54,284 bases of DNA, taken from positions 1 to 54,284 of the IMG/VR virus record IMGVR_UViG_3300027963_000004; one strand, written 5' to 3'. Below are positions 1 through 54,284 of this stretch, in pieces (position 1 is the stretch's first letter; each line of letters opens with the position of its first letter). The notes below the pieces were generated by a model. That model worked only from the letters and a program-made list of their open reading frames with translations, was not told where the DNA came from and searched no databases. This DNA is from a virus. The translations under genes were made by a program, and so were the position numbers.

Positions 1-127
1 GCCGTCAATGTAGCGGCAACAGTCATGGTGCCAGCATCTTCAGCCAAAGTATTGTCCCAGCCCGCACGGGTGACGTAGCCCCTATCAGTGATACGCAATG
101 GCGCACCCAAGATGTCGGTTGTACCTA
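1..127. repeat. Terminal direct repeat, left copy
   Basis: These 127 bases are identical to the last 127 bases of the window. The repeat lies inside a virion gene whose reading frame continues correctly when the two ends are fused, so the molecule is circular or terminally redundant. A length of 127 equals a common largest k-mer of short-read assemblers, so the exact size may be an assembly product and not a biological terminal repeat. Confidence 0.95.
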
Positions 128-827
128 CCGCAACAGTTACCACGCTTGCGCCAGAAGAAGTAACACTGGCAATTTGGTAGAAGGCTTTCTTACCACTGAC
201 AGTAGTAGACGCCACCGTTCCTGTTGCAATCACTTCGCTCATGGCTTGACCGTAGTAGTCGTAGCCAGAGACAGTGATGTTGACGGAAGTTGGAGTACCA
301 GCGCCTGTGGTTGTGGAAACCGCACGAGGGCAGTCAAGTTGCAAGCCTGTACCACCGCCTGTAATCGTGGCAGATGTAACACCAGCACCTGCGGCAAGCG
401 TGAGCGTGGTAGCAGTTGTGATGACGGCGGCAACAATATTAGTGGTTAGTTTTGCTTGTGGTACAACGTCCCAAATATAAACACGACCTAATGGGCCTAC
501 ACCTACGCTCATTGGGGATGGGTTTTGCAACAAAGCATTACCAGAACCGATGATTGTGGCGCTTGCCACAGTTTGTGAAGCGCTTACGGTGTAAGTTCCT
601 GTACCGCCAGAACCCGTACCAAAAGCGGTAATGTAAGTTCCATTGGTAAGTGACGTTGAACTGTCAAGAAACATACCCACAGCAATTGGGTCACCAGAAA
701 GCATGGCGGTGACGGTCAACGTGGTTGTAGCAATTGAACCAGTAAAAGTTGAAACAGTAGGGTAAGCATCCGACCCTTGAACTGTAATGGCGGAACCTAG
801 AAATAGGTCATCTGAAAATTGTGGCAT
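1..827 (-). CDS. Virion structural protein, N-terminal part of a gene split by the contig ends
   Basis: An open frame starts at ATG 827 behind a good AAGGAG ribosome site and runs off the left end of the window. Fused across the terminal repeat it ends at the TAA at 54007, giving 978 nt (325 aa). The protein begins [11 protein letters not shown] and is rich in Thr, Gly, Ala and Val. Residues of roughly 25-90 carry a Gly-rich beta motif ([13 protein letters not shown]) common in phage head and tail proteins, and a similar style is seen in the gp10-like protein at 38745. It follows the major capsid gene, from which a terminator separates it. A head-surface or tail role is inferred from position; I recognise no precise family. 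Confidence 0.8.
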
Positions 828-866
828 TTTGTCTGCTCCTTGAAAAGTTTGACAAATACAAATTAC

Positions 867-900
867 AAAAAAAGGGGCAGGGTTTTATTCCCGCCCCTGC
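867..900 (-). terminator. Rho-independent terminator after the capsid gene
   Basis: On the minus strand a GC-rich stem (GGGGCGGG pairing with CCCTGCCCC, one bulged base, seven-base loop) is followed directly by seven T residues. It sits just after the capsid gene stop, so it should end or attenuate transcription there. This would raise capsid mRNA relative to downstream genes. Confidence 0.8.
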
Positions 901-905
901 TTACT

Positions 906-1820
906 TTAAACGCCGGGTGTGCCGTACATAGCACGCCAGTCGGTAAAGCCTACTTGATAACGCTCTGTAGCCTTGTAGCGCATAGAGTCGGTCTCAAAAT
1001 CGCCTTCCATCGTTTTTTCGAGTTTACGACGCATTAGCAACTTCATGCCTTCTGGAGCATCAGTCTGCACCCACCAAGCGGTAGATGAAGTCAAACGCGA
1101 TAGAACAGCAGCACCTTCGTCAAGCAAACCAATTGACTTGATTGGGTTGACGTCGTTGTTGCCTGTACCAGAACGTAAGACTGACTTGAGTAGAACCTCG
1201 GCTTGGAACACGTTGCCCGGTGCTACCACCAGTTGACGTGGAACTAGACGAATCTTCTTACCATTGTTATCCACAGCCTGACGGATTTGGATTAACATCT
1301 GCTCAAGAGAAGTCTGAGACAAGTTAGCAGCAGTAGTTAGCAAATTGCTTACAGTACCATTAACGATTGGGTGGGATGTGCTATTTAAAGCAACACCATC
1401 ACCACCGGGGTATGCGCTATTAAAAGCGCGGTTCAGCACGTTTGCCGACAAAGTCTCTTTAGTCTCAATAAGAGACTGAGCCAAGTGACGAGCATAAACT
1501 TGACCGATACGGATATGGTCACCATCCTCAACCAACACTTTGGTCAATGCAAAGGCCAAGCCAAAGACATTGTATACATAGCGTTGTAAGAACAGAACAC
1601 CACCTTGTTGATACGACACAGGAGTGCCGTCTGGCAACTGAGGTGCTGCACCAAATCCATAAAGGACAGGCTCTTCGTGGTAGTTACGTGGAATACCTTC
1701 TTGCTCACGGAAAACTCGTGACCATTCATCGGTACGTTGATCATAGACTCCGTCGAAACATTCGTTAAGGATTGGCTCAACGATACTTCTAAAGTCCGTA
1801 CTGCGCATTGGAGCGGCCAT
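906..1820 (-). CDS. Major capsid protein
   Basis: This 304-aa protein is the likely head shell subunit. It resembles a family of phage major capsid proteins that begin with MRSTDFRSIVEP-like sequence, carry a central VEDGDHIRIGQVYARHLAQS stretch and end in a basic segment followed by GFTDWRAMYGTPGV. The length suits an HK97-fold subunit without a large delta domain. The ATG at 1820 has a run of G residues as ribosome site, with an alternative Met four residues later. It is preceded by a scaffold-like gene and a putative decoration gene, the usual order for a head module, and followed by a strong terminator. Assignment rests on recalled family resemblance plus synteny. Confidence 0.85.
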   Translation of the reverse strand: MAAPMRSTDFRSIVEPILNECFDGVYDQRTDEWSRVFREQEGIPRNYHEEPVLYGFGAAPQLPDGTPVSYQQGGVLFLQRYVYNVFGLAFALTKVLVEDGDHIRIGQVYARHLAQSLIETKETLSANVLNRAFNSAYPGGDGVALNSTSHPIVNGTVSNLLTTAANLSQTSLEQMLIQIRQAVDNNGKKIRLVPRQLVVAPGNVFQAEVLLKSVLRSGTGNNDVNPIKSIGLLDEGAAVLSRLTSSTAWWVQTDAPEGMKLLMRRKLEKTMEGDFETDSMRYKATERYQVGFTDWRAMYGTPGV

Positions 1821-1834
1821 GGTTTAGTCCCCCC

Positions 1835-2407
1835 TTAGATGGCGTTAATTGTTGCGACGAACTGACTGCGAGAGACTTGTACTTGCACAACAGTGTAAGC
1901 ATCGCCCCAAGCGTTATCAACGCCGTTATAAAGACCAATGATACGCATATCACCGACCGCGCTTGTGCCTGCAAGACTAGTGGAAATCGTGCATTGTGAC
2001 AAACCTGTGGTTGTAGAACCAGCAGTAATGTTTGTAAAGTTTGCTTGATCACCAACAGAAGTTTGGGCAAGACTACCATCAGCCTGAATATCGTAAACAA
2101 TATTAGGATCAGAGTAGTAATAAGTTACTTCAGAACCAGTTTGATAAGTTGTGTTAGCAACCCATTGATTACTGATTTGACGACGACCAGTAGTGTCAGT
2201 CCACTCGTGACCGGCAAAAGCACCTTGATAGGCACTTCCTGCAGTCGCGGCAATAATGTTTCCACTCGTGTTAAGGGCGACAGGTTGACCTTTTAAAATG
2301 CCAGAACTGTAACCAGATGCAATACCGTTAGCAAGTGCCACTGCACGATCCAATCCAGAAGGATGGTATGAGGGGCGCAAGCCGAACGGAGCGTTTGTTG
2401 AAGACAT
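1835..2407 (-). CDS. Putative head decoration or capsid-associated protein
   Basis: A 190-aa protein beginning MSSTNAPFGLRPSYHPSG. The N-terminal APFGLRP motif followed by a beta-rich Gly/Thr/Ser body is typical of small proteins encoded directly upstream of phage major capsid genes, often labelled decoration or head stabilisation proteins. A clear AAGGAG site lies seven bases before the ATG. Only 14 bases separate it from the capsid gene. The specific role is inferred from position and style. Confidence 0.65.
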   Translation of the reverse strand: MSSTNAPFGLRPSYHPSGLDRAVALANGIASGYSSGILKGQPVALNTSGNIIAATAGSAYQGAFAGHEWTDTTGRRQISNQWVANTTYQTGSEVTYYYSDPNIVYDIQADGSLAQTSVGDQANFTNITAGSTTTGLSQCTISTSLAGTSAVGDMRIIGLYNGVDNAWGDAYTVVQVQVSRSQFVATINAI

Positions 2408-2438
2408 AGTCTTACTCCTTGTTCAAAATTTAAACACC

Positions 2439-2984
2439 CTACCCAGCAAAATGCGGAGCAGGCATCTGTTTGTCAATTTCACCCAATCCTTCGCCTTCAA
2501 CTTGAGCGAGATTTCTCCCGTTCCTGTCACGCGCTCCAGATGCTTGCTCTGCTTGAAGACGAATCTTATTCGCTTCCTCAAGAGGTGCCTCATGGTGGAA
2601 ATGCGACATCACTTCTTGGTACAATTCCATAGGAATCTTGTAAAGTAACATCTCATTACACGCGACATAACCATTATGTTCTCCAGCCTTTACGCGATAA
2701 TTTTCAAACTCAGGCAACTCATCCGCTTTCACGGGAATGTAGCCAAGCCGAATTCGCTTGTCGATACTGTCATAACTATTGGTTGTTGATAACCAGCAAA
2801 GGTGATAACCCCTTAATTCAGGGATATTGGGCAATGCGCTTTGTGTCCACTCGTCTTTCCACATCTTGCGACGCTCTTCAGCCGATATGAACTTATCCTC
2901 AGGTGCCTCTCGAACCGTGTCAAGACTCGCGCGATTTTCGCGTCCACCAGCAGATAGATTTCTTTTTAAACGTGAATCAACCAT
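2439..2984 (-). CDS. Conserved-type phage protein of the head module, unknown function
   Basis: The 181-aa product starts MVDSRLKRNLSAGG. I chose ATG 2984 because AGGAG lies eight bases upstream; an in-frame ATG at 3005 would overlap the preceding gene and has no ribosome site. The protein is charged and mostly soluble, with a central region rich in Tyr, Leu and Glu (PELRGYHLCWLSTTNSYDS) and a Pro-rich end. It lies between the scaffold-like and decoration-like genes, so a head assembly or virion role is likely. No catalytic motif is visible. Confidence 0.7.
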   Translation of the reverse strand: MVDSRLKRNLSAGGRENRASLDTVREAPEDKFISAEERRKMWKDEWTQSALPNIPELRGYHLCWLSTTNSYDSIDKRIRLGYIPVKADELPEFENYRVKAGEHNGYVACNEMLLYKIPMELYQEVMSHFHHEAPLEEANKIRLQAEQASGARDRNGRNLAQVEGEGLGEIDKQMPAPHFAG

Positions 2985-2988
2985 TTTC

Positions 2989-3981
2989 TTAACTCCTATA
3001 TCCATTGTTTTGTCGGGCTTCTAAGGCATAGCGTCGAATCATCTTCGCTCTCTTATCGGCATCATCCCACATACCAGCATCTTTCATCGCCCTAACCTGA
3101 TCAGGTGAAAGGGTGAAGGTGTTACCTCCTCGAGTAGTTGATACTGATTCACGGCCTGAACTTGTCACAACATTCCTTGGTCTAGAGTTCCGAATCGGTT
3201 TTTCATCGGTATTCATAGTATAACGGTGTGGCAAATACTTTTGCAAGCGATTATCTAATTCTTCCCAATAATCTGACGCTTTAGGATTCCATCCCTCTTC
3301 AGCCATCGCTTGGTCAATAGTTAGAGCAACTCTTGAATCAGCGTCTTTTCCGCTAGGGTCATACCATGGGTTATTCTCCATCCATGCCCCTGCATACTTC
3401 TTCAATTGTGGGTCTGGGGCCTGGATTGTCTGCTGGCGCTGTGGGGCAACCGAGCGTTTCTTTAAAGCCTCAAGAGCCTCAGACTGCCTCCGAGCCTCAA
3501 ACCACATTTCTTGAGCGGATGTAAGCAATTCACCATTACCAGTAGCCGTAGCCTCTTGAATCTTCTGCTTGGCAAACAAAATTCGTGAATTTTGGTCTTC
3601 AATTGCTTTATTTAGGCGTGCAATGTCTGATCCATGGCTCTTTTTCTCTAAAACAGACAGTCTTTCCAACAATTCTTGGTTTTGACGGGTCAAATGGTCT
3701 AGTTTTAGGTCTTTTTCAGAGGCAACTTGCTTGTGATACTCCTTACGAGCGCGTCGTTTGCTCCTTTTTTGCTCTCGCATAGCCTCTGCATCAGGGTCAA
3801 TAGCCCCACCAACAGCCATTTCTGTCTGTCTAGCACGCTCATCAGCCTCATCAGAGTCCTCATCATGGGCTGCATCAGGGGATGGGATACTTTCTGGCAA
3901 ATCTATTGTTGCAGAACCATCTTTTTCCTCTTGAATGACAATAACTTCTTGATTTTCCACAACATTTTGGTCTGTACTCAT
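2989..3981 (-). CDS. Putative scaffolding protein
   Basis: This 330-aa, highly charged protein has an acidic N-terminus (residues 1-70), a basic patch, a long predicted coiled coil at about 85-190 (RQNQELLERLSVLEKK and following) and a basic C-terminus. This layout, and the position shortly before the capsid gene, match tailed-phage scaffolding proteins that guide procapsid assembly. The 4-bp overlap with the co-chaperonin gene upstream implies translational coupling. No protease motif is seen, so scaffold removal would be by exit or a host protease. Confidence 0.65.
   Translation of the reverse strand: MSTDQNVVENQEVIVIQEEKDGSATIDLPESIPSPDAAHDEDSDEADERARQTEMAVGGAIDPDAEAMREQKRSKRRARKEYHKQVASEKDLKLDHLTRQNQELLERLSVLEKKSHGSDIARLNKAIEDQNSRILFAKQKIQEATATGNGELLTSAQEMWFEARRQSEALEALKKRSVAPQRQQTIQAPDPQLKKYAGAWMENNPWYDPSGKDADSRVALTIDQAMAEEGWNPKASDYWEELDNRLQKYLPHRYTMNTDEKPIRNSRPRNVVTSSGRESVSTTRGGNTFTLSPDQVRAMKDAGMWDDADKRAKMIRRYALEARQNNGYRS
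3190..3200. repeat. CCGANTCGGTT element, copy 1
   Basis: CCGAATCGGTT on the plus strand, inside the scaffold gene, where it encodes Lys-Pro-Ile-Arg on the minus strand. It is one of seven copies of AACCGANTCGG (minus-strand view) in the genome, found in two reading frames and in noncoding DNA. Confidence 0.7.
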
Positions 3982-4400
3982 ACAAATGCCCTCACCTCAA
4001 GTGGATTTCCAGTAACTTTAGCGATAACTTCGTGGTCATTCATAATCATAAATTCCACTTGTTCATCTTCCTTGTGCCGAACAGTCCAGCGGTCGCCAGT
4101 CCATTTAGGTACACGGAGGAAATCACCAACGTCACACCAACTGCCCTCAACCCATGGCTCCATTGAGTCGCGTTTCTTGAACGCCAATGGGCCTATAGCC
4201 ACTACCTTACCAATTGGGTTTTGCGCCCTTTCGGTATCTCGTGTTTCTTCAGGCAGAATAATCCCGGATTCAGTCATTTTTTTCTTGGCTAATCGCATTT
4301 GTACAAGCACACGAGCGCCTAATGGAATCGCACCGGGGTCTACAAGCGGAAAAGCCTCCGCTATCTCAGCGGCATTACCCGCTACCGTGCTATCTTTCAT
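3978..4400 (-). CDS. GroES-like co-chaperonin
   Basis: A 140-aa protein with recognisable GroES (Cpn10) features. After a 25-residue N-terminal extension comes PLGARVLVQ (first beta strand, compare PLHDRVIVK), then a mobile-loop region with SGIILPEET, whose IIL tripeptide corresponds to the IVL contact with GroEL. This is followed by GKVVAIGP (compare GEVLAVGNG), a roof-like insertion and a C-terminal EVIAKV strand. It probably caps host GroEL to fold the capsid protein, as T4 gp31 does. ATG 4400 has a GGAAG site. It overlaps the next gene (scaffold) by 4 bp, placing it squarely in the head operon. Confidence 0.8.
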   Translation of the reverse strand: MKDSTVAGNAAEIAEAFPLVDPGAIPLGARVLVQMRLAKKKMTESGIILPEETRDTERAQNPIGKVVAIGPLAFKKRDSMEPWVEGSWCDVGDFLRVPKWTGDRWTVRHKEDEQVEFMIMNDHEVIAKVTGNPLEVRAFV

Positions 4401-4575
4401 CGTTATCTTCCTTTAAAAGATTGTTAATAATTTCAAGAGTTGCATCCAACCCCTGATACTGTCCGACAAGGCGTTGATAAGTCTCAAAGTTGGGCAAGTT
4501 TCCTTGCGCCAACGATTCCTTTATCCTTGCCTGTTCCGCTTTTACAGCAGAAATAATGTCGGATACTGACTTCAT
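4390..4575 (-). CDS. Small conserved-type phage protein, helical
   Basis: A 61-aa protein (MKSVSDIISAVKAEQ...) that is almost wholly helical with heptad character. It starts in an ATGA overlap with the preceding gene and overlaps the co-chaperonin start by 11 bases, so it is translated as part of the head operon. Proteins like this commonly sit between portal and scaffold genes in phages; the function is unknown. Confidence 0.65.
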   Translation of the reverse strand: MKSVSDIISAVKAEQARIKESLAQGNLPNFETYQRLVGQYQGLDATLEIINNLLKEDNDER

Positions 4576-4757
4576 GCGTTAGATTTCTCCACGCCTTTCT
4601 TGCTACTAAAGTCGCCATGGTCGCTGTTAGCCTCTGGCATTGTCGCTTTTGATTGCTCTTTTATTTCACATCCAGTAATCCATGCGCCAGCCGCCATGCG
4701 GGTTTTTTGACGCACTTGCTCAGATTGCAGTTCTTTAACTTCTTTATCCATCATCAT
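4572..4757 (-). CDS. Small hypothetical protein after the portal gene
   Basis: Up to 61 aa, charged, no recognisable domain. Three in-frame ATGs occur in a row (4757, 4754, 4751). The first forms an ATGA overlap with the portal stop. The third has the best spacing (seven bases) to an AGGAG site, so the true product may be 59 aa starting MDKEVKEL. Position implies a minor head-module role. Confidence 0.55.
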   Translation of the reverse strand: MMMDKEVKELQSEQVRQKTRMAAGAWITGCEIKEQSKATMPEANSDHGDFSSKKGVEKSNA

Positions 4758-7261
4758 TCTCCTAAGTTACTTTGGGTGGTTTGGTTCAATTTAATTGCAG
4801 TTTCTTCCTGCTCCTTACGCAGTCTGACACCATCTACAGTCAGTTCCGCAGTTTTCATACGCTCAGTTGTGAGGTTATCTTCAGCATTCATGGCTATACG
4901 AGCCTGTAAATCCTTGTCCTCACGAGCAGCCTTGGCTTGCATCTCAGCCTGTTTAAGTTGGTTAGATGCTTGGTCTTGAGCCGCTCTGCGTTGAGTCTCA
5001 GCCATAGATGCCTGTAGAACTGCCTGTGCCTCACCATCCATTGGAGGTGCGGGTGGTTTGAACTGTTGCATAAACTGACCGAGTTGTTGCAGAGCAGGCA
5101 TGACCCCAGAAAATACCTCTTGGGAATCCATCTTTACATGGTCTGAGGCTATAGCAATTGCCCTATCAATCTCTTTGACCAACTTGTTGTTATCATAATT
5201 GTCAATCCTAACCCCTGTGTCACCACCAGCATAAGTCTGCATTTGGTTGGTATACCAGAGCATCATGTGTTGTTTAATATGCTCTAAAGCCTGTGGAATG
5301 TATTTAGGGGCAACTAAATTGTTCATGCCTAGGTTAGGGTCTAGGGCAAATGATAAGTGAGCCTGTATGTGTGCCAAGTGGTCTTGGCGAGGATATGCAA
5401 AGGCTGGTCTGCCCAAAGCCATGGCTGAATTCTCTTGAGCAGCATTCATCTCCGCGGGTTTAGAGGCATTTGGTATCAACTCATTAGAGTTAGGTATCTT
5501 TAACTGTTTAAGCATCCGAGCCACTACCGCCCTTTGGTCAAAAATAGCGGGGAATTGTGTAGATAACTGCAATACCGCTTGCATCTGGGCCACTCTTTGC
5601 GTTTCCGAAAAGATATGGGGGTCAGAAACAGGGATGATGTCACTATTGCGTTTGAAGTCTTCCCGCTTGATTGGTAGTTCAGCCACCACATCACCACGCT
5701 TTTGCTCATCCAAATACCATCGATTCAGACGACCAATTATCCCAAGCACACGGCGTTGGGACTCATGCAAGCGTGCATGGATAGATGAGAATACTGCCGC
5801 TCCTTGCTCTATTAGAGCCTGAGTTGTGCCTACTGGGGTGTTCTGACCTACATCAGCAATCTTTTCTTCTGCTGTGGTTACTACCCCTTTGGCGGCATTA
5901 GTTAACCATCCCAAGAGTTCAAACAGAACTTGACTTGGGGGGTTAAATGGCATTGGCATAGCAATCTTACGGATGTCATCTACACCCGGCGCGCTCTCAA
6001 CTTCAGTAACCTGCGTGACCTCAATTTGTTGACTTGCACCTGAAATTCGCGCGCCTTTAAGTTTGAGCATCGTCGCTGAATTGTTAATGTGTGCCGTATC
6101 GAGCAAGGCACGAAGAGCGCCCGTAAGCGCAGCAGAAAGACCTCCAATGAGTTGCGGAAGACCGATAGCATATGCACCCCTCCATGGGATAAATTTGAAT
6201 TCAATGAGCCAATCTAACTTTGTTAAGGTAATGTCACCCTCTTCCCAGTTACGATATAACCCCAAGACTTTTTGCTCTAACTCATCAATCATTAAGATGT
6301 AAGGAGCGGATTCACCATCTGTACGGGTGTCATCATCTAGGTTTAACCATGTGTAGATGTGGTAGACCTTACGCATTCCATCTTCATTGTCCTGATATTT
6401 CTTGCCCTCAATCTTCTCATTGGCTTTCTCAGAATGAGTCTGCTCTGGCTCAGAGTGGGCGCGGACAAAATTAGTATCTCGGTATAAACCCCTTTGAACG
6501 CGTTGATCCAACTCCCAAGCAGAGATGGTTTGCACCTCAGTAACCCTTTGAGCAGTATAAAAATTTACCGCTGAATAGGGGAGCAAGATGTTGTCAATGG
6601 GGACGAACTCAGAGCAAGGTCTGCGCTTTGTTTCGTCATACCAGATTTTCATAAACTGAGAGCCACCCAACGGCAACTGGGTCAACAATTGCTCTTGCTC
6701 ATCCCTAAACTCTTCAATCTGCTCAGTCAACTGCCAGTTTATGTAGTCGCGTTTACGCTCTGCGACCTCAGTCTTCTCATCAGTTACTTCGCCAATAATC
6801 TTTGTGCGGGTTGGGCCATCTGGTGGGAATAGTTCCCTAATGGCTCTTGAGGCAAAGTCTACACAAGCCTCTGCCATTACAGGGTGAACTACTTTGGATG
6901 CACCAAAGAACATAGCCCCTCCGGGCGCGTCATCACCCATGCCAGTGCGTTTTAAGCCCTCTTCTTGTTGCTTGTCCCGCTTTTCACGGGACTCTTTGTC
7001 ATTCTCAATGAGGTCAATGTAGCGGTTGGCAATCTTCTCAATGTCATAGAGGTTTAGAGTCTCAGCCAAGTTGGCATAGAAATCTTCATCTTCATTGGGG
7101 CCTTTAAAGCCCTCCATTTGGACTACGGCAGAACCATCAGGCAATTCTTCTACTTCTGAATCCTCTAAGTCAATATCAATGTCAATCCCCTCTTCTGGGA
7201 TTTCTTTGATTCCATCAAGGAATCGGTTGAATTCTGGGTCTATCGGCATTTCAGTAGCCAT
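4754..7261 (-). CDS. Portal protein
   Basis: An 835-aa protein whose size, acidic N-terminus, long helical middle and Gln/Ala/Glu-rich helical C-terminus (about 730-835) match large portal proteins of short-tailed phages such as P22. The portal is the dodecameric ring at the head vertex through which DNA enters and leaves. Sequence marks include the SGASQQIEV and PSQVLFELLGWL regions in the core and the C-terminal coiled, barrel-like tail. An AAGGA site precedes ATG 7261. The gene lies between the packaging genes and the head assembly genes, as expected. Confidence 0.85.
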   Translation of the reverse strand: MATEMPIDPEFNRFLDGIKEIPEEGIDIDIDLEDSEVEELPDGSAVVQMEGFKGPNEDEDFYANLAETLNLYDIEKIANRYIDLIENDKESREKRDKQQEEGLKRTGMGDDAPGGAMFFGASKVVHPVMAEACVDFASRAIRELFPPDGPTRTKIIGEVTDEKTEVAERKRDYINWQLTEQIEEFRDEQEQLLTQLPLGGSQFMKIWYDETKRRPCSEFVPIDNILLPYSAVNFYTAQRVTEVQTISAWELDQRVQRGLYRDTNFVRAHSEPEQTHSEKANEKIEGKKYQDNEDGMRKVYHIYTWLNLDDDTRTDGESAPYILMIDELEQKVLGLYRNWEEGDITLTKLDWLIEFKFIPWRGAYAIGLPQLIGGLSAALTGALRALLDTAHINNSATMLKLKGARISGASQQIEVTQVTEVESAPGVDDIRKIAMPMPFNPPSQVLFELLGWLTNAAKGVVTTAEEKIADVGQNTPVGTTQALIEQGAAVFSSIHARLHESQRRVLGIIGRLNRWYLDEQKRGDVVAELPIKREDFKRNSDIIPVSDPHIFSETQRVAQMQAVLQLSTQFPAIFDQRAVVARMLKQLKIPNSNELIPNASKPAEMNAAQENSAMALGRPAFAYPRQDHLAHIQAHLSFALDPNLGMNNLVAPKYIPQALEHIKQHMMLWYTNQMQTYAGGDTGVRIDNYDNNKLVKEIDRAIAIASDHVKMDSQEVFSGVMPALQQLGQFMQQFKPPAPPMDGEAQAVLQASMAETQRRAAQDQASNQLKQAEMQAKAAREDKDLQARIAMNAEDNLTTERMKTAELTVDGVRLRKEQEETAIKLNQTTQSNLGE

Positions 7262-7263
7262 AT

Positions 7264-10200
7264 CTATTTCCTTTTAATCCAAGTGTCTGGTGTCATGTGG
7301 TGCTTTGTAACAAATTCATCATGCAATTTTTTTGATGCAGTTTTATGTTTTTTTGATATCTCAGTCATAAGTTTGTCAATAGACTTGTAGTCGGTTTTTA
7401 GCAATTTAGGTAATTTAGACTCTAGGCTTTGCACCGCACCACCTATGGCTTTATTGATGTCTGGGTCATTGATGTCATATGTTCCACGATTGCCTATGGC
7501 TGACTTAACTTGTGATGGGTCATATAACCCAATGTTTTTTATACCTTCTTCATTAACATAAAAACTATCATGCCCTAATTTTTTTATGGCATCTTGAACA
7601 ACTGGATTCTCAATTAATCCCCAATTACCTGTTTGATTTCCAAATCTTGCCATTTTTAAATAATAATCAAATTCGTTTTTTATTTTTTCAGCCTCATCAG
7701 GGTCTGATTTAGAAATTTGTTGTATTACTTTTTCAATTTGATTGATGTCATCATAATCAAATGGATTAGTTGCATTAATATGTAATGGATATAAAGTCTG
7801 ATTCTTCTCAGCCGCAATTGTGGGACTCTTACTTCCAACAGGAAAACTTTCAGCAAAGTCCAAATTTGGCGAAACAAAGATTGGGTCGCCTTCTTTTTGA
7901 AAATGTGGTGTTGCACCACGGTACATTTTTTCTTTAACTTTACTTTTCTCTAAAAACTTTTGAAGGTTAGCCTCACGTTCTGCTTGGGGCAATACCTTTT
8001 GCAGCCCTTTCATGCTTTTAGCAGCACCCTTGAGCAATCCTCCCACGCCCATCTTTAGGCTAAATTTAGGGGCAGATATTGCCCCACCTTTTTTCTCCTC
8101 AAGGGGAGGGAAGATTGAGCCACTATAAGCACCCGGCTCAGTAGTGCCTTGCATTGCACCACGGATCATGTTGGCTTGCTTTTGCAAATCACCGGGAAAT
8201 TCCAACTCAGCCAACTCTCTGATGGTCATCAAGTCATTGCGGCCAAGGGTGTTCTTAGACTCAGGGTCTGGCTTGAGTCGGTACTTGGAATACTCATTGA
8301 GCAATTCTTCATTGACTTGTTTGTGATAAGCATCAATATCTGCTTGAGTCACATAGCGGGTGTCAGGATTGGTTCTGCTATAACGCTTGGCATCCGCATA
8401 GTTGGGGAATGCTTGATCAAGAGTCTTCAAGCCTGTATTTCTCAAGTCACCAATCTCATCCCACTCACTAGACCTTACAAAGTCTTGCACATAGGGCAAA
8501 TACTCAGGATTTGGGGAGCGGTTTTGTTTACCCTTAATTTGATGGATGGTAGGTTTTGAGCGCTCTGCAGGTATATATGGTATGCCAGCATCATCCAAAA
8601 TTTTACTGATTGATTTAACATAAGCAGCAGGACTATCAGATAGTTCATTGAAAGAACTTACCATCTGACCTACAGTATCATGCAAAGATTCTTCATCAGA
8701 TTTATTAGTCAATGGCATATCACTATCAAATAATTTTTTGTTTTTTTGATACCATGCTGGCGCATCATAGCCAGAGCCAACCTCAATAGTAGTATGTGGC
8801 TTACCCTCAGGGTCTACTAAAGAATAAACCTTGGCATCACCCCTTTTAATAGCCTCATAACCACCTAAACCATAATCAGGGCTACCAGCATTACCTGACT
8901 CAAATGACCATTCAGGATGTCCTTTTGGCGGCTCATATCCTCGAACAGAATGACCCATGGCATCTGACTCAGCCGTAAACTGACCGGGCTTATCTAACTG
9001 AACCCATTTATAACCCTCCGGGTATTCTTTAAAAACAGTTAATCCTTCAGCCCTTTTTGCTTTAGCCTCTTCTGCTTTTTTAGCAAGTTCTTGGTTGTAT
9101 TGATGGGTGCGCTCAACCGCTTGTTTCATTGACACTTTGTTAAGTTGGTCTGGACGGATGCGGCCAGTCGCCAAGTCTTCTTTCAAAACATCAAGAATAT
9201 GGTCAAAGCCAAGAGAAGAGCCATAATCTTCATAAGAACCATGAGGAGGAATGCCATAAATTGGAGTGTCACCCGGTGCATTAGCCATCCAAGGATTGTC
9301 TTTTAGTCTCTTCTCAGTCTTGTAATCTTTGAGCAACTTTGAATTTCCACCAATTAAATCATCAGTTGCAGTTTCCCAAAATGTACCCATTCTAGTTGTA
9401 GACATTTGGTTTTCTGGCATTCCAAACTTTGCGCGGGCTTTCCTTGCATCTGCCGCTTGTTGATAACTCCAATTGAGGGCATCACGCATTGCACCCTCAC
9501 CAGCAAACTGGGAAATGCCTTGGTCAGCCAAGAGTCGGACAGGGTCTTTTTCAGTCCCCATTTGTTTCTTGACATAGTTGGTTAGGTTAGAGTCAACCCA
9601 TGTATCGATGGCATAGGTGTTCTCTGCTTGCTTACGCAAATTGGCATAAGCCTGCTCAGTCTCAGGATTCCATTGACCCGCCTCTTTCATGCGCTCAATT
9701 ACAGTATCCATCTTGTTGATAGTGTCTTCATAAACTTTTTTGGGATTACCACGAACGCTTGCCATATGGCGAGGGGAGTTGCTATCTTTTAAGTTCTGCC
9801 CAAAATTAGTAATAGATTTATCTTTCCAATTACCACCCTCTGGCTTGATGATGTTCATCACAGGAGGGTTAGTCAGAGACTTAGGAATGCCGGGTACAAG
9901 GGGTTGACCCATGGCAATCTTCTGCCCTGCGGTCTCACCGAGTTCTTTGCCCACAGTCTTTATTCCCTTGGCTACAGTTGACCCAGCCTTGGGCGCGACT
10001 ATCTGGGAGACGCCATACATACCCAACTTAGAGGCTACATCCTCAGAGTGTTGAGCCTCCTTGCCCGCTCCCAAATCCTTGAGGGATGGTATCTTCTTTA
10101 GCACGCGCTCAGAAGTTGGCAGAGCCGCCTCTTCTTCTACTAAGTTAGGCTTACCTGCAAGTTCACCTGCATAATTAATGCCCATGCGACCCAATTCCTC

Positions 10201-12288
10201 AATGTCACCGGGTGCGCCAGCAATTCCCGCGGCAGTTCCTCTTGCTGCACCATAGAGCATGGGGCCAAGACCTTGAGTAAACGGCTCATAGAATGGGCGG
10301 TCTTTACTTGTCTTTGTGCCACCACCACGACCGAACTTAGGCAAACGAAACCGAGTCGGTTGCGAGTCGGTTGCACCACCTTCTGCAAATGAGCGTTGCC
10401 ATTGAGCGCCAAACATAGGCTTGCCCTCTTTGGGCTTCATCATGTTCACATTTAAGCGACCACCACCCAAGGGCGCATTGTACCCAAGGGAATTACCAGT
10501 CACCTTATGCTGACCATCCATGTGTGTGCCATGCATCCCAGCGCTAAGTCTGCCCTCACCAACAGGGACAGAGCCAACCAAGTTGGTCTGATACAGATTG
10601 GCGGGAATGAACTTGTCCAAAGGCTTGACCACACCCGCATTGATGCCCACATCCCCAATGTTGTTGGAGTAGTTAGCCATCAGAGCCTCCATTTGGCGGC
10701 GCTCTCGGTCTTTCTCGATGGCAGTAAGGTTGACACCCGCACTCAGTCTGCCCGCATCTTTGAGGTCAGCATTAGCCATCAGCCCAGCATTGGAGATGTC
10801 TGCTCCATTCATGTGCTGCTTGTTGACAAAGGGGTTGAACTTGATTGGGGAGTCATCCACATCGCCGCCATCAGCAAAGTGCTTGCCCTTGAATGCGAAT
10901 GAGGGCATGGATGGGGTTGTCGGATTGGGATTCTTCTTAGTCTTGTAGTCCCTACCCTTAAAGGTCTGTGAGGCTACATCAGTAGGCTGACCCTTAATCA
11001 TGCCAGCCATCAAAGCCATTAACTTGCGGATGGATTCCTTATCATCCTCATTCTTAATCCCTCTGAGTCTTTTCTCAAAGTTGGACATATGTATCTCACC
11101 GCCAGACTTTTGCCCGGTGTATTTCTTAATCAACTCGCGGTACTTGGCAACTTCATCAAGCCACTGGTCATCCACCAACTGATGGGGGAAGACCTTTTGG
11201 ATAGTCCCAGTAAAGTCTTGGGGGCGCTGAGTTGAGGCAATGTGCTGTGCTGCATCAGGATAGGATAGGGTGAATGGGGTCAAGACCTCTTGGTGACCTA
11301 AAGCCTTGCCACGAATCCCTTTCTCATAGGTATTGTGACCCGCGGTGTCGGTCAACTTTGCACCCGGAACCATCTCCCCGGCTGATAAGCCAGTCAGATT
11401 GACCTCCATGTTGCGCAACTGTGGCTCAGTAATAGCCCATTGGATGTCCAAGCCATTAGGCAATCCCAAGGGTTGAGTCACCTTAGGTATCTTCATTCGG
11501 TTGTTGAACCACTTCCTCATTTCAGGGTCAGCCCTCATTGCCTCCATGGCTGCATCTCGATCAGCAATGCCGGGCCAATTAGAAAAAGAAATCTGCTCCG
11601 TTACCCCTGTCTTTGGGTTTGTCTTTGGATAACCTTGAGCAATCAAAGCATCAAAGGTCTGCATATCTTTAGGCTTAATCTTGGTGAAGTCCATCGCCCT
11701 TAGGTTGGCATCAGCAAAGTGCATGGCAAAGTTATTGGAGATTGGCCCCATAGCCATGTGCTGCCCAACCACTCGCTCTGGCTCATAGAACTCAGCCACA
11801 TCCGTAAACTTGTTCTGAGCCTGTTGTGCCGGCCCCTCATTGGATGCCCAGAAGAGAGGGTTCTTGCCACGCGTCTTGCCCAAGCCATATCTTGCCCCAC
11901 CCTCTTGGATGGATTCAATCCCCTCAATATCCCCAACTCGCTTCAAGACTGAGTCAGAGATGGTCTGGTCACCCGGGATAGCCACATTGACATCACCCTT
12001 GCGGGCTTGGTACACATTGGACTGCCTTGCTTTACCTGTCGGCACAACCTCATAGTCCAATCCCTTGACGCGCTCATTCTCAAGACGCGAGCGCCCAGCC
12101 AAGTTCTTGGTATCCCCTGCCTTGCCAGACTCCACGTGTTCACCTAGCATCTGCTTAGACACGCGAGTAGCCAAAGCATCTATCTCTGCCTTGGTCTTAG
12201 GGGTAGCACGAGCCAAACGCATGGGCAAAGCCCGGTCCGCTTCATTTGCTGCCTTGGCCGTCTTAGCCAGAATATTAAGTGCGCCCAT
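7264..12288 (-). CDS. Giant polyvalent-type virion protein with PcfJ-like and ART-like domains
   Basis: A 1674-aa protein between TerL and portal. Visible parts: an N-terminal helical region; low-complexity stretches with FADGGD (about residue 470) and FAEGGA (about 640); an Ala/Gly hydrophobic segment at about 660-710; a PcfJ-like region at about 1085-1175 (GYKWVQLD, then MGHSVRGY, then KVYSLVDPEGKPHTTIEV); and a C-terminal ADP-ribosyltransferase-like region at about 1455-1600 (MYRGATPHF, FVSPNLDFAESF, NATNPFDY and GLYDPSQVKSA), which matches ART domains of phage polyvalent proteins. Such proteins are thought to be injected with the DNA to act on host targets. The order of motifs is seen; virion packaging and enzyme activity are inferred. 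Confidence 0.7.
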   Translation of the reverse strand: MGALNILAKTAKAANEADRALPMRLARATPKTKAEIDALATRVSKQMLGEHVESGKAGDTKNLAGRSRLENERVKGLDYEVVPTGKARQSNVYQARKGDVNVAIPGDQTISDSVLKRVGDIEGIESIQEGGARYGLGKTRGKNPLFWASNEGPAQQAQNKFTDVAEFYEPERVVGQHMAMGPISNNFAMHFADANLRAMDFTKIKPKDMQTFDALIAQGYPKTNPKTGVTEQISFSNWPGIADRDAAMEAMRADPEMRKWFNNRMKIPKVTQPLGLPNGLDIQWAITEPQLRNMEVNLTGLSAGEMVPGAKLTDTAGHNTYEKGIRGKALGHQEVLTPFTLSYPDAAQHIASTQRPQDFTGTIQKVFPHQLVDDQWLDEVAKYRELIKKYTGQKSGGEIHMSNFEKRLRGIKNEDDKESIRKLMALMAGMIKGQPTDVASQTFKGRDYKTKKNPNPTTPSMPSFAFKGKHFADGGDVDDSPIKFNPFVNKQHMNGADISNAGLMANADLKDAGRLSAGVNLTAIEKDRERRQMEALMANYSNNIGDVGINAGVVKPLDKFIPANLYQTNLVGSVPVGEGRLSAGMHGTHMDGQHKVTGNSLGYNAPLGGGRLNVNMMKPKEGKPMFGAQWQRSFAEGGATDSQPTRFRLPKFGRGGGTKTSKDRPFYEPFTQGLGPMLYGAARGTAAGIAGAPGDIEELGRMGINYAGELAGKPNLVEEEAALPTSERVLKKIPSLKDLGAGKEAQHSEDVASKLGMYGVSQIVAPKAGSTVAKGIKTVGKELGETAGQKIAMGQPLVPGIPKSLTNPPVMNIIKPEGGNWKDKSITNFGQNLKDSNSPRHMASVRGNPKKVYEDTINKMDTVIERMKEAGQWNPETEQAYANLRKQAENTYAIDTWVDSNLTNYVKKQMGTEKDPVRLLADQGISQFAGEGAMRDALNWSYQQAADARKARAKFGMPENQMSTTRMGTFWETATDDLIGGNSKLLKDYKTEKRLKDNPWMANAPGDTPIYGIPPHGSYEDYGSSLGFDHILDVLKEDLATGRIRPDQLNKVSMKQAVERTHQYNQELAKKAEEAKAKRAEGLTVFKEYPEGYKWVQLDKPGQFTAESDAMGHSVRGYEPPKGHPEWSFESGNAGSPDYGLGGYEAIKRGDAKVYSLVDPEGKPHTTIEVGSGYDAPAWYQKNKKLFDSDMPLTNKSDEESLHDTVGQMVSSFNELSDSPAAYVKSISKILDDAGIPYIPAERSKPTIHQIKGKQNRSPNPEYLPYVQDFVRSSEWDEIGDLRNTGLKTLDQAFPNYADAKRYSRTNPDTRYVTQADIDAYHKQVNEELLNEYSKYRLKPDPESKNTLGRNDLMTIRELAELEFPGDLQKQANMIRGAMQGTTEPGAYSGSIFPPLEEKKGGAISAPKFSLKMGVGGLLKGAAKSMKGLQKVLPQAEREANLQKFLEKSKVKEKMYRGATPHFQKEGDPIFVSPNLDFAESFPVGSKSPTIAAEKNQTLYPLHINATNPFDYDDINQIEKVIQQISKSDPDEAEKIKNEFDYYLKMARFGNQTGNWGLIENPVVQDAIKKLGHDSFYVNEEGIKNIGLYDPSQVKSAIGNRGTYDINDPDINKAIGGAVQSLESKLPKLLKTDYKSIDKLMTEISKKHKTASKKLHDEFVTKHHMTPDTWIKRK
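10351..10361. repeat. CCGANTCGGTT element, copy 2
   Basis: CCGAGTCGGTT, followed immediately by a near copy, GCGAGTCGGTT (10362-10372). Both lie within the giant virion protein gene, where the minus strand reads Gln-Pro-Thr-Arg. Confidence 0.7.
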
Positions 12289-12291
12289 GTT

Positions 12292-13707
12292 TTACACCGC
12301 GTAAGGGTTGACCCGTTTGGGTTTTAAATCTAAATAATCATCATCATCATCATAACGAGGCTCTGGGTTTATGTCTAGGAACCCCATATCTTTAAGCAAG
12401 CGAATAGCCTGAGTTGCGCTATCCACATAGTCATCATGGGTGGAATCAGGGAATGAGCATATCTGGCTCAAAAACCCCTCGCACCAGTCTTTGACATAGC
12501 CCTTGCGCACTGAGGACTCTGGCAGCCAGACGCGACCAGTCGTAAAGATGGAGGCGGTAATCTGGAGCCGGGTCATCTTATCGGCATTGCCGGGATTCCA
12601 TGCCCTTACAGGCAGATGCATTGCCCTCAACTCTTGCACTAAAGACAGACCAGATGCCTTTGCCTCCACGAGGATTAAGTCAGGGCGCTTGGCATCCCTC
12701 CCCTCACCATAAGAGACACGCCACTCTTCAATGACCTTAGGCTTGAGGTTAGGGAAAGTCAGATGTTCTGCCCAGCAGTCAATCAGCAGCACAGACATGG
12801 GGCCATCCATAGGCTTGAACACGCCCCAAGTAGTCATAGCCGTAGGATCGTTGTATTCCTTATCCGTATAGGCGCAGTCATAGGACTGCACAATGTATTC
12901 AAACTTAGGGAATGGTCGGTCAGCAGGCCACATCTGGAACATATCCCGGCTGACAACCTTACCATCCTCAAGGTCAACTATCTCACCCATGACCTCTTGC
13001 TGATAGAGTTTGCTGCCCTTGTACTGCTCTAATTGCTTGCTGAAGTTGGGTGCAAGGTTAGCCTTATTCTCATAGGTACTGGCTCGGTCAATGACCACAT
13101 CACCACCCTCTCTGCCCACCAGATCAAGGATCAAGTCCTTAGGCTTGGGCGTAGTAGTCACAATCACTCGAGGCTGAGTGCCTAAGCGCAGACCCATCAT
13201 CATCATGTCCCATGCCTCCCCAGGCCCCAGATACTGGAATGCAGCCAACTCATCTGCCCAGCACCAATGAAACTGCGGCCCCCTTAGCCGTTCATAGGAA
13301 TCACCAGAAATGCCGCGAATGATAGAGCCATTGCTCAGTTTGATCTGGTGATCCTGTTTGTTATAGTCGGTCACCAACTCTTGAGGAATGCAAGCAAGTA
13401 AGCCTGACTGCCCCTCAAAACAAGTGAACTTGATGTCATTACTGGTTGGAGCCAGTACAAGCCCTCGAGTACCGGGGTTTGTCCAACACCACCACCAAAG
13501 CGCCTCTGCTGCCGAGCGCGTCTTCCCCGCGCCCCTACCCGCGAGCATCATCCAGACAGTGTAGTCATATTCCAATGGCGGGGGTATCTGGTACTTATGG
13601 GCGCTTGCTATCCATTTTGCATGGGCTATTTGGGCAATCCGGTCATGCTCTGCCTGCGCGTCAAACTCTGCCGCGACCGCTGGGTCTTCAAGCAACTCAG
13701 CCAGCAC
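12292..13707 (-). CDS. terL: Terminase large subunit
   Basis: A 471-aa packaging motor. The ATPase Walker A is AGRGAGKT (residues 56-63), Walker B with catalytic acid is FHWCWADE (146-153), and a TTTP coupling motif follows (about residues 187-190, VIVTTTPKP). The RNase H-like nuclease half shows SYDCAYTD, a VEAKASG segment and a C-terminal THDDYVDS with paired Asp residues. It cuts concatemers and drives DNA into the procapsid through the portal. The likely start is GTG at 13707, overlapping the TerS end by 11 bases; a weak GGAG lies 10 bases upstream. The length is typical. Confidence 0.95.
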   Translation of the reverse strand: MLAELLEDPAVAAEFDAQAEHDRIAQIAHAKWIASAHKYQIPPPLEYDYTVWMMLAGRGAGKTRSAAEALWWWCWTNPGTRGLVLAPTSNDIKFTCFEGQSGLLACIPQELVTDYNKQDHQIKLSNGSIIRGISGDSYERLRGPQFHWCWADELAAFQYLGPGEAWDMMMMGLRLGTQPRVIVTTTPKPKDLILDLVGREGGDVVIDRASTYENKANLAPNFSKQLEQYKGSKLYQQEVMGEIVDLEDGKVVSRDMFQMWPADRPFPKFEYIVQSYDCAYTDKEYNDPTAMTTWGVFKPMDGPMSVLLIDCWAEHLTFPNLKPKVIEEWRVSYGEGRDAKRPDLILVEAKASGLSLVQELRAMHLPVRAWNPGNADKMTRLQITASIFTTGRVWLPESSVRKGYVKDWCEGFLSQICSFPDSTHDDYVDSATQAIRLLKDMGFLDINPEPRYDDDDDYLDLKPKRVNPYAV

Positions 13708-14296
13708 GCTTAGTCATCTCCATGTTCTTAATAATCTCGAGGAACTTATTCGCCCCAGTATCCTCAGTCTTGATGGCTGCACCTCCCTCAACCCCCTCAA
13801 TGGCCACCCTATCCCCATACTTGGTGGGATGGAACTTTGCCAGCAACTTCAATCGGGTCTCAACCTGTAGGCGGCGAGCATTAACATCGTCCGACCTAAT
13901 CACCGACCGCAATATTGCCTTAGTCTTGGGGTCTTCCGTTTCCGTGATCCGTTCCGTTATTGTCTGATTGTCCGCAATGTGCAAACACTCTTCAGCAATT
14001 GCGTCGTAACCAATATCTCTGGCTCGCGCGATGGATGCGGAAAGATCAGGATTGCGACCCATCCAATCGTAAACAGTCCTCCATGCAGGGAAGCCTTCGT
14101 TCTCTCTACATATCTGTCTAAGTGGTATTCCCTCACTTAGTTGTTCACATATGATTCTTGCTATCTTAGGGTCATAGTTAGATGGTCTGCCTATTTTAGG
14201 CTTTGTTTTGGGCTTGGGGGATTTTTTGGGGGCAACTGCACCCTGAGCCTTGGCGGCCCCTATAGGTTTCTTAACAGTCTTATTAGTTTCAGGCAT
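13697..14296 (-). CDS. terS: Terminase small subunit
   Basis: A 199-aa DNA-recognition subunit. After a Lys/Pro-rich N-terminal tail (residues 1-35, probably disordered), GRPSNYDPKIARIICEQL begins an HTH-type domain (IPLRQICRENEGFPAWRTVYDWM), followed by helical oligomerisation sequence and KFHPTKYGDRV, which is typical of TerS. I prefer ATG 14296 over an upstream in-frame TTG (14338), since the peptide before it is not family-like. It is followed by TerL with overlap and preceded by a structured noncoding leader that is a candidate for packaging or regulatory signals. Confidence 0.88.
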   Translation of the reverse strand: MPETNKTVKKPIGAAKAQGAVAPKKSPKPKTKPKIGRPSNYDPKIARIICEQLSEGIPLRQICRENEGFPAWRTVYDWMGRNPDLSASIARARDIGYDAIAEECLHIADNQTITERITETEDPKTKAILRSVIRSDDVNARRLQVETRLKLLAKFHPTKYGDRVAIEGVEGGAAIKTEDTGANKFLEIIKNMEMTKRAG

Positions 14297-14337
14297 TACC
14301 CTTAGTCCCCATGAATAGTGAATGATTGCAGAAATCA

Positions 14338-14357
14338 ATTCGCTTACAGTTCGCTAT
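14338..14357. repeat. Paired TTCGCT motifs, terS-proximal
   Basis: Two TTCGCT boxes (ATTCGCTT and GTTCGCTATA) spaced 11 bp apart, about 40 bases before the TerS start. A second pair lies at 14587-14618, beyond the RNA-like fold. They could be TerS binding repeats or regulator sites; this is inference. Confidence 0.4.
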
Positions 14358-14360
14358 AAG

Positions 14361-14437
14361 GTGTTGGTGTCCTGCCTTGAACTTTATCGCAGGTTGCCAG
14401 TCTCAGGCTTTCGCCACACCAACACGGCTGAAGACTG
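14361..14437 (-). ncRNA. Candidate structured leader RNA upstream of terS
   Basis: Read on the minus strand, a perfect 10-bp stem (GTGTTGGTGT with ACACCAACAC; plus positions 14416-14425 and 14361-14370) encloses two hairpins: GGC-GAAA-GCC, with a GNRA tetraloop, and CCTGC with GCAGG. A single-stranded AGACTG between them can pair with CAGTCT just 5' of the main stem, making a possible pseudoknot. The GNRA loop appears only on the minus strand, which favours function in the leftward late transcript. I match it to no known riboswitch or ribozyme. It ends 64 bases before terS and could control packaging genes, process the mRNA or be a packaging signal. Confidence 0.5.
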
Positions 14438-14509
14438 AGTATCCCCCTATTTTATGAGAGGCAATCTTCATGCGTGTTGGAATCTTGATTTTACTACAGA
14501 TGAAAAGAA

Positions 14510-14535
14510 AAGAAAAGTCCTAGTCTTTCCTAGGA
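14510..14535 (-). terminator. Weak terminator candidate before the terS leader
   Basis: TCCTAG and CTAGGA form a six-base stem with a six-base loop. On the minus strand it is followed by a T-rich tract interrupted by C residues. It could end the transcript of the small membrane genes upstream, leaving terS and its leader as the start of a new unit. No clear sigma70 promoter is seen between it and the RNA fold. Apart from this element, the fold and the short repeats, 14297-14618 holds no gene. Confidence 0.45.
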
Positions 14536-14571
14536 GTCAGAGGCTTATAGGTGTCCTCATTCACCATGGGT

Positions 14572-14584
14572 AACCGAATCGGTT
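14572..14584. repeat. AACCGAATCGGTT element, noncoding copy
   Basis: A 13-base near-palindrome (six-base arms around one base) in the noncoding DNA ahead of terS. It is the only fully intergenic copy of the seven AACCGANTCGG elements, which argues that the motif is kept as DNA and not as codons. Confidence 0.7.
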
Positions 14585-14586
14585 TT

Positions 14587-14618
14587 GATTCGCTATCAGT
14601 TCAATATTGATTCGCTTT
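14587..14618. repeat. Paired GATTCGCT direct repeat
   Basis: GATTCGCTAT and GATTCGCTTT, 22 bases apart from start to start, next to the near-palindrome and just downstream of the small membrane protein stop. They mirror the pair at 14338-14357 on the other side of the leader fold. Confidence 0.45.
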
Positions 14619-14756
14619 TTAGATAAAACAAAGAGTAACCATAAATGCCATAAAAAGAAAGCCTATGATGCATTTTTGCCACAATGGCTCTGCATGGTAA
14701 TACTCATACTGACTTGGTAAGTCCCTCATCATGTCATCTATCTCATGTCGGTTCAT
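14619..14756 (-). CDS. Small membrane protein, C-terminal TM
   Basis: A 45-aa frame (MNRHEIDDMMRDLPSQYEYY...) with a hydrophobic C-terminal segment (about residues 27-45) and an acidic, soluble N-terminus. It begins in an ATGA overlap with the preceding small membrane gene, which supports real translation. Function unknown; the pair resembles small lysis or superinfection proteins only in size and topology. Confidence 0.5.
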   Translation of the reverse strand: MNRHEIDDMMRDLPSQYEYYHAEPLWQKCIIGFLFMAFMVTLCFI

Positions 14757-14905
14757 ATCCAATCCTTTAAATTTTTAGGTACTTCAATAGGGGGTTGCAT
14801 CAGAACTGCTCTTGGCTTTGGGGGAGGCTTGCCCCCCTCCTTGACCACATAAACCCACATGACCACAAGCCAAAATAAAAAAAGGAAAAATGCTGCCCAT
14901 CTCAT
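14753..14905 (-). CDS. Small membrane protein, N-terminal TM
   Basis: A 50-aa frame starting MRWAAFFLFLFWLVVMW: one N-terminal membrane segment followed by KEGGKPPPKPR and a polar tail. Both ends are ATGA overlaps with neighbouring genes, a strong sign of a true coding chain. A role cannot be assigned from sequence. Confidence 0.55.
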   Translation of the reverse strand: MRWAAFFLFLFWLVVMWVYVVKEGGKPPPKPRAVLMQPPIEVPKNLKDWI

Positions 14906-15132
14906 GTCATCTCCTTGAGGTATCTTCTTGCAGTCTTCTTATCTGCAATAGACATTGGCAAGCCATCCTGTAACCTCTGAGCCAACATCTTCTCATAGGC
15001 ATAAGGCTCTCTCTGAGCCAAGGATGGGTCTCCAAAGGCTCTTGCCCTCTCTTCAGGGGTGAGGGTTATCCTAGGCAAGCCTAGAACTTCCCTCATGGCT
15101 ATTTCAGCCTTGAGTTCCTCTATGGTTCTCAT
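14902..15132 (-). CDS. Small hypothetical protein
   Basis: A 76-aa soluble, helical protein (MRTIEELKAEIAMREVLG...). A GAGGAAG ribosome site lies close to the ATG, which overlaps the previous stop as ATGA. It includes LTPEERARAFGDPSLAQRE and a basic C-terminus. No recognised domain. Confidence 0.65.
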   Translation of the reverse strand: MRTIEELKAEIAMREVLGLPRITLTPEERARAFGDPSLAQREPYAYEKMLAQRLQDGLPMSIADKKTARRYLKEMT

Positions 15133-15389
15133 ACTTCCTCTACAGTAATCCTGTACTGCTTACCATTCCTATCCTCAACCATGATGGTCTTCTTGGTAGA
15201 GGCAAACGAACCACTAGGGTCGGTGTCATACTGAGTTCTGCCAACACTTGAGAGCATCCTCTCAGTATCATTAGACTTGAGGTTACTTTGGATTAAGTGA
15301 GCAATGTAGTCACAATAAGCCATCCTTACCTTAGGAACTGCATCAAAGAACTGCTTAACGATAGTGTCCATAGTTTCAAAATGTGTCAT
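15129..15389 (-). CDS. Small hypothetical protein
   Basis: 86 aa, starting MTHFETMDTIV. This start has an AAGGA site seven bases upstream, while the longer frame from 15434 overlaps the previous gene and lacks one. A helical N-terminal half is followed by a beta-like C-terminal end (KTIMVEDRNGKQYRITVEEV). Unknown function; coupled to the next gene by an ATGA overlap. Confidence 0.65.
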   Translation of the reverse strand: MTHFETMDTIVKQFFDAVPKVRMAYCDYIAHLIQSNLKSNDTERMLSSVGRTQYDTDPSGSFASTKKTIMVEDRNGKQYRITVEEV

Positions 15390-15399
15390 GGTATTTTCC

Positions 15400-15639
15400 T
15401 TAGTTGTTGAAGTATTCAGAAATTTCATTTTCAATACGGCTTATGTCAGCCTTAGACAATTTGCGTTCTAGCCATGGTGCATAACGACCACGACGGTCAC
15501 ATACAACCCATTCACTGTTGCCATAGTAGTCAACATCAGAGTCACACCATGGGTTGCCATTGCCATCCTGATAATCCTCTACACCAATGATGCAAGGGAT
15601 GTTTGCCACTCTTGATTCTATTTTTGCTATGTATGACAT
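15400..15639 (-). CDS. Small hypothetical protein, first gene after promoter P1
   Basis: 79 aa, acidic and aromatic-rich (DYYGNSEWVVCDRRGRYAPW). ATG 15639 has an AGGAAA site. It is the first gene downstream of the promoter-like sequence at 15694-15723. No family recognised. Confidence 0.65.
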   Translation of the reverse strand: MSYIAKIESRVANIPCIIGVEDYQDGNGNPWCDSDVDYYGNSEWVVCDRRGRYAPWLERKLSKADISRIENEISEYFNN

Positions 15640-15693
15640 TGTGTTTCCTTTCGCTTTTATTTACCTAAATGCATTATTGCAATTAGTGAGATT

Positions 15694-15723
15694 AGTATAA
15701 CATCAAATTAAACAATGCAACAA
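15694..15723 (-). promoter_or_regulatory. Leftward sigma70-like promoter P1
   Basis: Minus strand: TTGTTG, an 18-base spacer, then TATACT, about 55 bases before the start at 15639. The spacer and -35 region share GCATTGTTTAATTTGA with promoter P2 at 17372-17400, far more than promoters need, so the shared block may also bind a regulator. Confidence 0.65.
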
Positions 15724-15727
15724 ATAT

Positions 15728-15889
15728 TTATTGATGTGGCTTGCCCTCCATCTTGAGGTGAGCCAACAACTCATGCAAGGCAAACTCCTTAGTAGGGTAA
15801 GCCTTGATGAAGTTCTCAACCTCATGCAGTACATACTCATAACCACTATTGAATCCCTTGATGTACTCTGACATGGTGGTTTCAGACAT
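15728..15889 (-). CDS. Small hypothetical protein
   Basis: A 53-aa frame (MSETTMSEYIKGFNSGYEYV...LLAHLKMEGKPHQ) that overlaps the previous gene's end by eight bases, with GAGG just upstream of ATG 15889. Acidic and helical. It fills what would otherwise be a gene gap up to promoter P1. Function unknown. Confidence 0.55.
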   Translation of the reverse strand: MSETTMSEYIKGFNSGYEYVLHEVENFIKAYPTKEFALHELLAHLKMEGKPHQ

Positions 15890-16226
15890 GAGCCTCTTCC
15901 TCCTCTTGTTGTCTAACTAAACTCTGCATCAATCTTTCTGTCAATGGTTTTGCCAATATCTGATCAAGGTGCTTGAAGTCACCCTTGACTGTTGAGTAGT
16001 GATACACCCTATCAAGGTAGTCATCACCCTTTAGTTGGTGTCCATGTTGCCATAGACCATGCAAGTAATCTAAAACCTCAAAATAACAATTGTAGGTAAC
16101 TGAACCAACATAATTACCATCTTTATCTAAAACAGTTGTATGTTTTGAAAAGTAATTGCTTGGCTCTTTGATGTAGCCCCCTTGGGCAATGGCTTGGATA
16201 GCCTCTTTGAGTCTGATGGTTGCCAT
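15882..16226 (-). CDS. Hypothetical protein
   Basis: 114 aa, with AAGGAG seven bases before ATG 16226. A His- and Tyr-rich middle (YLHGLWQHGHQLKGDDYLDRVYHY) and an acidic Glu-rich C-terminus are visible. No catalytic pattern is secure. It belongs to the unit transcribed from promoter P2. Confidence 0.65.
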   Translation of the reverse strand: MATIRLKEAIQAIAQGGYIKEPSNYFSKHTTVLDKDGNYVGSVTYNCYFEVLDYLHGLWQHGHQLKGDDYLDRVYHYSTVKGDFKHLDQILAKPLTERLMQSLVRQQEEEEAHV

Positions 16227-16237
16227 GGTTATGCTCC

Positions 16238-16732
16238 TTAGATTAATTGGTATTGGTTAGGGAATTTGGAATCTAGGTACTGCTTTGCTTTGTCAATATC
16301 AAGCACATTCAGAGTTCTGAATACACCATTGCCATCAGTAAGCAACTTGAAAGTTGTACCTTTCTTTTTGGCTTTGGCTAACTTCTTATCCATCTCAAAC
16401 TGATTGACAATTTCATCAATCCAAATACCCATTGTCATGGTATATTCTTTCTCCCCATCAAAGCCTTTCCACTTAGGCAAAGACCTTACATAGTTGTGCA
16501 AGAGAGCATAGTTTGGGGTTGCTTTGAATACTGACTTGTCATCCCATGTAGAGATGCAATCAACCTTGGGTTCATTGATGTCAAAGCAATCTACTTGTAC
16601 ATCACCCCCATTACCATCATTGTGTACAAAGGCAAACTTTTTACCATCAAGATGCAAAGTGAATTGATAACCACCTCCATCATAAGTTGCCCAAGTCTTA
16701 AAACCTTTAATTGTAAAATTTGAATTGTTCAT
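16238..16732 (-). CDS. Hypothetical protein
   Basis: 164 aa. The N-terminal half looks beta-rich (KTWATYDGGGYQFTLHLDGKKFAF), followed by a helical Lys-rich stretch (KKLAKAKKKG) and a C-terminal segment. Its leader carries the hairpin plus TAACTTAAAGGAAAA arrangement that also precedes the next upstream gene. Unknown role. Confidence 0.65.
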   Translation of the reverse strand: MNNSNFTIKGFKTWATYDGGGYQFTLHLDGKKFAFVHNDGNGGDVQVDCFDINEPKVDCISTWDDKSVFKATPNYALLHNYVRSLPKWKGFDGEKEYTMTMGIWIDEIVNQFEMDKKLAKAKKKGTTFKLLTDGNGVFRTLNVLDIDKAKQYLDSKFPNQYQLI

Positions 16733-16772
16733 GTTATGTTTTCCTTTAAGTTAGCCCCCGAAAGGGCTATTG
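16733..16772 (-). promoter_or_regulatory. Intergenic hairpin with conserved ribosome-binding leader
   Basis: Minus strand: AGCCCTTTCGGGGGCT can fold into a short stem, followed by AACTTAAAGGAAAACATAAC and the ATG. The same layout, GGGGGCTAACTT then AAAGGAAAA, precedes the gene starting at 16976. Without a T run it looks like an mRNA processing or stability hairpin more than a terminator. Confidence 0.5.
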
Positions 16773-16976
16773 TTAGTTAATAATTTGAAATCCACATTTA
16801 AATTCAGGATGTGCAAGCAAATTGTGCTTTTTTGCAATTTGTACTAATTGATATTTAGTTTCCATCGATTTTGCAGACCGTATTAAAGATGCTAAAGAAG
16901 ATGCACCTATATTCATTAACCCATTGTTAATATAAACTTTTGCTATTGCTAATTTTTTAGTTTCATTCTTTGTCAT
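16773..16976 (-). CDS. Small hypothetical protein
   Basis: 67 aa, basic and helical (MTKNETKKLAIAKVYINNG...), with an AAAAGGAAAA leader. No recognised domain. It sits between two copies of the repeated hairpin leader in the P2 unit. Confidence 0.6.
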   Translation of the reverse strand: MTKNETKKLAIAKVYINNGLMNIGASSLASLIRSAKSMETKYQLVQIAKKHNLLAHPEFKCGFQIIN

Positions 16977-17021
16977 TTTTATTTTCCTTTTAAAGTTAGC
17001 CCCCCTTGGGGGGCATTGGGT
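16977..17021 (-). promoter_or_regulatory. Intergenic hairpin with conserved ribosome-binding leader, second copy
   Basis: Minus strand: GCCCCCCAAGGGGGGC is a perfect seven-base inverted repeat, followed by TAACTTTAAAAGGAAAATAAAA and the ATG at 16976. It closely parallels 16733-16772. Confidence 0.55.
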
Positions 17022-17318
17022 TTATTTAGATGTAACCTTAACTGAATAAACTGCTGATGCTTTGGTGTACTGAGCAAGTTGCTCAGATGTGATACCAAGG
17101 TCAGCACATAATTTTTTGTAGTCAACAACACTTCTGTTGGACTCAATGTATGTAGCCTTGAATAAAGCACCCTCAATAACCTTTTCACCACCTAGGGAGG
17201 CTTGGTCTTTGATGGAATCTTTAATCATGTCTGCTTGCTTTGTGAGGTCTGCAATCTGAGCCAAGAGTTGACCCAATGTGTCGATAGAGACTGCTGAGAT
17301 GTTTAGTGGTGCATTCAT
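17022..17318 (-). CDS. Hypothetical protein, first gene after promoter P2
   Basis: 98 aa, starting MNAPLNISAVSIDTLGQ. The longer frame from 17393 would include the promoter itself, so ATG 17318 is the better start. A helical coiled-coil-like N-terminal half (LLAQIADLTKQADMIKDSIKDQ) is followed by a small alpha/beta end. The style is like phage proteins that act on DNA synthesis or host regulators, but no family is recognised. Confidence 0.65.
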   Translation of the reverse strand: MNAPLNISAVSIDTLGQLLAQIADLTKQADMIKDSIKDQASLGGEKVIEGALFKATYIESNRSVVDYKKLCADLGITSEQLAQYTKASAVYSVKVTSK

Positions 17319-17371
17319 TTGTTGACTCGCTTTCTTTAAAGTTACCCAACTAAATTTGTGTTGGTATAGAT

Positions 17372-17400
17372 AATGTAACTTCAAATTAAACAATGCACAA
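17372..17400 (-). promoter_or_regulatory. Leftward sigma70-like promoter P2
   Basis: Minus strand: TTGTGC, a 17-base spacer, then TACATT, about 54 bases before ATG 17318. It shares GCATTGTTTAATTTGA with P1. A terminator lies immediately upstream (17431-17463), so this starts a new transcription unit. Confidence 0.65.
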
Positions 17401-17430
17401 GTCTTTTTTGCAAAAAAGTTGAAAATAATT

Positions 17431-17463
17431 AAAAAAAAGTCTAAAACTAGGGAAAACCCCTAG
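17431..17463 (-). terminator. Terminator overlapping the HNH gene stop
   Basis: CTAGGGGTTTTCCCTAG folds on the minus strand and is followed by TTTT and, after a short break, eight T residues. The stop codon TAG of the HNH gene is the last arm of the stem. It closes the long early leftward unit just before promoter P2. Confidence 0.75.
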
Positions 17464-17716
17464 AAAAAAGCCTTTCTAAAGTAACATTAAGGGCATCCAA
17501 CTCACCCATTTTCTTAATTTTCCACATTCTTTTTTGCCCATGCCATCCATTAAATAACCCTTGATGGCAGTCTTTACATAGGGCTACACAGGTATATTGC
17601 AGTCCTTGTTCTATATGGTGAGCATCAGAGGGGCCTGGCACATCACAGACAGAGCAAGGCAACTCTTTCACTCTACCCAAATGCTGCCTCTCTATTTTAT
17701 TTAATTGGTTATTCAT
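17447..17716 (-). CDS. HNH-type nuclease, Ref-like
   Basis: An 89-aa protein with Cys21-x2-Cys24, His33-His34, then Cys47-x2-Cys50-His51, a zinc-stabilised beta-beta-alpha metal motif. The context (DAHHIEQGLQYTCVALCKDCHQGLF) resembles small phage HNH proteins related to the RecA-dependent nuclease Ref of phage P1. It may act in recombination or nick DNA. It is the last gene of the early leftward unit, with the terminator built into its 3' end. Confidence 0.7.
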   Translation of the reverse strand: MNNQLNKIERQHLGRVKELPCSVCDVPGPSDAHHIEQGLQYTCVALCKDCHQGLFNGWHGQKRMWKIKKMGELDALNVTLERLFSRGFP

Positions 17717-18009
17717 TGTTTATCATTTACCCCTTGAGCCTTACTTAGTATGGCTCTAGCAAACAACACATAAGCCTCTTCCATTGTGGCCCCATCTATT
17801 ACTAGCATAGTCCTAGCAGTGTCTAGGATTTCTTCATCGGTTAACTCACGTTGTTGCTTAACCATTGTGCAAACTAATCGCCACTCCTCAAGCGTAGGCA
17901 ATATATCAGGGTTCATAATAATTTCTTTATCCCTTTTAAATATGTTAATTGGAAACGAATTGTTAAAGTCTTTTACCCCTTGCCACCATTCATCTGAGTA
18001 CCTTTTCAA
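17713..18009 (-). CDS. Hypothetical protein with TTG start
   Basis: 98 aa (MKRYSDEWWQGVKDFNN...). The start appears to be TTG 18009, with AGGAGG eight bases upstream, overlapping the stop of the sigma-like gene as TTGA. A short helical protein without a recognised domain; residues 35-75 include an acidic helix. Confidence 0.6.
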   Translation of the reverse strand: MKRYSDEWWQGVKDFNNSFPINIFKRDKEIIMNPDILPTLEEWRLVCTMVKQQRELTDEEILDTARTMLVIDGATMEEAYVLFARAILSKAQGVNDKQ

Positions 18010-18167
18010 AGAACATCCTCCTTTTTATATTTTCGTTTAATAATATAAGCCAACTTTCTTAATGCTAACCGTTCTATTTGTTCTACTTTGTATCGTGGAA
18101 GTTCAAGTATGTAAGCAACTTCCTCTTGAGTAAAATGATTATCAGATTTATATTCTTTTGGCCTCAC
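18006..18167 (-). CDS. Sigma-70 region-4-like mini-protein
   Basis: A 53-aa frame with GTG start at 18167 (AGGAG six bases upstream; GTGA overlap with the previous stop). Residues 11-40 read FTQEEVAYILELPRYKVEQI then ERLALRKL, which closely follows sigma factor region 4.2 (compare TLEEVGKQF...RERIRQIEAKALRKL), the helix-turn-helix that contacts the -35 element. There is no region 2. It could bind DNA and RNA polymerase flap or beta subunits to redirect transcription, as small phage sigma-like proteins do. The motif is seen; the role is inferred. Confidence 0.65.
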   Translation of the reverse strand: MRPKEYKSDNHFTQEEVAYILELPRYKVEQIERLALRKLAYIIKRKYKKEDVL

Positions 18168-18361
18168 CTTTCACTCCTTTCTTTTTTTGCCTTTTCACAT
18201 AATTTAATAAATTCTTTGGGTGCATCTGGATGCCAACCGCCAATGAGTAAATCACAGTTCATTTTGTAAACCTCCTCTTTGCGGCTGACTTCAGACAAAT
18301 AAATAATAAACCCACAGAATACAATCCACATTGCTATACACCAAAGCATTTGTTGTTTCAT
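18164..18361 (-). CDS. Small membrane protein
   Basis: 65 aa, with one N-terminal membrane helix (about residues 5-23, MLWCIAMWIVFCGFIIYL) and a charged cytoplasmic or periplasmic tail. A GGGGAG site lies upstream of ATG 18361. Located between the methyltransferase and the sigma-like gene. Function unknown. Confidence 0.6.
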   Translation of the reverse strand: MKQQMLWCIAMWIVFCGFIIYLSEVSRKEEVYKMNCDLLIGGWHPDAPKEFIKLCEKAKKERSER

Positions 18362-18364
18362 AAA

Positions 18365-20638
18365 TTATTTTCTCCCCATTACATTGTTTTCATAATCAGC
18401 AATCCGCTGACCAATCCATCTCATTACAGGTACTGCCATAGAATTACCCAATGCTTTATACCTTGGGCCATCTGGGCAATTAGTCTTGATGTTGGTGTAA
18501 TTATCAGGAAAGCCCTGAAGACGTTCACATTCCACTGGCGTGAGTCTTCTGACAGCCATTGAGGCTTGGTACACAGCATTGACTTGCTGAGTAACCTCTG
18601 AGGCTTGCGGAGACCTTGAGGGGTTGTTAGTGGTCAAGGCGGGTGCAATAACAGTCCCTATGGACTCATTAGCACCTCCTACGGGACTTTTAATGGTTTG
18701 ATTCACATCCGACAGGGTTTGGTTGTAAGTGTCAAACGCAACCCCCATCATGCCCCCAGAGTTGCCCCCTACCCTTAGAGTTGGGGATAAATCCTCAGTT
18801 GCATCTCTCCCATCATCAATAGCACTAAAGGCAACTGGTTGCAAGATGCCAATGCCACCCTGTCCCTTGGCGGGGTTGGGCTGAGTGGTGTCCAAGGTCT
18901 TGGAGAGGTCAACCTCACGGCAACCACTATCAGGGTTGCTTGACTTCATGGAGTTGCTCTCAGCACTATCAAAGGAAAAAGCCTTGGGATGAATAACCCC
19001 AACACCCCCTTGATGCATGGCGGGGTTGCTGCCTGATGCATCTAAAGTTTTAGCGGTATCTGCTTGGGTGACATGAATGTCATCTTTCAACTCTCCCTTG
19101 CCGGGAGCAAAGTTATATGCTTTGGGAGCAAGGGCTACGGCATGACCATGAGACTTAGTAAGGGTTGGGGATGGCTCACCCTCATTGAATAGTCCTAAAG
19201 GCCAATCATCCCTACCATTTTCGCGCCCTAAAGCATTCTGAGTGCTAATAGGGTAGCAGTCAATTCCTACCACAGGAATATGCCCACCACCAGTACCCAT
19301 CGCACTTGTCAGAGTAGGAGATAAATTTTCACCAACTGCTGCATTAGGATGTTCTCCTCCAAGTATGACCACTTGCTGATCTTGTAGAGTTGAAATAGTA
19401 AAGGCTAAATCATCACTACCAAGATAACCTTTACCACCACCTTCGCAACCTCCACGCACTTTAAATGTGTGTGCAACCATGTGTCGATCAACTGTGGTTA
19501 AAGTATTCATTGGTTCGCCATCTTCACCAATGCCCAACCCATTACCTTTTCCATCATTATTTCTATTTTTTCCTCCGCCTTCATACTGTAATGCTTGAGG
19601 ATGAATTGGGTACGCAACTGCATAAGCAACACCATGTATATCTGTGCTATTTAATGTAAAAGATATGTTTTCATTCCAACCCATTCCTCGAGAATTTTGA
19701 GAAGTTGCACCGCCTCCTTGCAAGGTATATGCTTTCATGCCTACAAATGGAACATTACCACCACCACTACCCCATGTTGATGTTACTGTTTGGCAAACTT
19801 CTCCCATTTCCTTTACACGACTATCAGAGGCATGATTTTCATAGACTATTGGGATGACCTTAGAGTGATCATAGTTATCAACTCCCTTGTAATCCCTAGC
19901 CATCAAAGGCCCAGTTATTCCTCGTCCATCTCCTGAAGCATCAACTCGTTGGGCAAGAAAGGTTTCACTTCCTCCTCCAAGGACTCCTCCGCTTGCTTTG
20001 AGAGTTCCTCCGACGTCTGCTGCGCGGTATTGAGCAAGGCTGCTTTCAAAGAAGGCGGCAGTTCTTTCCCTCTTTTGTCGGCTCGGCGGAGGATTCCTCT
20101 GCAGGCTGTCGCGCTCAAAAAGTACCGCCGCGGCAGGTCGCCAGTCTCCAAGGTGTCCAATAACGAACACGCGACGCCTTCTTTGGGCCACTCCGAAGTA
20201 TTGAGCGTCAAGAACTCTGTATGCGAACCCATACCCGAGTTCCCCCAGCCCTCCAAGGAAGGTTCCAAAATCTTTTCCGTCGTTAGATGACAAGACTCCG
20301 GGGACGTTCTCCCAAACCAACCACTTGGGGCGAAATCTGTTAGCAATTGCAAGATAGGTGAGCATGAGGTTCCCACGAGGGTCATCCAATCCTTTTCTGA
20401 GTCCAGCGACACTGAACGACTGGCATGGAGTTCCTCCGACGAAAACATTGACATTTGTTCCAATTTCCCACTCCTTAAATTTAGTCATATCCCCAAAGTT
20501 TGGTACATGGGGGTAATGGTGTTTCAAAACTTCTGATGGAAATTTCTCAATTTCTGAAAATCCAACAGGATTCCAACCTAGGTCATGCCAAGCACAAGTT
20601 GCTGCCTCTATGCCAGAGCATACGGATAAGTAATTCAT
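18365..20638 (-). CDS. C5-cytosine DNA methyltransferase with expanded recognition region
   Basis: A 757-aa protein. N-terminal catalytic motifs: LSVCSGIEAATCAWHDLGW (motif I), GGTPCQSFSVAG with the catalytic Cys (motif IV), ENVPGVLSS (VI) and QRRRRVFVIG (VIII). The C-terminus has RRLTPVECERLQGFPDNY and KALGNSMAVPVMRWIG (IX-X). Between VIII and IX lies about 500 residues, where a typical enzyme has 100-200, built from around 13 units with a TL-x-T/S/A core followed by Gly-rich sequence (for example GGTLKASGG, SPTLTSAMG, SPTLTKSHG). It transfers methyl groups to cytosine in phage DNA, probably shielding it from host restriction; the array may give several target specificities. Confidence 0.9.
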   Translation of the reverse strand: MNYLSVCSGIEAATCAWHDLGWNPVGFSEIEKFPSEVLKHHYPHVPNFGDMTKFKEWEIGTNVNVFVGGTPCQSFSVAGLRKGLDDPRGNLMLTYLAIANRFRPKWLVWENVPGVLSSNDGKDFGTFLGGLGELGYGFAYRVLDAQYFGVAQRRRRVFVIGHLGDWRPAAAVLFERDSLQRNPPPSRQKRERTAAFFESSLAQYRAADVGGTLKASGGVLGGGSETFLAQRVDASGDGRGITGPLMARDYKGVDNYDHSKVIPIVYENHASDSRVKEMGEVCQTVTSTWGSGGGNVPFVGMKAYTLQGGGATSQNSRGMGWNENISFTLNSTDIHGVAYAVAYPIHPQALQYEGGGKNRNNDGKGNGLGIGEDGEPMNTLTTVDRHMVAHTFKVRGGCEGGGKGYLGSDDLAFTISTLQDQQVVILGGEHPNAAVGENLSPTLTSAMGTGGGHIPVVGIDCYPISTQNALGRENGRDDWPLGLFNEGEPSPTLTKSHGHAVALAPKAYNFAPGKGELKDDIHVTQADTAKTLDASGSNPAMHQGGVGVIHPKAFSFDSAESNSMKSSNPDSGCREVDLSKTLDTTQPNPAKGQGGIGILQPVAFSAIDDGRDATEDLSPTLRVGGNSGGMMGVAFDTYNQTLSDVNQTIKSPVGGANESIGTVIAPALTTNNPSRSPQASEVTQQVNAVYQASMAVRRLTPVECERLQGFPDNYTNIKTNCPDGPRYKALGNSMAVPVMRWIGQRIADYENNVMGRK

Positions 20639-20964
20639 AGTGTTGCTTTCCCTTCTGCTCTGTTATTGGCTTGCTCAGTTCTCCAAATCTCAACTCTGGC
20701 TTGCGCCCCAATCAAGTCCCAACGCAACTTCTCTTCAACTTCAATAGCCTCTTTAAGACCCTTTAGCAACTGCACATATTCTTCATGGGCATAAGCCTCG
20801 CGTTCCTGTGCGCCAATAGCATTCTCCATTGACCTCTTCATTAGTATTGCCTTGAGTGACTTGCGATACTCCTCAAGGTAACACCTCTCTGCTTTAGCCT
20901 TGGCAAACTTCTTACCATTAAGCAATATGTAATCAACTGCATCATGTGGGTTTCTGTTTTCCAT
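20635..20964 (-). CDS. Conserved-type phage protein, coiled coil
   Basis: 109 aa, almost entirely helical. The pattern YILLNGKKFAKAKAERCYLE and EEYVQLLKGLKEAIEVEEKL is familiar from a small phage protein often found among recombination and replication genes, of unknown role. It overlaps the methyltransferase start by 4 bp. Confidence 0.65.
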   Translation of the reverse strand: MENRNPHDAVDYILLNGKKFAKAKAERCYLEEYRKSLKAILMKRSMENAIGAQEREAYAHEEYVQLLKGLKEAIEVEEKLRWDLIGAQARVEIWRTEQANNRAEGKATL

Positions 20965-20966
20965 AA

Positions 20967-21086
20967 TTAATCCTTTGATGGTTTACGGCACATCCAATAA
21001 AACCAGATGCATACTAAAGAAAATGCCCATCCAACAAAACCAGATATGGCAAAAAATAAGACTAAGATATTTAAAAAAGTATCCAT
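20967..21086 (-). CDS. Tiny membrane protein
   Basis: A 39-aa frame (MDTFLNILVLFFAISGFVGW...) with one or two hydrophobic stretches and a basic end. Its ATG overlaps the preceding stop as TAATG. Real but unassigned; below usual gene-calling length. Confidence 0.45.
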   Translation of the reverse strand: MDTFLNILVLFFAISGFVGWAFSLVCIWFYWMCRKPSKD

Positions 21087-21637
21087 TAATCTCTCCTTAA
21101 AGTAAACCAATTGAAGTTAGTGGCCATCACATCGTCATAGTTAAACTTGCGACCAAAGCACTGTCTAAATGTAGTCATCTTGTCACCCCACCCAAAGAAT
21201 CTATCATCATATACAAAAGCCTTGACTGGTACACTTAAACTTCCAAAAATAAAGGCTCTGCCTTTCTCAGTCACACGCCATAGCCCACTTGTCTTGGTAA
21301 CTATCCCTGTGACTTTTTTATCTTGGGGCCTGGCTTTTGGTGCAGGTTCTACAAACCCCCAAAACTTCATGGTCGCATAGTTCTTCCCACGAACTGCCCA
21401 ACGTGGTGCCCTAGCACCCATATCTATGTATCCAGCATGGTCAGTATTTGCCACAGTCATCCACTTGAGAGTTGCTGCCATCGTCTCATTGAGGTTGTAG
21501 TTATTAATCTTTCCCCATTTATCGCAACACGGGCAATGACCACCATCACCCTCTATGGTCTTTGTCCAGTTGCGTTTTAACTCTGCAAGGAAATCTCTTT
21601 CCCCATCAAAAAAATCTAATTGTTCATTCGCTAACAT
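21086..21637 (-). CDS. Hypothetical zinc-ribbon protein
   Basis: 183 aa. A CPCC knuckle at about residues 35-38 (GGHCPCCDKWGKI) suggests metal binding, followed by a winged-helix-like region (MAATLKWMTVAN ... LWRVTEKGRAFIFG). DNA binding is possible but unproven. It lies in the replication and recombination unit. Confidence 0.6.
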   Translation of the reverse strand: MLANEQLDFFDGERDFLAELKRNWTKTIEGDGGHCPCCDKWGKINNYNLNETMAATLKWMTVANTDHAGYIDMGARAPRWAVRGKNYATMKFWGFVEPAPKARPQDKKVTGIVTKTSGLWRVTEKGRAFIFGSLSVPVKAFVYDDRFFGWGDKMTTFRQCFGRKFNYDDVMATNFNWFTLRRD

Positions 21638-21782
21638 ATTTTTCCCTCGCTTTCATCATTTCATATGCATATTCATAAGCAGTCAATGCTGCCGATTCTG
21701 TATCCTCACCTCTAAATGCATTGATTACTGCTGGCAATGCAAGTGCTGCAAAGATGTCAATTAGTTTTGGCTCTTCAATCAT
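21624..21782 (-). CDS. Small hypothetical protein
   Basis: A 52-aa frame (MIEEPKLIDIFAALALPAVI...) that starts in an ATGA overlap with the RusA-like gene and runs 14 bases into the next. Helical; it includes TAYEYAYEMMKAREKY, a pattern seen in many small phage proteins. Function unknown. Confidence 0.6.
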   Translation of the reverse strand: MIEEPKLIDIFAALALPAVINAFRGEDTESAALTAYEYAYEMMKAREKYVSE

Positions 21783-22126
21783 TCAGCCCCCTCTATAGTT
21801 ACTTTGACATAACCACCAATTTCTTCAGCCCAATAAATCCTCAAGTCAACTATCAAGCAGTCATCCTCCATTACACCTGCATGGGTGAGTGAATCAAGAA
21901 TTGCTTTAAGCAAATTATCGAGGTCACGACGCCTGCGGTCTGGTCTAAATGCCTCAATGGTTACTTGCAATGCATAATCAAAATGCTTTGCACCCCTTTG
22001 AATTAGAACCTGACTAGCAACTGCTTGGCGATATTCGCGCCCCTTAGCACTAATGAGGACTCGACCATTAACATTGCGCCAATATGTATTGACTGTTGGT
22101 GGCCAAGGTAGTTTTAATTCAATCAT
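21779..22126 (-). CDS. RusA-like Holliday junction resolvase
   Basis: 115 aa. PWPPTVNTYW at the start and DLDNLLKAILDSL then GVMEDD are hallmarks of RusA endonucleases. Asp68, Asp70 and Asp89 have the same spacing as the catalytic Asp70, Asp72 and Asp91 of E. coli RusA. It cleaves four-way junctions during phage recombination or before packaging. ATG 22126 has GGGAAC upstream; the longer TTG-initiated frame is less likely. Confidence 0.88.
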   Translation of the reverse strand: MIELKLPWPPTVNTYWRNVNGRVLISAKGREYRQAVASQVLIQRGAKHFDYALQVTIEAFRPDRRRRDLDNLLKAILDSLTHAGVMEDDCLIVDLRIYWAEEIGGYVKVTIEGAE

Positions 22127-22295
22127 TTTGTTCCCTATCTTTTTTGTGTTTATCTCGCTCAATTAACTCTTTGGCTTGCCGCTCTAATGCATTCACTTGT
22201 TCAGCAATCCTGTCCAAGTCATACTGAGTAATTCTTTTTCCATCTTTTCTTTCTTGTTTTGCTTTCACAAGAAATTCTTTAAATGCCTCAATCAT
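22119..22295 (-). CDS. Small hypothetical protein, charged coiled coil
   Basis: A 58-aa frame (MIEAFKEFLVKAKQERKDGK...) starting in an ATGA overlap with the gene before and overlapping the resolvase start by eight bases. Strongly charged and helical. Probably a real phage gene of unknown role. Confidence 0.55.
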   Translation of the reverse strand: MIEAFKEFLVKAKQERKDGKRITQYDLDRIAEQVNALERQAKELIERDKHKKDREQND

Positions 22296-22555
22296 CTCCA
22301 GTCACCATCCTCTCCACGATTGCCTTTAGCCCATTGATTCCGAATATCTTTTTCCAAAATTGATCCGGGATGTAATTCATTCCAACCTTTGAAACGCTTA
22401 CCAGTTCTGTCAATTCCACCGTTGAGCCATACGTGTGCCTGTTGACGATCTTGTATGCGCATCTTGATGATTCCCCGAACGAGACAACGATGGCGGTGTT
22501 CATCATCCCCCTCTCCCTCACTCCATGTTCGTCTTGCTGAAATAAAGTCACTCAA
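22292..22555 (-). CDS. Small conserved-type phage protein
   Basis: 87 aa, starting MSDFISARRTWSEGEGDDEH. It forms an ATGA overlap with the helicase stop and ends in another ATGA with the next gene. The overlapping frame at 22288-22551 has no such junctions. The basic, aromatic composition (RGIIKMRIQDRQQAHVWLNG) suggests nucleic-acid contact. No family name can be given. Confidence 0.65.
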   Translation of the reverse strand: MSDFISARRTWSEGEGDDEHRHRCLVRGIIKMRIQDRQQAHVWLNGGIDRTGKRFKGWNELHPGSILEKDIRNQWAKGNRGEDGDWR

Positions 22556-23556
22556 AATTCCCCCTTATCATCAAAAGCCATAGGTACTGCATCATGTGAA
22601 TCAATAAACTGCTGACTGTCTTTGTTGTACCAAAGGTTGTACCATTCCTCTGCCTCACCATTTCTCTGCTTGTGGCACATCAGCATGGCATCTGGGGTAA
22701 ATTTGTCAGCAGAACCTTTTAAATGCATATCATGTTCTTTCTTTTTATTTCTCCATACCATTAACACGTTATCAACTTGGTCTGCAATTGCACCAGAACC
22801 TTTCACATCATTCTTGTTAGGCATAATTTCTTCACTAGCCAATTTACGAATGTGATGGATTAGATGGATGTGAATGTTGTGGTCACGTGCTAAAGCAGTC
22901 AACTCATCCACAAAGTATTTCTGTGCGTTGTAGTCATCCTCGCCCGGAACACACTTCATCAATGAATCAACAAAGAAATGCTGCACTCCTAACTCCATAG
23001 CACAGTACCTTGCAACTGCTATAACTTGCTGAGAAGTAACAGTGCCTTGTTGGTCATAGAGCCATAATTTGTCAGCAACAAAGACTCCAAGCCTTGCAAG
23101 TAACTTTTCAAGGTATCTATCCTTACCCGTAAATCTTGGGGCATCAATGTTTTCTCCCGCAAACTGTCTGAGCATCCGATACATAGTCCTTTTGGGTTTC
23201 ATCTCAAAAGATGCTATACAAATCTTTTGCTTTTGCTTAATCAAGCCCATAGCAATTTGCCCTGTGATAAGGGACTTGCCACCACCATTTGACCCCGCAT
23301 AAAGGGTAACCTCACCCTGTCTAAACTGAAATGTTGAATGAGTCTTAGACCATGGCATTGTTGTAAACTTCTCATGCACAGGATGATGGATTTCTTGCTT
23401 TAACTCATCAAGCCATATTTGAGCCTCTCTAATTTTTTGAGACACATCATTGGCTTTAAGGTACTTATCAAAGTCAACTTCATTTGGCTTGAGCAGTCTG
23501 ACCTTTCTCATGTCATCCAACTCTTTAGCCCTCTCAACTACATTAGATGTTTGCAT
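22552..23556 (-). CDS. DnaB-type replicative helicase (RecA-fold ATPase)
   Basis: 334 aa, equal to the C-terminal ATPase part of DnaB or T7 gp4. Walker A is AGSNGGGKS (residues 87-95); Walker B is HFFVDSLMKC (about 197); HIHLIHHIRK and DVKGSGAIADQVDNVLMVW match the later helicase motifs H3 and H4. The N-terminal DnaB domain is absent, replaced by an 80-residue helical linker. It should unwind DNA at the phage fork together with the zinc-domain protein encoded just upstream, which overlaps it by 14 bases. Confidence 0.88.
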   Translation of the reverse strand: MQTSNVVERAKELDDMRKVRLLKPNEVDFDKYLKANDVSQKIREAQIWLDELKQEIHHPVHEKFTTMPWSKTHSTFQFRQGEVTLYAGSNGGGKSLITGQIAMGLIKQKQKICIASFEMKPKRTMYRMLRQFAGENIDAPRFTGKDRYLEKLLARLGVFVADKLWLYDQQGTVTSQQVIAVARYCAMELGVQHFFVDSLMKCVPGEDDYNAQKYFVDELTALARDHNIHIHLIHHIRKLASEEIMPNKNDVKGSGAIADQVDNVLMVWRNKKKEHDMHLKGSADKFTPDAMLMCHKQRNGEAEEWYNLWYNKDSQQFIDSHDAVPMAFDDKGEF

Positions 23557-23974
23557 ATCGCATCACCTCTTCAATTCGTTGTTGTGCAACCTTGAGCCGC
23601 TCCCTATCACCCTCTTGAATCTTTTTACCTTGGCTCATGTCATATGCACAGATTGACACAACTAAGCATTCAAAGGAAATAATTCTTAACAAGTCACTTG
23701 CATAGAATGCAGGTTTCATAGGTTTCATGCCCTGTTTCTCACCAACCCATTCCCTCTTGGGTGGAAACAAATCACCCATGTCCATACCGATAGAACCAAT
23801 TACATCAACAGTTGAACACCCACCAAAACAATGTATCAAAACCCTACCATCTTCACCCTCTCTAACTGCTAGAGATGGGGACTTGTCTTCATGGGATGGA
23901 CAACAAGCAGTCCATGAACCATTCCTACCCTTGACCTTTTGCAGTCTTGAGAGCAACTTCTCAACAGGTGTCAT
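23543..23974 (-). CDS. Primase zinc-binding domain protein
   Basis: 143 aa. Cys25-x2-His28 (CCPSHEDKSPSL) and Cys49-x3-Cys53 (HCFGGCSTVDVI) form the CHC2 zinc ribbon that reads template sequence in DnaG-type primases. There is no TOPRIM catalytic domain here or in the following helicase. It may recruit host primase, or be a split remnant of a primase-helicase such as T7 gp4. A basic helical C-terminus ends the protein. Confidence 0.8.
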   Translation of the reverse strand: MTPVEKLLSRLQKVKGRNGSWTACCPSHEDKSPSLAVREGEDGRVLIHCFGGCSTVDVIGSIGMDMGDLFPPKREWVGEKQGMKPMKPAFYASDLLRIISFECLVVSICAYDMSQGKKIQEGDRERLKVAQQRIEEVMRYANI

Positions 23975-24636
23975 ATGCCCCTCCTAATTGGAGTTAACTC
24001 CACATCATCTTCCCATCTTCTTTGGTTGATGTAAGTCAAAGGGGCGGGTTCAAAGCCTGTCAGCCATTGTTCTGATTTCTTTAAACTTGAAACGTGCCAA
24101 AAAATTTTGTCGGCTACCTCATCCAACTTGTTTCTAATCCATTTGGTCTCACAAGTTGACTTTGCAACCTTGCGTTTTGATGTTGGCCATAGTTGCCAAA
24201 ACTCGTCGAATTTCGACGATGTAGTTATATTCTTCTTCTGTATCTGTATCTTCTTAGGGTTCGTATTCGTATCCGATTCGGTTACCGATTCGGTTTCGGT
24301 TGGTTTAAACTCTTTATTTACAATGCTTTTCGGTCTGCCACCCCTTTTGCCAATCTCTCTGTTAGTTGCAACTTGAGATTGATATTTTGCTATTTCAGCA
24401 TCAGCACGATAGTTGTGATAACCATCTTCTTGCTTGTCAAAGAACTCTACCAAAACCGATTCGGTTTCCTCAATTTCCATACCAATCTTTCTTGCAACCA
24501 ATTTCACATCATGTGCAATAGGCTTTTCACTCATGTAGTAAAGGTCTAGAAGTCTGCGATAGGCAAGGTCTTCAGCATCAGAAATATGTTTAGTGTGGGT
24601 GATGTAGTCACCAATGTGGAATTTGTACCAAATCAT
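23971..24636 (-). CDS. DUF1376-type phage replication protein
   Basis: 221 aa. The start MIWYKFHIGDYITHTKHISD with EDLAYRRLLDLYYMSEKPI is diagnostic of the DUF1376 domain found at the N-terminus of phage replication initiation proteins. A polar Thr/Glu linker (about 110-135) leads to a C-terminal region (FDEFWQLWPTSKRKVAK ... WLTGFEPAPLTYINQRRWEDD) like that of DnaC/DnaT-type or O-like partners. It probably initiates replication and loads the helicase. It overlaps the primase gene by 4 bp. Confidence 0.8.
   Translation of the reverse strand: MIWYKFHIGDYITHTKHISDAEDLAYRRLLDLYYMSEKPIAHDVKLVARKIGMEIEETESVLVEFFDKQEDGYHNYRADAEIAKYQSQVATNREIGKRGGRPKSIVNKEFKPTETESVTESDTNTNPKKIQIQKKNITTSSKFDEFWQLWPTSKRKVAKSTCETKWIRNKLDEVADKIFWHVSSLKKSEQWLTGFEPAPLTYINQRRWEDDVELTPIRRGI
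24273..24295. repeat. Tandem CCGANTCGGTT elements, copies 4 and 5
   Basis: Two CCGATTCGGTT elements 12 bases apart (24273-24283 and 24285-24295) within the linker of the DUF1376 gene, read as Thr-Glu-Ser codons. Replication initiator genes often hold origin repeats inside the coding sequence, so an origin role is possible but unproven. Confidence 0.65.
24456..24466. repeat. CCGANTCGGTT element, copy 6
   Basis: CCGATTCGGTT flanked by AA, giving the full 13-base near-palindrome. This is the third copy within the DUF1376 gene. Confidence 0.65.
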
Positions 24637-24842
24637 TTCAGTTCCCCAAAAATATCAGGTCTCAATGTTGTCCTCTTGACCAACCCCTTGGTATACCTCT
24701 CTATTGCCCCACTTAACTCAGGGCTAGGCATTTGCCTTCCACTTATCACTAGACTGAGCCATGTCTTGCTCACCCCTAGTTTTTTAGCCATGGCAATCTT
24801 TGCTCCCCGCGGCTTTGCTTCAAAAAATTCATTTAATGTCAT
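24633..24842 (-). CDS. Small HTH regulator (Cro/repressor-like)
   Basis: 69 aa from ATG 24842, which has GGAGG about six bases upstream. A longer frame from 24881 would run through the promoter -10 box. Residues 14-50 (AKIAMAKKLGVSKTWLSLVI and GRQMPSPELSGAIERYTKG) form a helix-turn-helix of the Cro/YdaS kind. It is the first gene leftward of the divergent promoter region and probably controls it. With no integrase present, it looks like a lytic-cycle timing regulator more than a lysogeny repressor. Confidence 0.78.
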   Translation of the reverse strand: MTLNEFFEAKPRGAKIAMAKKLGVSKTWLSLVISGRQMPSPELSGAIERYTKGLVKRTTLRPDIFGELK

Positions 24843-24869
24843 TGAACCCTCCATAGTTGGTTTAATCTC

Positions 24870-24897
24870 ATCATACACCAAAAAAAAGATTGTGCAA
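24870..24897 (-). promoter_or_regulatory. Leftward early promoter
   Basis: Minus strand: TTGCAC, 16-base spacer, TATGAT, placed so that transcription would start about 20 bases before the HTH regulator ATG at 24842. It is divergent from the rightward promoter at 24903-24931, the usual control-region layout. Confidence 0.65.
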
Positions 24898-24902
24898 GCC
24901 TG

Positions 24903-24931
24903 TTGTATTTTTATATTAAATTTGGTACAGT
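24903..24931 (+). promoter_or_regulatory. Rightward early promoter
   Basis: TTGTAT, a 17-base AT-rich spacer and TACAGT, about 29 bases before ATG 24960. The spacer contains TTAAATTTG, reminiscent of the TTTAATTTG shared by P1 and P2. It should drive the rightward operon. Confidence 0.65.
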
Positions 24932-24959
24932 CAAGACTTGTTTAACTCGAAAGCGAATT

Positions 24960-25109
24960 ATGAACCCAATAGATAGAGATCAGCAAGACATGAATTTGAT
25001 ACAGGATGCATTACTCAATAGAAAAGATAAGAAAACGCCATGTTGGCCGTATCTTTTATTTTGGGGTGTGCTTTGGACAATCATCATCACATTGACTGTG
25101 AGGTGGTAG
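24960..25109 (+). CDS. Small membrane protein, first rightward gene
   Basis: 49 aa (MNPIDRDQQDMNLIQDALLN...) with a C-terminal membrane helix (YLLFWGVLWTIIITLTV). The next gene starts at the base after its stop. It opens the rightward early operon. Function unknown. Confidence 0.6.
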   Translation: MNPIDRDQQDMNLIQDALLNRKDKKTPCWPYLLFWGVLWTIIITLTVRW

Positions 25110-25295
25110 ATGCATAACGATGCTGAGATGCACCAACTAATGTTGGAGAGGCAACAAATACTTGAGGAGGCTCTAGAACGGGCTGAGACAGGTGTTGCAA
25201 CACAGGAGGATTGGGACATCATTCGCTATGAATGTGGATTGCCCAAGAGACCTTTAGTAACTTTAGAAACTTTAACCTTAACTAGGAGCGAATAA
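25110..25295 (+). CDS. Small hypothetical protein
   Basis: 61 aa, acidic and helical (LMLERQQILEEALERAETG). The sequence style is common next to phage ssDNA-binding genes. It overlaps the following gene as TAATG, implying translational coupling. No function assigned. Confidence 0.65.
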   Translation: MHNDAEMHQLMLERQQILEEALERAETGVATQEDWDIIRYECGLPKRPLVTLETLTLTRSE

Positions 25296-25939
25296 TGGCT
25301 TTGATAGCGAAAGAAAGTGGTGGCAGTAGCACCTTTACCCCTGTACCCCAAGGTATGCATCTTGCAAGATGTTATCGAGTGGTTGACCTTGGCACTCAAA
25401 AAAGTGAGTACCTTGGGACTATAAAACATTTACCAAAGGTTATGTTGCAGTTTGAGGTATTTGGTGAAGATGAGAGTGGCAACCCTATTCTGACAAATAA
25501 GGGTGAACCCATGACCATCAGCAAGAACTTTACTTTGTCCTTGGCTGAGAAAGCAACCCTTCGAAAGGACTTGCAGACTTGGAGAGGCAGAGACTTTACT
25601 GCTGATGAACTCAGAGGTTTTGAATTAAAGAATGTTCTTGGTGCATGGGCAATGATTTCTGTTGTCAAGGCAGAGGGCAATAATGGCAAAGAGTACACCA
25701 ATATTCAAGCCATCTTATCTGTCCCTCAACAAATCAAAAAAGCGGGTCTTCCTGATGGTCACAATGCCCTTGGAATCTTCTCTATTGATGAACCTGACAT
25801 GACCATGTTTGACACCTTTAGTGATGGACTTAGGTCAAAGATTGAGGGTTCTCCTGAGTGGCAACAAAGAAATGGCAAATCAGCCCCAACCCAAGCATCT
25901 ACAAGTATTAATGACTTGGATGATGACATCCCATTTTAA
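25295..25939 (+). CDS. Putative ssDNA-binding or annealing accessory protein with SSB-type tail
   Basis: 214 aa. The body is beta-rich (HLARCYRVVDLGTQ, KVMLQFEVFGED, NVLGAWAMISVVKAE), compatible with an OB fold, and it ends DLDDDIPF. This acidic tip is the same as the end of bacterial SSB (DDDIPF), which recruits replication and recombination proteins. It lies just ahead of a RecB-family nuclease. It probably coats phage ssDNA and recruits partners. The tail is directly visible; the OB fold is inferred. Confidence 0.72.
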   Translation: MALIAKESGGSSTFTPVPQGMHLARCYRVVDLGTQKSEYLGTIKHLPKVMLQFEVFGEDESGNPILTNKGEPMTISKNFTLSLAEKATLRKDLQTWRGRDFTADELRGFELKNVLGAWAMISVVKAEGNNGKEYTNIQAILSVPQQIKKAGLPDGHNALGIFSIDEPDMTMFDTFSDGLRSKIEGSPEWQQRNGKSAPTQASTSINDLDDDIPF

Positions 25940-25947
25940 GGAAACAT

Positions 25948-26721
25948 ATGACCATAACAACACCTACCATTAGGGCTAGTGAGTCAAATCATTGGTATAC
26001 CCAAAATGGTGAGCCGCAATACACTGTGCCATCCAAAAAAGATGGCTCTCCTAGGGCAACTACACTTCGTGATGCTCGCACCATGGCTTTGGTGCCCTCA
26101 GTGACCACAGTTCTGAACATGGCGGCTAAACCCGCCTTGACTGCTTGGTTGCAACAGCAAGTTCTGTATGCAGCCCTAACCCTTCCTCGACGCCCCGACG
26201 AACCTGAAAAAGAGTACATCGACAGAATAATCAACGACTCTAAAGAACAGGGTCGCTCGGCGGCGGATGCGGGGACTGACATCCATGCATCCATCCAAGG
26301 CTACTATGAGGGCAACTTTACAGGCAAACACAATGAGTCTGTGACTGCTTGCTCTAAGGTTATCTATGACATTTTTGCTGAACAGGATTGGATTTGTGAG
26401 AGGTCTTTTGCCCATGCTGATTTGCGTTTTGGGGGCAAGTCTGATCTTTATACCAATGAGGGAGATGGAATTGTCTTGGATATTAAAACCAAGGAATTCA
26501 CCGATTCAGATAAGGTAGAGGGGTATGACGAGCATCTAATGCAATTGGCGGCATATAGGGTGGGCCTGGGTGTTCCAAAGGCTCGATGTGCCAATGTTTT
26601 TGTTAGCCGTAATGTCCCAACCTTGGCAGTTGTAAAGGAGTGGAGTCAAGATGACCTTGAACGTGGTTGGAAAATGTTCATGGCACTACTTGAATTTTGG
26701 CAACTCAAGAACAAATTTTAG
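25948..26721 (+). CDS. RecB/Cas4-family PD-(D/E)XK exonuclease
   Basis: 257 aa. Motifs in order: GTDIHASI with His113, FGGKSD with Asp166, VLDIKTK with Asp178 and Lys180, and QLAAY (Gln199, Tyr203). The spaced His, Asp, D-x-K and Q-x3-Y set defines the RecB-like branch of the restriction endonuclease fold. It likely resects DNA ends for recombination with the SSB-tailed protein upstream. There are no Cas4-type Fe-S cysteines in a clear array, so a phage exonuclease role is preferred. Confidence 0.85.
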   Translation: MTITTPTIRASESNHWYTQNGEPQYTVPSKKDGSPRATTLRDARTMALVPSVTTVLNMAAKPALTAWLQQQVLYAALTLPRRPDEPEKEYIDRIINDSKEQGRSAADAGTDIHASIQGYYEGNFTGKHNESVTACSKVIYDIFAEQDWICERSFAHADLRFGGKSDLYTNEGDGIVLDIKTKEFTDSDKVEGYDEHLMQLAAYRVGLGVPKARCANVFVSRNVPTLAVVKEWSQDDLERGWKMFMALLEFWQLKNKF

Positions 26722-26723
26722 CC

Positions 26724-26933
26724 ATGGAAAAAATACAGGCATTCAAGACTAGCGATGGGAGCATCTTTGATGATCATATCCAAGCAGAGAAACATGAGAT
26801 GTTTCTTAAAAAGGACATGATTGTTGAAGAGTTCCTAGATAGTGACCTCAACCCTTATAGTGGGACTCAGAGAGTTATTGCTAGAAACACAATCATTAAT
26901 TGGGAACTATGGAAGGTAAAAAATGTTAAGTGA
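26724..26933 (+). CDS. Small hypothetical protein
   Basis: 69 aa from ATG 26724 (MEKIQAFKTSDGSIFDDHIQ), immediately after the nuclease stop. The FKTSDGSIFDDHIQAEKHE pattern is typical of small phage proteins of unknown role that sit with exonuclease genes. A TTG-initiated longer form is less likely. Confidence 0.62.
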   Translation: MEKIQAFKTSDGSIFDDHIQAEKHEMFLKKDMIVEEFLDSDLNPYSGTQRVIARNTIINWELWKVKNVK

Positions 26934-27144
26934 TGCAACAATTAAACAAATCTATTTTTATTGTGATGAAAAACTACCAAATGCAGTCTATGCAGATGAA
27001 GTAGATATCATTCAATTTGCTCACAAAATTGAGCAATATGTGGCAATGGCGTATGCTAATAAAGAACACGCCCGTTGTGTAGAGATTGTCATGGACATGA
27101 ACCGCGCAGTTGGTGAGGCTTTAAATAATCAACGCCCCAAATAG
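26923..27144 (+). CDS. Small hypothetical protein
   Basis: 73 aa, helical and acidic (MLSDATIKQIYFYCDEKLPN...). It overlaps the previous gene by 11 bases in another frame. No recognised domain. Confidence 0.6.
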   Translation: MLSDATIKQIYFYCDEKLPNAVYADEVDIIQFAHKIEQYVAMAYANKEHARCVEIVMDMNRAVGEALNNQRPK

Positions 27145-27152
27145 GAGTACCC

Positions 27153-27338
27153 ATGGACATTACCCTTATCAGACACCTTGCAAAAGAGTATCAAGAGGGC
27201 AACAGAAACCCAGAGACAATCTTGGCTATTGCTTGCCTAGAGGCTTATGAGCAAGGGTTTGAAGAGGGTGTCCTAAAAACGCAAGAGACTCATTACAATG
27301 CACAGATTTTGTTGCATTGCACCGCGGGAAATGCATAA
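27153..27338 (+). CDS. Small hypothetical protein, last rightward gene
   Basis: 61 aa (MDITLIRHLAKEYQEGNRN...), with AGGAG upstream of the ATG. It ends where the converging terminator begins. Function unknown. Confidence 0.6.
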   Translation: MDITLIRHLAKEYQEGNRNPETILAIACLEAYEQGFEEGVLKTQETHYNAQILLHCTAGNA

Positions 27339-27361
27339 AAAAAGCCCCCCGTGAGGGGGGC
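27337..27361 (-). terminator. Strong terminator of the late leftward operon
   Basis: A seven-base perfect GC stem (GCCCCCC with GGGGGGC) and a GTGA/TCAC loop, followed on the minus strand by seven T residues. It stops late transcripts coming from the ejection genes before they enter the converging early operon. On the plus strand no T run follows, so rightward termination would be weaker. Confidence 0.88.
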
Positions 27362-27396
27362 AAAGAAGGAGAGTGGCAACTGCTCCTCACGTGAAA

Positions 27397-29139
27397 TTAT
27401 TGTTGTGGCTCTTCAGCCCATGCACCTTTCTTACCAAAATAGTCATGGGCTAACCAAACTGGAATCATACCTAAGCCACCTACAGTTCCTATACCTTTTG
27501 CCGCCATACCTGCGGGGCCAACGGGTGGGGTCATTGACAATGCGCCAAAGGCTGCCTCAATCGTACCCAATACGGCACCTGAGTAATCACCTTTTTTGTA
27601 TCGGTCAATTGCCTCATCAATAGACAAAGCAGTTCCTGCACCAGACAATGTATTAGCAAGCACTGGTGACTTGGCTAGTTTATAGCCTAACTGTTGAGCA
27701 ACACTAGGCTTAGACTTAGCGGCTCTCTCTACTGCTTTTTCGGCAACATTGGCTCCAGACTCTGCTTTTTGAACAGCAGTCTGTGCGGATTTTGCCTCTT
27801 TAAGTCTTTGATTGGTTTCTCCAACAGCAGACCCAGTTGTTCTACGAGCCTGTTGGGCTTTCCTAACGCGTTCTTCTGCAACTAATCTTTTTTGCTCTGC
27901 CTCTGCTGCTATTCGTTGTTGCTCTATAGCCTCTCTAGATTGTTTTTCAGCCAACTCTTGCTCAAATTTTGCAGTTCTTTCATCTACTATATCTGATGGA
28001 ACCATTAACTGACCGGGCTTTGGCTCAGTCAATTTCATGTCCGTTTCGCCGAGTTCTTTAATTTTTTCTAAATTTTCAAGGTCTCTATCAAGCAAATACC
28101 TAGCCCCTGTTGGGCTATCTTTTGTTTTGTTTGTAGCCAAATCAAGAATAGCCTCAGGCACTTGATGTTTTTGACCAGCCTCTTGAATCATCCAATTTCT
28201 TGTACCTGAATCTTCTATAATTTTGGGGCCTGATGCTCTGCCGGGGCGCGCTTCTTCAGCAACAGTTGCAGCACTTGTTGGAGCATTTCCAGCAGTTTTA
28301 GAAAAAACTTTTGCCTCTGCCTCCGCGGCTTTTAACTCATCTGCTGCTTGCATTGCCGCAGTTTGACGAGCCTTAAATTCATTCTCAAGGTCTTGAACCG
28401 ATGCCCCAGAGCCAGTTTGTAAGTTTCTTTGAGCCTCAACTAACTTGTCTCTAGCCATTGCAAATTTTTCTTGGGCAGATACCAAACTAGGACTAACTGG
28501 TCTCTGTGGATTTACTAAGGCTTTTTCAATTGCCCCTTTACCAAACCCAAGACCTGCACCCATCCCCGCGGCATCAACAAGTTCAGACTCACGCATGGTC
28601 TGCACTCTCTCTCCAGCAGGTGGAGCAGGCTCTTCGCTAATGCGTTCAGCCTCTGTCTTGCCTGAGTCAAAGGGATTAGTCTCATCCCTCCTAGGCATGA
28701 CATTATTGACTAGTGCATATGCACTGTTAATCTTTTTACCATAAGTCTCTGGGTTGTCAGCATAAGAGCCATTGACTCCTTGTCCTAAACCCATAGTAAA
28801 CTTTTCTACATCTGAACCAGCATTGATGGCTTTAGGATACATCCGTTTTATAAAGTCAACATAGTAGTCAGCAAAGACCTCTGGATCTTCAAACTGCATA
28901 TACTTCTCGCGCTTTTTAGTGGCATTATCCACAGCAAATGTGCCAGAGCCAGAGAAGTCTTTAATGTTTCCTAGGTTGTAGGAATTAGGAATAACAGACT
29001 TACCCCAACCAGTCTCTAAGCCAAACTTGGCAAGGAGAAGAGCGGGGTCAACACCAATCTGACTACCAATTCGTTCGGCTATAGGGCCATATTCTTTGGC
29101 AAAGGTCTCTGGGGTATATGCTTTTTTTTCATCTGCCAT
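27397..29139 (-). CDS. Virion-associated peptidoglycan hydrolase / ejection protein
   Basis: 580 aa. The N-terminal 130 residues look like a lysozyme-fold glucosaminidase or transglycosylase: ALLLAKFGLETGWGKS with candidate catalytic Glu42, then SYNLGNIK. The middle is a long Ala/Glu/Lys coiled coil, and the C-terminus has Gly-rich hydrophobic segments (PVGPAGMAAKGIGTVGGLG). This matches internal virion proteins that open the cell wall at DNA entry. It is the last gene of the late operon. Confidence 0.75.
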   Translation of the reverse strand: MADEKKAYTPETFAKEYGPIAERIGSQIGVDPALLLAKFGLETGWGKSVIPNSYNLGNIKDFSGSGTFAVDNATKKREKYMQFEDPEVFADYYVDFIKRMYPKAINAGSDVEKFTMGLGQGVNGSYADNPETYGKKINSAYALVNNVMPRRDETNPFDSGKTEAERISEEPAPPAGERVQTMRESELVDAAGMGAGLGFGKGAIEKALVNPQRPVSPSLVSAQEKFAMARDKLVEAQRNLQTGSGASVQDLENEFKARQTAAMQAADELKAAEAEAKVFSKTAGNAPTSAATVAEEARPGRASGPKIIEDSGTRNWMIQEAGQKHQVPEAILDLATNKTKDSPTGARYLLDRDLENLEKIKELGETDMKLTEPKPGQLMVPSDIVDERTAKFEQELAEKQSREAIEQQRIAAEAEQKRLVAEERVRKAQQARRTTGSAVGETNQRLKEAKSAQTAVQKAESGANVAEKAVERAAKSKPSVAQQLGYKLAKSPVLANTLSGAGTALSIDEAIDRYKKGDYSGAVLGTIEAAFGALSMTPPVGPAGMAAKGIGTVGGLGMIPVWLAHDYFGKKGAWAEEPQQ

Positions 29140-29141
29140 AA

Positions 29142-30977
29142 TTATTTCTTCCGCTTAATGACGCCATCTACATCTTTATAAAGGCTACCTTGTGGCAGAT
29201 TAACAAATACAGGATCATCTGGTCCTTTTATTTTTGGTGGTTGACTAGGGGCTTCATTTGCAGAATTAGCCTTAGATGGTTCAGTTGCAGGATTGCTGGC
29301 ATCTTTAGGAGCAATTACCTTAGGCGCTTCAGTCTTAGATGTATTTACTCTACCCAATAGGTCTGCATTTGCCTTGCGAATGCGGTCAGCCTGTTGATCA
29401 TAATGGTCACGAATTACGCCCAACTCATCAGACTGTAAGAATTTACGGAATGTGCCTCCGGGATTCTTATCAGTATAAGCAGTCCAAGCCTTGTGAACTT
29501 CTTGGTCAAATTTAGAATCAAGGATAAGAGCCTCAGACTTGAGGCGAACCACTCGAGCCGTATCATTTGATAAGCCTTGTAAGTCATTAGTAAGGCGACC
29601 CTCACTCTCAGTAATAGCACCTTGACCTTGGAGCAGTTTGCGGGACTGAACTTGGAGTTTAGCCACAGACTGTAGATACAAAGTTAATGCATCTCGATCC
29701 TCTGCATTCAACTTATATGTTGCCAATTGCTGCATAGGAAGTCGGACTGCCCCACCGGGAGTTGATAACCCCTCCTGCAAAGCACGCCCAATTGCATCCT
29801 TAATGCCGGGATTGTTAAGCAACTCAAATGCTCTTGGGTTGTTTTTAGCAAATGAAATCATGTCATTTGCAGTATTGATGTTTGTTCTAGCCGCAAGGAA
29901 TGAAGTATCTAACTGACCAATCTTCTTGGACTCTTCTTCATTCTGACGCTTAATTCGATCCGCATTGAGTTCTTTTTCAATCTTCTCTTCTTCAGGAGTC
30001 TTAGGGGCTTGACCGGGTTTGTTCTCAATCCAATTCTTTTTACGAAACCAGTCATTTTCAATCTCTGGATTGCCTGCCTCATCAGCCCTTTTCTTAGTTG
30101 CTTCCCATTCTTTAAATACGCTATAGGGAACTTTTTTAGGGCCTACAAAGCGACCAAAATCAACCTCAATGATTGTGTCAGGGTTTTGTTCTAAAAACCG
30201 TTGTTGGCTGCGAGAGTAAGGGGTGTTGCCAATTTGAATGACATCTTCCCTTTGCATCTTGGCTTGCTCTCTAAGGCTATCACCAAATTCTTTACCACCA
30301 ATCTCATAGGCAATAGCAATGTCTTCATCCGTAATCATCTTAGTTTTACGGGGTGCGCCAGTCTGAGTTACGGCACTACCACCCCCAGGCCCCTCACCCT
30401 TGGGTGCGCCCGCGGCTAGATTAGTCCCGGTAGTGCCAATCTCAGTTTGACCTGCGGCAGTTGGAGTGCGTTCTATACCAGAGCCTAAAGTGGTTTCTTG
30501 ACCCATACCAAGTCGGTTAGCCATGAACTCACTCATTAAGTTTTGCTTGTTCAAAGCCATTTTCTTTTCTTGCAAATCTAACTTCATCTTATTGTAAGAT
30601 TGCTCACGGACTGCCTCTTTTTCAGCCTCATCAGCAGCCATATCGGCGGCATAGCCCATAGACTCACCAAAAGAACCAGTCTTTGTAGGCTTGGCAAAGC
30701 CAGCCGCCATCTTCATCAAGACAGGGTCAAACATTCGGTTCTGACGCGTTCCTAGGCTCTGCTGGAGCAAATCAATTTGATTTGACATGGCTTGCCTTTC
30801 CTCGCGCAATTTACGCAAGGAAGAGGTTGCAAAGTCTTCCTGAGGGGCTTCCTCATTATCCATGCCCGCTATCCGGGCAGCATTCATTCCCACATTAGGT
30901 GTTTGCCCCTGTGGTTGTGCAGGGGGTGCTTTAGGTGGGGCTACTGCATTCAAACCCCCTTGAGGTATATCTGCCAT
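29142..30977 (-). CDS. Putative ejection (internal virion) protein
   Basis: 611 aa. A Pro/Gly-rich N-terminus, a helical Met/Lys/Gln-rich section (about 50-170), a Gly/Thr linker with an AGAPKGEGPGGGS stretch and a long helical C-terminal half. No enzyme motif. It lies between two other likely ejection proteins, separated by 2 bases on each side, consistent with P22-like ejection gene sets. Confidence 0.6.
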   Translation of the reverse strand: MADIPQGGLNAVAPPKAPPAQPQGQTPNVGMNAARIAGMDNEEAPQEDFATSSLRKLREERQAMSNQIDLLQQSLGTRQNRMFDPVLMKMAAGFAKPTKTGSFGESMGYAADMAADEAEKEAVREQSYNKMKLDLQEKKMALNKQNLMSEFMANRLGMGQETTLGSGIERTPTAAGQTEIGTTGTNLAAGAPKGEGPGGGSAVTQTGAPRKTKMITDEDIAIAYEIGGKEFGDSLREQAKMQREDVIQIGNTPYSRSQQRFLEQNPDTIIEVDFGRFVGPKKVPYSVFKEWEATKKRADEAGNPEIENDWFRKKNWIENKPGQAPKTPEEEKIEKELNADRIKRQNEEESKKIGQLDTSFLAARTNINTANDMISFAKNNPRAFELLNNPGIKDAIGRALQEGLSTPGGAVRLPMQQLATYKLNAEDRDALTLYLQSVAKLQVQSRKLLQGQGAITESEGRLTNDLQGLSNDTARVVRLKSEALILDSKFDQEVHKAWTAYTDKNPGGTFRKFLQSDELGVIRDHYDQQADRIRKANADLLGRVNTSKTEAPKVIAPKDASNPATEPSKANSANEAPSQPPKIKGPDDPVFVNLPQGSLYKDVDGVIKRKK

Positions 30978-30979
30978 GT

Positions 30980-31945
30980 TTACTCCACTAGAGTGCCAGT
31001 TGCATCATAAAAATTACCACGACCATCATGGTAAGCCGCTCCCTCAGGAGGATTAGTTGGGTCAATATAACCACCTTCACCCTTATAAATTACCCCGCCA
31101 TCTGCTTTAGGGGTTGGGGTAGGATTATTAAGGAATGAACCAAGCCCAGAAAGTAAGGTTGCAATTTGAGATAAAGGTGAATTGGAATAAGCGCCAGCAA
31201 CTGGGCCAACAGACTGTTTAGTCTCACCAGTAGGAATCTGATACTGCCTCATTAATTGAGAATAGGCTTGTGCTTGGGCCATAGGGTAATCAAGCATTTT
31301 TTGACCTAAAGCCTGTTGCTGACCACCATAATCACTCAAGGCTCTTAATCCACCAAGACCAAGTCCTTGTTGCTGAGTACCTAAATTTCCAAAGGCTTGC
31401 CCAGCCTGTAAAGCGCGAGACAAGTCATTCTGAGCCATTGTTCCAGCCTGTGTATAACCTGACTGCAATGCACCCATTTGCTTACCAATTAAATCAGCCT
31501 GCATATCTCGCAAAGCATTACCAGTAATTTGAGATTGACGGCGAGAGCCAAATTGACCAGTTCCAATAGCCGCTCCACCTAAATTAGGCAATACATTTTC
31601 TTGAATGTTGCGTTGTTGTAGACGCCCCATCTCATTAACCACACCAGAGGTGTAGGGATTCATGTAGTCGCCAATGACATCAGGAACTGTTGTAGCACCC
31701 GCTTGACCTAAAAGTTGAGAGCCTGCACCCATAGACCCAGCACCTGCAAAAGCAACGTCTGGAGCCATCTGAAAGGCTTGCTGTTGTAATGGGCTAAAGC
31801 CAGCCACGCCGCCTTGTTGGACAGCATTCTGACCCAAGTTTGCAATGTCTTGGAGGTAGTTGGTATAGAACTCAGGTGCAGTCTGTTGGGATTGAACCGT
31901 CTGGACTACATCTGGTAGCGGATCACCTTGGAGTAAGCCAGCCAT
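30980..31945 (-). CDS. Putative ejection protein, Gln/Gly/Ala-rich
   Basis: 321 aa. Rich in Gln, Gly and Ala, with helices such as LQQRNIQENVLPNLGGAAIG and QALGQKMLDYPMAQAQAYSQ and a C-terminal KADGGVIYKGEGGY motif. The composition resembles small ejection proteins of short-tailed phages. One base overlaps the next gene upstream. Confidence 0.6.
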   Translation of the reverse strand: MAGLLQGDPLPDVVQTVQSQQTAPEFYTNYLQDIANLGQNAVQQGGVAGFSPLQQQAFQMAPDVAFAGAGSMGAGSQLLGQAGATTVPDVIGDYMNPYTSGVVNEMGRLQQRNIQENVLPNLGGAAIGTGQFGSRRQSQITGNALRDMQADLIGKQMGALQSGYTQAGTMAQNDLSRALQAGQAFGNLGTQQQGLGLGGLRALSDYGGQQQALGQKMLDYPMAQAQAYSQLMRQYQIPTGETKQSVGPVAGAYSNSPLSQIATLLSGLGSFLNNPTPTPKADGGVIYKGEGGYIDPTNPPEGAAYHDGRGNFYDATGTLVE

Positions 31946-34866
31946 TATTTTGCTCCTTTAAGGTATGAGGTTAGAGTCTTTGTTTTAGGTGGAATCTTAT
32001 TAATTGGTGCAGAGCGTTTGTGGGCGCGAATGCTCTCACGGAACTTATCCAAAGCCTGTGCGCCAGCCTTAGTTGAACCATTACCAATCTGAGCAACAGT
32101 CTCAGCATCAATGACATATTCACCATCAGCAAGCATTGCTGGAATGTCATCCGATTGTCCATCACCCGGACCATGTACTGGTGCGCCATCACGGAAGTTT
32201 AAACGACCATTTGTAACTGGAACATTTGACCATGCAGGCAGTCCACCACTACGCATACCCGGCGGTTTCATTCCCATAGGAGACATACCTTGTGGAGGCA
32301 TACCTTGCGGCCCCATGTTCTGCGGAGCCATACCCTGTGGTGCCATTCCTTGTGGCTGCATACCTTGAGGGGCCATACCCTGCGGAGACATCCCTTGAGG
32401 TGGCATTCCTTGTGGAGCCATGCCCGGCGCGCTTAATCCACCCATAGCGGGTTGTTGAGGCTGTTGCATTGGTTGTGGGTTGTACAAGTTTTGCATTGGG
32501 TCAACAGGCTTACCATAAGTAAAGTAAGTATTATCTGAATTGCCTAAGCCGCCTTGAGGTTGACCGCCATCAGCCATACCCTCTACCTCTTCTGTTTCTG
32601 TCACATCTTCAATAGGAGTATCTATATCTGTGGTCTCATAACCATAGTCACCCTCATTCACAGGGTTAAAACCCGGAGCATTGAGGTTTTTACCCAACTC
32701 AGTACCATAAAGGTCTGGCATCTCCTCAGGAGTTCCATAGTCTTCATAATTAACAAACTTAGCGGGGCCTACACCAAAATCAGTTGTACGCGGATTGATA
32801 TTACCTACTTTAGACATATCAAGGGCTTGTTGGTTTTGACCGCCACCGCCACCTAAAATGTCAGAGTTGCCAAGCAAAGAGCCAAGTATTGCACCCGCAG
32901 CACCAGCACCTAAATAGCCAGAGCCTCCAATTAAGTCTTGGATTTCTTGCCAAGTGCTTTTTTGTTCAGCAGTTTTCTTTTGCTCATCAATAAGGTCTTT
33001 GGGAGTTTGCGGCTTGGTAGTAGGGTTCATTCTTGTGCCGCCCGTACCACCCACATTGGTAATTGGCTTAACATCAACACGACCACCACCCAATGGAATT
33101 ACGCTTCCGCTTGGGTCGTAGACAGTCATGTTTCCATAACCATCGGTCACAATGTAATTACCCTCATCGTCCCTTGTGGTTTGATAACCATCAGTTGTAC
33201 TAGACACATTCCCATCAGAGTCAAATGTCATGGTGCTGCCATCATCAAATGTCTGAATGTAGGAGCCATCATCAAAATATTGAACCCCCGGAGTTGGCGT
33301 GAAATTTGGGGGGCCATCACTCTCTTCAGAAATTCCACTATTTTTTTGAGGTAAATTATTTAAAAATTCTTGTAAATCATCTTGATTTGCTGACTCAAGA
33401 TAGCCACTGTTTTGATAATTTTCAGCAGTATCTACTGGGCCATAGACAACATCACCATCAGCAAAGTGTGGGACTCCACCATTTCTCATCATTGTTATTA
33501 AGCCTCCACGCTTGACCTCATAGTCATCTCCACCATCGTAAGTAAAGCCAGTATTGTCTGCTAATAAATAATCATTTTCATTAGGAAATTCTTCGGCTAT
33601 GATAGTGTCATCATTATATGTTGGCCCGATTCTTGAATTTATATCGTTATCATCATTCGGTAGGGAAGGCCCAGTATCAGCCAAATTCCAAGTACCATCA
33701 TCAGCCAAATTCCAAACTTCATTAGTATCAGGGTCTGTATAAGTGTTGTCAGCAAAATGAGTTGTATCCTCTTCTTCATAAAGAGAATAACCATCATCAC
33801 CTTTAGTTGCAAATAGATTGCCATCGGCTGTATAAATATTGCCATTTGAATCTTCAAAATAGCCATCACCAATATCATTCATGCCATCTGTACTAGCAAC
33901 AGTTGTATCGCCAATACTACGAGTATTCCCCGTTGGTGTAGTTGTTTCAACATCTTCATCAACCTCTGCGGCGCGATAAAGTACAGATGTACCATCAGGC
34001 ATAGTCTTATAAGTGTTGCCCAAAGAATCGGTGGTGTATTCGTCTTCAGAAACATCGGCGGCACGATAAAGTGATGAAGTTCCATCAGGCATAGTTTTGT
34101 AGACGTTACCTAAAGAGTCAGTTGTGAACTCTTCTTTGTCATCACCAAAACCAGTTCCTGTTGGCAATTTAGTTGTTGGGTTTATTGTGCTTGTAGTTGG
34201 CTTTGTTGTACTAGTGGTTGGTTTAGTTGCAGTTCCACCAGTCACAGGCTTTGTAGCAGTTCCACCCAGTGTAGGCTTTGTAGCAGTTCCACCCGATGTA
34301 GGCTTGACAACGCTTGTAACTTTATTTCCACCTGTTAATTTATCAATAACTGCTTTAGTTCCAGCACCAATAACTGCACCAGTAGCACCACCAGTTAGAA
34401 CTTTAGATAAAGTGCTACTACCTGAGGGTGTTGTTTTAGTCACAGTAGGCAACTTACTTGTACCAGTTCCAGTTCCCGTAACAGAAGTAGTTTTAGTTGC
34501 TGGAGTTGATACCGCAGGCTTAGTAAATGATGTCAAAGGTTTAGATGTAGAAGTGCCAGCCTTAGTCTTACCTGTCATTACAGAACTTGGCTTTGCAGTT
34601 GTAGTCGTTGCTTTTTTTGTCAAAGATGCAGGTGTTGTCTTGCTACCTAAGGTAGATATAGCCGTACTAGTTGTGGGCGTTTTGGTAGTTGAAATTGGTT
34701 TAGAACCACTTCTAACATTAGTAATTTTTGAAGTGCCAACCAAAGAAGATGCAGGTCTAGCCCCAGTGCCTAAGCGAGGACTATCTACTGTCCCTCGAGT
34801 AACACTAGTTATTCCACGAGCCTGAGGCAATGATTTATTTGATGTACGTTTAGATAGAATTGCCAT
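31945..34866 (-). CDS. Large low-complexity virion protein with PQGM repeats
   Basis: 973 aa. Residues 1-230 are Thr/Ser/Lys-rich. A 40-residue unit around TTDSLGNVYKTMPDGTS is duplicated near residues 250-310. About residues 815-870 hold a run of more than ten PQGM-type units resembling a collagen-like or polyproline rod. The C-terminal 80 residues (HGPGDGQSDDIPAMLADGEYVIDAE) match a domain seen at the ends of many phage tail and virion proteins. HFADGDV and MADGGQ motifs recur. A structural, possibly ejected, role is inferred. Confidence 0.6.
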   Translation of the reverse strand: MAILSKRTSNKSLPQARGITSVTRGTVDSPRLGTGARPASSLVGTSKITNVRSGSKPISTTKTPTTSTAISTLGSKTTPASLTKKATTTTAKPSSVMTGKTKAGTSTSKPLTSFTKPAVSTPATKTTSVTGTGTGTSKLPTVTKTTPSGSSTLSKVLTGGATGAVIGAGTKAVIDKLTGGNKVTSVVKPTSGGTATKPTLGGTATKPVTGGTATKPTTSTTKPTTSTINPTTKLPTGTGFGDDKEEFTTDSLGNVYKTMPDGTSSLYRAADVSEDEYTTDSLGNTYKTMPDGTSVLYRAAEVDEDVETTTPTGNTRSIGDTTVASTDGMNDIGDGYFEDSNGNIYTADGNLFATKGDDGYSLYEEEDTTHFADNTYTDPDTNEVWNLADDGTWNLADTGPSLPNDDNDINSRIGPTYNDDTIIAEEFPNENDYLLADNTGFTYDGGDDYEVKRGGLITMMRNGGVPHFADGDVVYGPVDTAENYQNSGYLESANQDDLQEFLNNLPQKNSGISEESDGPPNFTPTPGVQYFDDGSYIQTFDDGSTMTFDSDGNVSSTTDGYQTTRDDEGNYIVTDGYGNMTVYDPSGSVIPLGGGRVDVKPITNVGGTGGTRMNPTTKPQTPKDLIDEQKKTAEQKSTWQEIQDLIGGSGYLGAGAAGAILGSLLGNSDILGGGGGQNQQALDMSKVGNINPRTTDFGVGPAKFVNYEDYGTPEEMPDLYGTELGKNLNAPGFNPVNEGDYGYETTDIDTPIEDVTETEEVEGMADGGQPQGGLGNSDNTYFTYGKPVDPMQNLYNPQPMQQPQQPAMGGLSAPGMAPQGMPPQGMSPQGMAPQGMQPQGMAPQGMAPQNMGPQGMPPQGMSPMGMKPPGMRSGGLPAWSNVPVTNGRLNFRDGAPVHGPGDGQSDDIPAMLADGEYVIDAETVAQIGNGSTKAGAQALDKFRESIRAHKRSAPINKIPPKTKTLTSYLKGAK

Positions 34867-34869
34867 GGC

Positions 34870-36648
34870 TTAACCTTTTCCCAATAGTGCTGTAAGCCCA
34901 GAGATATTTGTCAATGGGGTTAATTTTGTAACATCCATTTTTTTAGGAGGGACATATGCAGGCGGTTTTGCAAATTGAGATTTTTGCATTGCCGCCATTT
35001 GTTGGGCAGTCATCGTCTTAGGCTTAACCGCGGTCAAACCACTTGTAGGTTTAGGTGCAGCAGTTGGAGTTTTAGCCGCTGTAGTTGGGCGAACCACATT
35101 CTTTGTAAGACCTTTAGTAAGATTTTGACGTATTAAATTTGTTCCTGTTGCAGTCAAAGCCCCTGTAGCCCCTTTACCAAAATTAGATAAGAAATCATTT
35201 GGTTTCTCTTCTATTAAACTTGCTGGTTTAGTTCCTGTTGGGCTAACTGCTGGAGTGCTTTCTCCAGAAATGTCTACAGGCTTATCTTCTTCAACTAAAG
35301 CCTTAACTTGAGCCAAGCCACTTGTATCAGCCGCAGAATTAACATCAATATTTGCACTTGTATCCACAGGAGCAAGCCCTGATACGACTGGTGTTGTGAC
35401 TAGAGTTTCAATTGGCGCAGTAGGCGTAGTAATGTCTTGAGAGACAGTAGCCAATCCACCCGTAGGAGTTGTATCAGTTGTCTCTGTTGTTACCCTAGTA
35501 GGGCTAACAGTATCAATCGTATCTGTTGTATCTGTTGTATCAACTGTATTTGTTCCAGTTGTAGTTGTTGCATCAACTGGCTTAGAAGTATCAACTGTGG
35601 CAATTAAATCAGATACATCAGGCGATAATTTAGCATCAGGAGTCTCTGTCCCAGAAACTGCCTCATCTCCACCTGCGCTCTTAACAAAGTCAGTAATCTG
35701 ACCAGTCAGCATATTGCCGACATTGCTTGCGCCTACATTGAGAAGGTCATTGAAAATCTTATCCCCATCCTTACCCTGAACAAGGTCACGGGTAACTGTA
35801 GAGGCAGCACTTCCAAGCAACTTAGAACCTGTTTCATCACCTACTTCATTACCAACAAAAGAACCTAAAGTACCCGCGGCAAGCCCCTCAACATTCAAAT
35901 CTCCTGTACGAGCAACTTGACCAATTGCTTGACTTGCTACTTGACCAGCCAATTTAGAGCCAGTCTCTGCCGCAATCTCAGACCCAAGGAATCCAGTTCC
36001 AGCAGATATTAATGTGCTTTGAAGAGCGGCATTAAAATCTCCTCCATTAGTAGCCGTATTGACTGCCAACTGCCCAGCCATTTTTTGTAGCATTGGGTCA
36101 GCCTCAGGGAGCAAAGTCTCCCCAATGGTACTCATAATGTTACTTGCACCCTCTGAAAGAGTGCTAAACATATTGCTCATACCCTCAACAGTTGTGCTTG
36201 CTGCTTCAGCAAATGAACTAACACTTGCCGCGCCCTCAGATGCGGCAGTTACCGCCTCAGCAACACTTGCCCCTTCACTTACAAGGCTTGCTGCCTCTGT
36301 AGCCTCAAGAACTGCACTAACACCCAATTCTTCAACAACTGCACTAGCAGCAAAGGTCTCTGCACTTGCAACAGCGGTAACCGCCTCAGTTGCCTCAAGA
36401 ACAGCAACTCCAGCCTCAACCGCCTCTGCGGCTCCGGCTACCTCTAAAATAGTTGCGGCAAAACCAGCCTCTGCGGCAAAAGCCGCCAAAGCATATGGGG
36501 CGGCAATAGCGGCAACAATAAGGATTGGATTTTCAGCAATAGTCTCAACAACTGTCTCAGCAACATCAACAACTGTCTCAACAACATCACCAACAAATTC
36601 AACTGCACCCTCAACTACATCTGATATGGCTTCAATAACGGCACTCAT
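34870..36648 (-). CDS. Ala/Thr-rich virion protein with hydrophobic N-terminal half
   Basis: 592 aa. The first 180 residues are long amphipathic and hydrophobic helices (VVETVVDVAETVVETIAENP, ILIVAAIAAPYALAAFAAEA). The middle has Gly/Thr segments and the C-terminus is a Pro/Lys-rich tail. This looks like a membrane-inserting ejection protein that could help form a DNA channel. It starts in an ATGA overlap with the upstream 149-aa gene. Confidence 0.6.
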   Translation of the reverse strand: MSAVIEAISDVVEGAVEFVGDVVETVVDVAETVVETIAENPILIVAAIAAPYALAAFAAEAGFAATILEVAGAAEAVEAGVAVLEATEAVTAVASAETFAASAVVEELGVSAVLEATEAASLVSEGASVAEAVTAASEGAASVSSFAEAASTTVEGMSNMFSTLSEGASNIMSTIGETLLPEADPMLQKMAGQLAVNTATNGGDFNAALQSTLISAGTGFLGSEIAAETGSKLAGQVASQAIGQVARTGDLNVEGLAAGTLGSFVGNEVGDETGSKLLGSAASTVTRDLVQGKDGDKIFNDLLNVGASNVGNMLTGQITDFVKSAGGDEAVSGTETPDAKLSPDVSDLIATVDTSKPVDATTTTGTNTVDTTDTTDTIDTVSPTRVTTETTDTTPTGGLATVSQDITTPTAPIETLVTTPVVSGLAPVDTSANIDVNSAADTSGLAQVKALVEEDKPVDISGESTPAVSPTGTKPASLIEEKPNDFLSNFGKGATGALTATGTNLIRQNLTKGLTKNVVRPTTAAKTPTAAPKPTSGLTAVKPKTMTAQQMAAMQKSQFAKPPAYVPPKKMDVTKLTPLTNISGLTALLGKG

Positions 36649-37094
36649 TTTTGCCCTCCTCTGGCTTTGCCAAGGACTAGCGTGACTTGAAAGCCACCAT
36701 CTTTAGTTTTCTGGGTAGCAAAACCCATATTCGCAGGTTGATCACGGCCAATGGCATTAAATATATTTAAAATGGTTGGGTCGGAAAATTGTGTTACGAC
36801 CACATCAAATCCAACTTTGTAGGCAGAATCTGCAAAAATTCGGCTATTCTCTAAAAAGTTACGAGCAGTATCAGCATTTAAAGCGCGAAAGAATCCATAT
36901 CCCGGCTCTTTGGTCTTATGCACTACAAAAATAGTATTACCATGGCGCATCTTCCAAATATTAGGCAAACTGAATTCAACAGTCAGCATCTCTTTGACCT
37001 CTTTGACAGGACGACCAACCTTGGTATTCTCAGCAGCAATCTCAATGATTTGCTCACTTGTCAATTCTTGTTGTTTGCTGTCAACCATCTGCAT
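36645..37094 (-). CDS. Hypothetical protein next to the ketosynthase, possibly GNAT-like
   Basis: 149 aa. The C-terminal half (GYGFFRALNADTARNFLENS, then FADSAYKVGFDVVVTQFSDP, then GGFQVTLVLGK) has the strand-helix rhythm of GNAT acyltransferases, although no acyl-CoA loop is certain. T7 gp13 is a GNAT-like protein at a comparable place in its virion operon. One base separates it from the ketosynthase. If it is a GNAT, it could use an acyl group carried by the neighbouring ACP; this is inference. Confidence 0.5.
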   Translation of the reverse strand: MQMVDSKQQELTSEQIIEIAAENTKVGRPVKEVKEMLTVEFSLPNIWKMRHGNTIFVVHKTKEPGYGFFRALNADTARNFLENSRIFADSAYKVGFDVVVTQFSDPTILNIFNAIGRDQPANMGFATQKTKDGGFQVTLVLGKARGGQK

Positions 37095-37095
37095 A

Positions 37096-38205
37096 TCAAA
37101 GCCCTTTAAAAATTGCGCTGGAATAGATATTACCCATACCCGCGGCTAGACTTAGCACCAACCCATCTGGGGGGCTTGTCGGTTGCGAAAGATAAACCGA
37201 GTCGGTTTCGGTTCGGTTCTCAATTGCAGGGACAATTCCATTTCTGATGTCTTCTAGCAATAATAATGTTTCTAGCAATCCACTGCTACCCATTGTGTGA
37301 CCTATTTTCTGCTTGTAAGAGGTCGCAACAAATGCTTTTAACGTGTTACTTAAAGCATTTTTTTCAGACACATTGTTGGAATGCGTTCCAGTTCCATGTG
37401 TTTTTACAATTTTAATATTTTCTGGCTTAGTTTGGGTAATTTCTAATGCACCCTCTATAGCCTTTATAAAACCCTCACCATTTTCACATTGACCTATAGC
37501 ATTAGTTGAATTCTCGGATGCGCTATATGCCCCAATTAACTCAGCATAAGGTTTAATTCCTTGCATCTCTACTGCTTTTGCAGACTCAAATACCGCCAAA
37601 GCCGCGCCCTGACCAATTCTGAATCCAAAGTTAGTTGAGTCAAATGCGGAGGGTTTAATTCCCTCTTCCTCTTGTTTATTGGTCAAAACCGCTTTAGCCT
37701 CACCAAAAAATTCCAAAACTGAATTGGTAATTCCATCTTCTACAGTCAAAACAATTACTCTTTCAAAACCATAGAATTTCATTAGAGTCTGCACATCCAT
37801 CATTACTTTTAGGCTTGAGGCACAAGCAGAGGCATCAGTTACCACTTGGTCTATATCCCCAAAGGACTGAGCAGTACGCCCGGCAAAGACTTGGGTTAGG
37901 CTGAAAGGAAGAAACTTATAAATATAGTTAAGACGGTTGTCTGGATAAGAACGGGGGCCAATACCTGCAAAGTGAGCATTCCCACCCGCTAAAATAAAGG
38001 CAGTCTTACCCACAGGATTGTTTCTTAAATACTCAACAAGGACTGGGTCTAATACCTTGTCAGCCAATCGATGGGGTACATAAAATAACCCGCTCTTAGT
38101 TCTGTTGTAAGATTCAGGAAACCAATGAACTTTTTGGGGGTAAACTACATCATCAAATAACTCAATACTTGTTGTTGAGAGAGTACGATATTGCGTTAAA
38201 AACAT
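37096..38205 (-). CDS. Beta-ketoacyl-ACP synthase (KAS/FabF-like)
   Basis: 369 aa from ATG 38205 (TAATG overlap with the ACP stop). Thiolase-fold condensing enzyme: nucleophile Cys128 in TDASACASS, His270 in KTHGTGT with Glu281 in the following SEKNAL, Lys298 and His303 in KQKIGHTMGSSG. Spacing Cys-His 142, His-His 33 and Lys five before His agree with FabF (Cys163, His303, Lys335, His340). FRIGQGAALAVFE is the conserved core strand, and SLAAGMGN replaces the usual FGFGG end. It should condense malonyl-ACP with an acyl group. It is shorter than FabF at the N-terminus. Encoded within the late virion operon, directly after an ACP. Confidence 0.88.
   Translation of the reverse strand: MFLTQYRTLSTTSIELFDDVVYPQKVHWFPESYNRTKSGLFYVPHRLADKVLDPVLVEYLRNNPVGKTAFILAGGNAHFAGIGPRSYPDNRLNYIYKFLPFSLTQVFAGRTAQSFGDIDQVVTDASACASSLKVMMDVQTLMKFYGFERVIVLTVEDGITNSVLEFFGEAKAVLTNKQEEEGIKPSAFDSTNFGFRIGQGAALAVFESAKAVEMQGIKPYAELIGAYSASENSTNAIGQCENGEGFIKAIEGALEITQTKPENIKIVKTHGTGTHSNNVSEKNALSNTLKAFVATSYKQKIGHTMGSSGLLETLLLLEDIRNGIVPAIENRTETDSVYLSQPTSPPDGLVLSLAAGMGNIYSSAIFKGL
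37197..37207. repeat. CCGANTCGGTT element, copy 7
   Basis: CCGAGTCGGTT preceded by AA, inside the ketosynthase gene, followed by TTCGGTTCGGTT. Read on the minus strand as Thr-Glu-Thr-Asp-Ser-Val codons. Confidence 0.65.
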
Positions 38206-38489
38206 TACTTGCAAGCCTCCAAAGCCTTTTCTACTGACTCTGGCTCTTGAGTTTTTCGGCTCATCAGCAAGTCATATAGTTCTTTAACTGTCTTTGGTGC
38301 CCATGTTTTAGTCTCATCATCATCAGGGATGCCATAGAGTTCACACAAGTACATCAGCATCACCAAGCCATCCAAACTGTCTAATCCAATATCCGCAAAA
38401 GCATCTTCCATACTCGTTGCAAACACAGGGTTTGAATGAGCGGGGCGGGCTAATTTGGCTATGGCATTAAACAGTTCAATAAAATTCAT
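38205..38489 (-). CDS. Acyl carrier protein
   Basis: 94 aa, acidic, four-helix pattern. Ser38 in DIGLDSLDGLVMLMYL is the 4'-phosphopantetheine attachment site; LYGIPDDD and PKTVKELYDLL match the later ACP helices. It carries acyl intermediates on the host-supplied phosphopantetheine arm, as no phosphopantetheinyl transferase gene is visible. It starts in an ATGA overlap with the 85-aa gene and its stop overlaps the ketosynthase ATG, so carrier and synthase are made together. Confidence 0.85.
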   Translation of the reverse strand: MNFIELFNAIAKLARPAHSNPVFATSMEDAFADIGLDSLDGLVMLMYLCELYGIPDDDETKTWAPKTVKELYDLLMSRKTQEPESVEKALEACK

Positions 38490-38743
38490 ACTTGGAGTTC
38501 CGTTGGTTGGTTAACGGCGCCAACAAGTGCTTGCGCCCAATCTTCCCAATTATTAAATACATAGGGGCCTGGGATACCCTCATTTGTAAAAATATCAATT
38601 GCTTTAAGACCAGATGCCCATTCTTTCCAATCCGTATGCTCATTAGGTATTGCTAACTGTTGACCTGCATATGCCTCACACATCAATGATGCCCATGACT
38701 GAAAAGTCTGAAAACGGGGGTCATATACAAGTGCAAGCGCCAT
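38486..38743 (-). CDS. Small virion-module protein
   Basis: 85 aa from ATG 38743 (MALALVYDPRFQTFQSWASL), with GGAAG seven bases upstream; a longer frame to 38824 overlaps the gp10-like gene. Acidic and Trp-rich (WASLMCEAY, WKEWASGLKAID, NNWEDWAQALV). Similar small proteins, in my recollection, follow tail hub genes in aquatic podoviruses. It is coupled to the ACP gene. Confidence 0.6.
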   Translation of the reverse strand: MALALVYDPRFQTFQSWASLMCEAYAGQQLAIPNEHTDWKEWASGLKAIDIFTNEGIPGPYVFNNWEDWAQALVGAVNQPTELQV

Positions 38744-38744
38744 A

Positions 38745-41000
38745 TTAACTTCCGTAAGGGCGAACATCGCCAATAGTTGCATTGAGGAGAACTTTACCCA
38801 TTTGGTAATCTCCACCTTGCTCATTACTCACAAAACGCAAGCGTATCTCTCTTCTTTGCTCTCGCATATCTATCTTTCCCGTATCTGGTTCAAAATAGTA
38901 TGGATCAGAAGTCACATCTTGAGATTGAGCAAATGGTCTACCCGTAATCTGCACACTCATTGTTCCATTTTGAATAAAGTCAGGTTCAATACGCTCTATC
39001 CTTAACCAATAATTTTCCCCAATTGGAGCAGTTTGAGATGGGCCGCCTTGAACTAAACCAAGGTCAGATGTTTCAAAATAACTTTCAATTGCATTAGCCT
39101 CTTCGTTAATAACTTCATCAGTTCCAATTTCGTGTTGCCACAAAATAACTTGACCAGCCACAGTTTCAAAATTTGCAGTCTCAACCAATGTTGCTGTTGC
39201 GTTTGCAGATAAAGTTAAATTCAAACCAGAAAATGACATGGTTCCTGATACAGCACTACTGTTGACTACGGATAGCGTAATGGTCGTTCCCACAATCGTG
39301 GTCACAATAGCGTTTGTGCCAATGCCTGTGCCAGTCACGGATTGATTTAACACAATACCAGTTGCGCTACTGACCACAATAGTGCTTGCCCCAGAAGTGC
39401 CAGTTGCTGTCGGTGATGCCGCATTAGGTGTAATCAAAGTAATCAATGCACCAGATGGAACGCTTGCGGACACAACCTCTTGACCAACAGCAACCAAATT
39501 GTTTGGCGCAATTCTAATGACCGCGCTTGCGTTTGTTGTTGAGATTGATGTCGTAAAAATTATTTCCTGCTCACTCAATGTTGCGCCAGCATTGATAGGG
39601 TAATGGAATACTTGAGAGAAGTACCCAGCCGTGCGACGAGCGCCCAAAGCCTCGCCTGCGTCATACCAACAATTTTCTCGCACGTTATAGATGATGCAGT
39701 CGTTGCATTCTTCTGAGTCGCCAGAAGGAAAGAACCACCAAATTTCGCCAAAACGAGGAACCTTGTTAACAAAAACTTTTTGCTGTTGAGCGTAGTTCAA
39801 GTTGTCAAAAAAGTAGTTTTGGTTGAACGTATTTGTAATTTCTTTAACCACGCCGTTGTACAACAGAAAACGGTCAACACCAATCCAGTAGTAGATGCCG
39901 TCATACTCAATAACGCACTGCGACGAAAGGATTGAGGACTGACTAGAAATAATGTCATACCGCCAATAGAAGGTTTGGGGGACTGAGGCAACCGTAATAG
40001 TGGTTGGCGTGTAGGACACACGAATCAACGAATCAAGCGCCCAAAACAACCCAGATGGAGCATTAGAGCCGCCTCGCACTGGCAAGCCTTTGACAATCTT
40101 TGTAGAGGATACATTGACCTCGTTTGAATCTGGGCCGTTCCAATCAAATGGGTCTCCAGCAACACAATTTTTAATTAAACCGTTGTCTCCATACACAAAA
40201 ACATATGGATGCAAAACAACTACGCCTCCAGCAACTTCAATAACGTCGCCTGTTGGGGTTGTGCCAGTAGTATCCGTAAGGGGGGACAAGGTTGTGCCAT
40301 TAATAATTCCAGCCAAAACTGGGGTTACTGTAGTTTGGTCAATTTGCTCTAAGTTCTGACCAGCGTGCGCCAACAGCAACTGATTTCCAGAACCTTGCGC
40401 GTCAAACGTAGAGTCAAACTGCCAAAGGTTCAAATCGCTTTCCGTAAACCCATCATTAATTGTTGCCACCTTAATTGAAAAACCACTACCCGTGCCACCA
40501 ATTGTTGCGGCGGTTGCGCTCAAAGTATTGCCAATAACATACCCATTACCAGCCTTTGTCAGGGTTACTGTAGTTACTGTTGCGCCTGCCACCACAATTG
40601 TTGCCTTTGCACCAGTGCCAGAGCCGCCAGTTAAAGTTACATTGGTGTACGTTCCGTTGGTGTATAGCGTGCCACCCACTAAAGTGTTAAGCGTTAGGAC
40701 TAGTCCAGTAAAAGTAAATTGATTGACACCAGAACCAATCCCAAGGTTGTTAATATTGACAACCTCAAGACCATTGTTATATCCATTGAAAACTGAGTTG
40801 ACGCCATCAACCGAGTTAACATAGATACCACGAGAGTATCCTTTTGCGTTGCTGATAATTGCGCGATAGCCACCAACTTTTCTTGGACGCCCACGTTGAA
40901 AACGCACCCAAAGTGCGTCTGTGTAAAAGTTCATATCAAATATTGTGCCGTCCCGTTGTACGCCGGGCAAGGTATCAATAGTATATACTTTCTTAACCAT
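38745..41000 (-). CDS. P22 gp10-like tail hub / DNA stabilisation protein with inserted domains
   Basis: 751 aa. The N-terminus (TLPGVQRDGTIFDMNFYTDA, LWVRFQRGRPRKVGGY), the middle CVIEYDGIYYWIGVDRFLLY and the end GGDYQMGKVLLNATIGDVRP fit the tail-hub or DNA-stabilisation family of short-tailed phages. Two Gly/Thr-rich beta insertions are visible: residues about 95-180 (GTLYTNGTYTNVTLTGGSG...) and 480-590 (including ATGIVLNQSVTGTGIGTNA). Such inserts are often surface-exposed Ig-like or carbohydrate-contact modules. It would seal the portal-connector after packaging. Confidence 0.72.
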   Translation of the reverse strand: MVKKVYTIDTLPGVQRDGTIFDMNFYTDALWVRFQRGRPRKVGGYRAIISNAKGYSRGIYVNSVDGVNSVFNGYNNGLEVVNINNLGIGSGVNQFTFTGLVLTLNTLVGGTLYTNGTYTNVTLTGGSGTGAKATIVVAGATVTTVTLTKAGNGYVIGNTLSATAATIGGTGSGFSIKVATINDGFTESDLNLWQFDSTFDAQGSGNQLLLAHAGQNLEQIDQTTVTPVLAGIINGTTLSPLTDTTGTTPTGDVIEVAGGVVVLHPYVFVYGDNGLIKNCVAGDPFDWNGPDSNEVNVSSTKIVKGLPVRGGSNAPSGLFWALDSLIRVSYTPTTITVASVPQTFYWRYDIISSQSSILSSQCVIEYDGIYYWIGVDRFLLYNGVVKEITNTFNQNYFFDNLNYAQQQKVFVNKVPRFGEIWWFFPSGDSEECNDCIIYNVRENCWYDAGEALGARRTAGYFSQVFHYPINAGATLSEQEIIFTTSISTTNASAVIRIAPNNLVAVGQEVVSASVPSGALITLITPNAASPTATGTSGASTIVVSSATGIVLNQSVTGTGIGTNAIVTTIVGTTITLSVVNSSAVSGTMSFSGLNLTLSANATATLVETANFETVAGQVILWQHEIGTDEVINEEANAIESYFETSDLGLVQGGPSQTAPIGENYWLRIERIEPDFIQNGTMSVQITGRPFAQSQDVTSDPYYFEPDTGKIDMREQRREIRLRFVSNEQGGDYQMGKVLLNATIGDVRPYGS

Positions 41001-42229
41001 CAGAACACTCCGCCAGCAACACCACCCGTAAAGTTACCCGTTCCAACAATAGCCAAACCAGAGGCAGAAACTGTTGAGCGCAAGACACCAAGAATGGAAA
41101 TATTAAACTCACCAGAAGCCGCACGGTAAACGCCCGTTGTGGTTTCTGATGCAAAGTTCAATGAAGGCGCTCCAACAGAACCATTGTTCAAACTAATATT
41201 TGAAGAGCCTGCAAGAATTGTATTGGCGTTATATAAATTAACTGAATCACAAACTAATGTGGCTTGAGTTCCTGTGGTCAACACCGCAGTAGCGCCAGAA
41301 CCCGTTGTAATTGTGACGGTGTAAGCATTTGATGTTGCGTTGACAATGTAGTAAACCTGAACTGTTGACGGAACAACAATTGTGACGTTGCCCGTCAATG
41401 CGCCCGTGTACTTTTGAATGACGTTAGAAGCCTCTGAAGCAGTTAGGGTGTAAGTTCCAGTCAAAACTGCTTTGGATAATTGGGTAAACGCAAATTGCGT
41501 ATTTCGACCTAAGCCAACCGTGTAGAACTGAGTTCCACTACAAACAATGATGCAAGAGTCTGCGGGTTGCAAAACAATTGACGCAGAACCGTTGATTACA
41601 TTACCACCACTTCCAGCAACAGTCAAAGCACCTGTTCCACTATTGCGTACAAACATAAACCAATTGTCGGCAAGTGTAGACGCAAGGGTTAAAGTCAAAG
41701 TTCCTGCGCCACCTGTCCAAACATAAGTGCTAGAGCGGTCAGTAGTAAGTGCAGTGTAGTTAGAAGAGAAGGTTGTAACAGGCTGTGATTGGTTGAGCGT
41801 CTGACCAATTGCCAATAAACCATAACCAGCAAGGGTAGCGGCGTCTGCGCCAGATGAGCCAATACCAAATGCAATGATGCCCCATGTTCCTGCGGTCGTT
41901 GCATTCGTGACAATGTAGATGTACTGTGCTTCGCCTGCGGCTATGGTGACAATCGTGTTTGCGCCAGTGTAGTCTTTGACCGTTACAGCAACAGCACCGA
42001 CGTTACGAATTAAAGCATCTTGACCTACAGAGGCTTGGTTGGCGGGTGGCATCCACAACTCATTAGCCGTAGTAGTAGTTGACACCTCCATAATACGAGC
42101 CGCGGCATCATCAGTAGATTGACCATTGATAGGCCAAGCCAATTGCAAGTCTGTTGTCAGAATAATTCGGCGATACGATACATCCGTTGGTTGAACAACG
42201 TTACCGGTAAAGGGGGAGTTGTAACTCAT
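41000..42229 (-). CDS. Tail protein, fibre-like
   Basis: 409 aa, beta-rich. Starts MSYNSPFTGNVVQPTDVSYR and has repeated short Thr/Gly/Ala strands. The C-terminal part (NNGSVGAPSLNFASETTTGV, YRAASGEFNISILGV) is typical of phage fibre or appendage proteins. It lies next to the tail hub gene, with an overlapping stop and start. Confidence 0.65.
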   Translation of the reverse strand: MSYNSPFTGNVVQPTDVSYRRIILTTDLQLAWPINGQSTDDAAARIMEVSTTTTANELWMPPANQASVGQDALIRNVGAVAVTVKDYTGANTIVTIAAGEAQYIYIVTNATTAGTWGIIAFGIGSSGADAATLAGYGLLAIGQTLNQSQPVTTFSSNYTALTTDRSSTYVWTGGAGTLTLTLASTLADNWFMFVRNSGTGALTVAGSGGNVINGSASIVLQPADSCIIVCSGTQFYTVGLGRNTQFAFTQLSKAVLTGTYTLTASEASNVIQKYTGALTGNVTIVVPSTVQVYYIVNATSNAYTVTITTGSGATAVLTTGTQATLVCDSVNLYNANTILAGSSNISLNNGSVGAPSLNFASETTTGVYRAASGEFNISILGVLRSTVSASGLAIVGTGNFTGGVAGGVF

Positions 42230-42231
42230 AG

Positions 42232-42867
42232 TTAGGTATCCAGTACAGAGGCTTGACGGTCACCAATACGTTGAATGTCTTCCGTCTTTAAGGTTTGCAT
42301 GATTAAGTCATAGTTTTGCTGCCACATAGGCATACGCTCATCATTCTTTAAGAATGGCATAGCCTGCAACAAAGAGCCATAAAGCAATGCCTGTGGGGCA
42401 TAAATAGTAAACCAGTTAGTCTGATTGGAAGAGTCAAGTGGCTGAACTCTTTCATAGTACAGAACTTCGAAAGTATAACCAGCGGCTGGAGTTGGTGCTA
42501 CCAACCAATGGGTATAGTCATAATCTGCATAATATTCAGGGATTCCTGTTTCTGTAGCATCAGGCCAATACTCCCTCAAATACTCATACTTTCTTAAAAG
42601 AACAGGAGTTCTTGACCCATTAACAACCACATTCATGGAAACAGTTTTATGCCATCGAGCAGGCTTATCTAAAATAGCCTCAGTAGCAACCATTGTGCTT
42701 TCATTAACAGTTAGGTTGCCAAGAAATTTGATTTGACTTGCAATGATTTGCTCTGCCAACATAATGAAAAGAGGAATTTTTTCAAGGGTAGCAGTATCAG
42801 TCCTCTCCAAATATGACTGAATGTTTTCAACTAAACTGTCATAAGTCATTACTGAGGCGGTAGTCAT
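42232..42867 (-). CDS. gp4-like head-tail adaptor protein
   Basis: 211 aa, mainly helical at both ends with a beta-rich middle. TYDSLVENIQSYLERTDTAT at the start and YAPQALLYGSLLQAMPFLKN near the end resemble the adaptor (head completion) family of short-tailed phages. The larger protein at 50618 has a comparable end (YEAVLFMLAHRMSLELPQ), so the genome may hold two related adaptors. AAAGGA precedes ATG 42867. Confidence 0.6.
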   Translation of the reverse strand: MTTASVMTYDSLVENIQSYLERTDTATLEKIPLFIMLAEQIIASQIKFLGNLTVNESTMVATEAILDKPARWHKTVSMNVVVNGSRTPVLLRKYEYLREYWPDATETGIPEYYADYDYTHWLVAPTPAAGYTFEVLYYERVQPLDSSNQTNWFTIYAPQALLYGSLLQAMPFLKNDERMPMWQQNYDLIMQTLKTEDIQRIGDRQASVLDT

Positions 42868-42904
42868 ATTAAATCCTTTGTTCTTTTTAACATTTTAATT
42901 TCTC

Positions 42905-43381
42905 TTAGGATAAAAACAACTGTTTTTCGTCAATTCTGCGCTTTTGTAACCCTTTAAGAACTTTTCCGCCAGCCATGCAATACTTTAAGAGTTCTTCCGC
43001 CGCCCCTTCCATATCCCCGCGAAGAGCCTTTTGACGGAGGGTGCTTCGCTGTAAAGTCCCCAAACCAACATTAAAAGCAAAACTACACAAAGCATCAAAT
43101 TGACCTTGGGTAAGTGGGATAGGTATGAACCGTTCCACACCTCGTTCAAAACGGAGTAAATCAGATTCAAGAATTCCATCAACTTCCCCCATAGAGAAGA
43201 TTCTATTATCTTCTTCTTTCAGTTGAACTTCGTTGCGCTTATCAATTGTTAAATTACCCTGTGTAGGGTAAAGAACATGACCAACGCCAATAGTCCATAG
43301 TAACGCTGGACATCTATAAGGTTTCTGTCTTACACCTTCATGGTGTTTGATAACCTTTATGGCATTGGCTGATATTTTCAT
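42905..43381 (-). CDS. Endolysin, GH24 lysozyme
   Basis: 158 aa. The catalytic pattern Glu15-x8-Cys24-x5-Thr30 (HHEGVRQKPYRCPALLWTIG) is the T4-lysozyme type, with Cys in place of Asp as in many phage muramidases. LTQGQFDALCSFAFNVGLG is the second family signature. It cleaves the glycan backbone at lysis. No signal peptide or signal-arrest segment is visible, so release needs the adjacent holin. It starts in an ATGA overlap with the holin gene. Confidence 0.92.
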   Translation of the reverse strand: MKISANAIKVIKHHEGVRQKPYRCPALLWTIGVGHVLYPTQGNLTIDKRNEVQLKEEDNRIFSMGEVDGILESDLLRFERGVERFIPIPLTQGQFDALCSFAFNVGLGTLQRSTLRQKALRGDMEGAAEELLKYCMAGGKVLKGLQKRRIDEKQLFLS

Positions 43382-43893
43382 TTGCCAAAGGCTCTCCCAC
43401 CAAAGTGGAATGCAATGATTGAGGCAAACAAAGTTTGAGTTTCATTATCCCAAATCTGGTCAGCCAACACAACAAAGTCTATACCCTCAGAAATACCTTT
43501 ATAGACCAATGCGCAGTCAATAGCGCAGAGTAAAAAGAAAAATCCGTAGGTAATAACAGGGCGGACAGAGGCTCTTAGGTTATGCATCCACTCAGAAGTT
43601 CCCTCATTCAAACTTATGTCGTGGGCATATAACGCTTGCATTTCAGCCTGTTGAGCGCCAATTAAAACTTGTTTGTCTTGAGATGAGGTCTCCATAGCAA
43701 TCTGCTCAATATGGATATGTTCTACCCTTTCTTGAGCCTCAAAGCCAAGTTTTCGCATTTCCAACTCACGTTGAATCTGCAACTGCGCCATTTCCAACTC
43801 ATGGCTTTTGTCACTTCTGTCTTGAAAGTAATCTAATAGTTTTGGCAAACCGCCAGCCAAAAATGAAATCAAAGTTGAAAATAGTGTAAACAT
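43378..43893 (-). CDS. Holin, 3TM (GTA_holin-like)
   Basis: 171 aa. A hydrophobic N-terminus, a long charged coiled coil (about 25-110), then RASVRPVITYGFFFLLCAIDCAL and TLFASIIAFHFGGRAFGK. This matches the GTA-type three-membrane-segment holin family (RPVITY and F-x-FG-x-R motifs). It should permeabilise the inner membrane for the lysozyme encoded next. Confidence 0.78.
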   Translation of the reverse strand: MFTLFSTLISFLAGGLPKLLDYFQDRSDKSHELEMAQLQIQRELEMRKLGFEAQERVEHIHIEQIAMETSSQDKQVLIGAQQAEMQALYAHDISLNEGTSEWMHNLRASVRPVITYGFFFLLCAIDCALVYKGISEGIDFVVLADQIWDNETQTLFASIIAFHFGGRAFGK

Positions 43894-44156
43894 TACTTCC
43901 TCTTTTCTCGTTCTTCAAGTAATTGAACCTTTACTTGTAGTTGGTGAATGTCTTTATAAACTTCTTCTTTCAGCCTATGCCTTGCCTCTGCACTTAAAGG
44001 TGAGTCAGTCGGCACATTTTCTTTAGTGATTAGTGCTGGCATCTGCCCTTCAATCTTAGTCAGCCGTGTAGAGAAGTCAGACACTTGACCGAGTAGCCAT
44101 GCTAGACACGCCACAACAATAGGAAGTACCGCTTTTAGGACGTCTTGAATATTCAT
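43893..44156 (-). CDS. Small lysis-cassette membrane protein
   Basis: 87 aa. One N-terminal membrane segment (VLPIVVACLAWLLGQV) followed by a charged helical domain to the C-terminus. This is the topology of an inner-membrane spanin or a holin accessory. The position just before the holin supports a lysis role. Confidence 0.6.
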   Translation of the reverse strand: MNIQDVLKAVLPIVVACLAWLLGQVSDFSTRLTKIEGQMPALITKENVPTDSPLSAEARHRLKEEVYKDIHQLQVKVQLLEEREKRK

Positions 44157-44368
44157 AGTCCAAAAACTTTTTTAACCATTTCAGCGGCAACGCCGGGGCC
44201 AAGCAACACGGCTAGGATGACTACATACAAGAGGTACTCAATCCTATTCATGCGCTTGGAACCTTCGTCAAAGCGGGTTTGAATGACCTCGTACCGTTGA
44301 GCGCATATCGCCTCGTGAACGCTTAAACGCTTGTCGGTCTCGTTAGCCAATTCTTCAACCCCTTCCAT
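44153..44368 (-). CDS. Small lysis-cassette membrane protein, XhlA-like topology
   Basis: 71 aa. An N-terminal coiled coil (TDKRLSVHEAICAQRYEVIQ) and a C-terminal membrane helix (YLLYVVILAVLLGPGVAA), as in haemolysin XhlA-like proteins. It overlaps the next lysis gene by 4 bp. Confidence 0.6.
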   Translation of the reverse strand: MEGVEELANETDKRLSVHEAICAQRYEVIQTRFDEGSKRMNRIEYLLYVVILAVLLGPGVAAEMVKKVFGL

Positions 44369-44373
44369 GTAAC

Positions 44374-44541
44374 TTACTCCGCTTTTGGCTCTTCTGCTTC
44401 AGCAGGCGGCAATTGACTTTGGGCTTCTTGTTGAATGCCTTGAATCAAATTCGCTACTTGAGCATATGGTTGATTCCCCAAATACTGAAGAATGCCATTT
44501 ACCAAATTGGTTGATAAAGATATATTGCTTTCCATTGCCAT
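44374..44541 (-). CDS. Small hypothetical protein
   Basis: A 55-aa frame (MAMESNISLSTNLVNGILQY...) with AAAGGA upstream and a second ATG two codons in. It ends in a Glu/Pro/Ala-rich tail. It lies after a terminator-like hairpin and before the lysis cassette. Unknown role. Confidence 0.58.
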   Translation of the reverse strand: MAMESNISLSTNLVNGILQYLGNQPYAQVANLIQGIQQEAQSQLPPAEAEEPKAE

Positions 44542-44549
44542 TTTCCTTT

Positions 44550-44579
44550 AAAAAAATTTCCGCTGTTATGGGTCAGCGG
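44550..44579 (-). terminator. Terminator candidate before the lysis cassette
   Basis: Minus strand: CCGCTG and CAGCGG pair around an eight-base loop, followed by AAATTTTTTT. It would reduce read-through from fibre genes into lysis genes, a plausible timing device. Confidence 0.65.
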
Positions 44580-44594
44580 TTCACCCTTCTTCTA

Positions 44595-44921
44595 TTATGC
44601 CGAAGGTGTTGCCCAAGGTAAAGGGGTGTTCTCAGGGCTAACAGGTGGTGTAATTAGGCTGTCAATCTGCCCTTGTACACAAGACTGTGCGCTGTCTATT
44701 TGGTTCTCAGGAATCCAACTAATAACTAACGCCTCAGTTAGACTTGCGTAAGGCACAAATGTAGTCTGGTCTGTAGAGTCAAACTGTGTGTTGCCTTGGA
44801 TAGATGCAGTATAAGTGCCGTCTACTCCTGTTACTTCCCATAGTGCGTTAATTACATAGTTGGGGTCAGGTTGTTGTACTGTGTACATTGCTGTGATGCG
44901 AGTGGTAAAGACTGTTGCCAT
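44595..44921 (-). CDS. Hypothetical tail-associated protein
   Basis: 108 aa (MATVFTTRITAMYTVQQ...). Beta-rich first half and a C-terminal PPVSPENTPLPW motif. Similar small proteins in many phages follow tail fibre genes. Role unknown, possibly fibre assembly. Confidence 0.6.
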   Translation of the reverse strand: MATVFTTRITAMYTVQQPDPNYVINALWEVTGVDGTYTASIQGNTQFDSTDQTTFVPYASLTEALVISWIPENQIDSAQSCVQGQIDSLITPPVSPENTPLPWATPSA

Positions 44922-44932
44922 TTTAATTCTCC

Positions 44933-47821
44933 TTAAGGATGAGTTGCTTTGTATGCGTCAAATTCTGCTTTGAGTTCTTGGATTGCGGCTGTAAGTGTTG
45001 CTATTAAAAATGATGCGTCCACGCCTTGATACTTAGGTTTGCCATCCGCATCAACTGCATCTTTTTCCCCTGATACTGCTTGTGGGCATATTTCGGCTAG
45101 TTCGTGAGCAATAAAACCCTGACCATCCGAGCCATCAACTTTCCATTTATAAGTGACAGGTTTAAGTTGTGCAACTTTATCCAATGCACCTGTCATTGGC
45201 TGCACATTTTCTTTTAAACGATAATCTGAAGAAGTTGAATAGGAAGTCGATGACCCACTTGTTTGAATAGAACCTGCTACGCCGTTGCCATTACCAAAAA
45301 TAATTTGTGATGCCGAAGCAGTTGAACTAACCTGATTATACAAATACCCATTGTTTCCACCGGAAGTTATATATGCAAGTCCATAAACACTTGCACTAGG
45401 AGTAGTAACGCATGAGAAGTAATAATTTTCTGAACTATCAATGTATAATCTAACATTCCCATCACCATCAGATAAGACAACATTGTTACTTGCTGTACGG
45501 ATGTCTAGACCACCAGCGTTACCTCTAAAGTTACCAAGAATAACATTACTACTACCTGTTGTTACATCATACCCAGAGCCGGGAATTGCTAAAGCAACAC
45601 CAGAGCCTAAAAAAATATTTCCTTTTCCAGTAGTTAAAGAAAACCCTGCTGTATAGCCAATACATACATTTGAGCCGCCTGTGCTAGTATACCCAGCCGC
45701 ATTACCAACAAATACGTTAGTTTCACCAGTAATATTTGAATATCCTGCTGTGTAGCCAACACAAACATTTTGAGCGCCTGTTGTTTGGCTATATCCCGCC
45801 TGATAACCTACTGCTGTGTTGTTAGAGGCTGTGGTGTTATTAAAAAGTGCGTAATTACCAAGTGCGGCATTGTAAGAGCCAGTTGTATTTGAATGGAGTG
45901 CATGACTACCCATTGCAGCATTGTTGACTCCTGTAGTGTTGTAGTATGTAGCATTTGCGCCTACTGCGGTATTTTCGTAACCAGTAGTTGTTGACTGAAG
46001 GGCTTGAAAACCAATAGCAGTTTGATACTGCCCTGTAGCACTATATAGGGCTTTATACCCAACAGCAGTTTGTGCTGTACTTGTTGTGTTTGAGTAAGCG
46101 GCTTGCCAACCTACTGCTGTGTTATTAGAGGCGGTAGTGTTATTAATTAAGGCATTGTTACCAATTGCCACATTATTTGAGCCTGTTGTGTTTGTAGTCA
46201 TTGCACCTGCACCAACAACAGTATTTGATGAGCCTGTTGTGTTGGCATATAAAGGAGAAGTTACTATTCCATCCCAATAAGTACCAATAGCCGTATTTCC
46301 TGCTCCAGTTGTGTTAGCGTATAAAGCACGACCACCAAAAGCAGCATTTCCTACGGCAGTTGTGTTTGCCTGTAAAGATTGATAACCTACTGCGGTGTTG
46401 TAAGAGGCGGTTGAATTAGCCAAGGCTTGTTGACCAACTGCTACATTTGAACTTGCAGAAACATTAGTATACAAAGCCGCATTACCAATAGCCGTGTTTC
46501 CACCACCAGTAGTATTTGAATATAGTGCCGCTTGACCAAAAGCGTTGTTGACTGTCCCAGTAGTATTACTATACCCTGCTTGATACCCTACGGCTGTGTT
46601 ATTTGAGGCTGTGGTGTTTGAGTAAAGTGCCTCATTACCCAAGGCAGTATTTGATGCGCCTGTGGAGTTTGCTCTTAATGCATCATATCCAATACCAACA
46701 TTGTAATTTGCCGTTGAATTTGATGATAACGCTCCTCCACCAATACCAATATTATTTCCACCAGTAGTATTAGTATATAAAGGCGCATAACCAGATGAAT
46801 TACCAGCGCCTAAAGCAATATTATATGAACCTGTTGTATTTCCTCTTAAAGCAGCCTCACCAACAGCAGTATTTCTTGTTCCTGTCGTATTACTATAACC
46901 TGCTTGATAGCCTACGGCTGTATTATTAGAGGCTGTAGTGTTGGTTACAAGCGCTTCTTTTCCTACCGCTGTATTATTTGCGCCTGTTGAGTTATATCTT
47001 AATGCTTGACTACCTACGGCAGAATTAGAACCTCCAGTAGAAGTAGTGTATAAAGCAAAAGCACCAAGTGCTGTATTTTCATTAACAGTAGTATTACTAT
47101 AACCTGCTTGATAACCTACGGCTGTGTTGTATGAGGCGGTGGTGTTTAATGCTAATGCCGCAGTTCCTATAGCAGTATTGTAACTACCTGAACTGTTACT
47201 AAATAAAGCACCATATGTTCCAGCATCTTGTGAACCAACAGCAGTATTGTAAGAACCTGATGTAGTTAAATACATAGCGTAATTACCAAGAGCCAAGTTG
47301 TTATTTCCACTTGTAATACTTGCCAATCCACTAGCGCCTACTACGGTGTTATTACTAGCCGCAGCATTTCCACGCCCAACTCTTATTCCATAAACAGTTA
47401 AGTCAGTACCAGAGTATAAAAGGTTGGCTGAGTCTGTTAGTAGACCTGCGGTGGTTGCGTAAGGTACTCGACCACTTGTTAGGCTAGAAAATGTAATTGA
47501 GCCTGATGACGTAATCCCTGTTAAGCCTGTCAGAATACCTGCATCGCTCAAGATACCAACTGAGTTCTGTATTAACTTGCCTGTCGTTAAATCAAACCGT
47601 GCTAGTGCGTTGTCTGTAGCACTTGCAGGGCCAACCACATCGCCTGATGCGCCCGAAGTTGAGGCCAATAATGTAACAGTTCCAGCGCTATTCTTATAGT
47701 ACAACTTGCCATCTAAGGTATTGATTGCCAATTCGCCTGCAACAAGGTTGCCAGAAGTTGGTACAGCCGACGCAGTAGTGCTGTAGTAGAGAGATAAGGG
47801 CGTATAGCCTGCTTGTGACAT
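44933..47821 (-). CDS. Tail fibre/spike with YadA-like repeats and S74 chaperone domain
   Basis: 962 aa. Residues about 150-790 contain more than twenty imperfect repeats of the type NTAVGYQAGYSNTTG or NTALGNEALYSNTTA, like the YadA-head left-handed beta roll that forms trimers. The last 100 residues hold an intramolecular chaperone (Peptidase_S74): SSDYRLKENVQPM with the Ser-Asp cleavage site, LKPVTYKWK and GQGFIAHELAEICP. The chaperone cuts itself off after trimer assembly. This is a probable receptor-binding fibre. Confidence 0.88.
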   Translation of the reverse strand: MSQAGYTPLSLYYSTTASAVPTSGNLVAGELAINTLDGKLYYKNSAGTVTLLASTSGASGDVVGPASATDNALARFDLTTGKLIQNSVGILSDAGILTGLTGITSSGSITFSSLTSGRVPYATTAGLLTDSANLLYSGTDLTVYGIRVGRGNAAASNNTVVGASGLASITSGNNNLALGNYAMYLTTSGSYNTAVGSQDAGTYGALFSNSSGSYNTAIGTAALALNTTASYNTAVGYQAGYSNTTVNENTALGAFALYTTSTGGSNSAVGSQALRYNSTGANNTAVGKEALVTNTTASNNTAVGYQAGYSNTTGTRNTAVGEAALRGNTTGSYNIALGAGNSSGYAPLYTNTTGGNNIGIGGGALSSNSTANYNVGIGYDALRANSTGASNTALGNEALYSNTTASNNTAVGYQAGYSNTTGTVNNAFGQAALYSNTTGGGNTAIGNAALYTNVSASSNVAVGQQALANSTASYNTAVGYQSLQANTTAVGNAAFGGRALYANTTGAGNTAIGTYWDGIVTSPLYANTTGSSNTVVGAGAMTTNTTGSNNVAIGNNALINNTTASNNTAVGWQAAYSNTTSTAQTAVGYKALYSATGQYQTAIGFQALQSTTTGYENTAVGANATYYNTTGVNNAAMGSHALHSNTTGSYNAALGNYALFNNTTASNNTAVGYQAGYSQTTGAQNVCVGYTAGYSNITGETNVFVGNAAGYTSTGGSNVCIGYTAGFSLTTGKGNIFLGSGVALAIPGSGYDVTTGSSNVILGNFRGNAGGLDIRTASNNVVLSDGDGNVRLYIDSSENYYFSCVTTPSASVYGLAYITSGGNNGYLYNQVSSTASASQIIFGNGNGVAGSIQTSGSSTSYSTSSDYRLKENVQPMTGALDKVAQLKPVTYKWKVDGSDGQGFIAHELAEICPQAVSGEKDAVDADGKPKYQGVDASFLIATLTAAIQELKAEFDAYKATHP

Positions 47822-50238
47822 TAGAATGTTCCTCCAAAAATGCCTGTAGTGGCAGTGACTGTTGTAAAGTTTCCTGTTGTCGGTGTTGTAGCACCAACAG
47901 TTCCGTTAATGTTAATCGATGCAGTGCCTGTTAGGTTAGTCACCGTTCCACTGCTTGGTGTACCTAACGCTCCATTGAACGTCACAAAAGCGCCAGCAGA
48001 GCCTACATTAACAGCAAGCGCAGTAGCAACTCCAGTTCCAAGGCCAGATACGCCAGTGCTAATTGGCAAGCCCGTAGCGTTTGTCAGCGTACCACTTGAT
48101 GGAGTTCCAAGCACGCCACCATTAACAACAAAAGAGCCAGCAGAGCCAACATTGACCCCTAAAGCCGTTGCAACACCTGTACCCAAGCCAGTTATAGAGC
48201 CAACTGCTGGAGTTACCGTGGTGTTGCCAGCAAGCGTCAACTGACCCTGCGCATTGACTGTAAAAGTCCCTACTTGTGTAGCAGAACCATAAGCACCAGC
48301 AGACACAGCAGTATTTGTAATACTAAACTGTGTACCCGTTAAGGTCAATCCTGTGCCTGCGGTATATGAGCCTACACCAGCAAATTGCACCCAAGTAATA
48401 GGAGTTGTACCTAAAGTACCTCCTGCATTGGAAGTACAAACCCAACCAGTGTCAGCGTATAGGGTTCCTTGTTCGATAAATGTAAACGCCCCCGGCACTT
48501 CTAGCCACGAGTCCATATCCGTTGCACGAGTCCATGCACTTGCCGCAACCAAGTAAATTCCGTTGTTTTGGCTCAAAGTTTGGTCTTTGACCAAGCACCT
48601 ATCTCCCGCAATCAAAGCAACACCATCAATCGTCTGCGTTCCAGACAGCGTGATGTTTGTTGTCGTTGCTGCCACGCAAGATGCCTTGGGGTCTAACCCT
48701 TCAGCCACAGAGTCTACATACTGTTTAGTTGCTAATTCCAATGCCGTAGTTGGGTTTTGCGTTACGGTTACCGTAGTCAATCCACCCAAAGTAAGACTTG
48801 ATGCGCCTAAAGCAATTGATGTAGTACCTATAGTCAAAGAACTATTAGTAAGGCTTGCATTGGCAATGTTTGTCAGCGTATTGGTCGAGCCACTGATTGT
48901 CTTGTTGGTCAACGTCTGCGTACCCGTCAAGGTAGCAACAGTCGAATCAATCGCAATTGTTACAGCGGAAGAACCATTGAACGATGTGCCTGACAAACCA
49001 GTACCAATGGTCAATGCGTTTGTTGTGTTTGCTGTAATTGTTCCAGAAGCGCCCAAGGCAACAGTAGTACCGTTGTAGGTTACAGAACTATTAGTTAAAC
49101 TTGCATTTGCAATATTAGTCAGTGTATTACTTGAACCGCTGATTGTTTTGTTTGTTAGCGTTTGTGTACCAGTTAAAGTGGCAACAACGGTCGTATCAAT
49201 TGAAATCGTACCTGTAGAGGTGATTGGGCCACCTGTGAGGCCAGTTCCCGTAGCCACCGAGGTAACGCCAGAACCCGTAATAACTGCACCCCATGCGCCG
49301 TTAGCATAACCCTCAAAGGTTGCTGTAGTCGTGTTGTAGCGGAACATTCCATTAATTGGGCCTAGACTTCTCTGCCCTGTTGTTCCTGCGGGAAAGGCAA
49401 TGCTACCAGTACCCGGCACTATTGGGTTTGTAGCCAAACTAAGGATTGGAGCCGTAGTTCCATTAACAACCGTTATTTGGTCAGACGTTCCAGTAACAAC
49501 CGAGATTGTTCCATCACCAGAACCGAGAGTAACCCATGCCCCACCTTGGTATCCCTCAAAACGAGTTGTTGTTGAGTTATAGCGAATCATGCCATTGACA
49601 GGCACTGCTGGACGACTTCCAGTCGCTCCAATAGGTAAAGTAAGACTAGCAGTACCACCCAAAATAGGATTGTCTGCCAAAGAAATTGTTGGTACACCGC
49701 TCACCCCGTTACCGTTAGCGACCGTTACTTGATTGGCTGTACCTAAAAGAGTCACCGCGCTAATAGCGCCACCAGAAGAAATGGTCATCAAACCATTTGC
49801 ACTAAGATTTGCCAAGTTCAATACTTGACCATCTAAAGCGATGGTTGGGTTACCAGATATACCGCTTCCGTTGGTAATTGCAATACCAGCGCCAGAAACG
49901 GCTATAGAACGATTTGTAATAGCCGTAGAAGACGTTTTAACCTGAAAGCCAGTACCAGAGTTTACTAAAGACAATAAAGCGCCTGTAGTGCTGATATTGA
50001 AGAGTCCTTGCGCACCGCCATCTGTAATTACTAAACCATTCGTCACGCCAACATAACGACTGTTTGCCAATTGAGGTGTTTGATTGACTGTCAGATATGT
50101 ATAAGTCTGAACAGGTGAGCCAGCAAGCGCCGCAGTTGTCGTTTGTACAGTTACGCCATTTTGAACGATAGGAACTGCCTCAGTGCCTGTTATTGCACCT
50201 GCCGCTGGGAGTTGTAGTATGGTTACTTGTGATGACAT
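47821..50238 (-). CDS. Long tail fibre protein
   Basis: 805 aa. MSSQVTILQLPAAGAITGTE at the start is a common virion-attachment peptide of fibres. Beta-rich Gly/Thr/Asn repeats follow (TLTGTQTLTNKTISGS occurs twice, GATGSRPAVPVNGMIRYNST twice in related forms, GVATALGVNVGSAG twice). No chaperone domain is seen at the end, so it may be the shaft joined to the S74 fibre encoded next. Confidence 0.8.
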   Translation of the reverse strand: MSSQVTILQLPAAGAITGTEAVPIVQNGVTVQTTTAALAGSPVQTYTYLTVNQTPQLANSRYVGVTNGLVITDGGAQGLFNISTTGALLSLVNSGTGFQVKTSSTAITNRSIAVSGAGIAITNGSGISGNPTIALDGQVLNLANLSANGLMTISSGGAISAVTLLGTANQVTVANGNGVSGVPTISLADNPILGGTASLTLPIGATGSRPAVPVNGMIRYNSTTTRFEGYQGGAWVTLGSGDGTISVVTGTSDQITVVNGTTAPILSLATNPIVPGTGSIAFPAGTTGQRSLGPINGMFRYNTTTATFEGYANGAWGAVITGSGVTSVATGTGLTGGPITSTGTISIDTTVVATLTGTQTLTNKTISGSSNTLTNIANASLTNSSVTYNGTTVALGASGTITANTTNALTIGTGLSGTSFNGSSAVTIAIDSTVATLTGTQTLTNKTISGSTNTLTNIANASLTNSSLTIGTTSIALGASSLTLGGLTTVTVTQNPTTALELATKQYVDSVAEGLDPKASCVAATTTNITLSGTQTIDGVALIAGDRCLVKDQTLSQNNGIYLVAASAWTRATDMDSWLEVPGAFTFIEQGTLYADTGWVCTSNAGGTLGTTPITWVQFAGVGSYTAGTGLTLTGTQFSITNTAVSAGAYGSATQVGTFTVNAQGQLTLAGNTTVTPAVGSITGLGTGVATALGVNVGSAGSFVVNGGVLGTPSSGTLTNATGLPISTGVSGLGTGVATALAVNVGSAGAFVTFNGALGTPSSGTVTNLTGTASININGTVGATTPTTGNFTTVTATTGIFGGTF

Positions 50239-50618
50239 TATGTACTCGTATTGTTAGGCGGGTTTGGCGCAAGTGTGTCCTTATTGCCAGTATCTTCAAT
50301 ATCATTTGGCATACTGTTTTGCTGAGTCGAAATTTGAAACTGGGTTGTACCAGCAAAGTTTTCGCTACCCGTCATCAAGTAGTTATCTCCAGCATTCAAA
50401 GGTGTATCAGGGCGCGCAAAACGCAAGTTGATACGTTCCGTCTTCCTTGCGGCAAGGCGGTATGGGTCAAATTGGTCACGACATCCAGTATTACAGACTC
50501 GCAAGCCGGGAAAGTTTGGATCAGGCCCCAAAACAACAAAGGGATACTTCATCTTGCATCGGTCACAAATACCAATAGCAACAGATGTTAGACCTATAGT
50601 GTCTAAAAATATAGACAT
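50238..50618 (-). CDS. Zinc-ribbon-like virion-module protein
   Basis: 126 aa. Cys18-x2-Cys21 (CDRCKMKYP) and Cys42-x3-Cys46 (CNTGC) form a probable zinc knuckle, followed by a DQFDPYRL segment and a disordered Asn/Pro/Thr-rich tail. Similar proteins are encoded between adaptor and fibre genes in related phages, as I recall. Function unknown. Confidence 0.65.
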   Translation of the reverse strand: MSIFLDTIGLTSVAIGICDRCKMKYPFVVLGPDPNFPGLRVCNTGCRDQFDPYRLAARKTERINLRFARPDTPLNAGDNYLMTGSENFAGTTQFQISTQQNSMPNDIEDTGNKDTLAPNPPNNTST

Positions 50619-51679
50619 TATGCTGTGTACACCGAAATATTCGGCGCCCAGTAAATTGGTGAGCGGTCTCGCTCTTCTTGCTCTGCATCATAGAGAAACT
50701 GGGTTGCCATACGCTCAAGATAAGCAATCCTATCCATTGGTACTTGAGGCAACTCAAGACTCATTCTATGAGCCAACATAAACAATACAGCCTCATACCA
50801 TCGTTGCGGTATCTCTAATTCATCAGTTAAAGCACCTACATCCTCAATTTGGCGTGAATACCAAAGAGTCATCTGCACAAATGGGTCAGATGGAGTTGGC
50901 CATATAAACATCTGAGGGTTAGGAATTTGACGGTTAAACCAATATTGATAAGGTTGATTTGCTGTGAAATTTTTATTTGGAAGATTGGTGTAATCATCCC
51001 GGTTTAATGCAGACATCTGCACTTCAAGGCTATTATTTCCAAAATACAGTTCTCTAACTGACAAAGTTGTATTGGCATAGGCTCTGCACCGATAAAAGGG
51101 GACAGTCTGCCCAGCCACAATATCAGTCCAAATCCATGTGTTATTGACTACAGCAACTGAGCCAAGGTCAACCAAAGTATTCCAAGTTGTACCATCTTCT
51201 GAGTATTCATAGATGAGAGACCAAGTACCTGTAGCCGCGGGCAAGATACCTATAGAACCAATATAAACAGGATTTGAAGTGCCATAATTGATAGAAATGT
51301 TCCCATTAGCACTTGTTTGAGTGCAAATAGTCTCAGTATTACTGTCAAAAGCATTGGCAATTACACCCCCCGCAGATGTAGAATACGCCCCAGTTGGGCG
51401 ATCCATTGTGCGATAAAGGGCATTCCAAAGGTCAATTGTTCCCTTTGGTAGGTCATAAATGTATTTATCAGCCGTTAAACCAACAACTTTTTTAGTGATT
51501 GTCCAAAACTGAATACCTCGATTACCAAGGTTTGACAATAAAAAATAAAGGGATTGACGTGAGGTTAACTGTTGTTCAGAGGTCAACTCCTCGGCTAACT
51601 TACCACACCGACGAGCGCCATGATCTATCAATGTTTGTACATTAATGACGGTTTGTCCAACGGTTCCAGAGTACGCCAT
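50618..51679 (-). CDS. gp4-like head-tail connector with inserted discoidin-like domain
   Basis: 353 aa. The N-terminus (QTLIDHGARRCGKLAEELTS) and C-terminus (RWYEAVLFMLAHRMSLELPQ) fit a head-to-tail connector of P22 gp4 type. Between about residues 95 and 220 lies a beta-sandwich insert with FDSNTETICTQTSANGNISI, YEYSEDGTTWNTL and VRELYFGN, the pattern of F5/8-type C (discoidin) sugar-binding domains. The connector links portal and tail; the insert may project from the neck and touch glycans. Confidence 0.7.
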   Translation of the reverse strand: MAYSGTVGQTVINVQTLIDHGARRCGKLAEELTSEQQLTSRQSLYFLLSNLGNRGIQFWTITKKVVGLTADKYIYDLPKGTIDLWNALYRTMDRPTGAYSTSAGGVIANAFDSNTETICTQTSANGNISINYGTSNPVYIGSIGILPAATGTWSLIYEYSEDGTTWNTLVDLGSVAVVNNTWIWTDIVAGQTVPFYRCRAYANTTLSVRELYFGNNSLEVQMSALNRDDYTNLPNKNFTANQPYQYWFNRQIPNPQMFIWPTPSDPFVQMTLWYSRQIEDVGALTDELEIPQRWYEAVLFMLAHRMSLELPQVPMDRIAYLERMATQFLYDAEQEERDRSPIYWAPNISVYTA

Positions 51680-51688
51680 AACTATCCT

Positions 51689-52213
51689 TTACCAACCGGG
51701 GCATTTCCAACGCTTTAATGATGCCTTTGCTCTTGGAGCATCCCCTTTTGAATGTTCTACTACCCCAGACATCCGCGCACAAAATGAGTCCTTTCTAGAC
51801 CCTCCTTGTGGTTGCGGTGCTTTTAAATGACTTCCAGTTTCTCTATTGTACTTGTCTCGACCCTTTTGTGTAAGTCCTGCGCCTTTATCTACTGATAATT
51901 TTTCGCCACGACCAATTGCCAAACTGGGGCCACCTTCTTTCATTTTGGCGGTTTTTGCTGATTCTCGGAAGTCTTGAGCAGTTGGCGCACCTTTGCTACC
52001 AACTTTTCGCATTTTTTCCCCAGAGCCTTCAGCAATTCTTTGCTGCTTTGCATGAATGTTGTCATATAAACCTCCTCCTTTAAATTTCTTCCCCTCATCA
52101 GCCTTGGCAAACTCTTTGCCAACTTTTGTGGGAATACCTACCTTTTTAGCAAAAGAGGGGTTGTGAGCAACCGCCTCCATCAAACGATGTTGGGAAGATG
52201 ATTTGCTTGGCAT
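51689..52213 (-). CDS. DUF6321-like virion protein
   Basis: 174 aa, basic. KSSSQHRLMEAVAHNPSFAK at the start and LTQKGRDKYNRETGSHLKAP, GGSRKDSFCARMSGVVEHSK, then LKRWKC at the end match a conserved small protein of phages (DUF6321 region). High Lys/Gly content suggests DNA or RNA contact inside the head. Function unknown. Confidence 0.65.
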   Translation of the reverse strand: MPSKSSSQHRLMEAVAHNPSFAKKVGIPTKVGKEFAKADEGKKFKGGGLYDNIHAKQQRIAEGSGEKMRKVGSKGAPTAQDFRESAKTAKMKEGGPSLAIGRGEKLSVDKGAGLTQKGRDKYNRETGSHLKAPQPQGGSRKDSFCARMSGVVEHSKGDAPRAKASLKRWKCPGW

Positions 52214-52215
52214 GA

Positions 52216-52635
52216 TTAACCTAACGGGTTAACGTAATGTTTTTGCATCTCAAGAATTACTGTGTATGCATCTCCAGCAGTACCATCTAAAGTTGTAAAA
52301 GTAATGATGCCATCTTTACCAGTACCTGCGTTGTTCCACAAACCACCAAAACCTGAATAGTCTTGGGTGTAATTTGTATTTGGCGGAATAATTTCAATAA
52401 CTATTGGCGTAGTTGCTTTCCAGTTCATTTGAACTTCAAGCCCATGCGTCATTGCCGTACATTTTAAAATGGTCACAGCATCACAAGCGCCACCAGCATT
52501 TGATGGTAAAAGCGCCGAAGGAGTTACTTTTGCAACAGCAGACTCGTTTTCAGTCGTACTCATTGATGCGTAAAACTTCATAATGGCAATTCTCTCACCA
52601 TCAAATAATGTTTGGGATGTAGCCGTAATAGTCAT
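52216..52635 (-). CDS. Hypothetical virion protein
   Basis: 139 aa from ATG 52635 (MTITATSQTLFDGERIAIMK), with GGAGAG closely upstream; the longer frame to 52647 lacks a site. Beta-rich, probably a structural protein. It is preceded by a stable hairpin that may separate expression levels. Confidence 0.6.
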   Translation of the reverse strand: MTITATSQTLFDGERIAIMKFYASMSTTENESAVAKVTPSALLPSNAGGACDAVTILKCTAMTHGLEVQMNWKATTPIVIEIIPPNTNYTQDYSGFGGLWNNAGTGKDGIITFTTLDGTAGDAYTVILEMQKHYVNPLG

Positions 52636-52649
52636 AAATCTCTCCAATT

Positions 52650-52671
52650 AAAAGCAGGGGGCGAACCCCCT
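52650..52671 (-). terminator. Stable UUCG-type hairpin between virion genes
   Basis: Minus strand: AGGGGG-TTCG-CCCCCT with a UUCG-like loop, followed by GCTTTTAATT. The short T run makes it a partial terminator or an mRNA-stabilising hairpin. Confidence 0.6.
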
Positions 52672-52679
52672 ACTAATTT

Positions 52680-53996
52680 TTAACAAGCCCTACCACCACT
52701 TCGCTTTTTGGCTGGTGGAGGAGAAACAGTCTTACTGATTTCACGCTCTGTTGTAGTTACTGCGCCTTGACCAGTAAGGCTATTAAAAGCCTTTTTGGCT
52801 TGACGTGGCAAGTACATTAGAGCATCAGTCATCATCTTTCGATCTGCCTCATTTTCAGCCTTTTCACGGGCATAGTGAGCATCATAAGCACCCTTAGATA
52901 CATCAGTTGTGCCACCACCTTCATTCATCCGTTTGGGAGACCCATACTTCAGATTGCTATCGGTTTTGGCATCACGCATAGCAGATGCATTCTCTGTTCG
53001 GTTGTTCTTTAAAAGAACTGCCTCAGCAGGAGTTGCACGACCACCATTTTTGTAAGTTCCAGACAATTGACTGATTCTTACTGGCGCGGGAGTTGGCTTG
53101 CGACCTTGAGGCATCGCGACGGGACGACCTGAATTAACAGTACCCCCCGCCGCGTAGGCTTTTTTTGCTGAACCACCTTTTTTAAAGCCTCCAGCATTGC
53201 CCAAGCGAACATCACCTGTACCCCCACCTGAGTTATCAGGAATTGCAGTATGCATTTCAGTCGTTGCATAAGAGCCAGAAGTAGACTCAGAAGGAATGAT
53301 GCCCCCTGTTGCATACTTCTTAATCTTTCCACCCATTTTGTAGCCACCACCATTGCCTAGTTTTACACCACCAGTCTTACCTGAAGACTTGCCTGTGTAC
53401 TCTGCGGTATGCATCATCGTGTTTTTGTACTTCTCCGCACCACGAGCAGAGGCTGATACAGGAATAATTCCATCACCAGCCACACCGCCTTTAGCAAACT
53501 TAGCAATCTTGCCACCTTTCTTGTAACCACCGCCATTGCCAAGGGCAACACCGCCAGTTTTCAAGCCTTTGTGACCTTTAGATGCTGGCTTGTTTTCGTG
53601 AGACTTTAGTTCTTTCTCAAGACCTTTCATCTCTTTCATTTCAGCCATATGAGTCTTTTTGGACTCACCACCCTCAGCCTTACCACCTTTTTTCATTGGA
53701 GGAGGGGCCATTGGAGGGCCTGATGGAGTAACTGCAGGTTTAGCCATCATCGCTTTACGGCGTGCAGCCATTGATGGTTTGCCGGGAGCGCGAACTGGAG
53801 CATTAACTGCAGGGCGACCCAATAAAGCGGGAGTTCCTGACATCATGTCCATAGCACCACCACCCATAGCCATTTTTTTATGACCAGATTCGGCTTTGCC
53901 ACCTTTTTTCATGTTTACATGACCACCTTTAGCAAGTTTTAACTCTACTGAAGGCTCAGTGGTCATCATCTTGACCATTGGTTTAAATTGTCCCAT
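52680..53996 (-). CDS. Lys/Gly-rich repeat virion protein
   Basis: 438 aa from ATG 53996, with AAGGAG six bases upstream (a longer frame reaches 54062 but overlaps the previous gene). Repeats: KKGGKAE-type units, an about 55-residue block with LGNGGGYKKGGKIAKFAKGG seen three times in related form, and FAKGG, YATGG and YAAGG motifs. Very basic, with little hydrophobic core. It may bind packaged DNA or act as a flexible virion linker. This protein style is common in aquatic phages, but its function is not known to me. Confidence 0.65.
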   Translation of the reverse strand: MGQFKPMVKMMTTEPSVELKLAKGGHVNMKKGGKAESGHKKMAMGGGAMDMMSGTPALLGRPAVNAPVRAPGKPSMAARRKAMMAKPAVTPSGPPMAPPPMKKGGKAEGGESKKTHMAEMKEMKGLEKELKSHENKPASKGHKGLKTGGVALGNGGGYKKGGKIAKFAKGGVAGDGIIPVSASARGAEKYKNTMMHTAEYTGKSSGKTGGVKLGNGGGYKMGGKIKKYATGGIIPSESTSGSYATTEMHTAIPDNSGGGTGDVRLGNAGGFKKGGSAKKAYAAGGTVNSGRPVAMPQGRKPTPAPVRISQLSGTYKNGGRATPAEAVLLKNNRTENASAMRDAKTDSNLKYGSPKRMNEGGGTTDVSKGAYDAHYAREKAENEADRKMMTDALMYLPRQAKKAFNSLTGQGAVTTTEREISKTVSPPPAKKRSGGRAC

Positions 53997-54006
53997 GTCG
54001 CGCTCC

Positions 54007-54284
54007 TTATGCTTGGGTGACGCCAAGAGCGCCAATACGAGTTGCATTTGGGCCTGCCGCAATTGCTGGCAGGGCTATTCCCATCACAAGACGTTTGATA
54101 CCATCTGCCGCCGAGGAGGGCAAATAAGTACCCCTCACATCACCAGTTGTGGTGGTAGCCGTCAATGTAGCGGCAACAGTCATGGTGCCAGCATCTTCAG
54201 CCAAAGTATTGTCCCAGCCCGCACGGGTGACGTAGCCCCTATCAGTGATACGCAATGGCGCACCCAAGATGTCGGTTGTACCTA
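54007..54284 (-). CDS. C-terminal part of the virion protein split by the contig ends
   Basis: This is the same gene as the one starting at 827. The frame is open to the right window edge and ends at TAA 54007 with GALGVTQA. The internal Met at 54267 is not the true start. AAGGAG of the following gene overlaps its stop region. Confidence 0.8.
   Translation of the reverse strand, partial: GTTDILGAPLRITDRGYVTRAGWDNTLAEDAGTMTVAATLTATTTTGDVRGTYLPSSAADGIKRLVMGIALPAIAAGPNATRIGALGVTQA
54158..54284. repeat. Terminal direct repeat, right copy
   Basis: Identical to positions 1-127. Removing one copy gives a 54157-bp circle in which the split gene becomes an intact 325-codon frame. Confidence 0.95.

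Follow-up and report, generated by a model that had tools for sequence, protein, structure and literature searches.

A mobile ketosynthase and acyl carrier protein gene pair in a family of mostly uncultured phages, a candidate cassette for viral acyl condensation

Background

What a phage might do with a ketosynthase and an acyl carrier protein of its own, and whether the virion genes around such a pair say anything about its function, are the questions raised by a viral record 54,284 bases long (the window, by which we mean this whole stretch of DNA). Two open reading frames are present on its minus strand, inside the operon for virion proteins, and an initial annotation had read them as a beta-ketoacyl-ACP synthase (KS) and an acyl carrier protein (ACP) that form a catalytic pair.

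Fatty-acid-type genes of phages have usually been reported singly and explained by analogy. A fabF gene has been described in a Fonsibacter pelagimyophage (PMC7029224), an ACP gene in the Alteromonas phage R22Y (PMC11705849), acpP-fabF-fabG genes in roseobacter prophages (PMC8224337) and a further auxiliary metabolic gene of the fabF/acpP type elsewhere (PMC5704599). Two co-isolated Prochlorococcus MED4 cyanophages code for an ACP together with a holo-ACP synthase, and the passage on this carrier and its activating enzyme mentions no ketosynthase (PMC3037559). The published fabF and acpP cases are thus single genes or, in roseobacter prophages, a fabG-acpP-fabF order resembling the bacterial operon; none is a two-gene unit of constant composition shared by hundreds of related phages. 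As the initial annotation had supposed, we found no description of a fixed KS-ACP phage cassette in the open-access literature searched; what appears to be new is the fixed pair, phage ACP (in the cyanophages together with its synthase) and phage fabF having been published as separate genes.

A carbon-carbon bond-forming enzyme kept together with its carrier under strong selection, in hundreds of phages and at two unrelated genome positions, offers a concrete and testable case for phage-directed acyl-chain synthesis in phages without FabD- or FabG-type genes, and the KS and the ACP, both small, lend themselves to expression and assay.

Results and Discussion

Identity of the ketosynthase

Both ketosynthase domains of Pfam were recognised in the KS above their cut-off of 20.8 bits (PF02801, 58.8 bits; PF00109, 29.1 bits), with E-values of 6.6e-16 and 9.8e-7. 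Its AlphaFold2 model (pLDDT 90.3, pTM 0.92) has the thiolase-type fold of the ketosynthase superfamily, as predicted from the sequence at the outset; the best matches in the PDB were FabF/KAS II structures (E 2.5e-21, TM ~0.8), all top matches were KAS enzymes, and a profile of 23 KS relatives retrieved FabF structures at E 1e-27. When the KS was aligned with E. coli FabF by hhalign (residues 96-368 against 132-412, E 9.9e-18), the four residues first proposed as its catalytic set were recovered at FabF-like spacing, giving it the Cys-His-His triad and the Lys of the elongating KAS I/II enzymes. PHROGs family phrog_35856, which has no functional assignment and matches KS residues 1-312 (E 7.8e-39), is identified here as a ketosynthase.

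The best-scoring family for the KS is FabF/KAS II (PF00109 plus PF02801, TIGR03150), with which it has in common the fold and the Cys-His-Lys-His positions. The phage enzyme nevertheless differs from FabF in being phage-encoded and always accompanied by its own ACP, in lacking about 35 residues before the active Cys, and in scoring 110.9 bits against TIGR03150, the NCBIfam equivalog model of FabF, far below the cut-off of 493.75. Moreover, GFGG-TN and DAYHMTSPPENG, which we take to be the gating loops of FabF, are replaced in the KS by the family-invariant AAGMGN and by a stretch in which N235 and Q239 are invariant, respectively. Since the gating loops are replaced and the enzyme is shorter, its substrate or product may differ from those of FabF, and the low equivalog score together with the absence of the FabF gate sequence suggests that it may not perform ordinary fatty acid elongation.

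The acyl carrier protein and the gene junctions

The ACP is more difficult to recognise, scoring 15.1 bits against PF00550 (E 0.028), below the cut-off of 20.8; ten of 16 ACP relatives matched the same model at E<=0.1, the best at 0.003. The profile of the ACP family found solved ACPs (best E 3.8e-5) and was aligned by hhalign with E. coli AcpP at E 5.6e-7 with the Ser in register, in agreement with the earlier placement of Ser38 in GLDSLD. Across 16 diverse members, D37, S38 and D40, that is, the attachment motif, are the sole invariant columns, and the ACPs are acidic, with net charges of -6 to -11. Its profile and motif identify the 94-aa product as a divergent acyl carrier protein.

The tight packing of these genes was correctly described at the outset. 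The start codon of the ACP gene and the stop codon of the small ORF before it (UP) overlap by 4 bases (ATGA), the KS start and the ACP stop share one base (TAATG), and the KS and the next gene (DN) are one base apart. UP probably starts at 38743 and not at 38824, since the N-terminal part of the longer version overlaps the previous gene. No significant match of UP to solved structures was obtained.

Table 1. Features of the cassette and its surroundings; positions are those of the window, except for the last row, which refers to the relative L322.
Feature	Position	Strand	Remarks
Beta-ketoacyl-ACP synthase (KS), 369 aa	37096..38205	-	ATG 38205 to stop 37096; catalytic Cys128/His270/Lys298/His303
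Acyl carrier protein (ACP), 94 aa	38205..38489	-	Predicted phosphopantetheine Ser38 in GLDSLD
Small flanking protein (UP)	38486..38743	-	Left border of the cassette slot, outside the cassette
149-aa flanking protein (DN)	36645..37094	-	GNAT fold in the model; borders the slot on the right, outside the cassette
Upstream virion protein, phage stabilization-protein-like	38745..41000	-	phrog_3287, E 7e-27
AcpS of L322	3412-3777	+	Early-block relative

Distribution, conservation and selection

Scanning IMG/VR with the KS of the window gave 379 contigs, and additional scans gave further sets of relatives, hundreds altogether. The loci fetched contained 232 distinct KS sequences, 202 of which were full-length and used for residue counts, and the phages carrying the pair are related and mostly uncultured. 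This survey, a check proposed with the initial annotation, gave a very uniform picture. Wherever the contig reaches far enough upstream, in 224 cases, an ACP gene directly precedes the KS; the remaining eight of the 232 lie at contig edges. The DSxD motif of the ACP is kept in 223 of 224, the exception reading DSLG, and the four catalytic residues of the KS (Cys, His, Lys, His) are kept in 201, 202, 202 and 202 of the 202 full-length sequences. In one relative (L327, KS at 5720-6826) an Arg takes the place of the catalytic Cys while the ACP and an AcpS gene remain, possibly as a result of a sequencing error or of loss of function. Median dN/dS values were similar for the KS (0.064), the ACP (0.073) and a neighbouring gene (0.066). 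The fixed adjacency, the retention of the residues and the low dN/dS indicate that the pair is maintained, almost certainly functional and probably catalytic, a well-supported conclusion that agrees with the initial claim and in which fold, linkage, purifying selection and the AcpS genes of some relatives (see below) point the same way.

Identity between full-length KS members, estimated from 3,000 sampled pairs, averaged 64% and was at least 47%, and the best matches in phage collections outside the family did not exceed 30%; by this measure the KS-ACP family is a lineage of its own. The FabF of a Balneolaceae metagenome-assembled genome (MAG) is 27% identical to the KS of the window. Most of the KS matches labelled as Listeria or Enterococcus phages were ~24-30% identical and lay on unannotated records, and these are probably host FabF genes in contaminated records. 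No close cellular relative of the KS was found in bacterial-genome contigs, one phage-like contig excepted, and no plasmid copies were found at E 1e-20. Among the matches from bacterial genomes, one alone encodes a relative, contig JAGYJQ010000016.1 of a Balneolaceae MAG; its flanks are phage structural genes, which suggests a binned phage or a prophage and provides a possible lead to a host. For the large terminase subunit (TerL) and the stabilization protein, the nearest isolates are Caulobacter phages, at 42%.

Among 50,697 phage records, MW202545.1 (Caudoviricetes sp. ctpbd312, from Manatee Spring) was the sole match covering at least 80% of the KS. It carries the same cassette in the same slot, with the KS 60% and the ACP 48% identical to those of the window, annotated by the depositors as a 3-oxoacyl-ACP synthase with a truncated start and as a hypothetical protein, respectively.

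A cassette with two genomic locations

The slot occupied by the pair in the window is bordered by UP and DN. Using DN as the query, and therefore independently of the KS, 80 loci were surveyed, 58 with a KS and 22 without a KS in the slot; an additional scan for phages with an empty slot yielded 10. In the sister phages L231 and L236, UP lies directly before DN with nothing in between, and the flanks in L231 are ~65-80% identical in DNA to those of KS-bearing phages. In two other phages a gene of the DUF4214 type occupies the slot (L237, 4261-5553; L242, 4063-5001), which makes it look like a site for cargo genes.

DN itself is conserved between the stabilization protein and the ejection-type genes, whether the pair is there or not, and the stabilization-protein-like gene has relatives in MW202545 and in Caulobacter phages. 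The DN model (AlphaFold2, pLDDT 85) retrieved GNATs with Foldseek (E 5.5e-4, probability 1.00), the usual RxxGxG/A loop of GNATs was not seen by inspection, and the protein could be structural. We considered DN as a component of the system and rejected it, as it is found in phages without the pair.

Two phages with an empty slot have the pair elsewhere in the genome. One of them (59 kb) carries it at 33612-35017 on the minus strand, with the virion operon on the plus strand, flanked by a gene for an SNF2-type helicase on one side and by a series of small early genes on the other, one of which encodes a DUF3310 protein, in a block where primase/helicase-like and polymerase-like genes were noted by inspection. 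Over the whole set of 232 distinct KS sequences, 184 are located in the late slot, 46 in an early or replication block, and two are cut by contig ends; the KS tree requires at least two changes of location. The KS and ACP genes are thus a two-gene cassette that relocates intact between the late and the early part of the genome and, as the slot-empty sisters and the two locations indicate, it is variably present and not needed for virion assembly, in the manner of an auxiliary metabolic gene.

These observations bear on the virion link suggested by the window, which holds there and for the relatives in the late slot but fails as a general rule. Adjacency to virion genes alone is no evidence of a virion function, and the early-block copies and the slot-empty sisters make a general function tied to the neighbouring virion genes unlikely; in particular, they count against the view that the pair generally serves to acylate a virion protein encoded nearby, virion protein acylation being one of the uses first proposed for it. 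A metabolic or host-directed role is more likely.

Other fatty-acid-type genes in the phages

Each of the 32 long records contained exactly one KS (PF02801) gene, with no partner of the chain-length-factor kind found in the minimal system of type II PKS. The initial observation that reductase, dehydratase and acyltransferase genes are missing could be extended to these 32 records for FabG-type reductases (PF13561) and FabD-type acyltransferases (PF00698), neither of which was found in them; for FabZ-type genes it is borne out by a scan of the window against Pfam, which revealed no FabI-type gene either. The window contains no AcpS gene. An AcpS-type phosphopantetheinyl transferase was, in turn, detected above cut-off in four early-block phages (L322, L323, L327 and L317), in two forms ~40% identical to each other, in the same orientation and ~4-5 kb upstream of the pair. 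Its presence in four relatives is independent support for a phosphopantetheinylated carrier and indirectly supports the prediction that Ser38 carries 4'-phosphopantetheine.

Proposed role and alternative explanations

As far as can be judged from sequence, an infecting phage probably uses the pair to make or extend its own acyl chain. The explanation that we favour, and to which we give an even chance, is that of an auxiliary acyl-condensation cassette in which a dedicated carrier and an elongating-type condensing enzyme would borrow the loading and reducing enzymes of the host and alter its acyl supply. The ACP would be converted to holo-ACP at Ser38 by the host AcpS or, in a few relatives, by that of the phage, and would receive malonyl, perhaps also a starter acyl group, from the host FabD or another loader. 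The KS would then take an acyl group on Cys128 and condense it with malonyl-ACP under loss of CO2, using His270, His303 and Lys298, and the beta-keto product on the phage ACP would be reduced by the host FabG, FabZ and FabI or released. The outcome would be a changed acyl supply of the infected cell, most likely of membrane fatty acids. In this scheme, the activity, the substrate, the use of host enzymes, the product and the benefit to the phage are what we infer.

If the aim were merely to raise fatty acid synthesis in the host, the phage would not need a dedicated ACP; its presence suggests that a separate product is made. It is conceivable, though we put it forward tentatively, that the mobile KS-ACP pair, aided in some phages by a phage-encoded activating enzyme, is a dedicated viral synthase which during infection makes one particular acyl or keto-acyl compound, separately from the fatty acid synthesis of the host. 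Ranked below the remodelling of acyl supply, and in our opinion rather unlikely, is a minimal viral type II ketosynthase system, in which one or a few condensations on the dedicated ACP would give a small acyl or keto-acyl product, not a membrane fatty acid, that acts on the host or on competitors, with host fatty acid synthesis enzymes borrowed for reduction. The inseparability of ACP and KS and the divergent, family-invariant gate loops are in its favour, and a precedent exists in cispentacin synthesis, where AmcF-AmcG, with a short KS, carries out a single C2 condensation on the dedicated ACP AmcB and FabI is borrowed (PMC10698177). With its 369 residues, the phage KS aligns to the AmcF model with almost no offset (107-359 against 108-360), and one phage ACP matches AmcB weakly (E 0.005). 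However, the AmcF score of 91 bits is far below the cut-off of 325, and AmcF acts as one half of a heterodimer with AmcG and needs the loading enzyme AmcH (PMC10698177), neither of which was recognised in the phages; the 32 long records have no second KS-like gene, and beside the pair we recognised no gene for a loading ligase, a thioesterase or a tailoring enzyme.

Acylation of a virion or ejection protein during assembly, with the GNAT-fold neighbour as a possible transferase, would explain the position of the pair beside that protein in the late virion operon of the window and of most relatives, but as a main explanation it is weakened by the 46 pairs in the early or replication block, and DN, which occurs in phages without a KS in the slot and shows no usual GNAT loop, could be structural; we regard this explanation as improbable. 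We assign a similarly low probability to a throttling of host fatty acid synthesis, whereby the phage ACP would compete for malonyl, the KS would decarboxylate malonyl-ACP, and the resulting drain of malonyl-CoA would stop the growth of the host membrane. The Cys/His/His/Lys set of known KS enzymes also supports decarboxylation of malonyl-ACP, with which the conserved residues of the phage KS are compatible, and KS and ACP would suffice for the purpose, in keeping with the absence of FabD- and FabG-type genes; pure decarboxylation, though, would tolerate the loss of the catalytic Cys, kept in all but one of the full-length sequences. Finally, the cassette-like presence and absence of the pair might suggest a passive moron, made of captured host FabF and ACP genes with no selected function. 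This is very unlikely, being contradicted by dN/dS values of 0.06-0.07 and by the persistence of a fixed pairing and invariant catalytic residues over 232 distinct sequences with identities down to 47%. The remodelling of acyl supply remains the preferred explanation in our ranking.

Other genes in the window

Three further genes on the minus strand deserve mention. A GroES/Cpn10-like protein (3978-4400; E 1.2e-9) is encoded near the head genes. Beside the large terminase gene, a 1674-aa protein (7264-12288) shows a weak C-terminal match, below cut-off, to an ADP-ribosyltransferase polyvalent protein (E 3.4e-5). A tail protein (44933-47821) contains many NTAVGYQAGYSNTTG-like repeats and ends in a C-terminal S74 chaperone domain.
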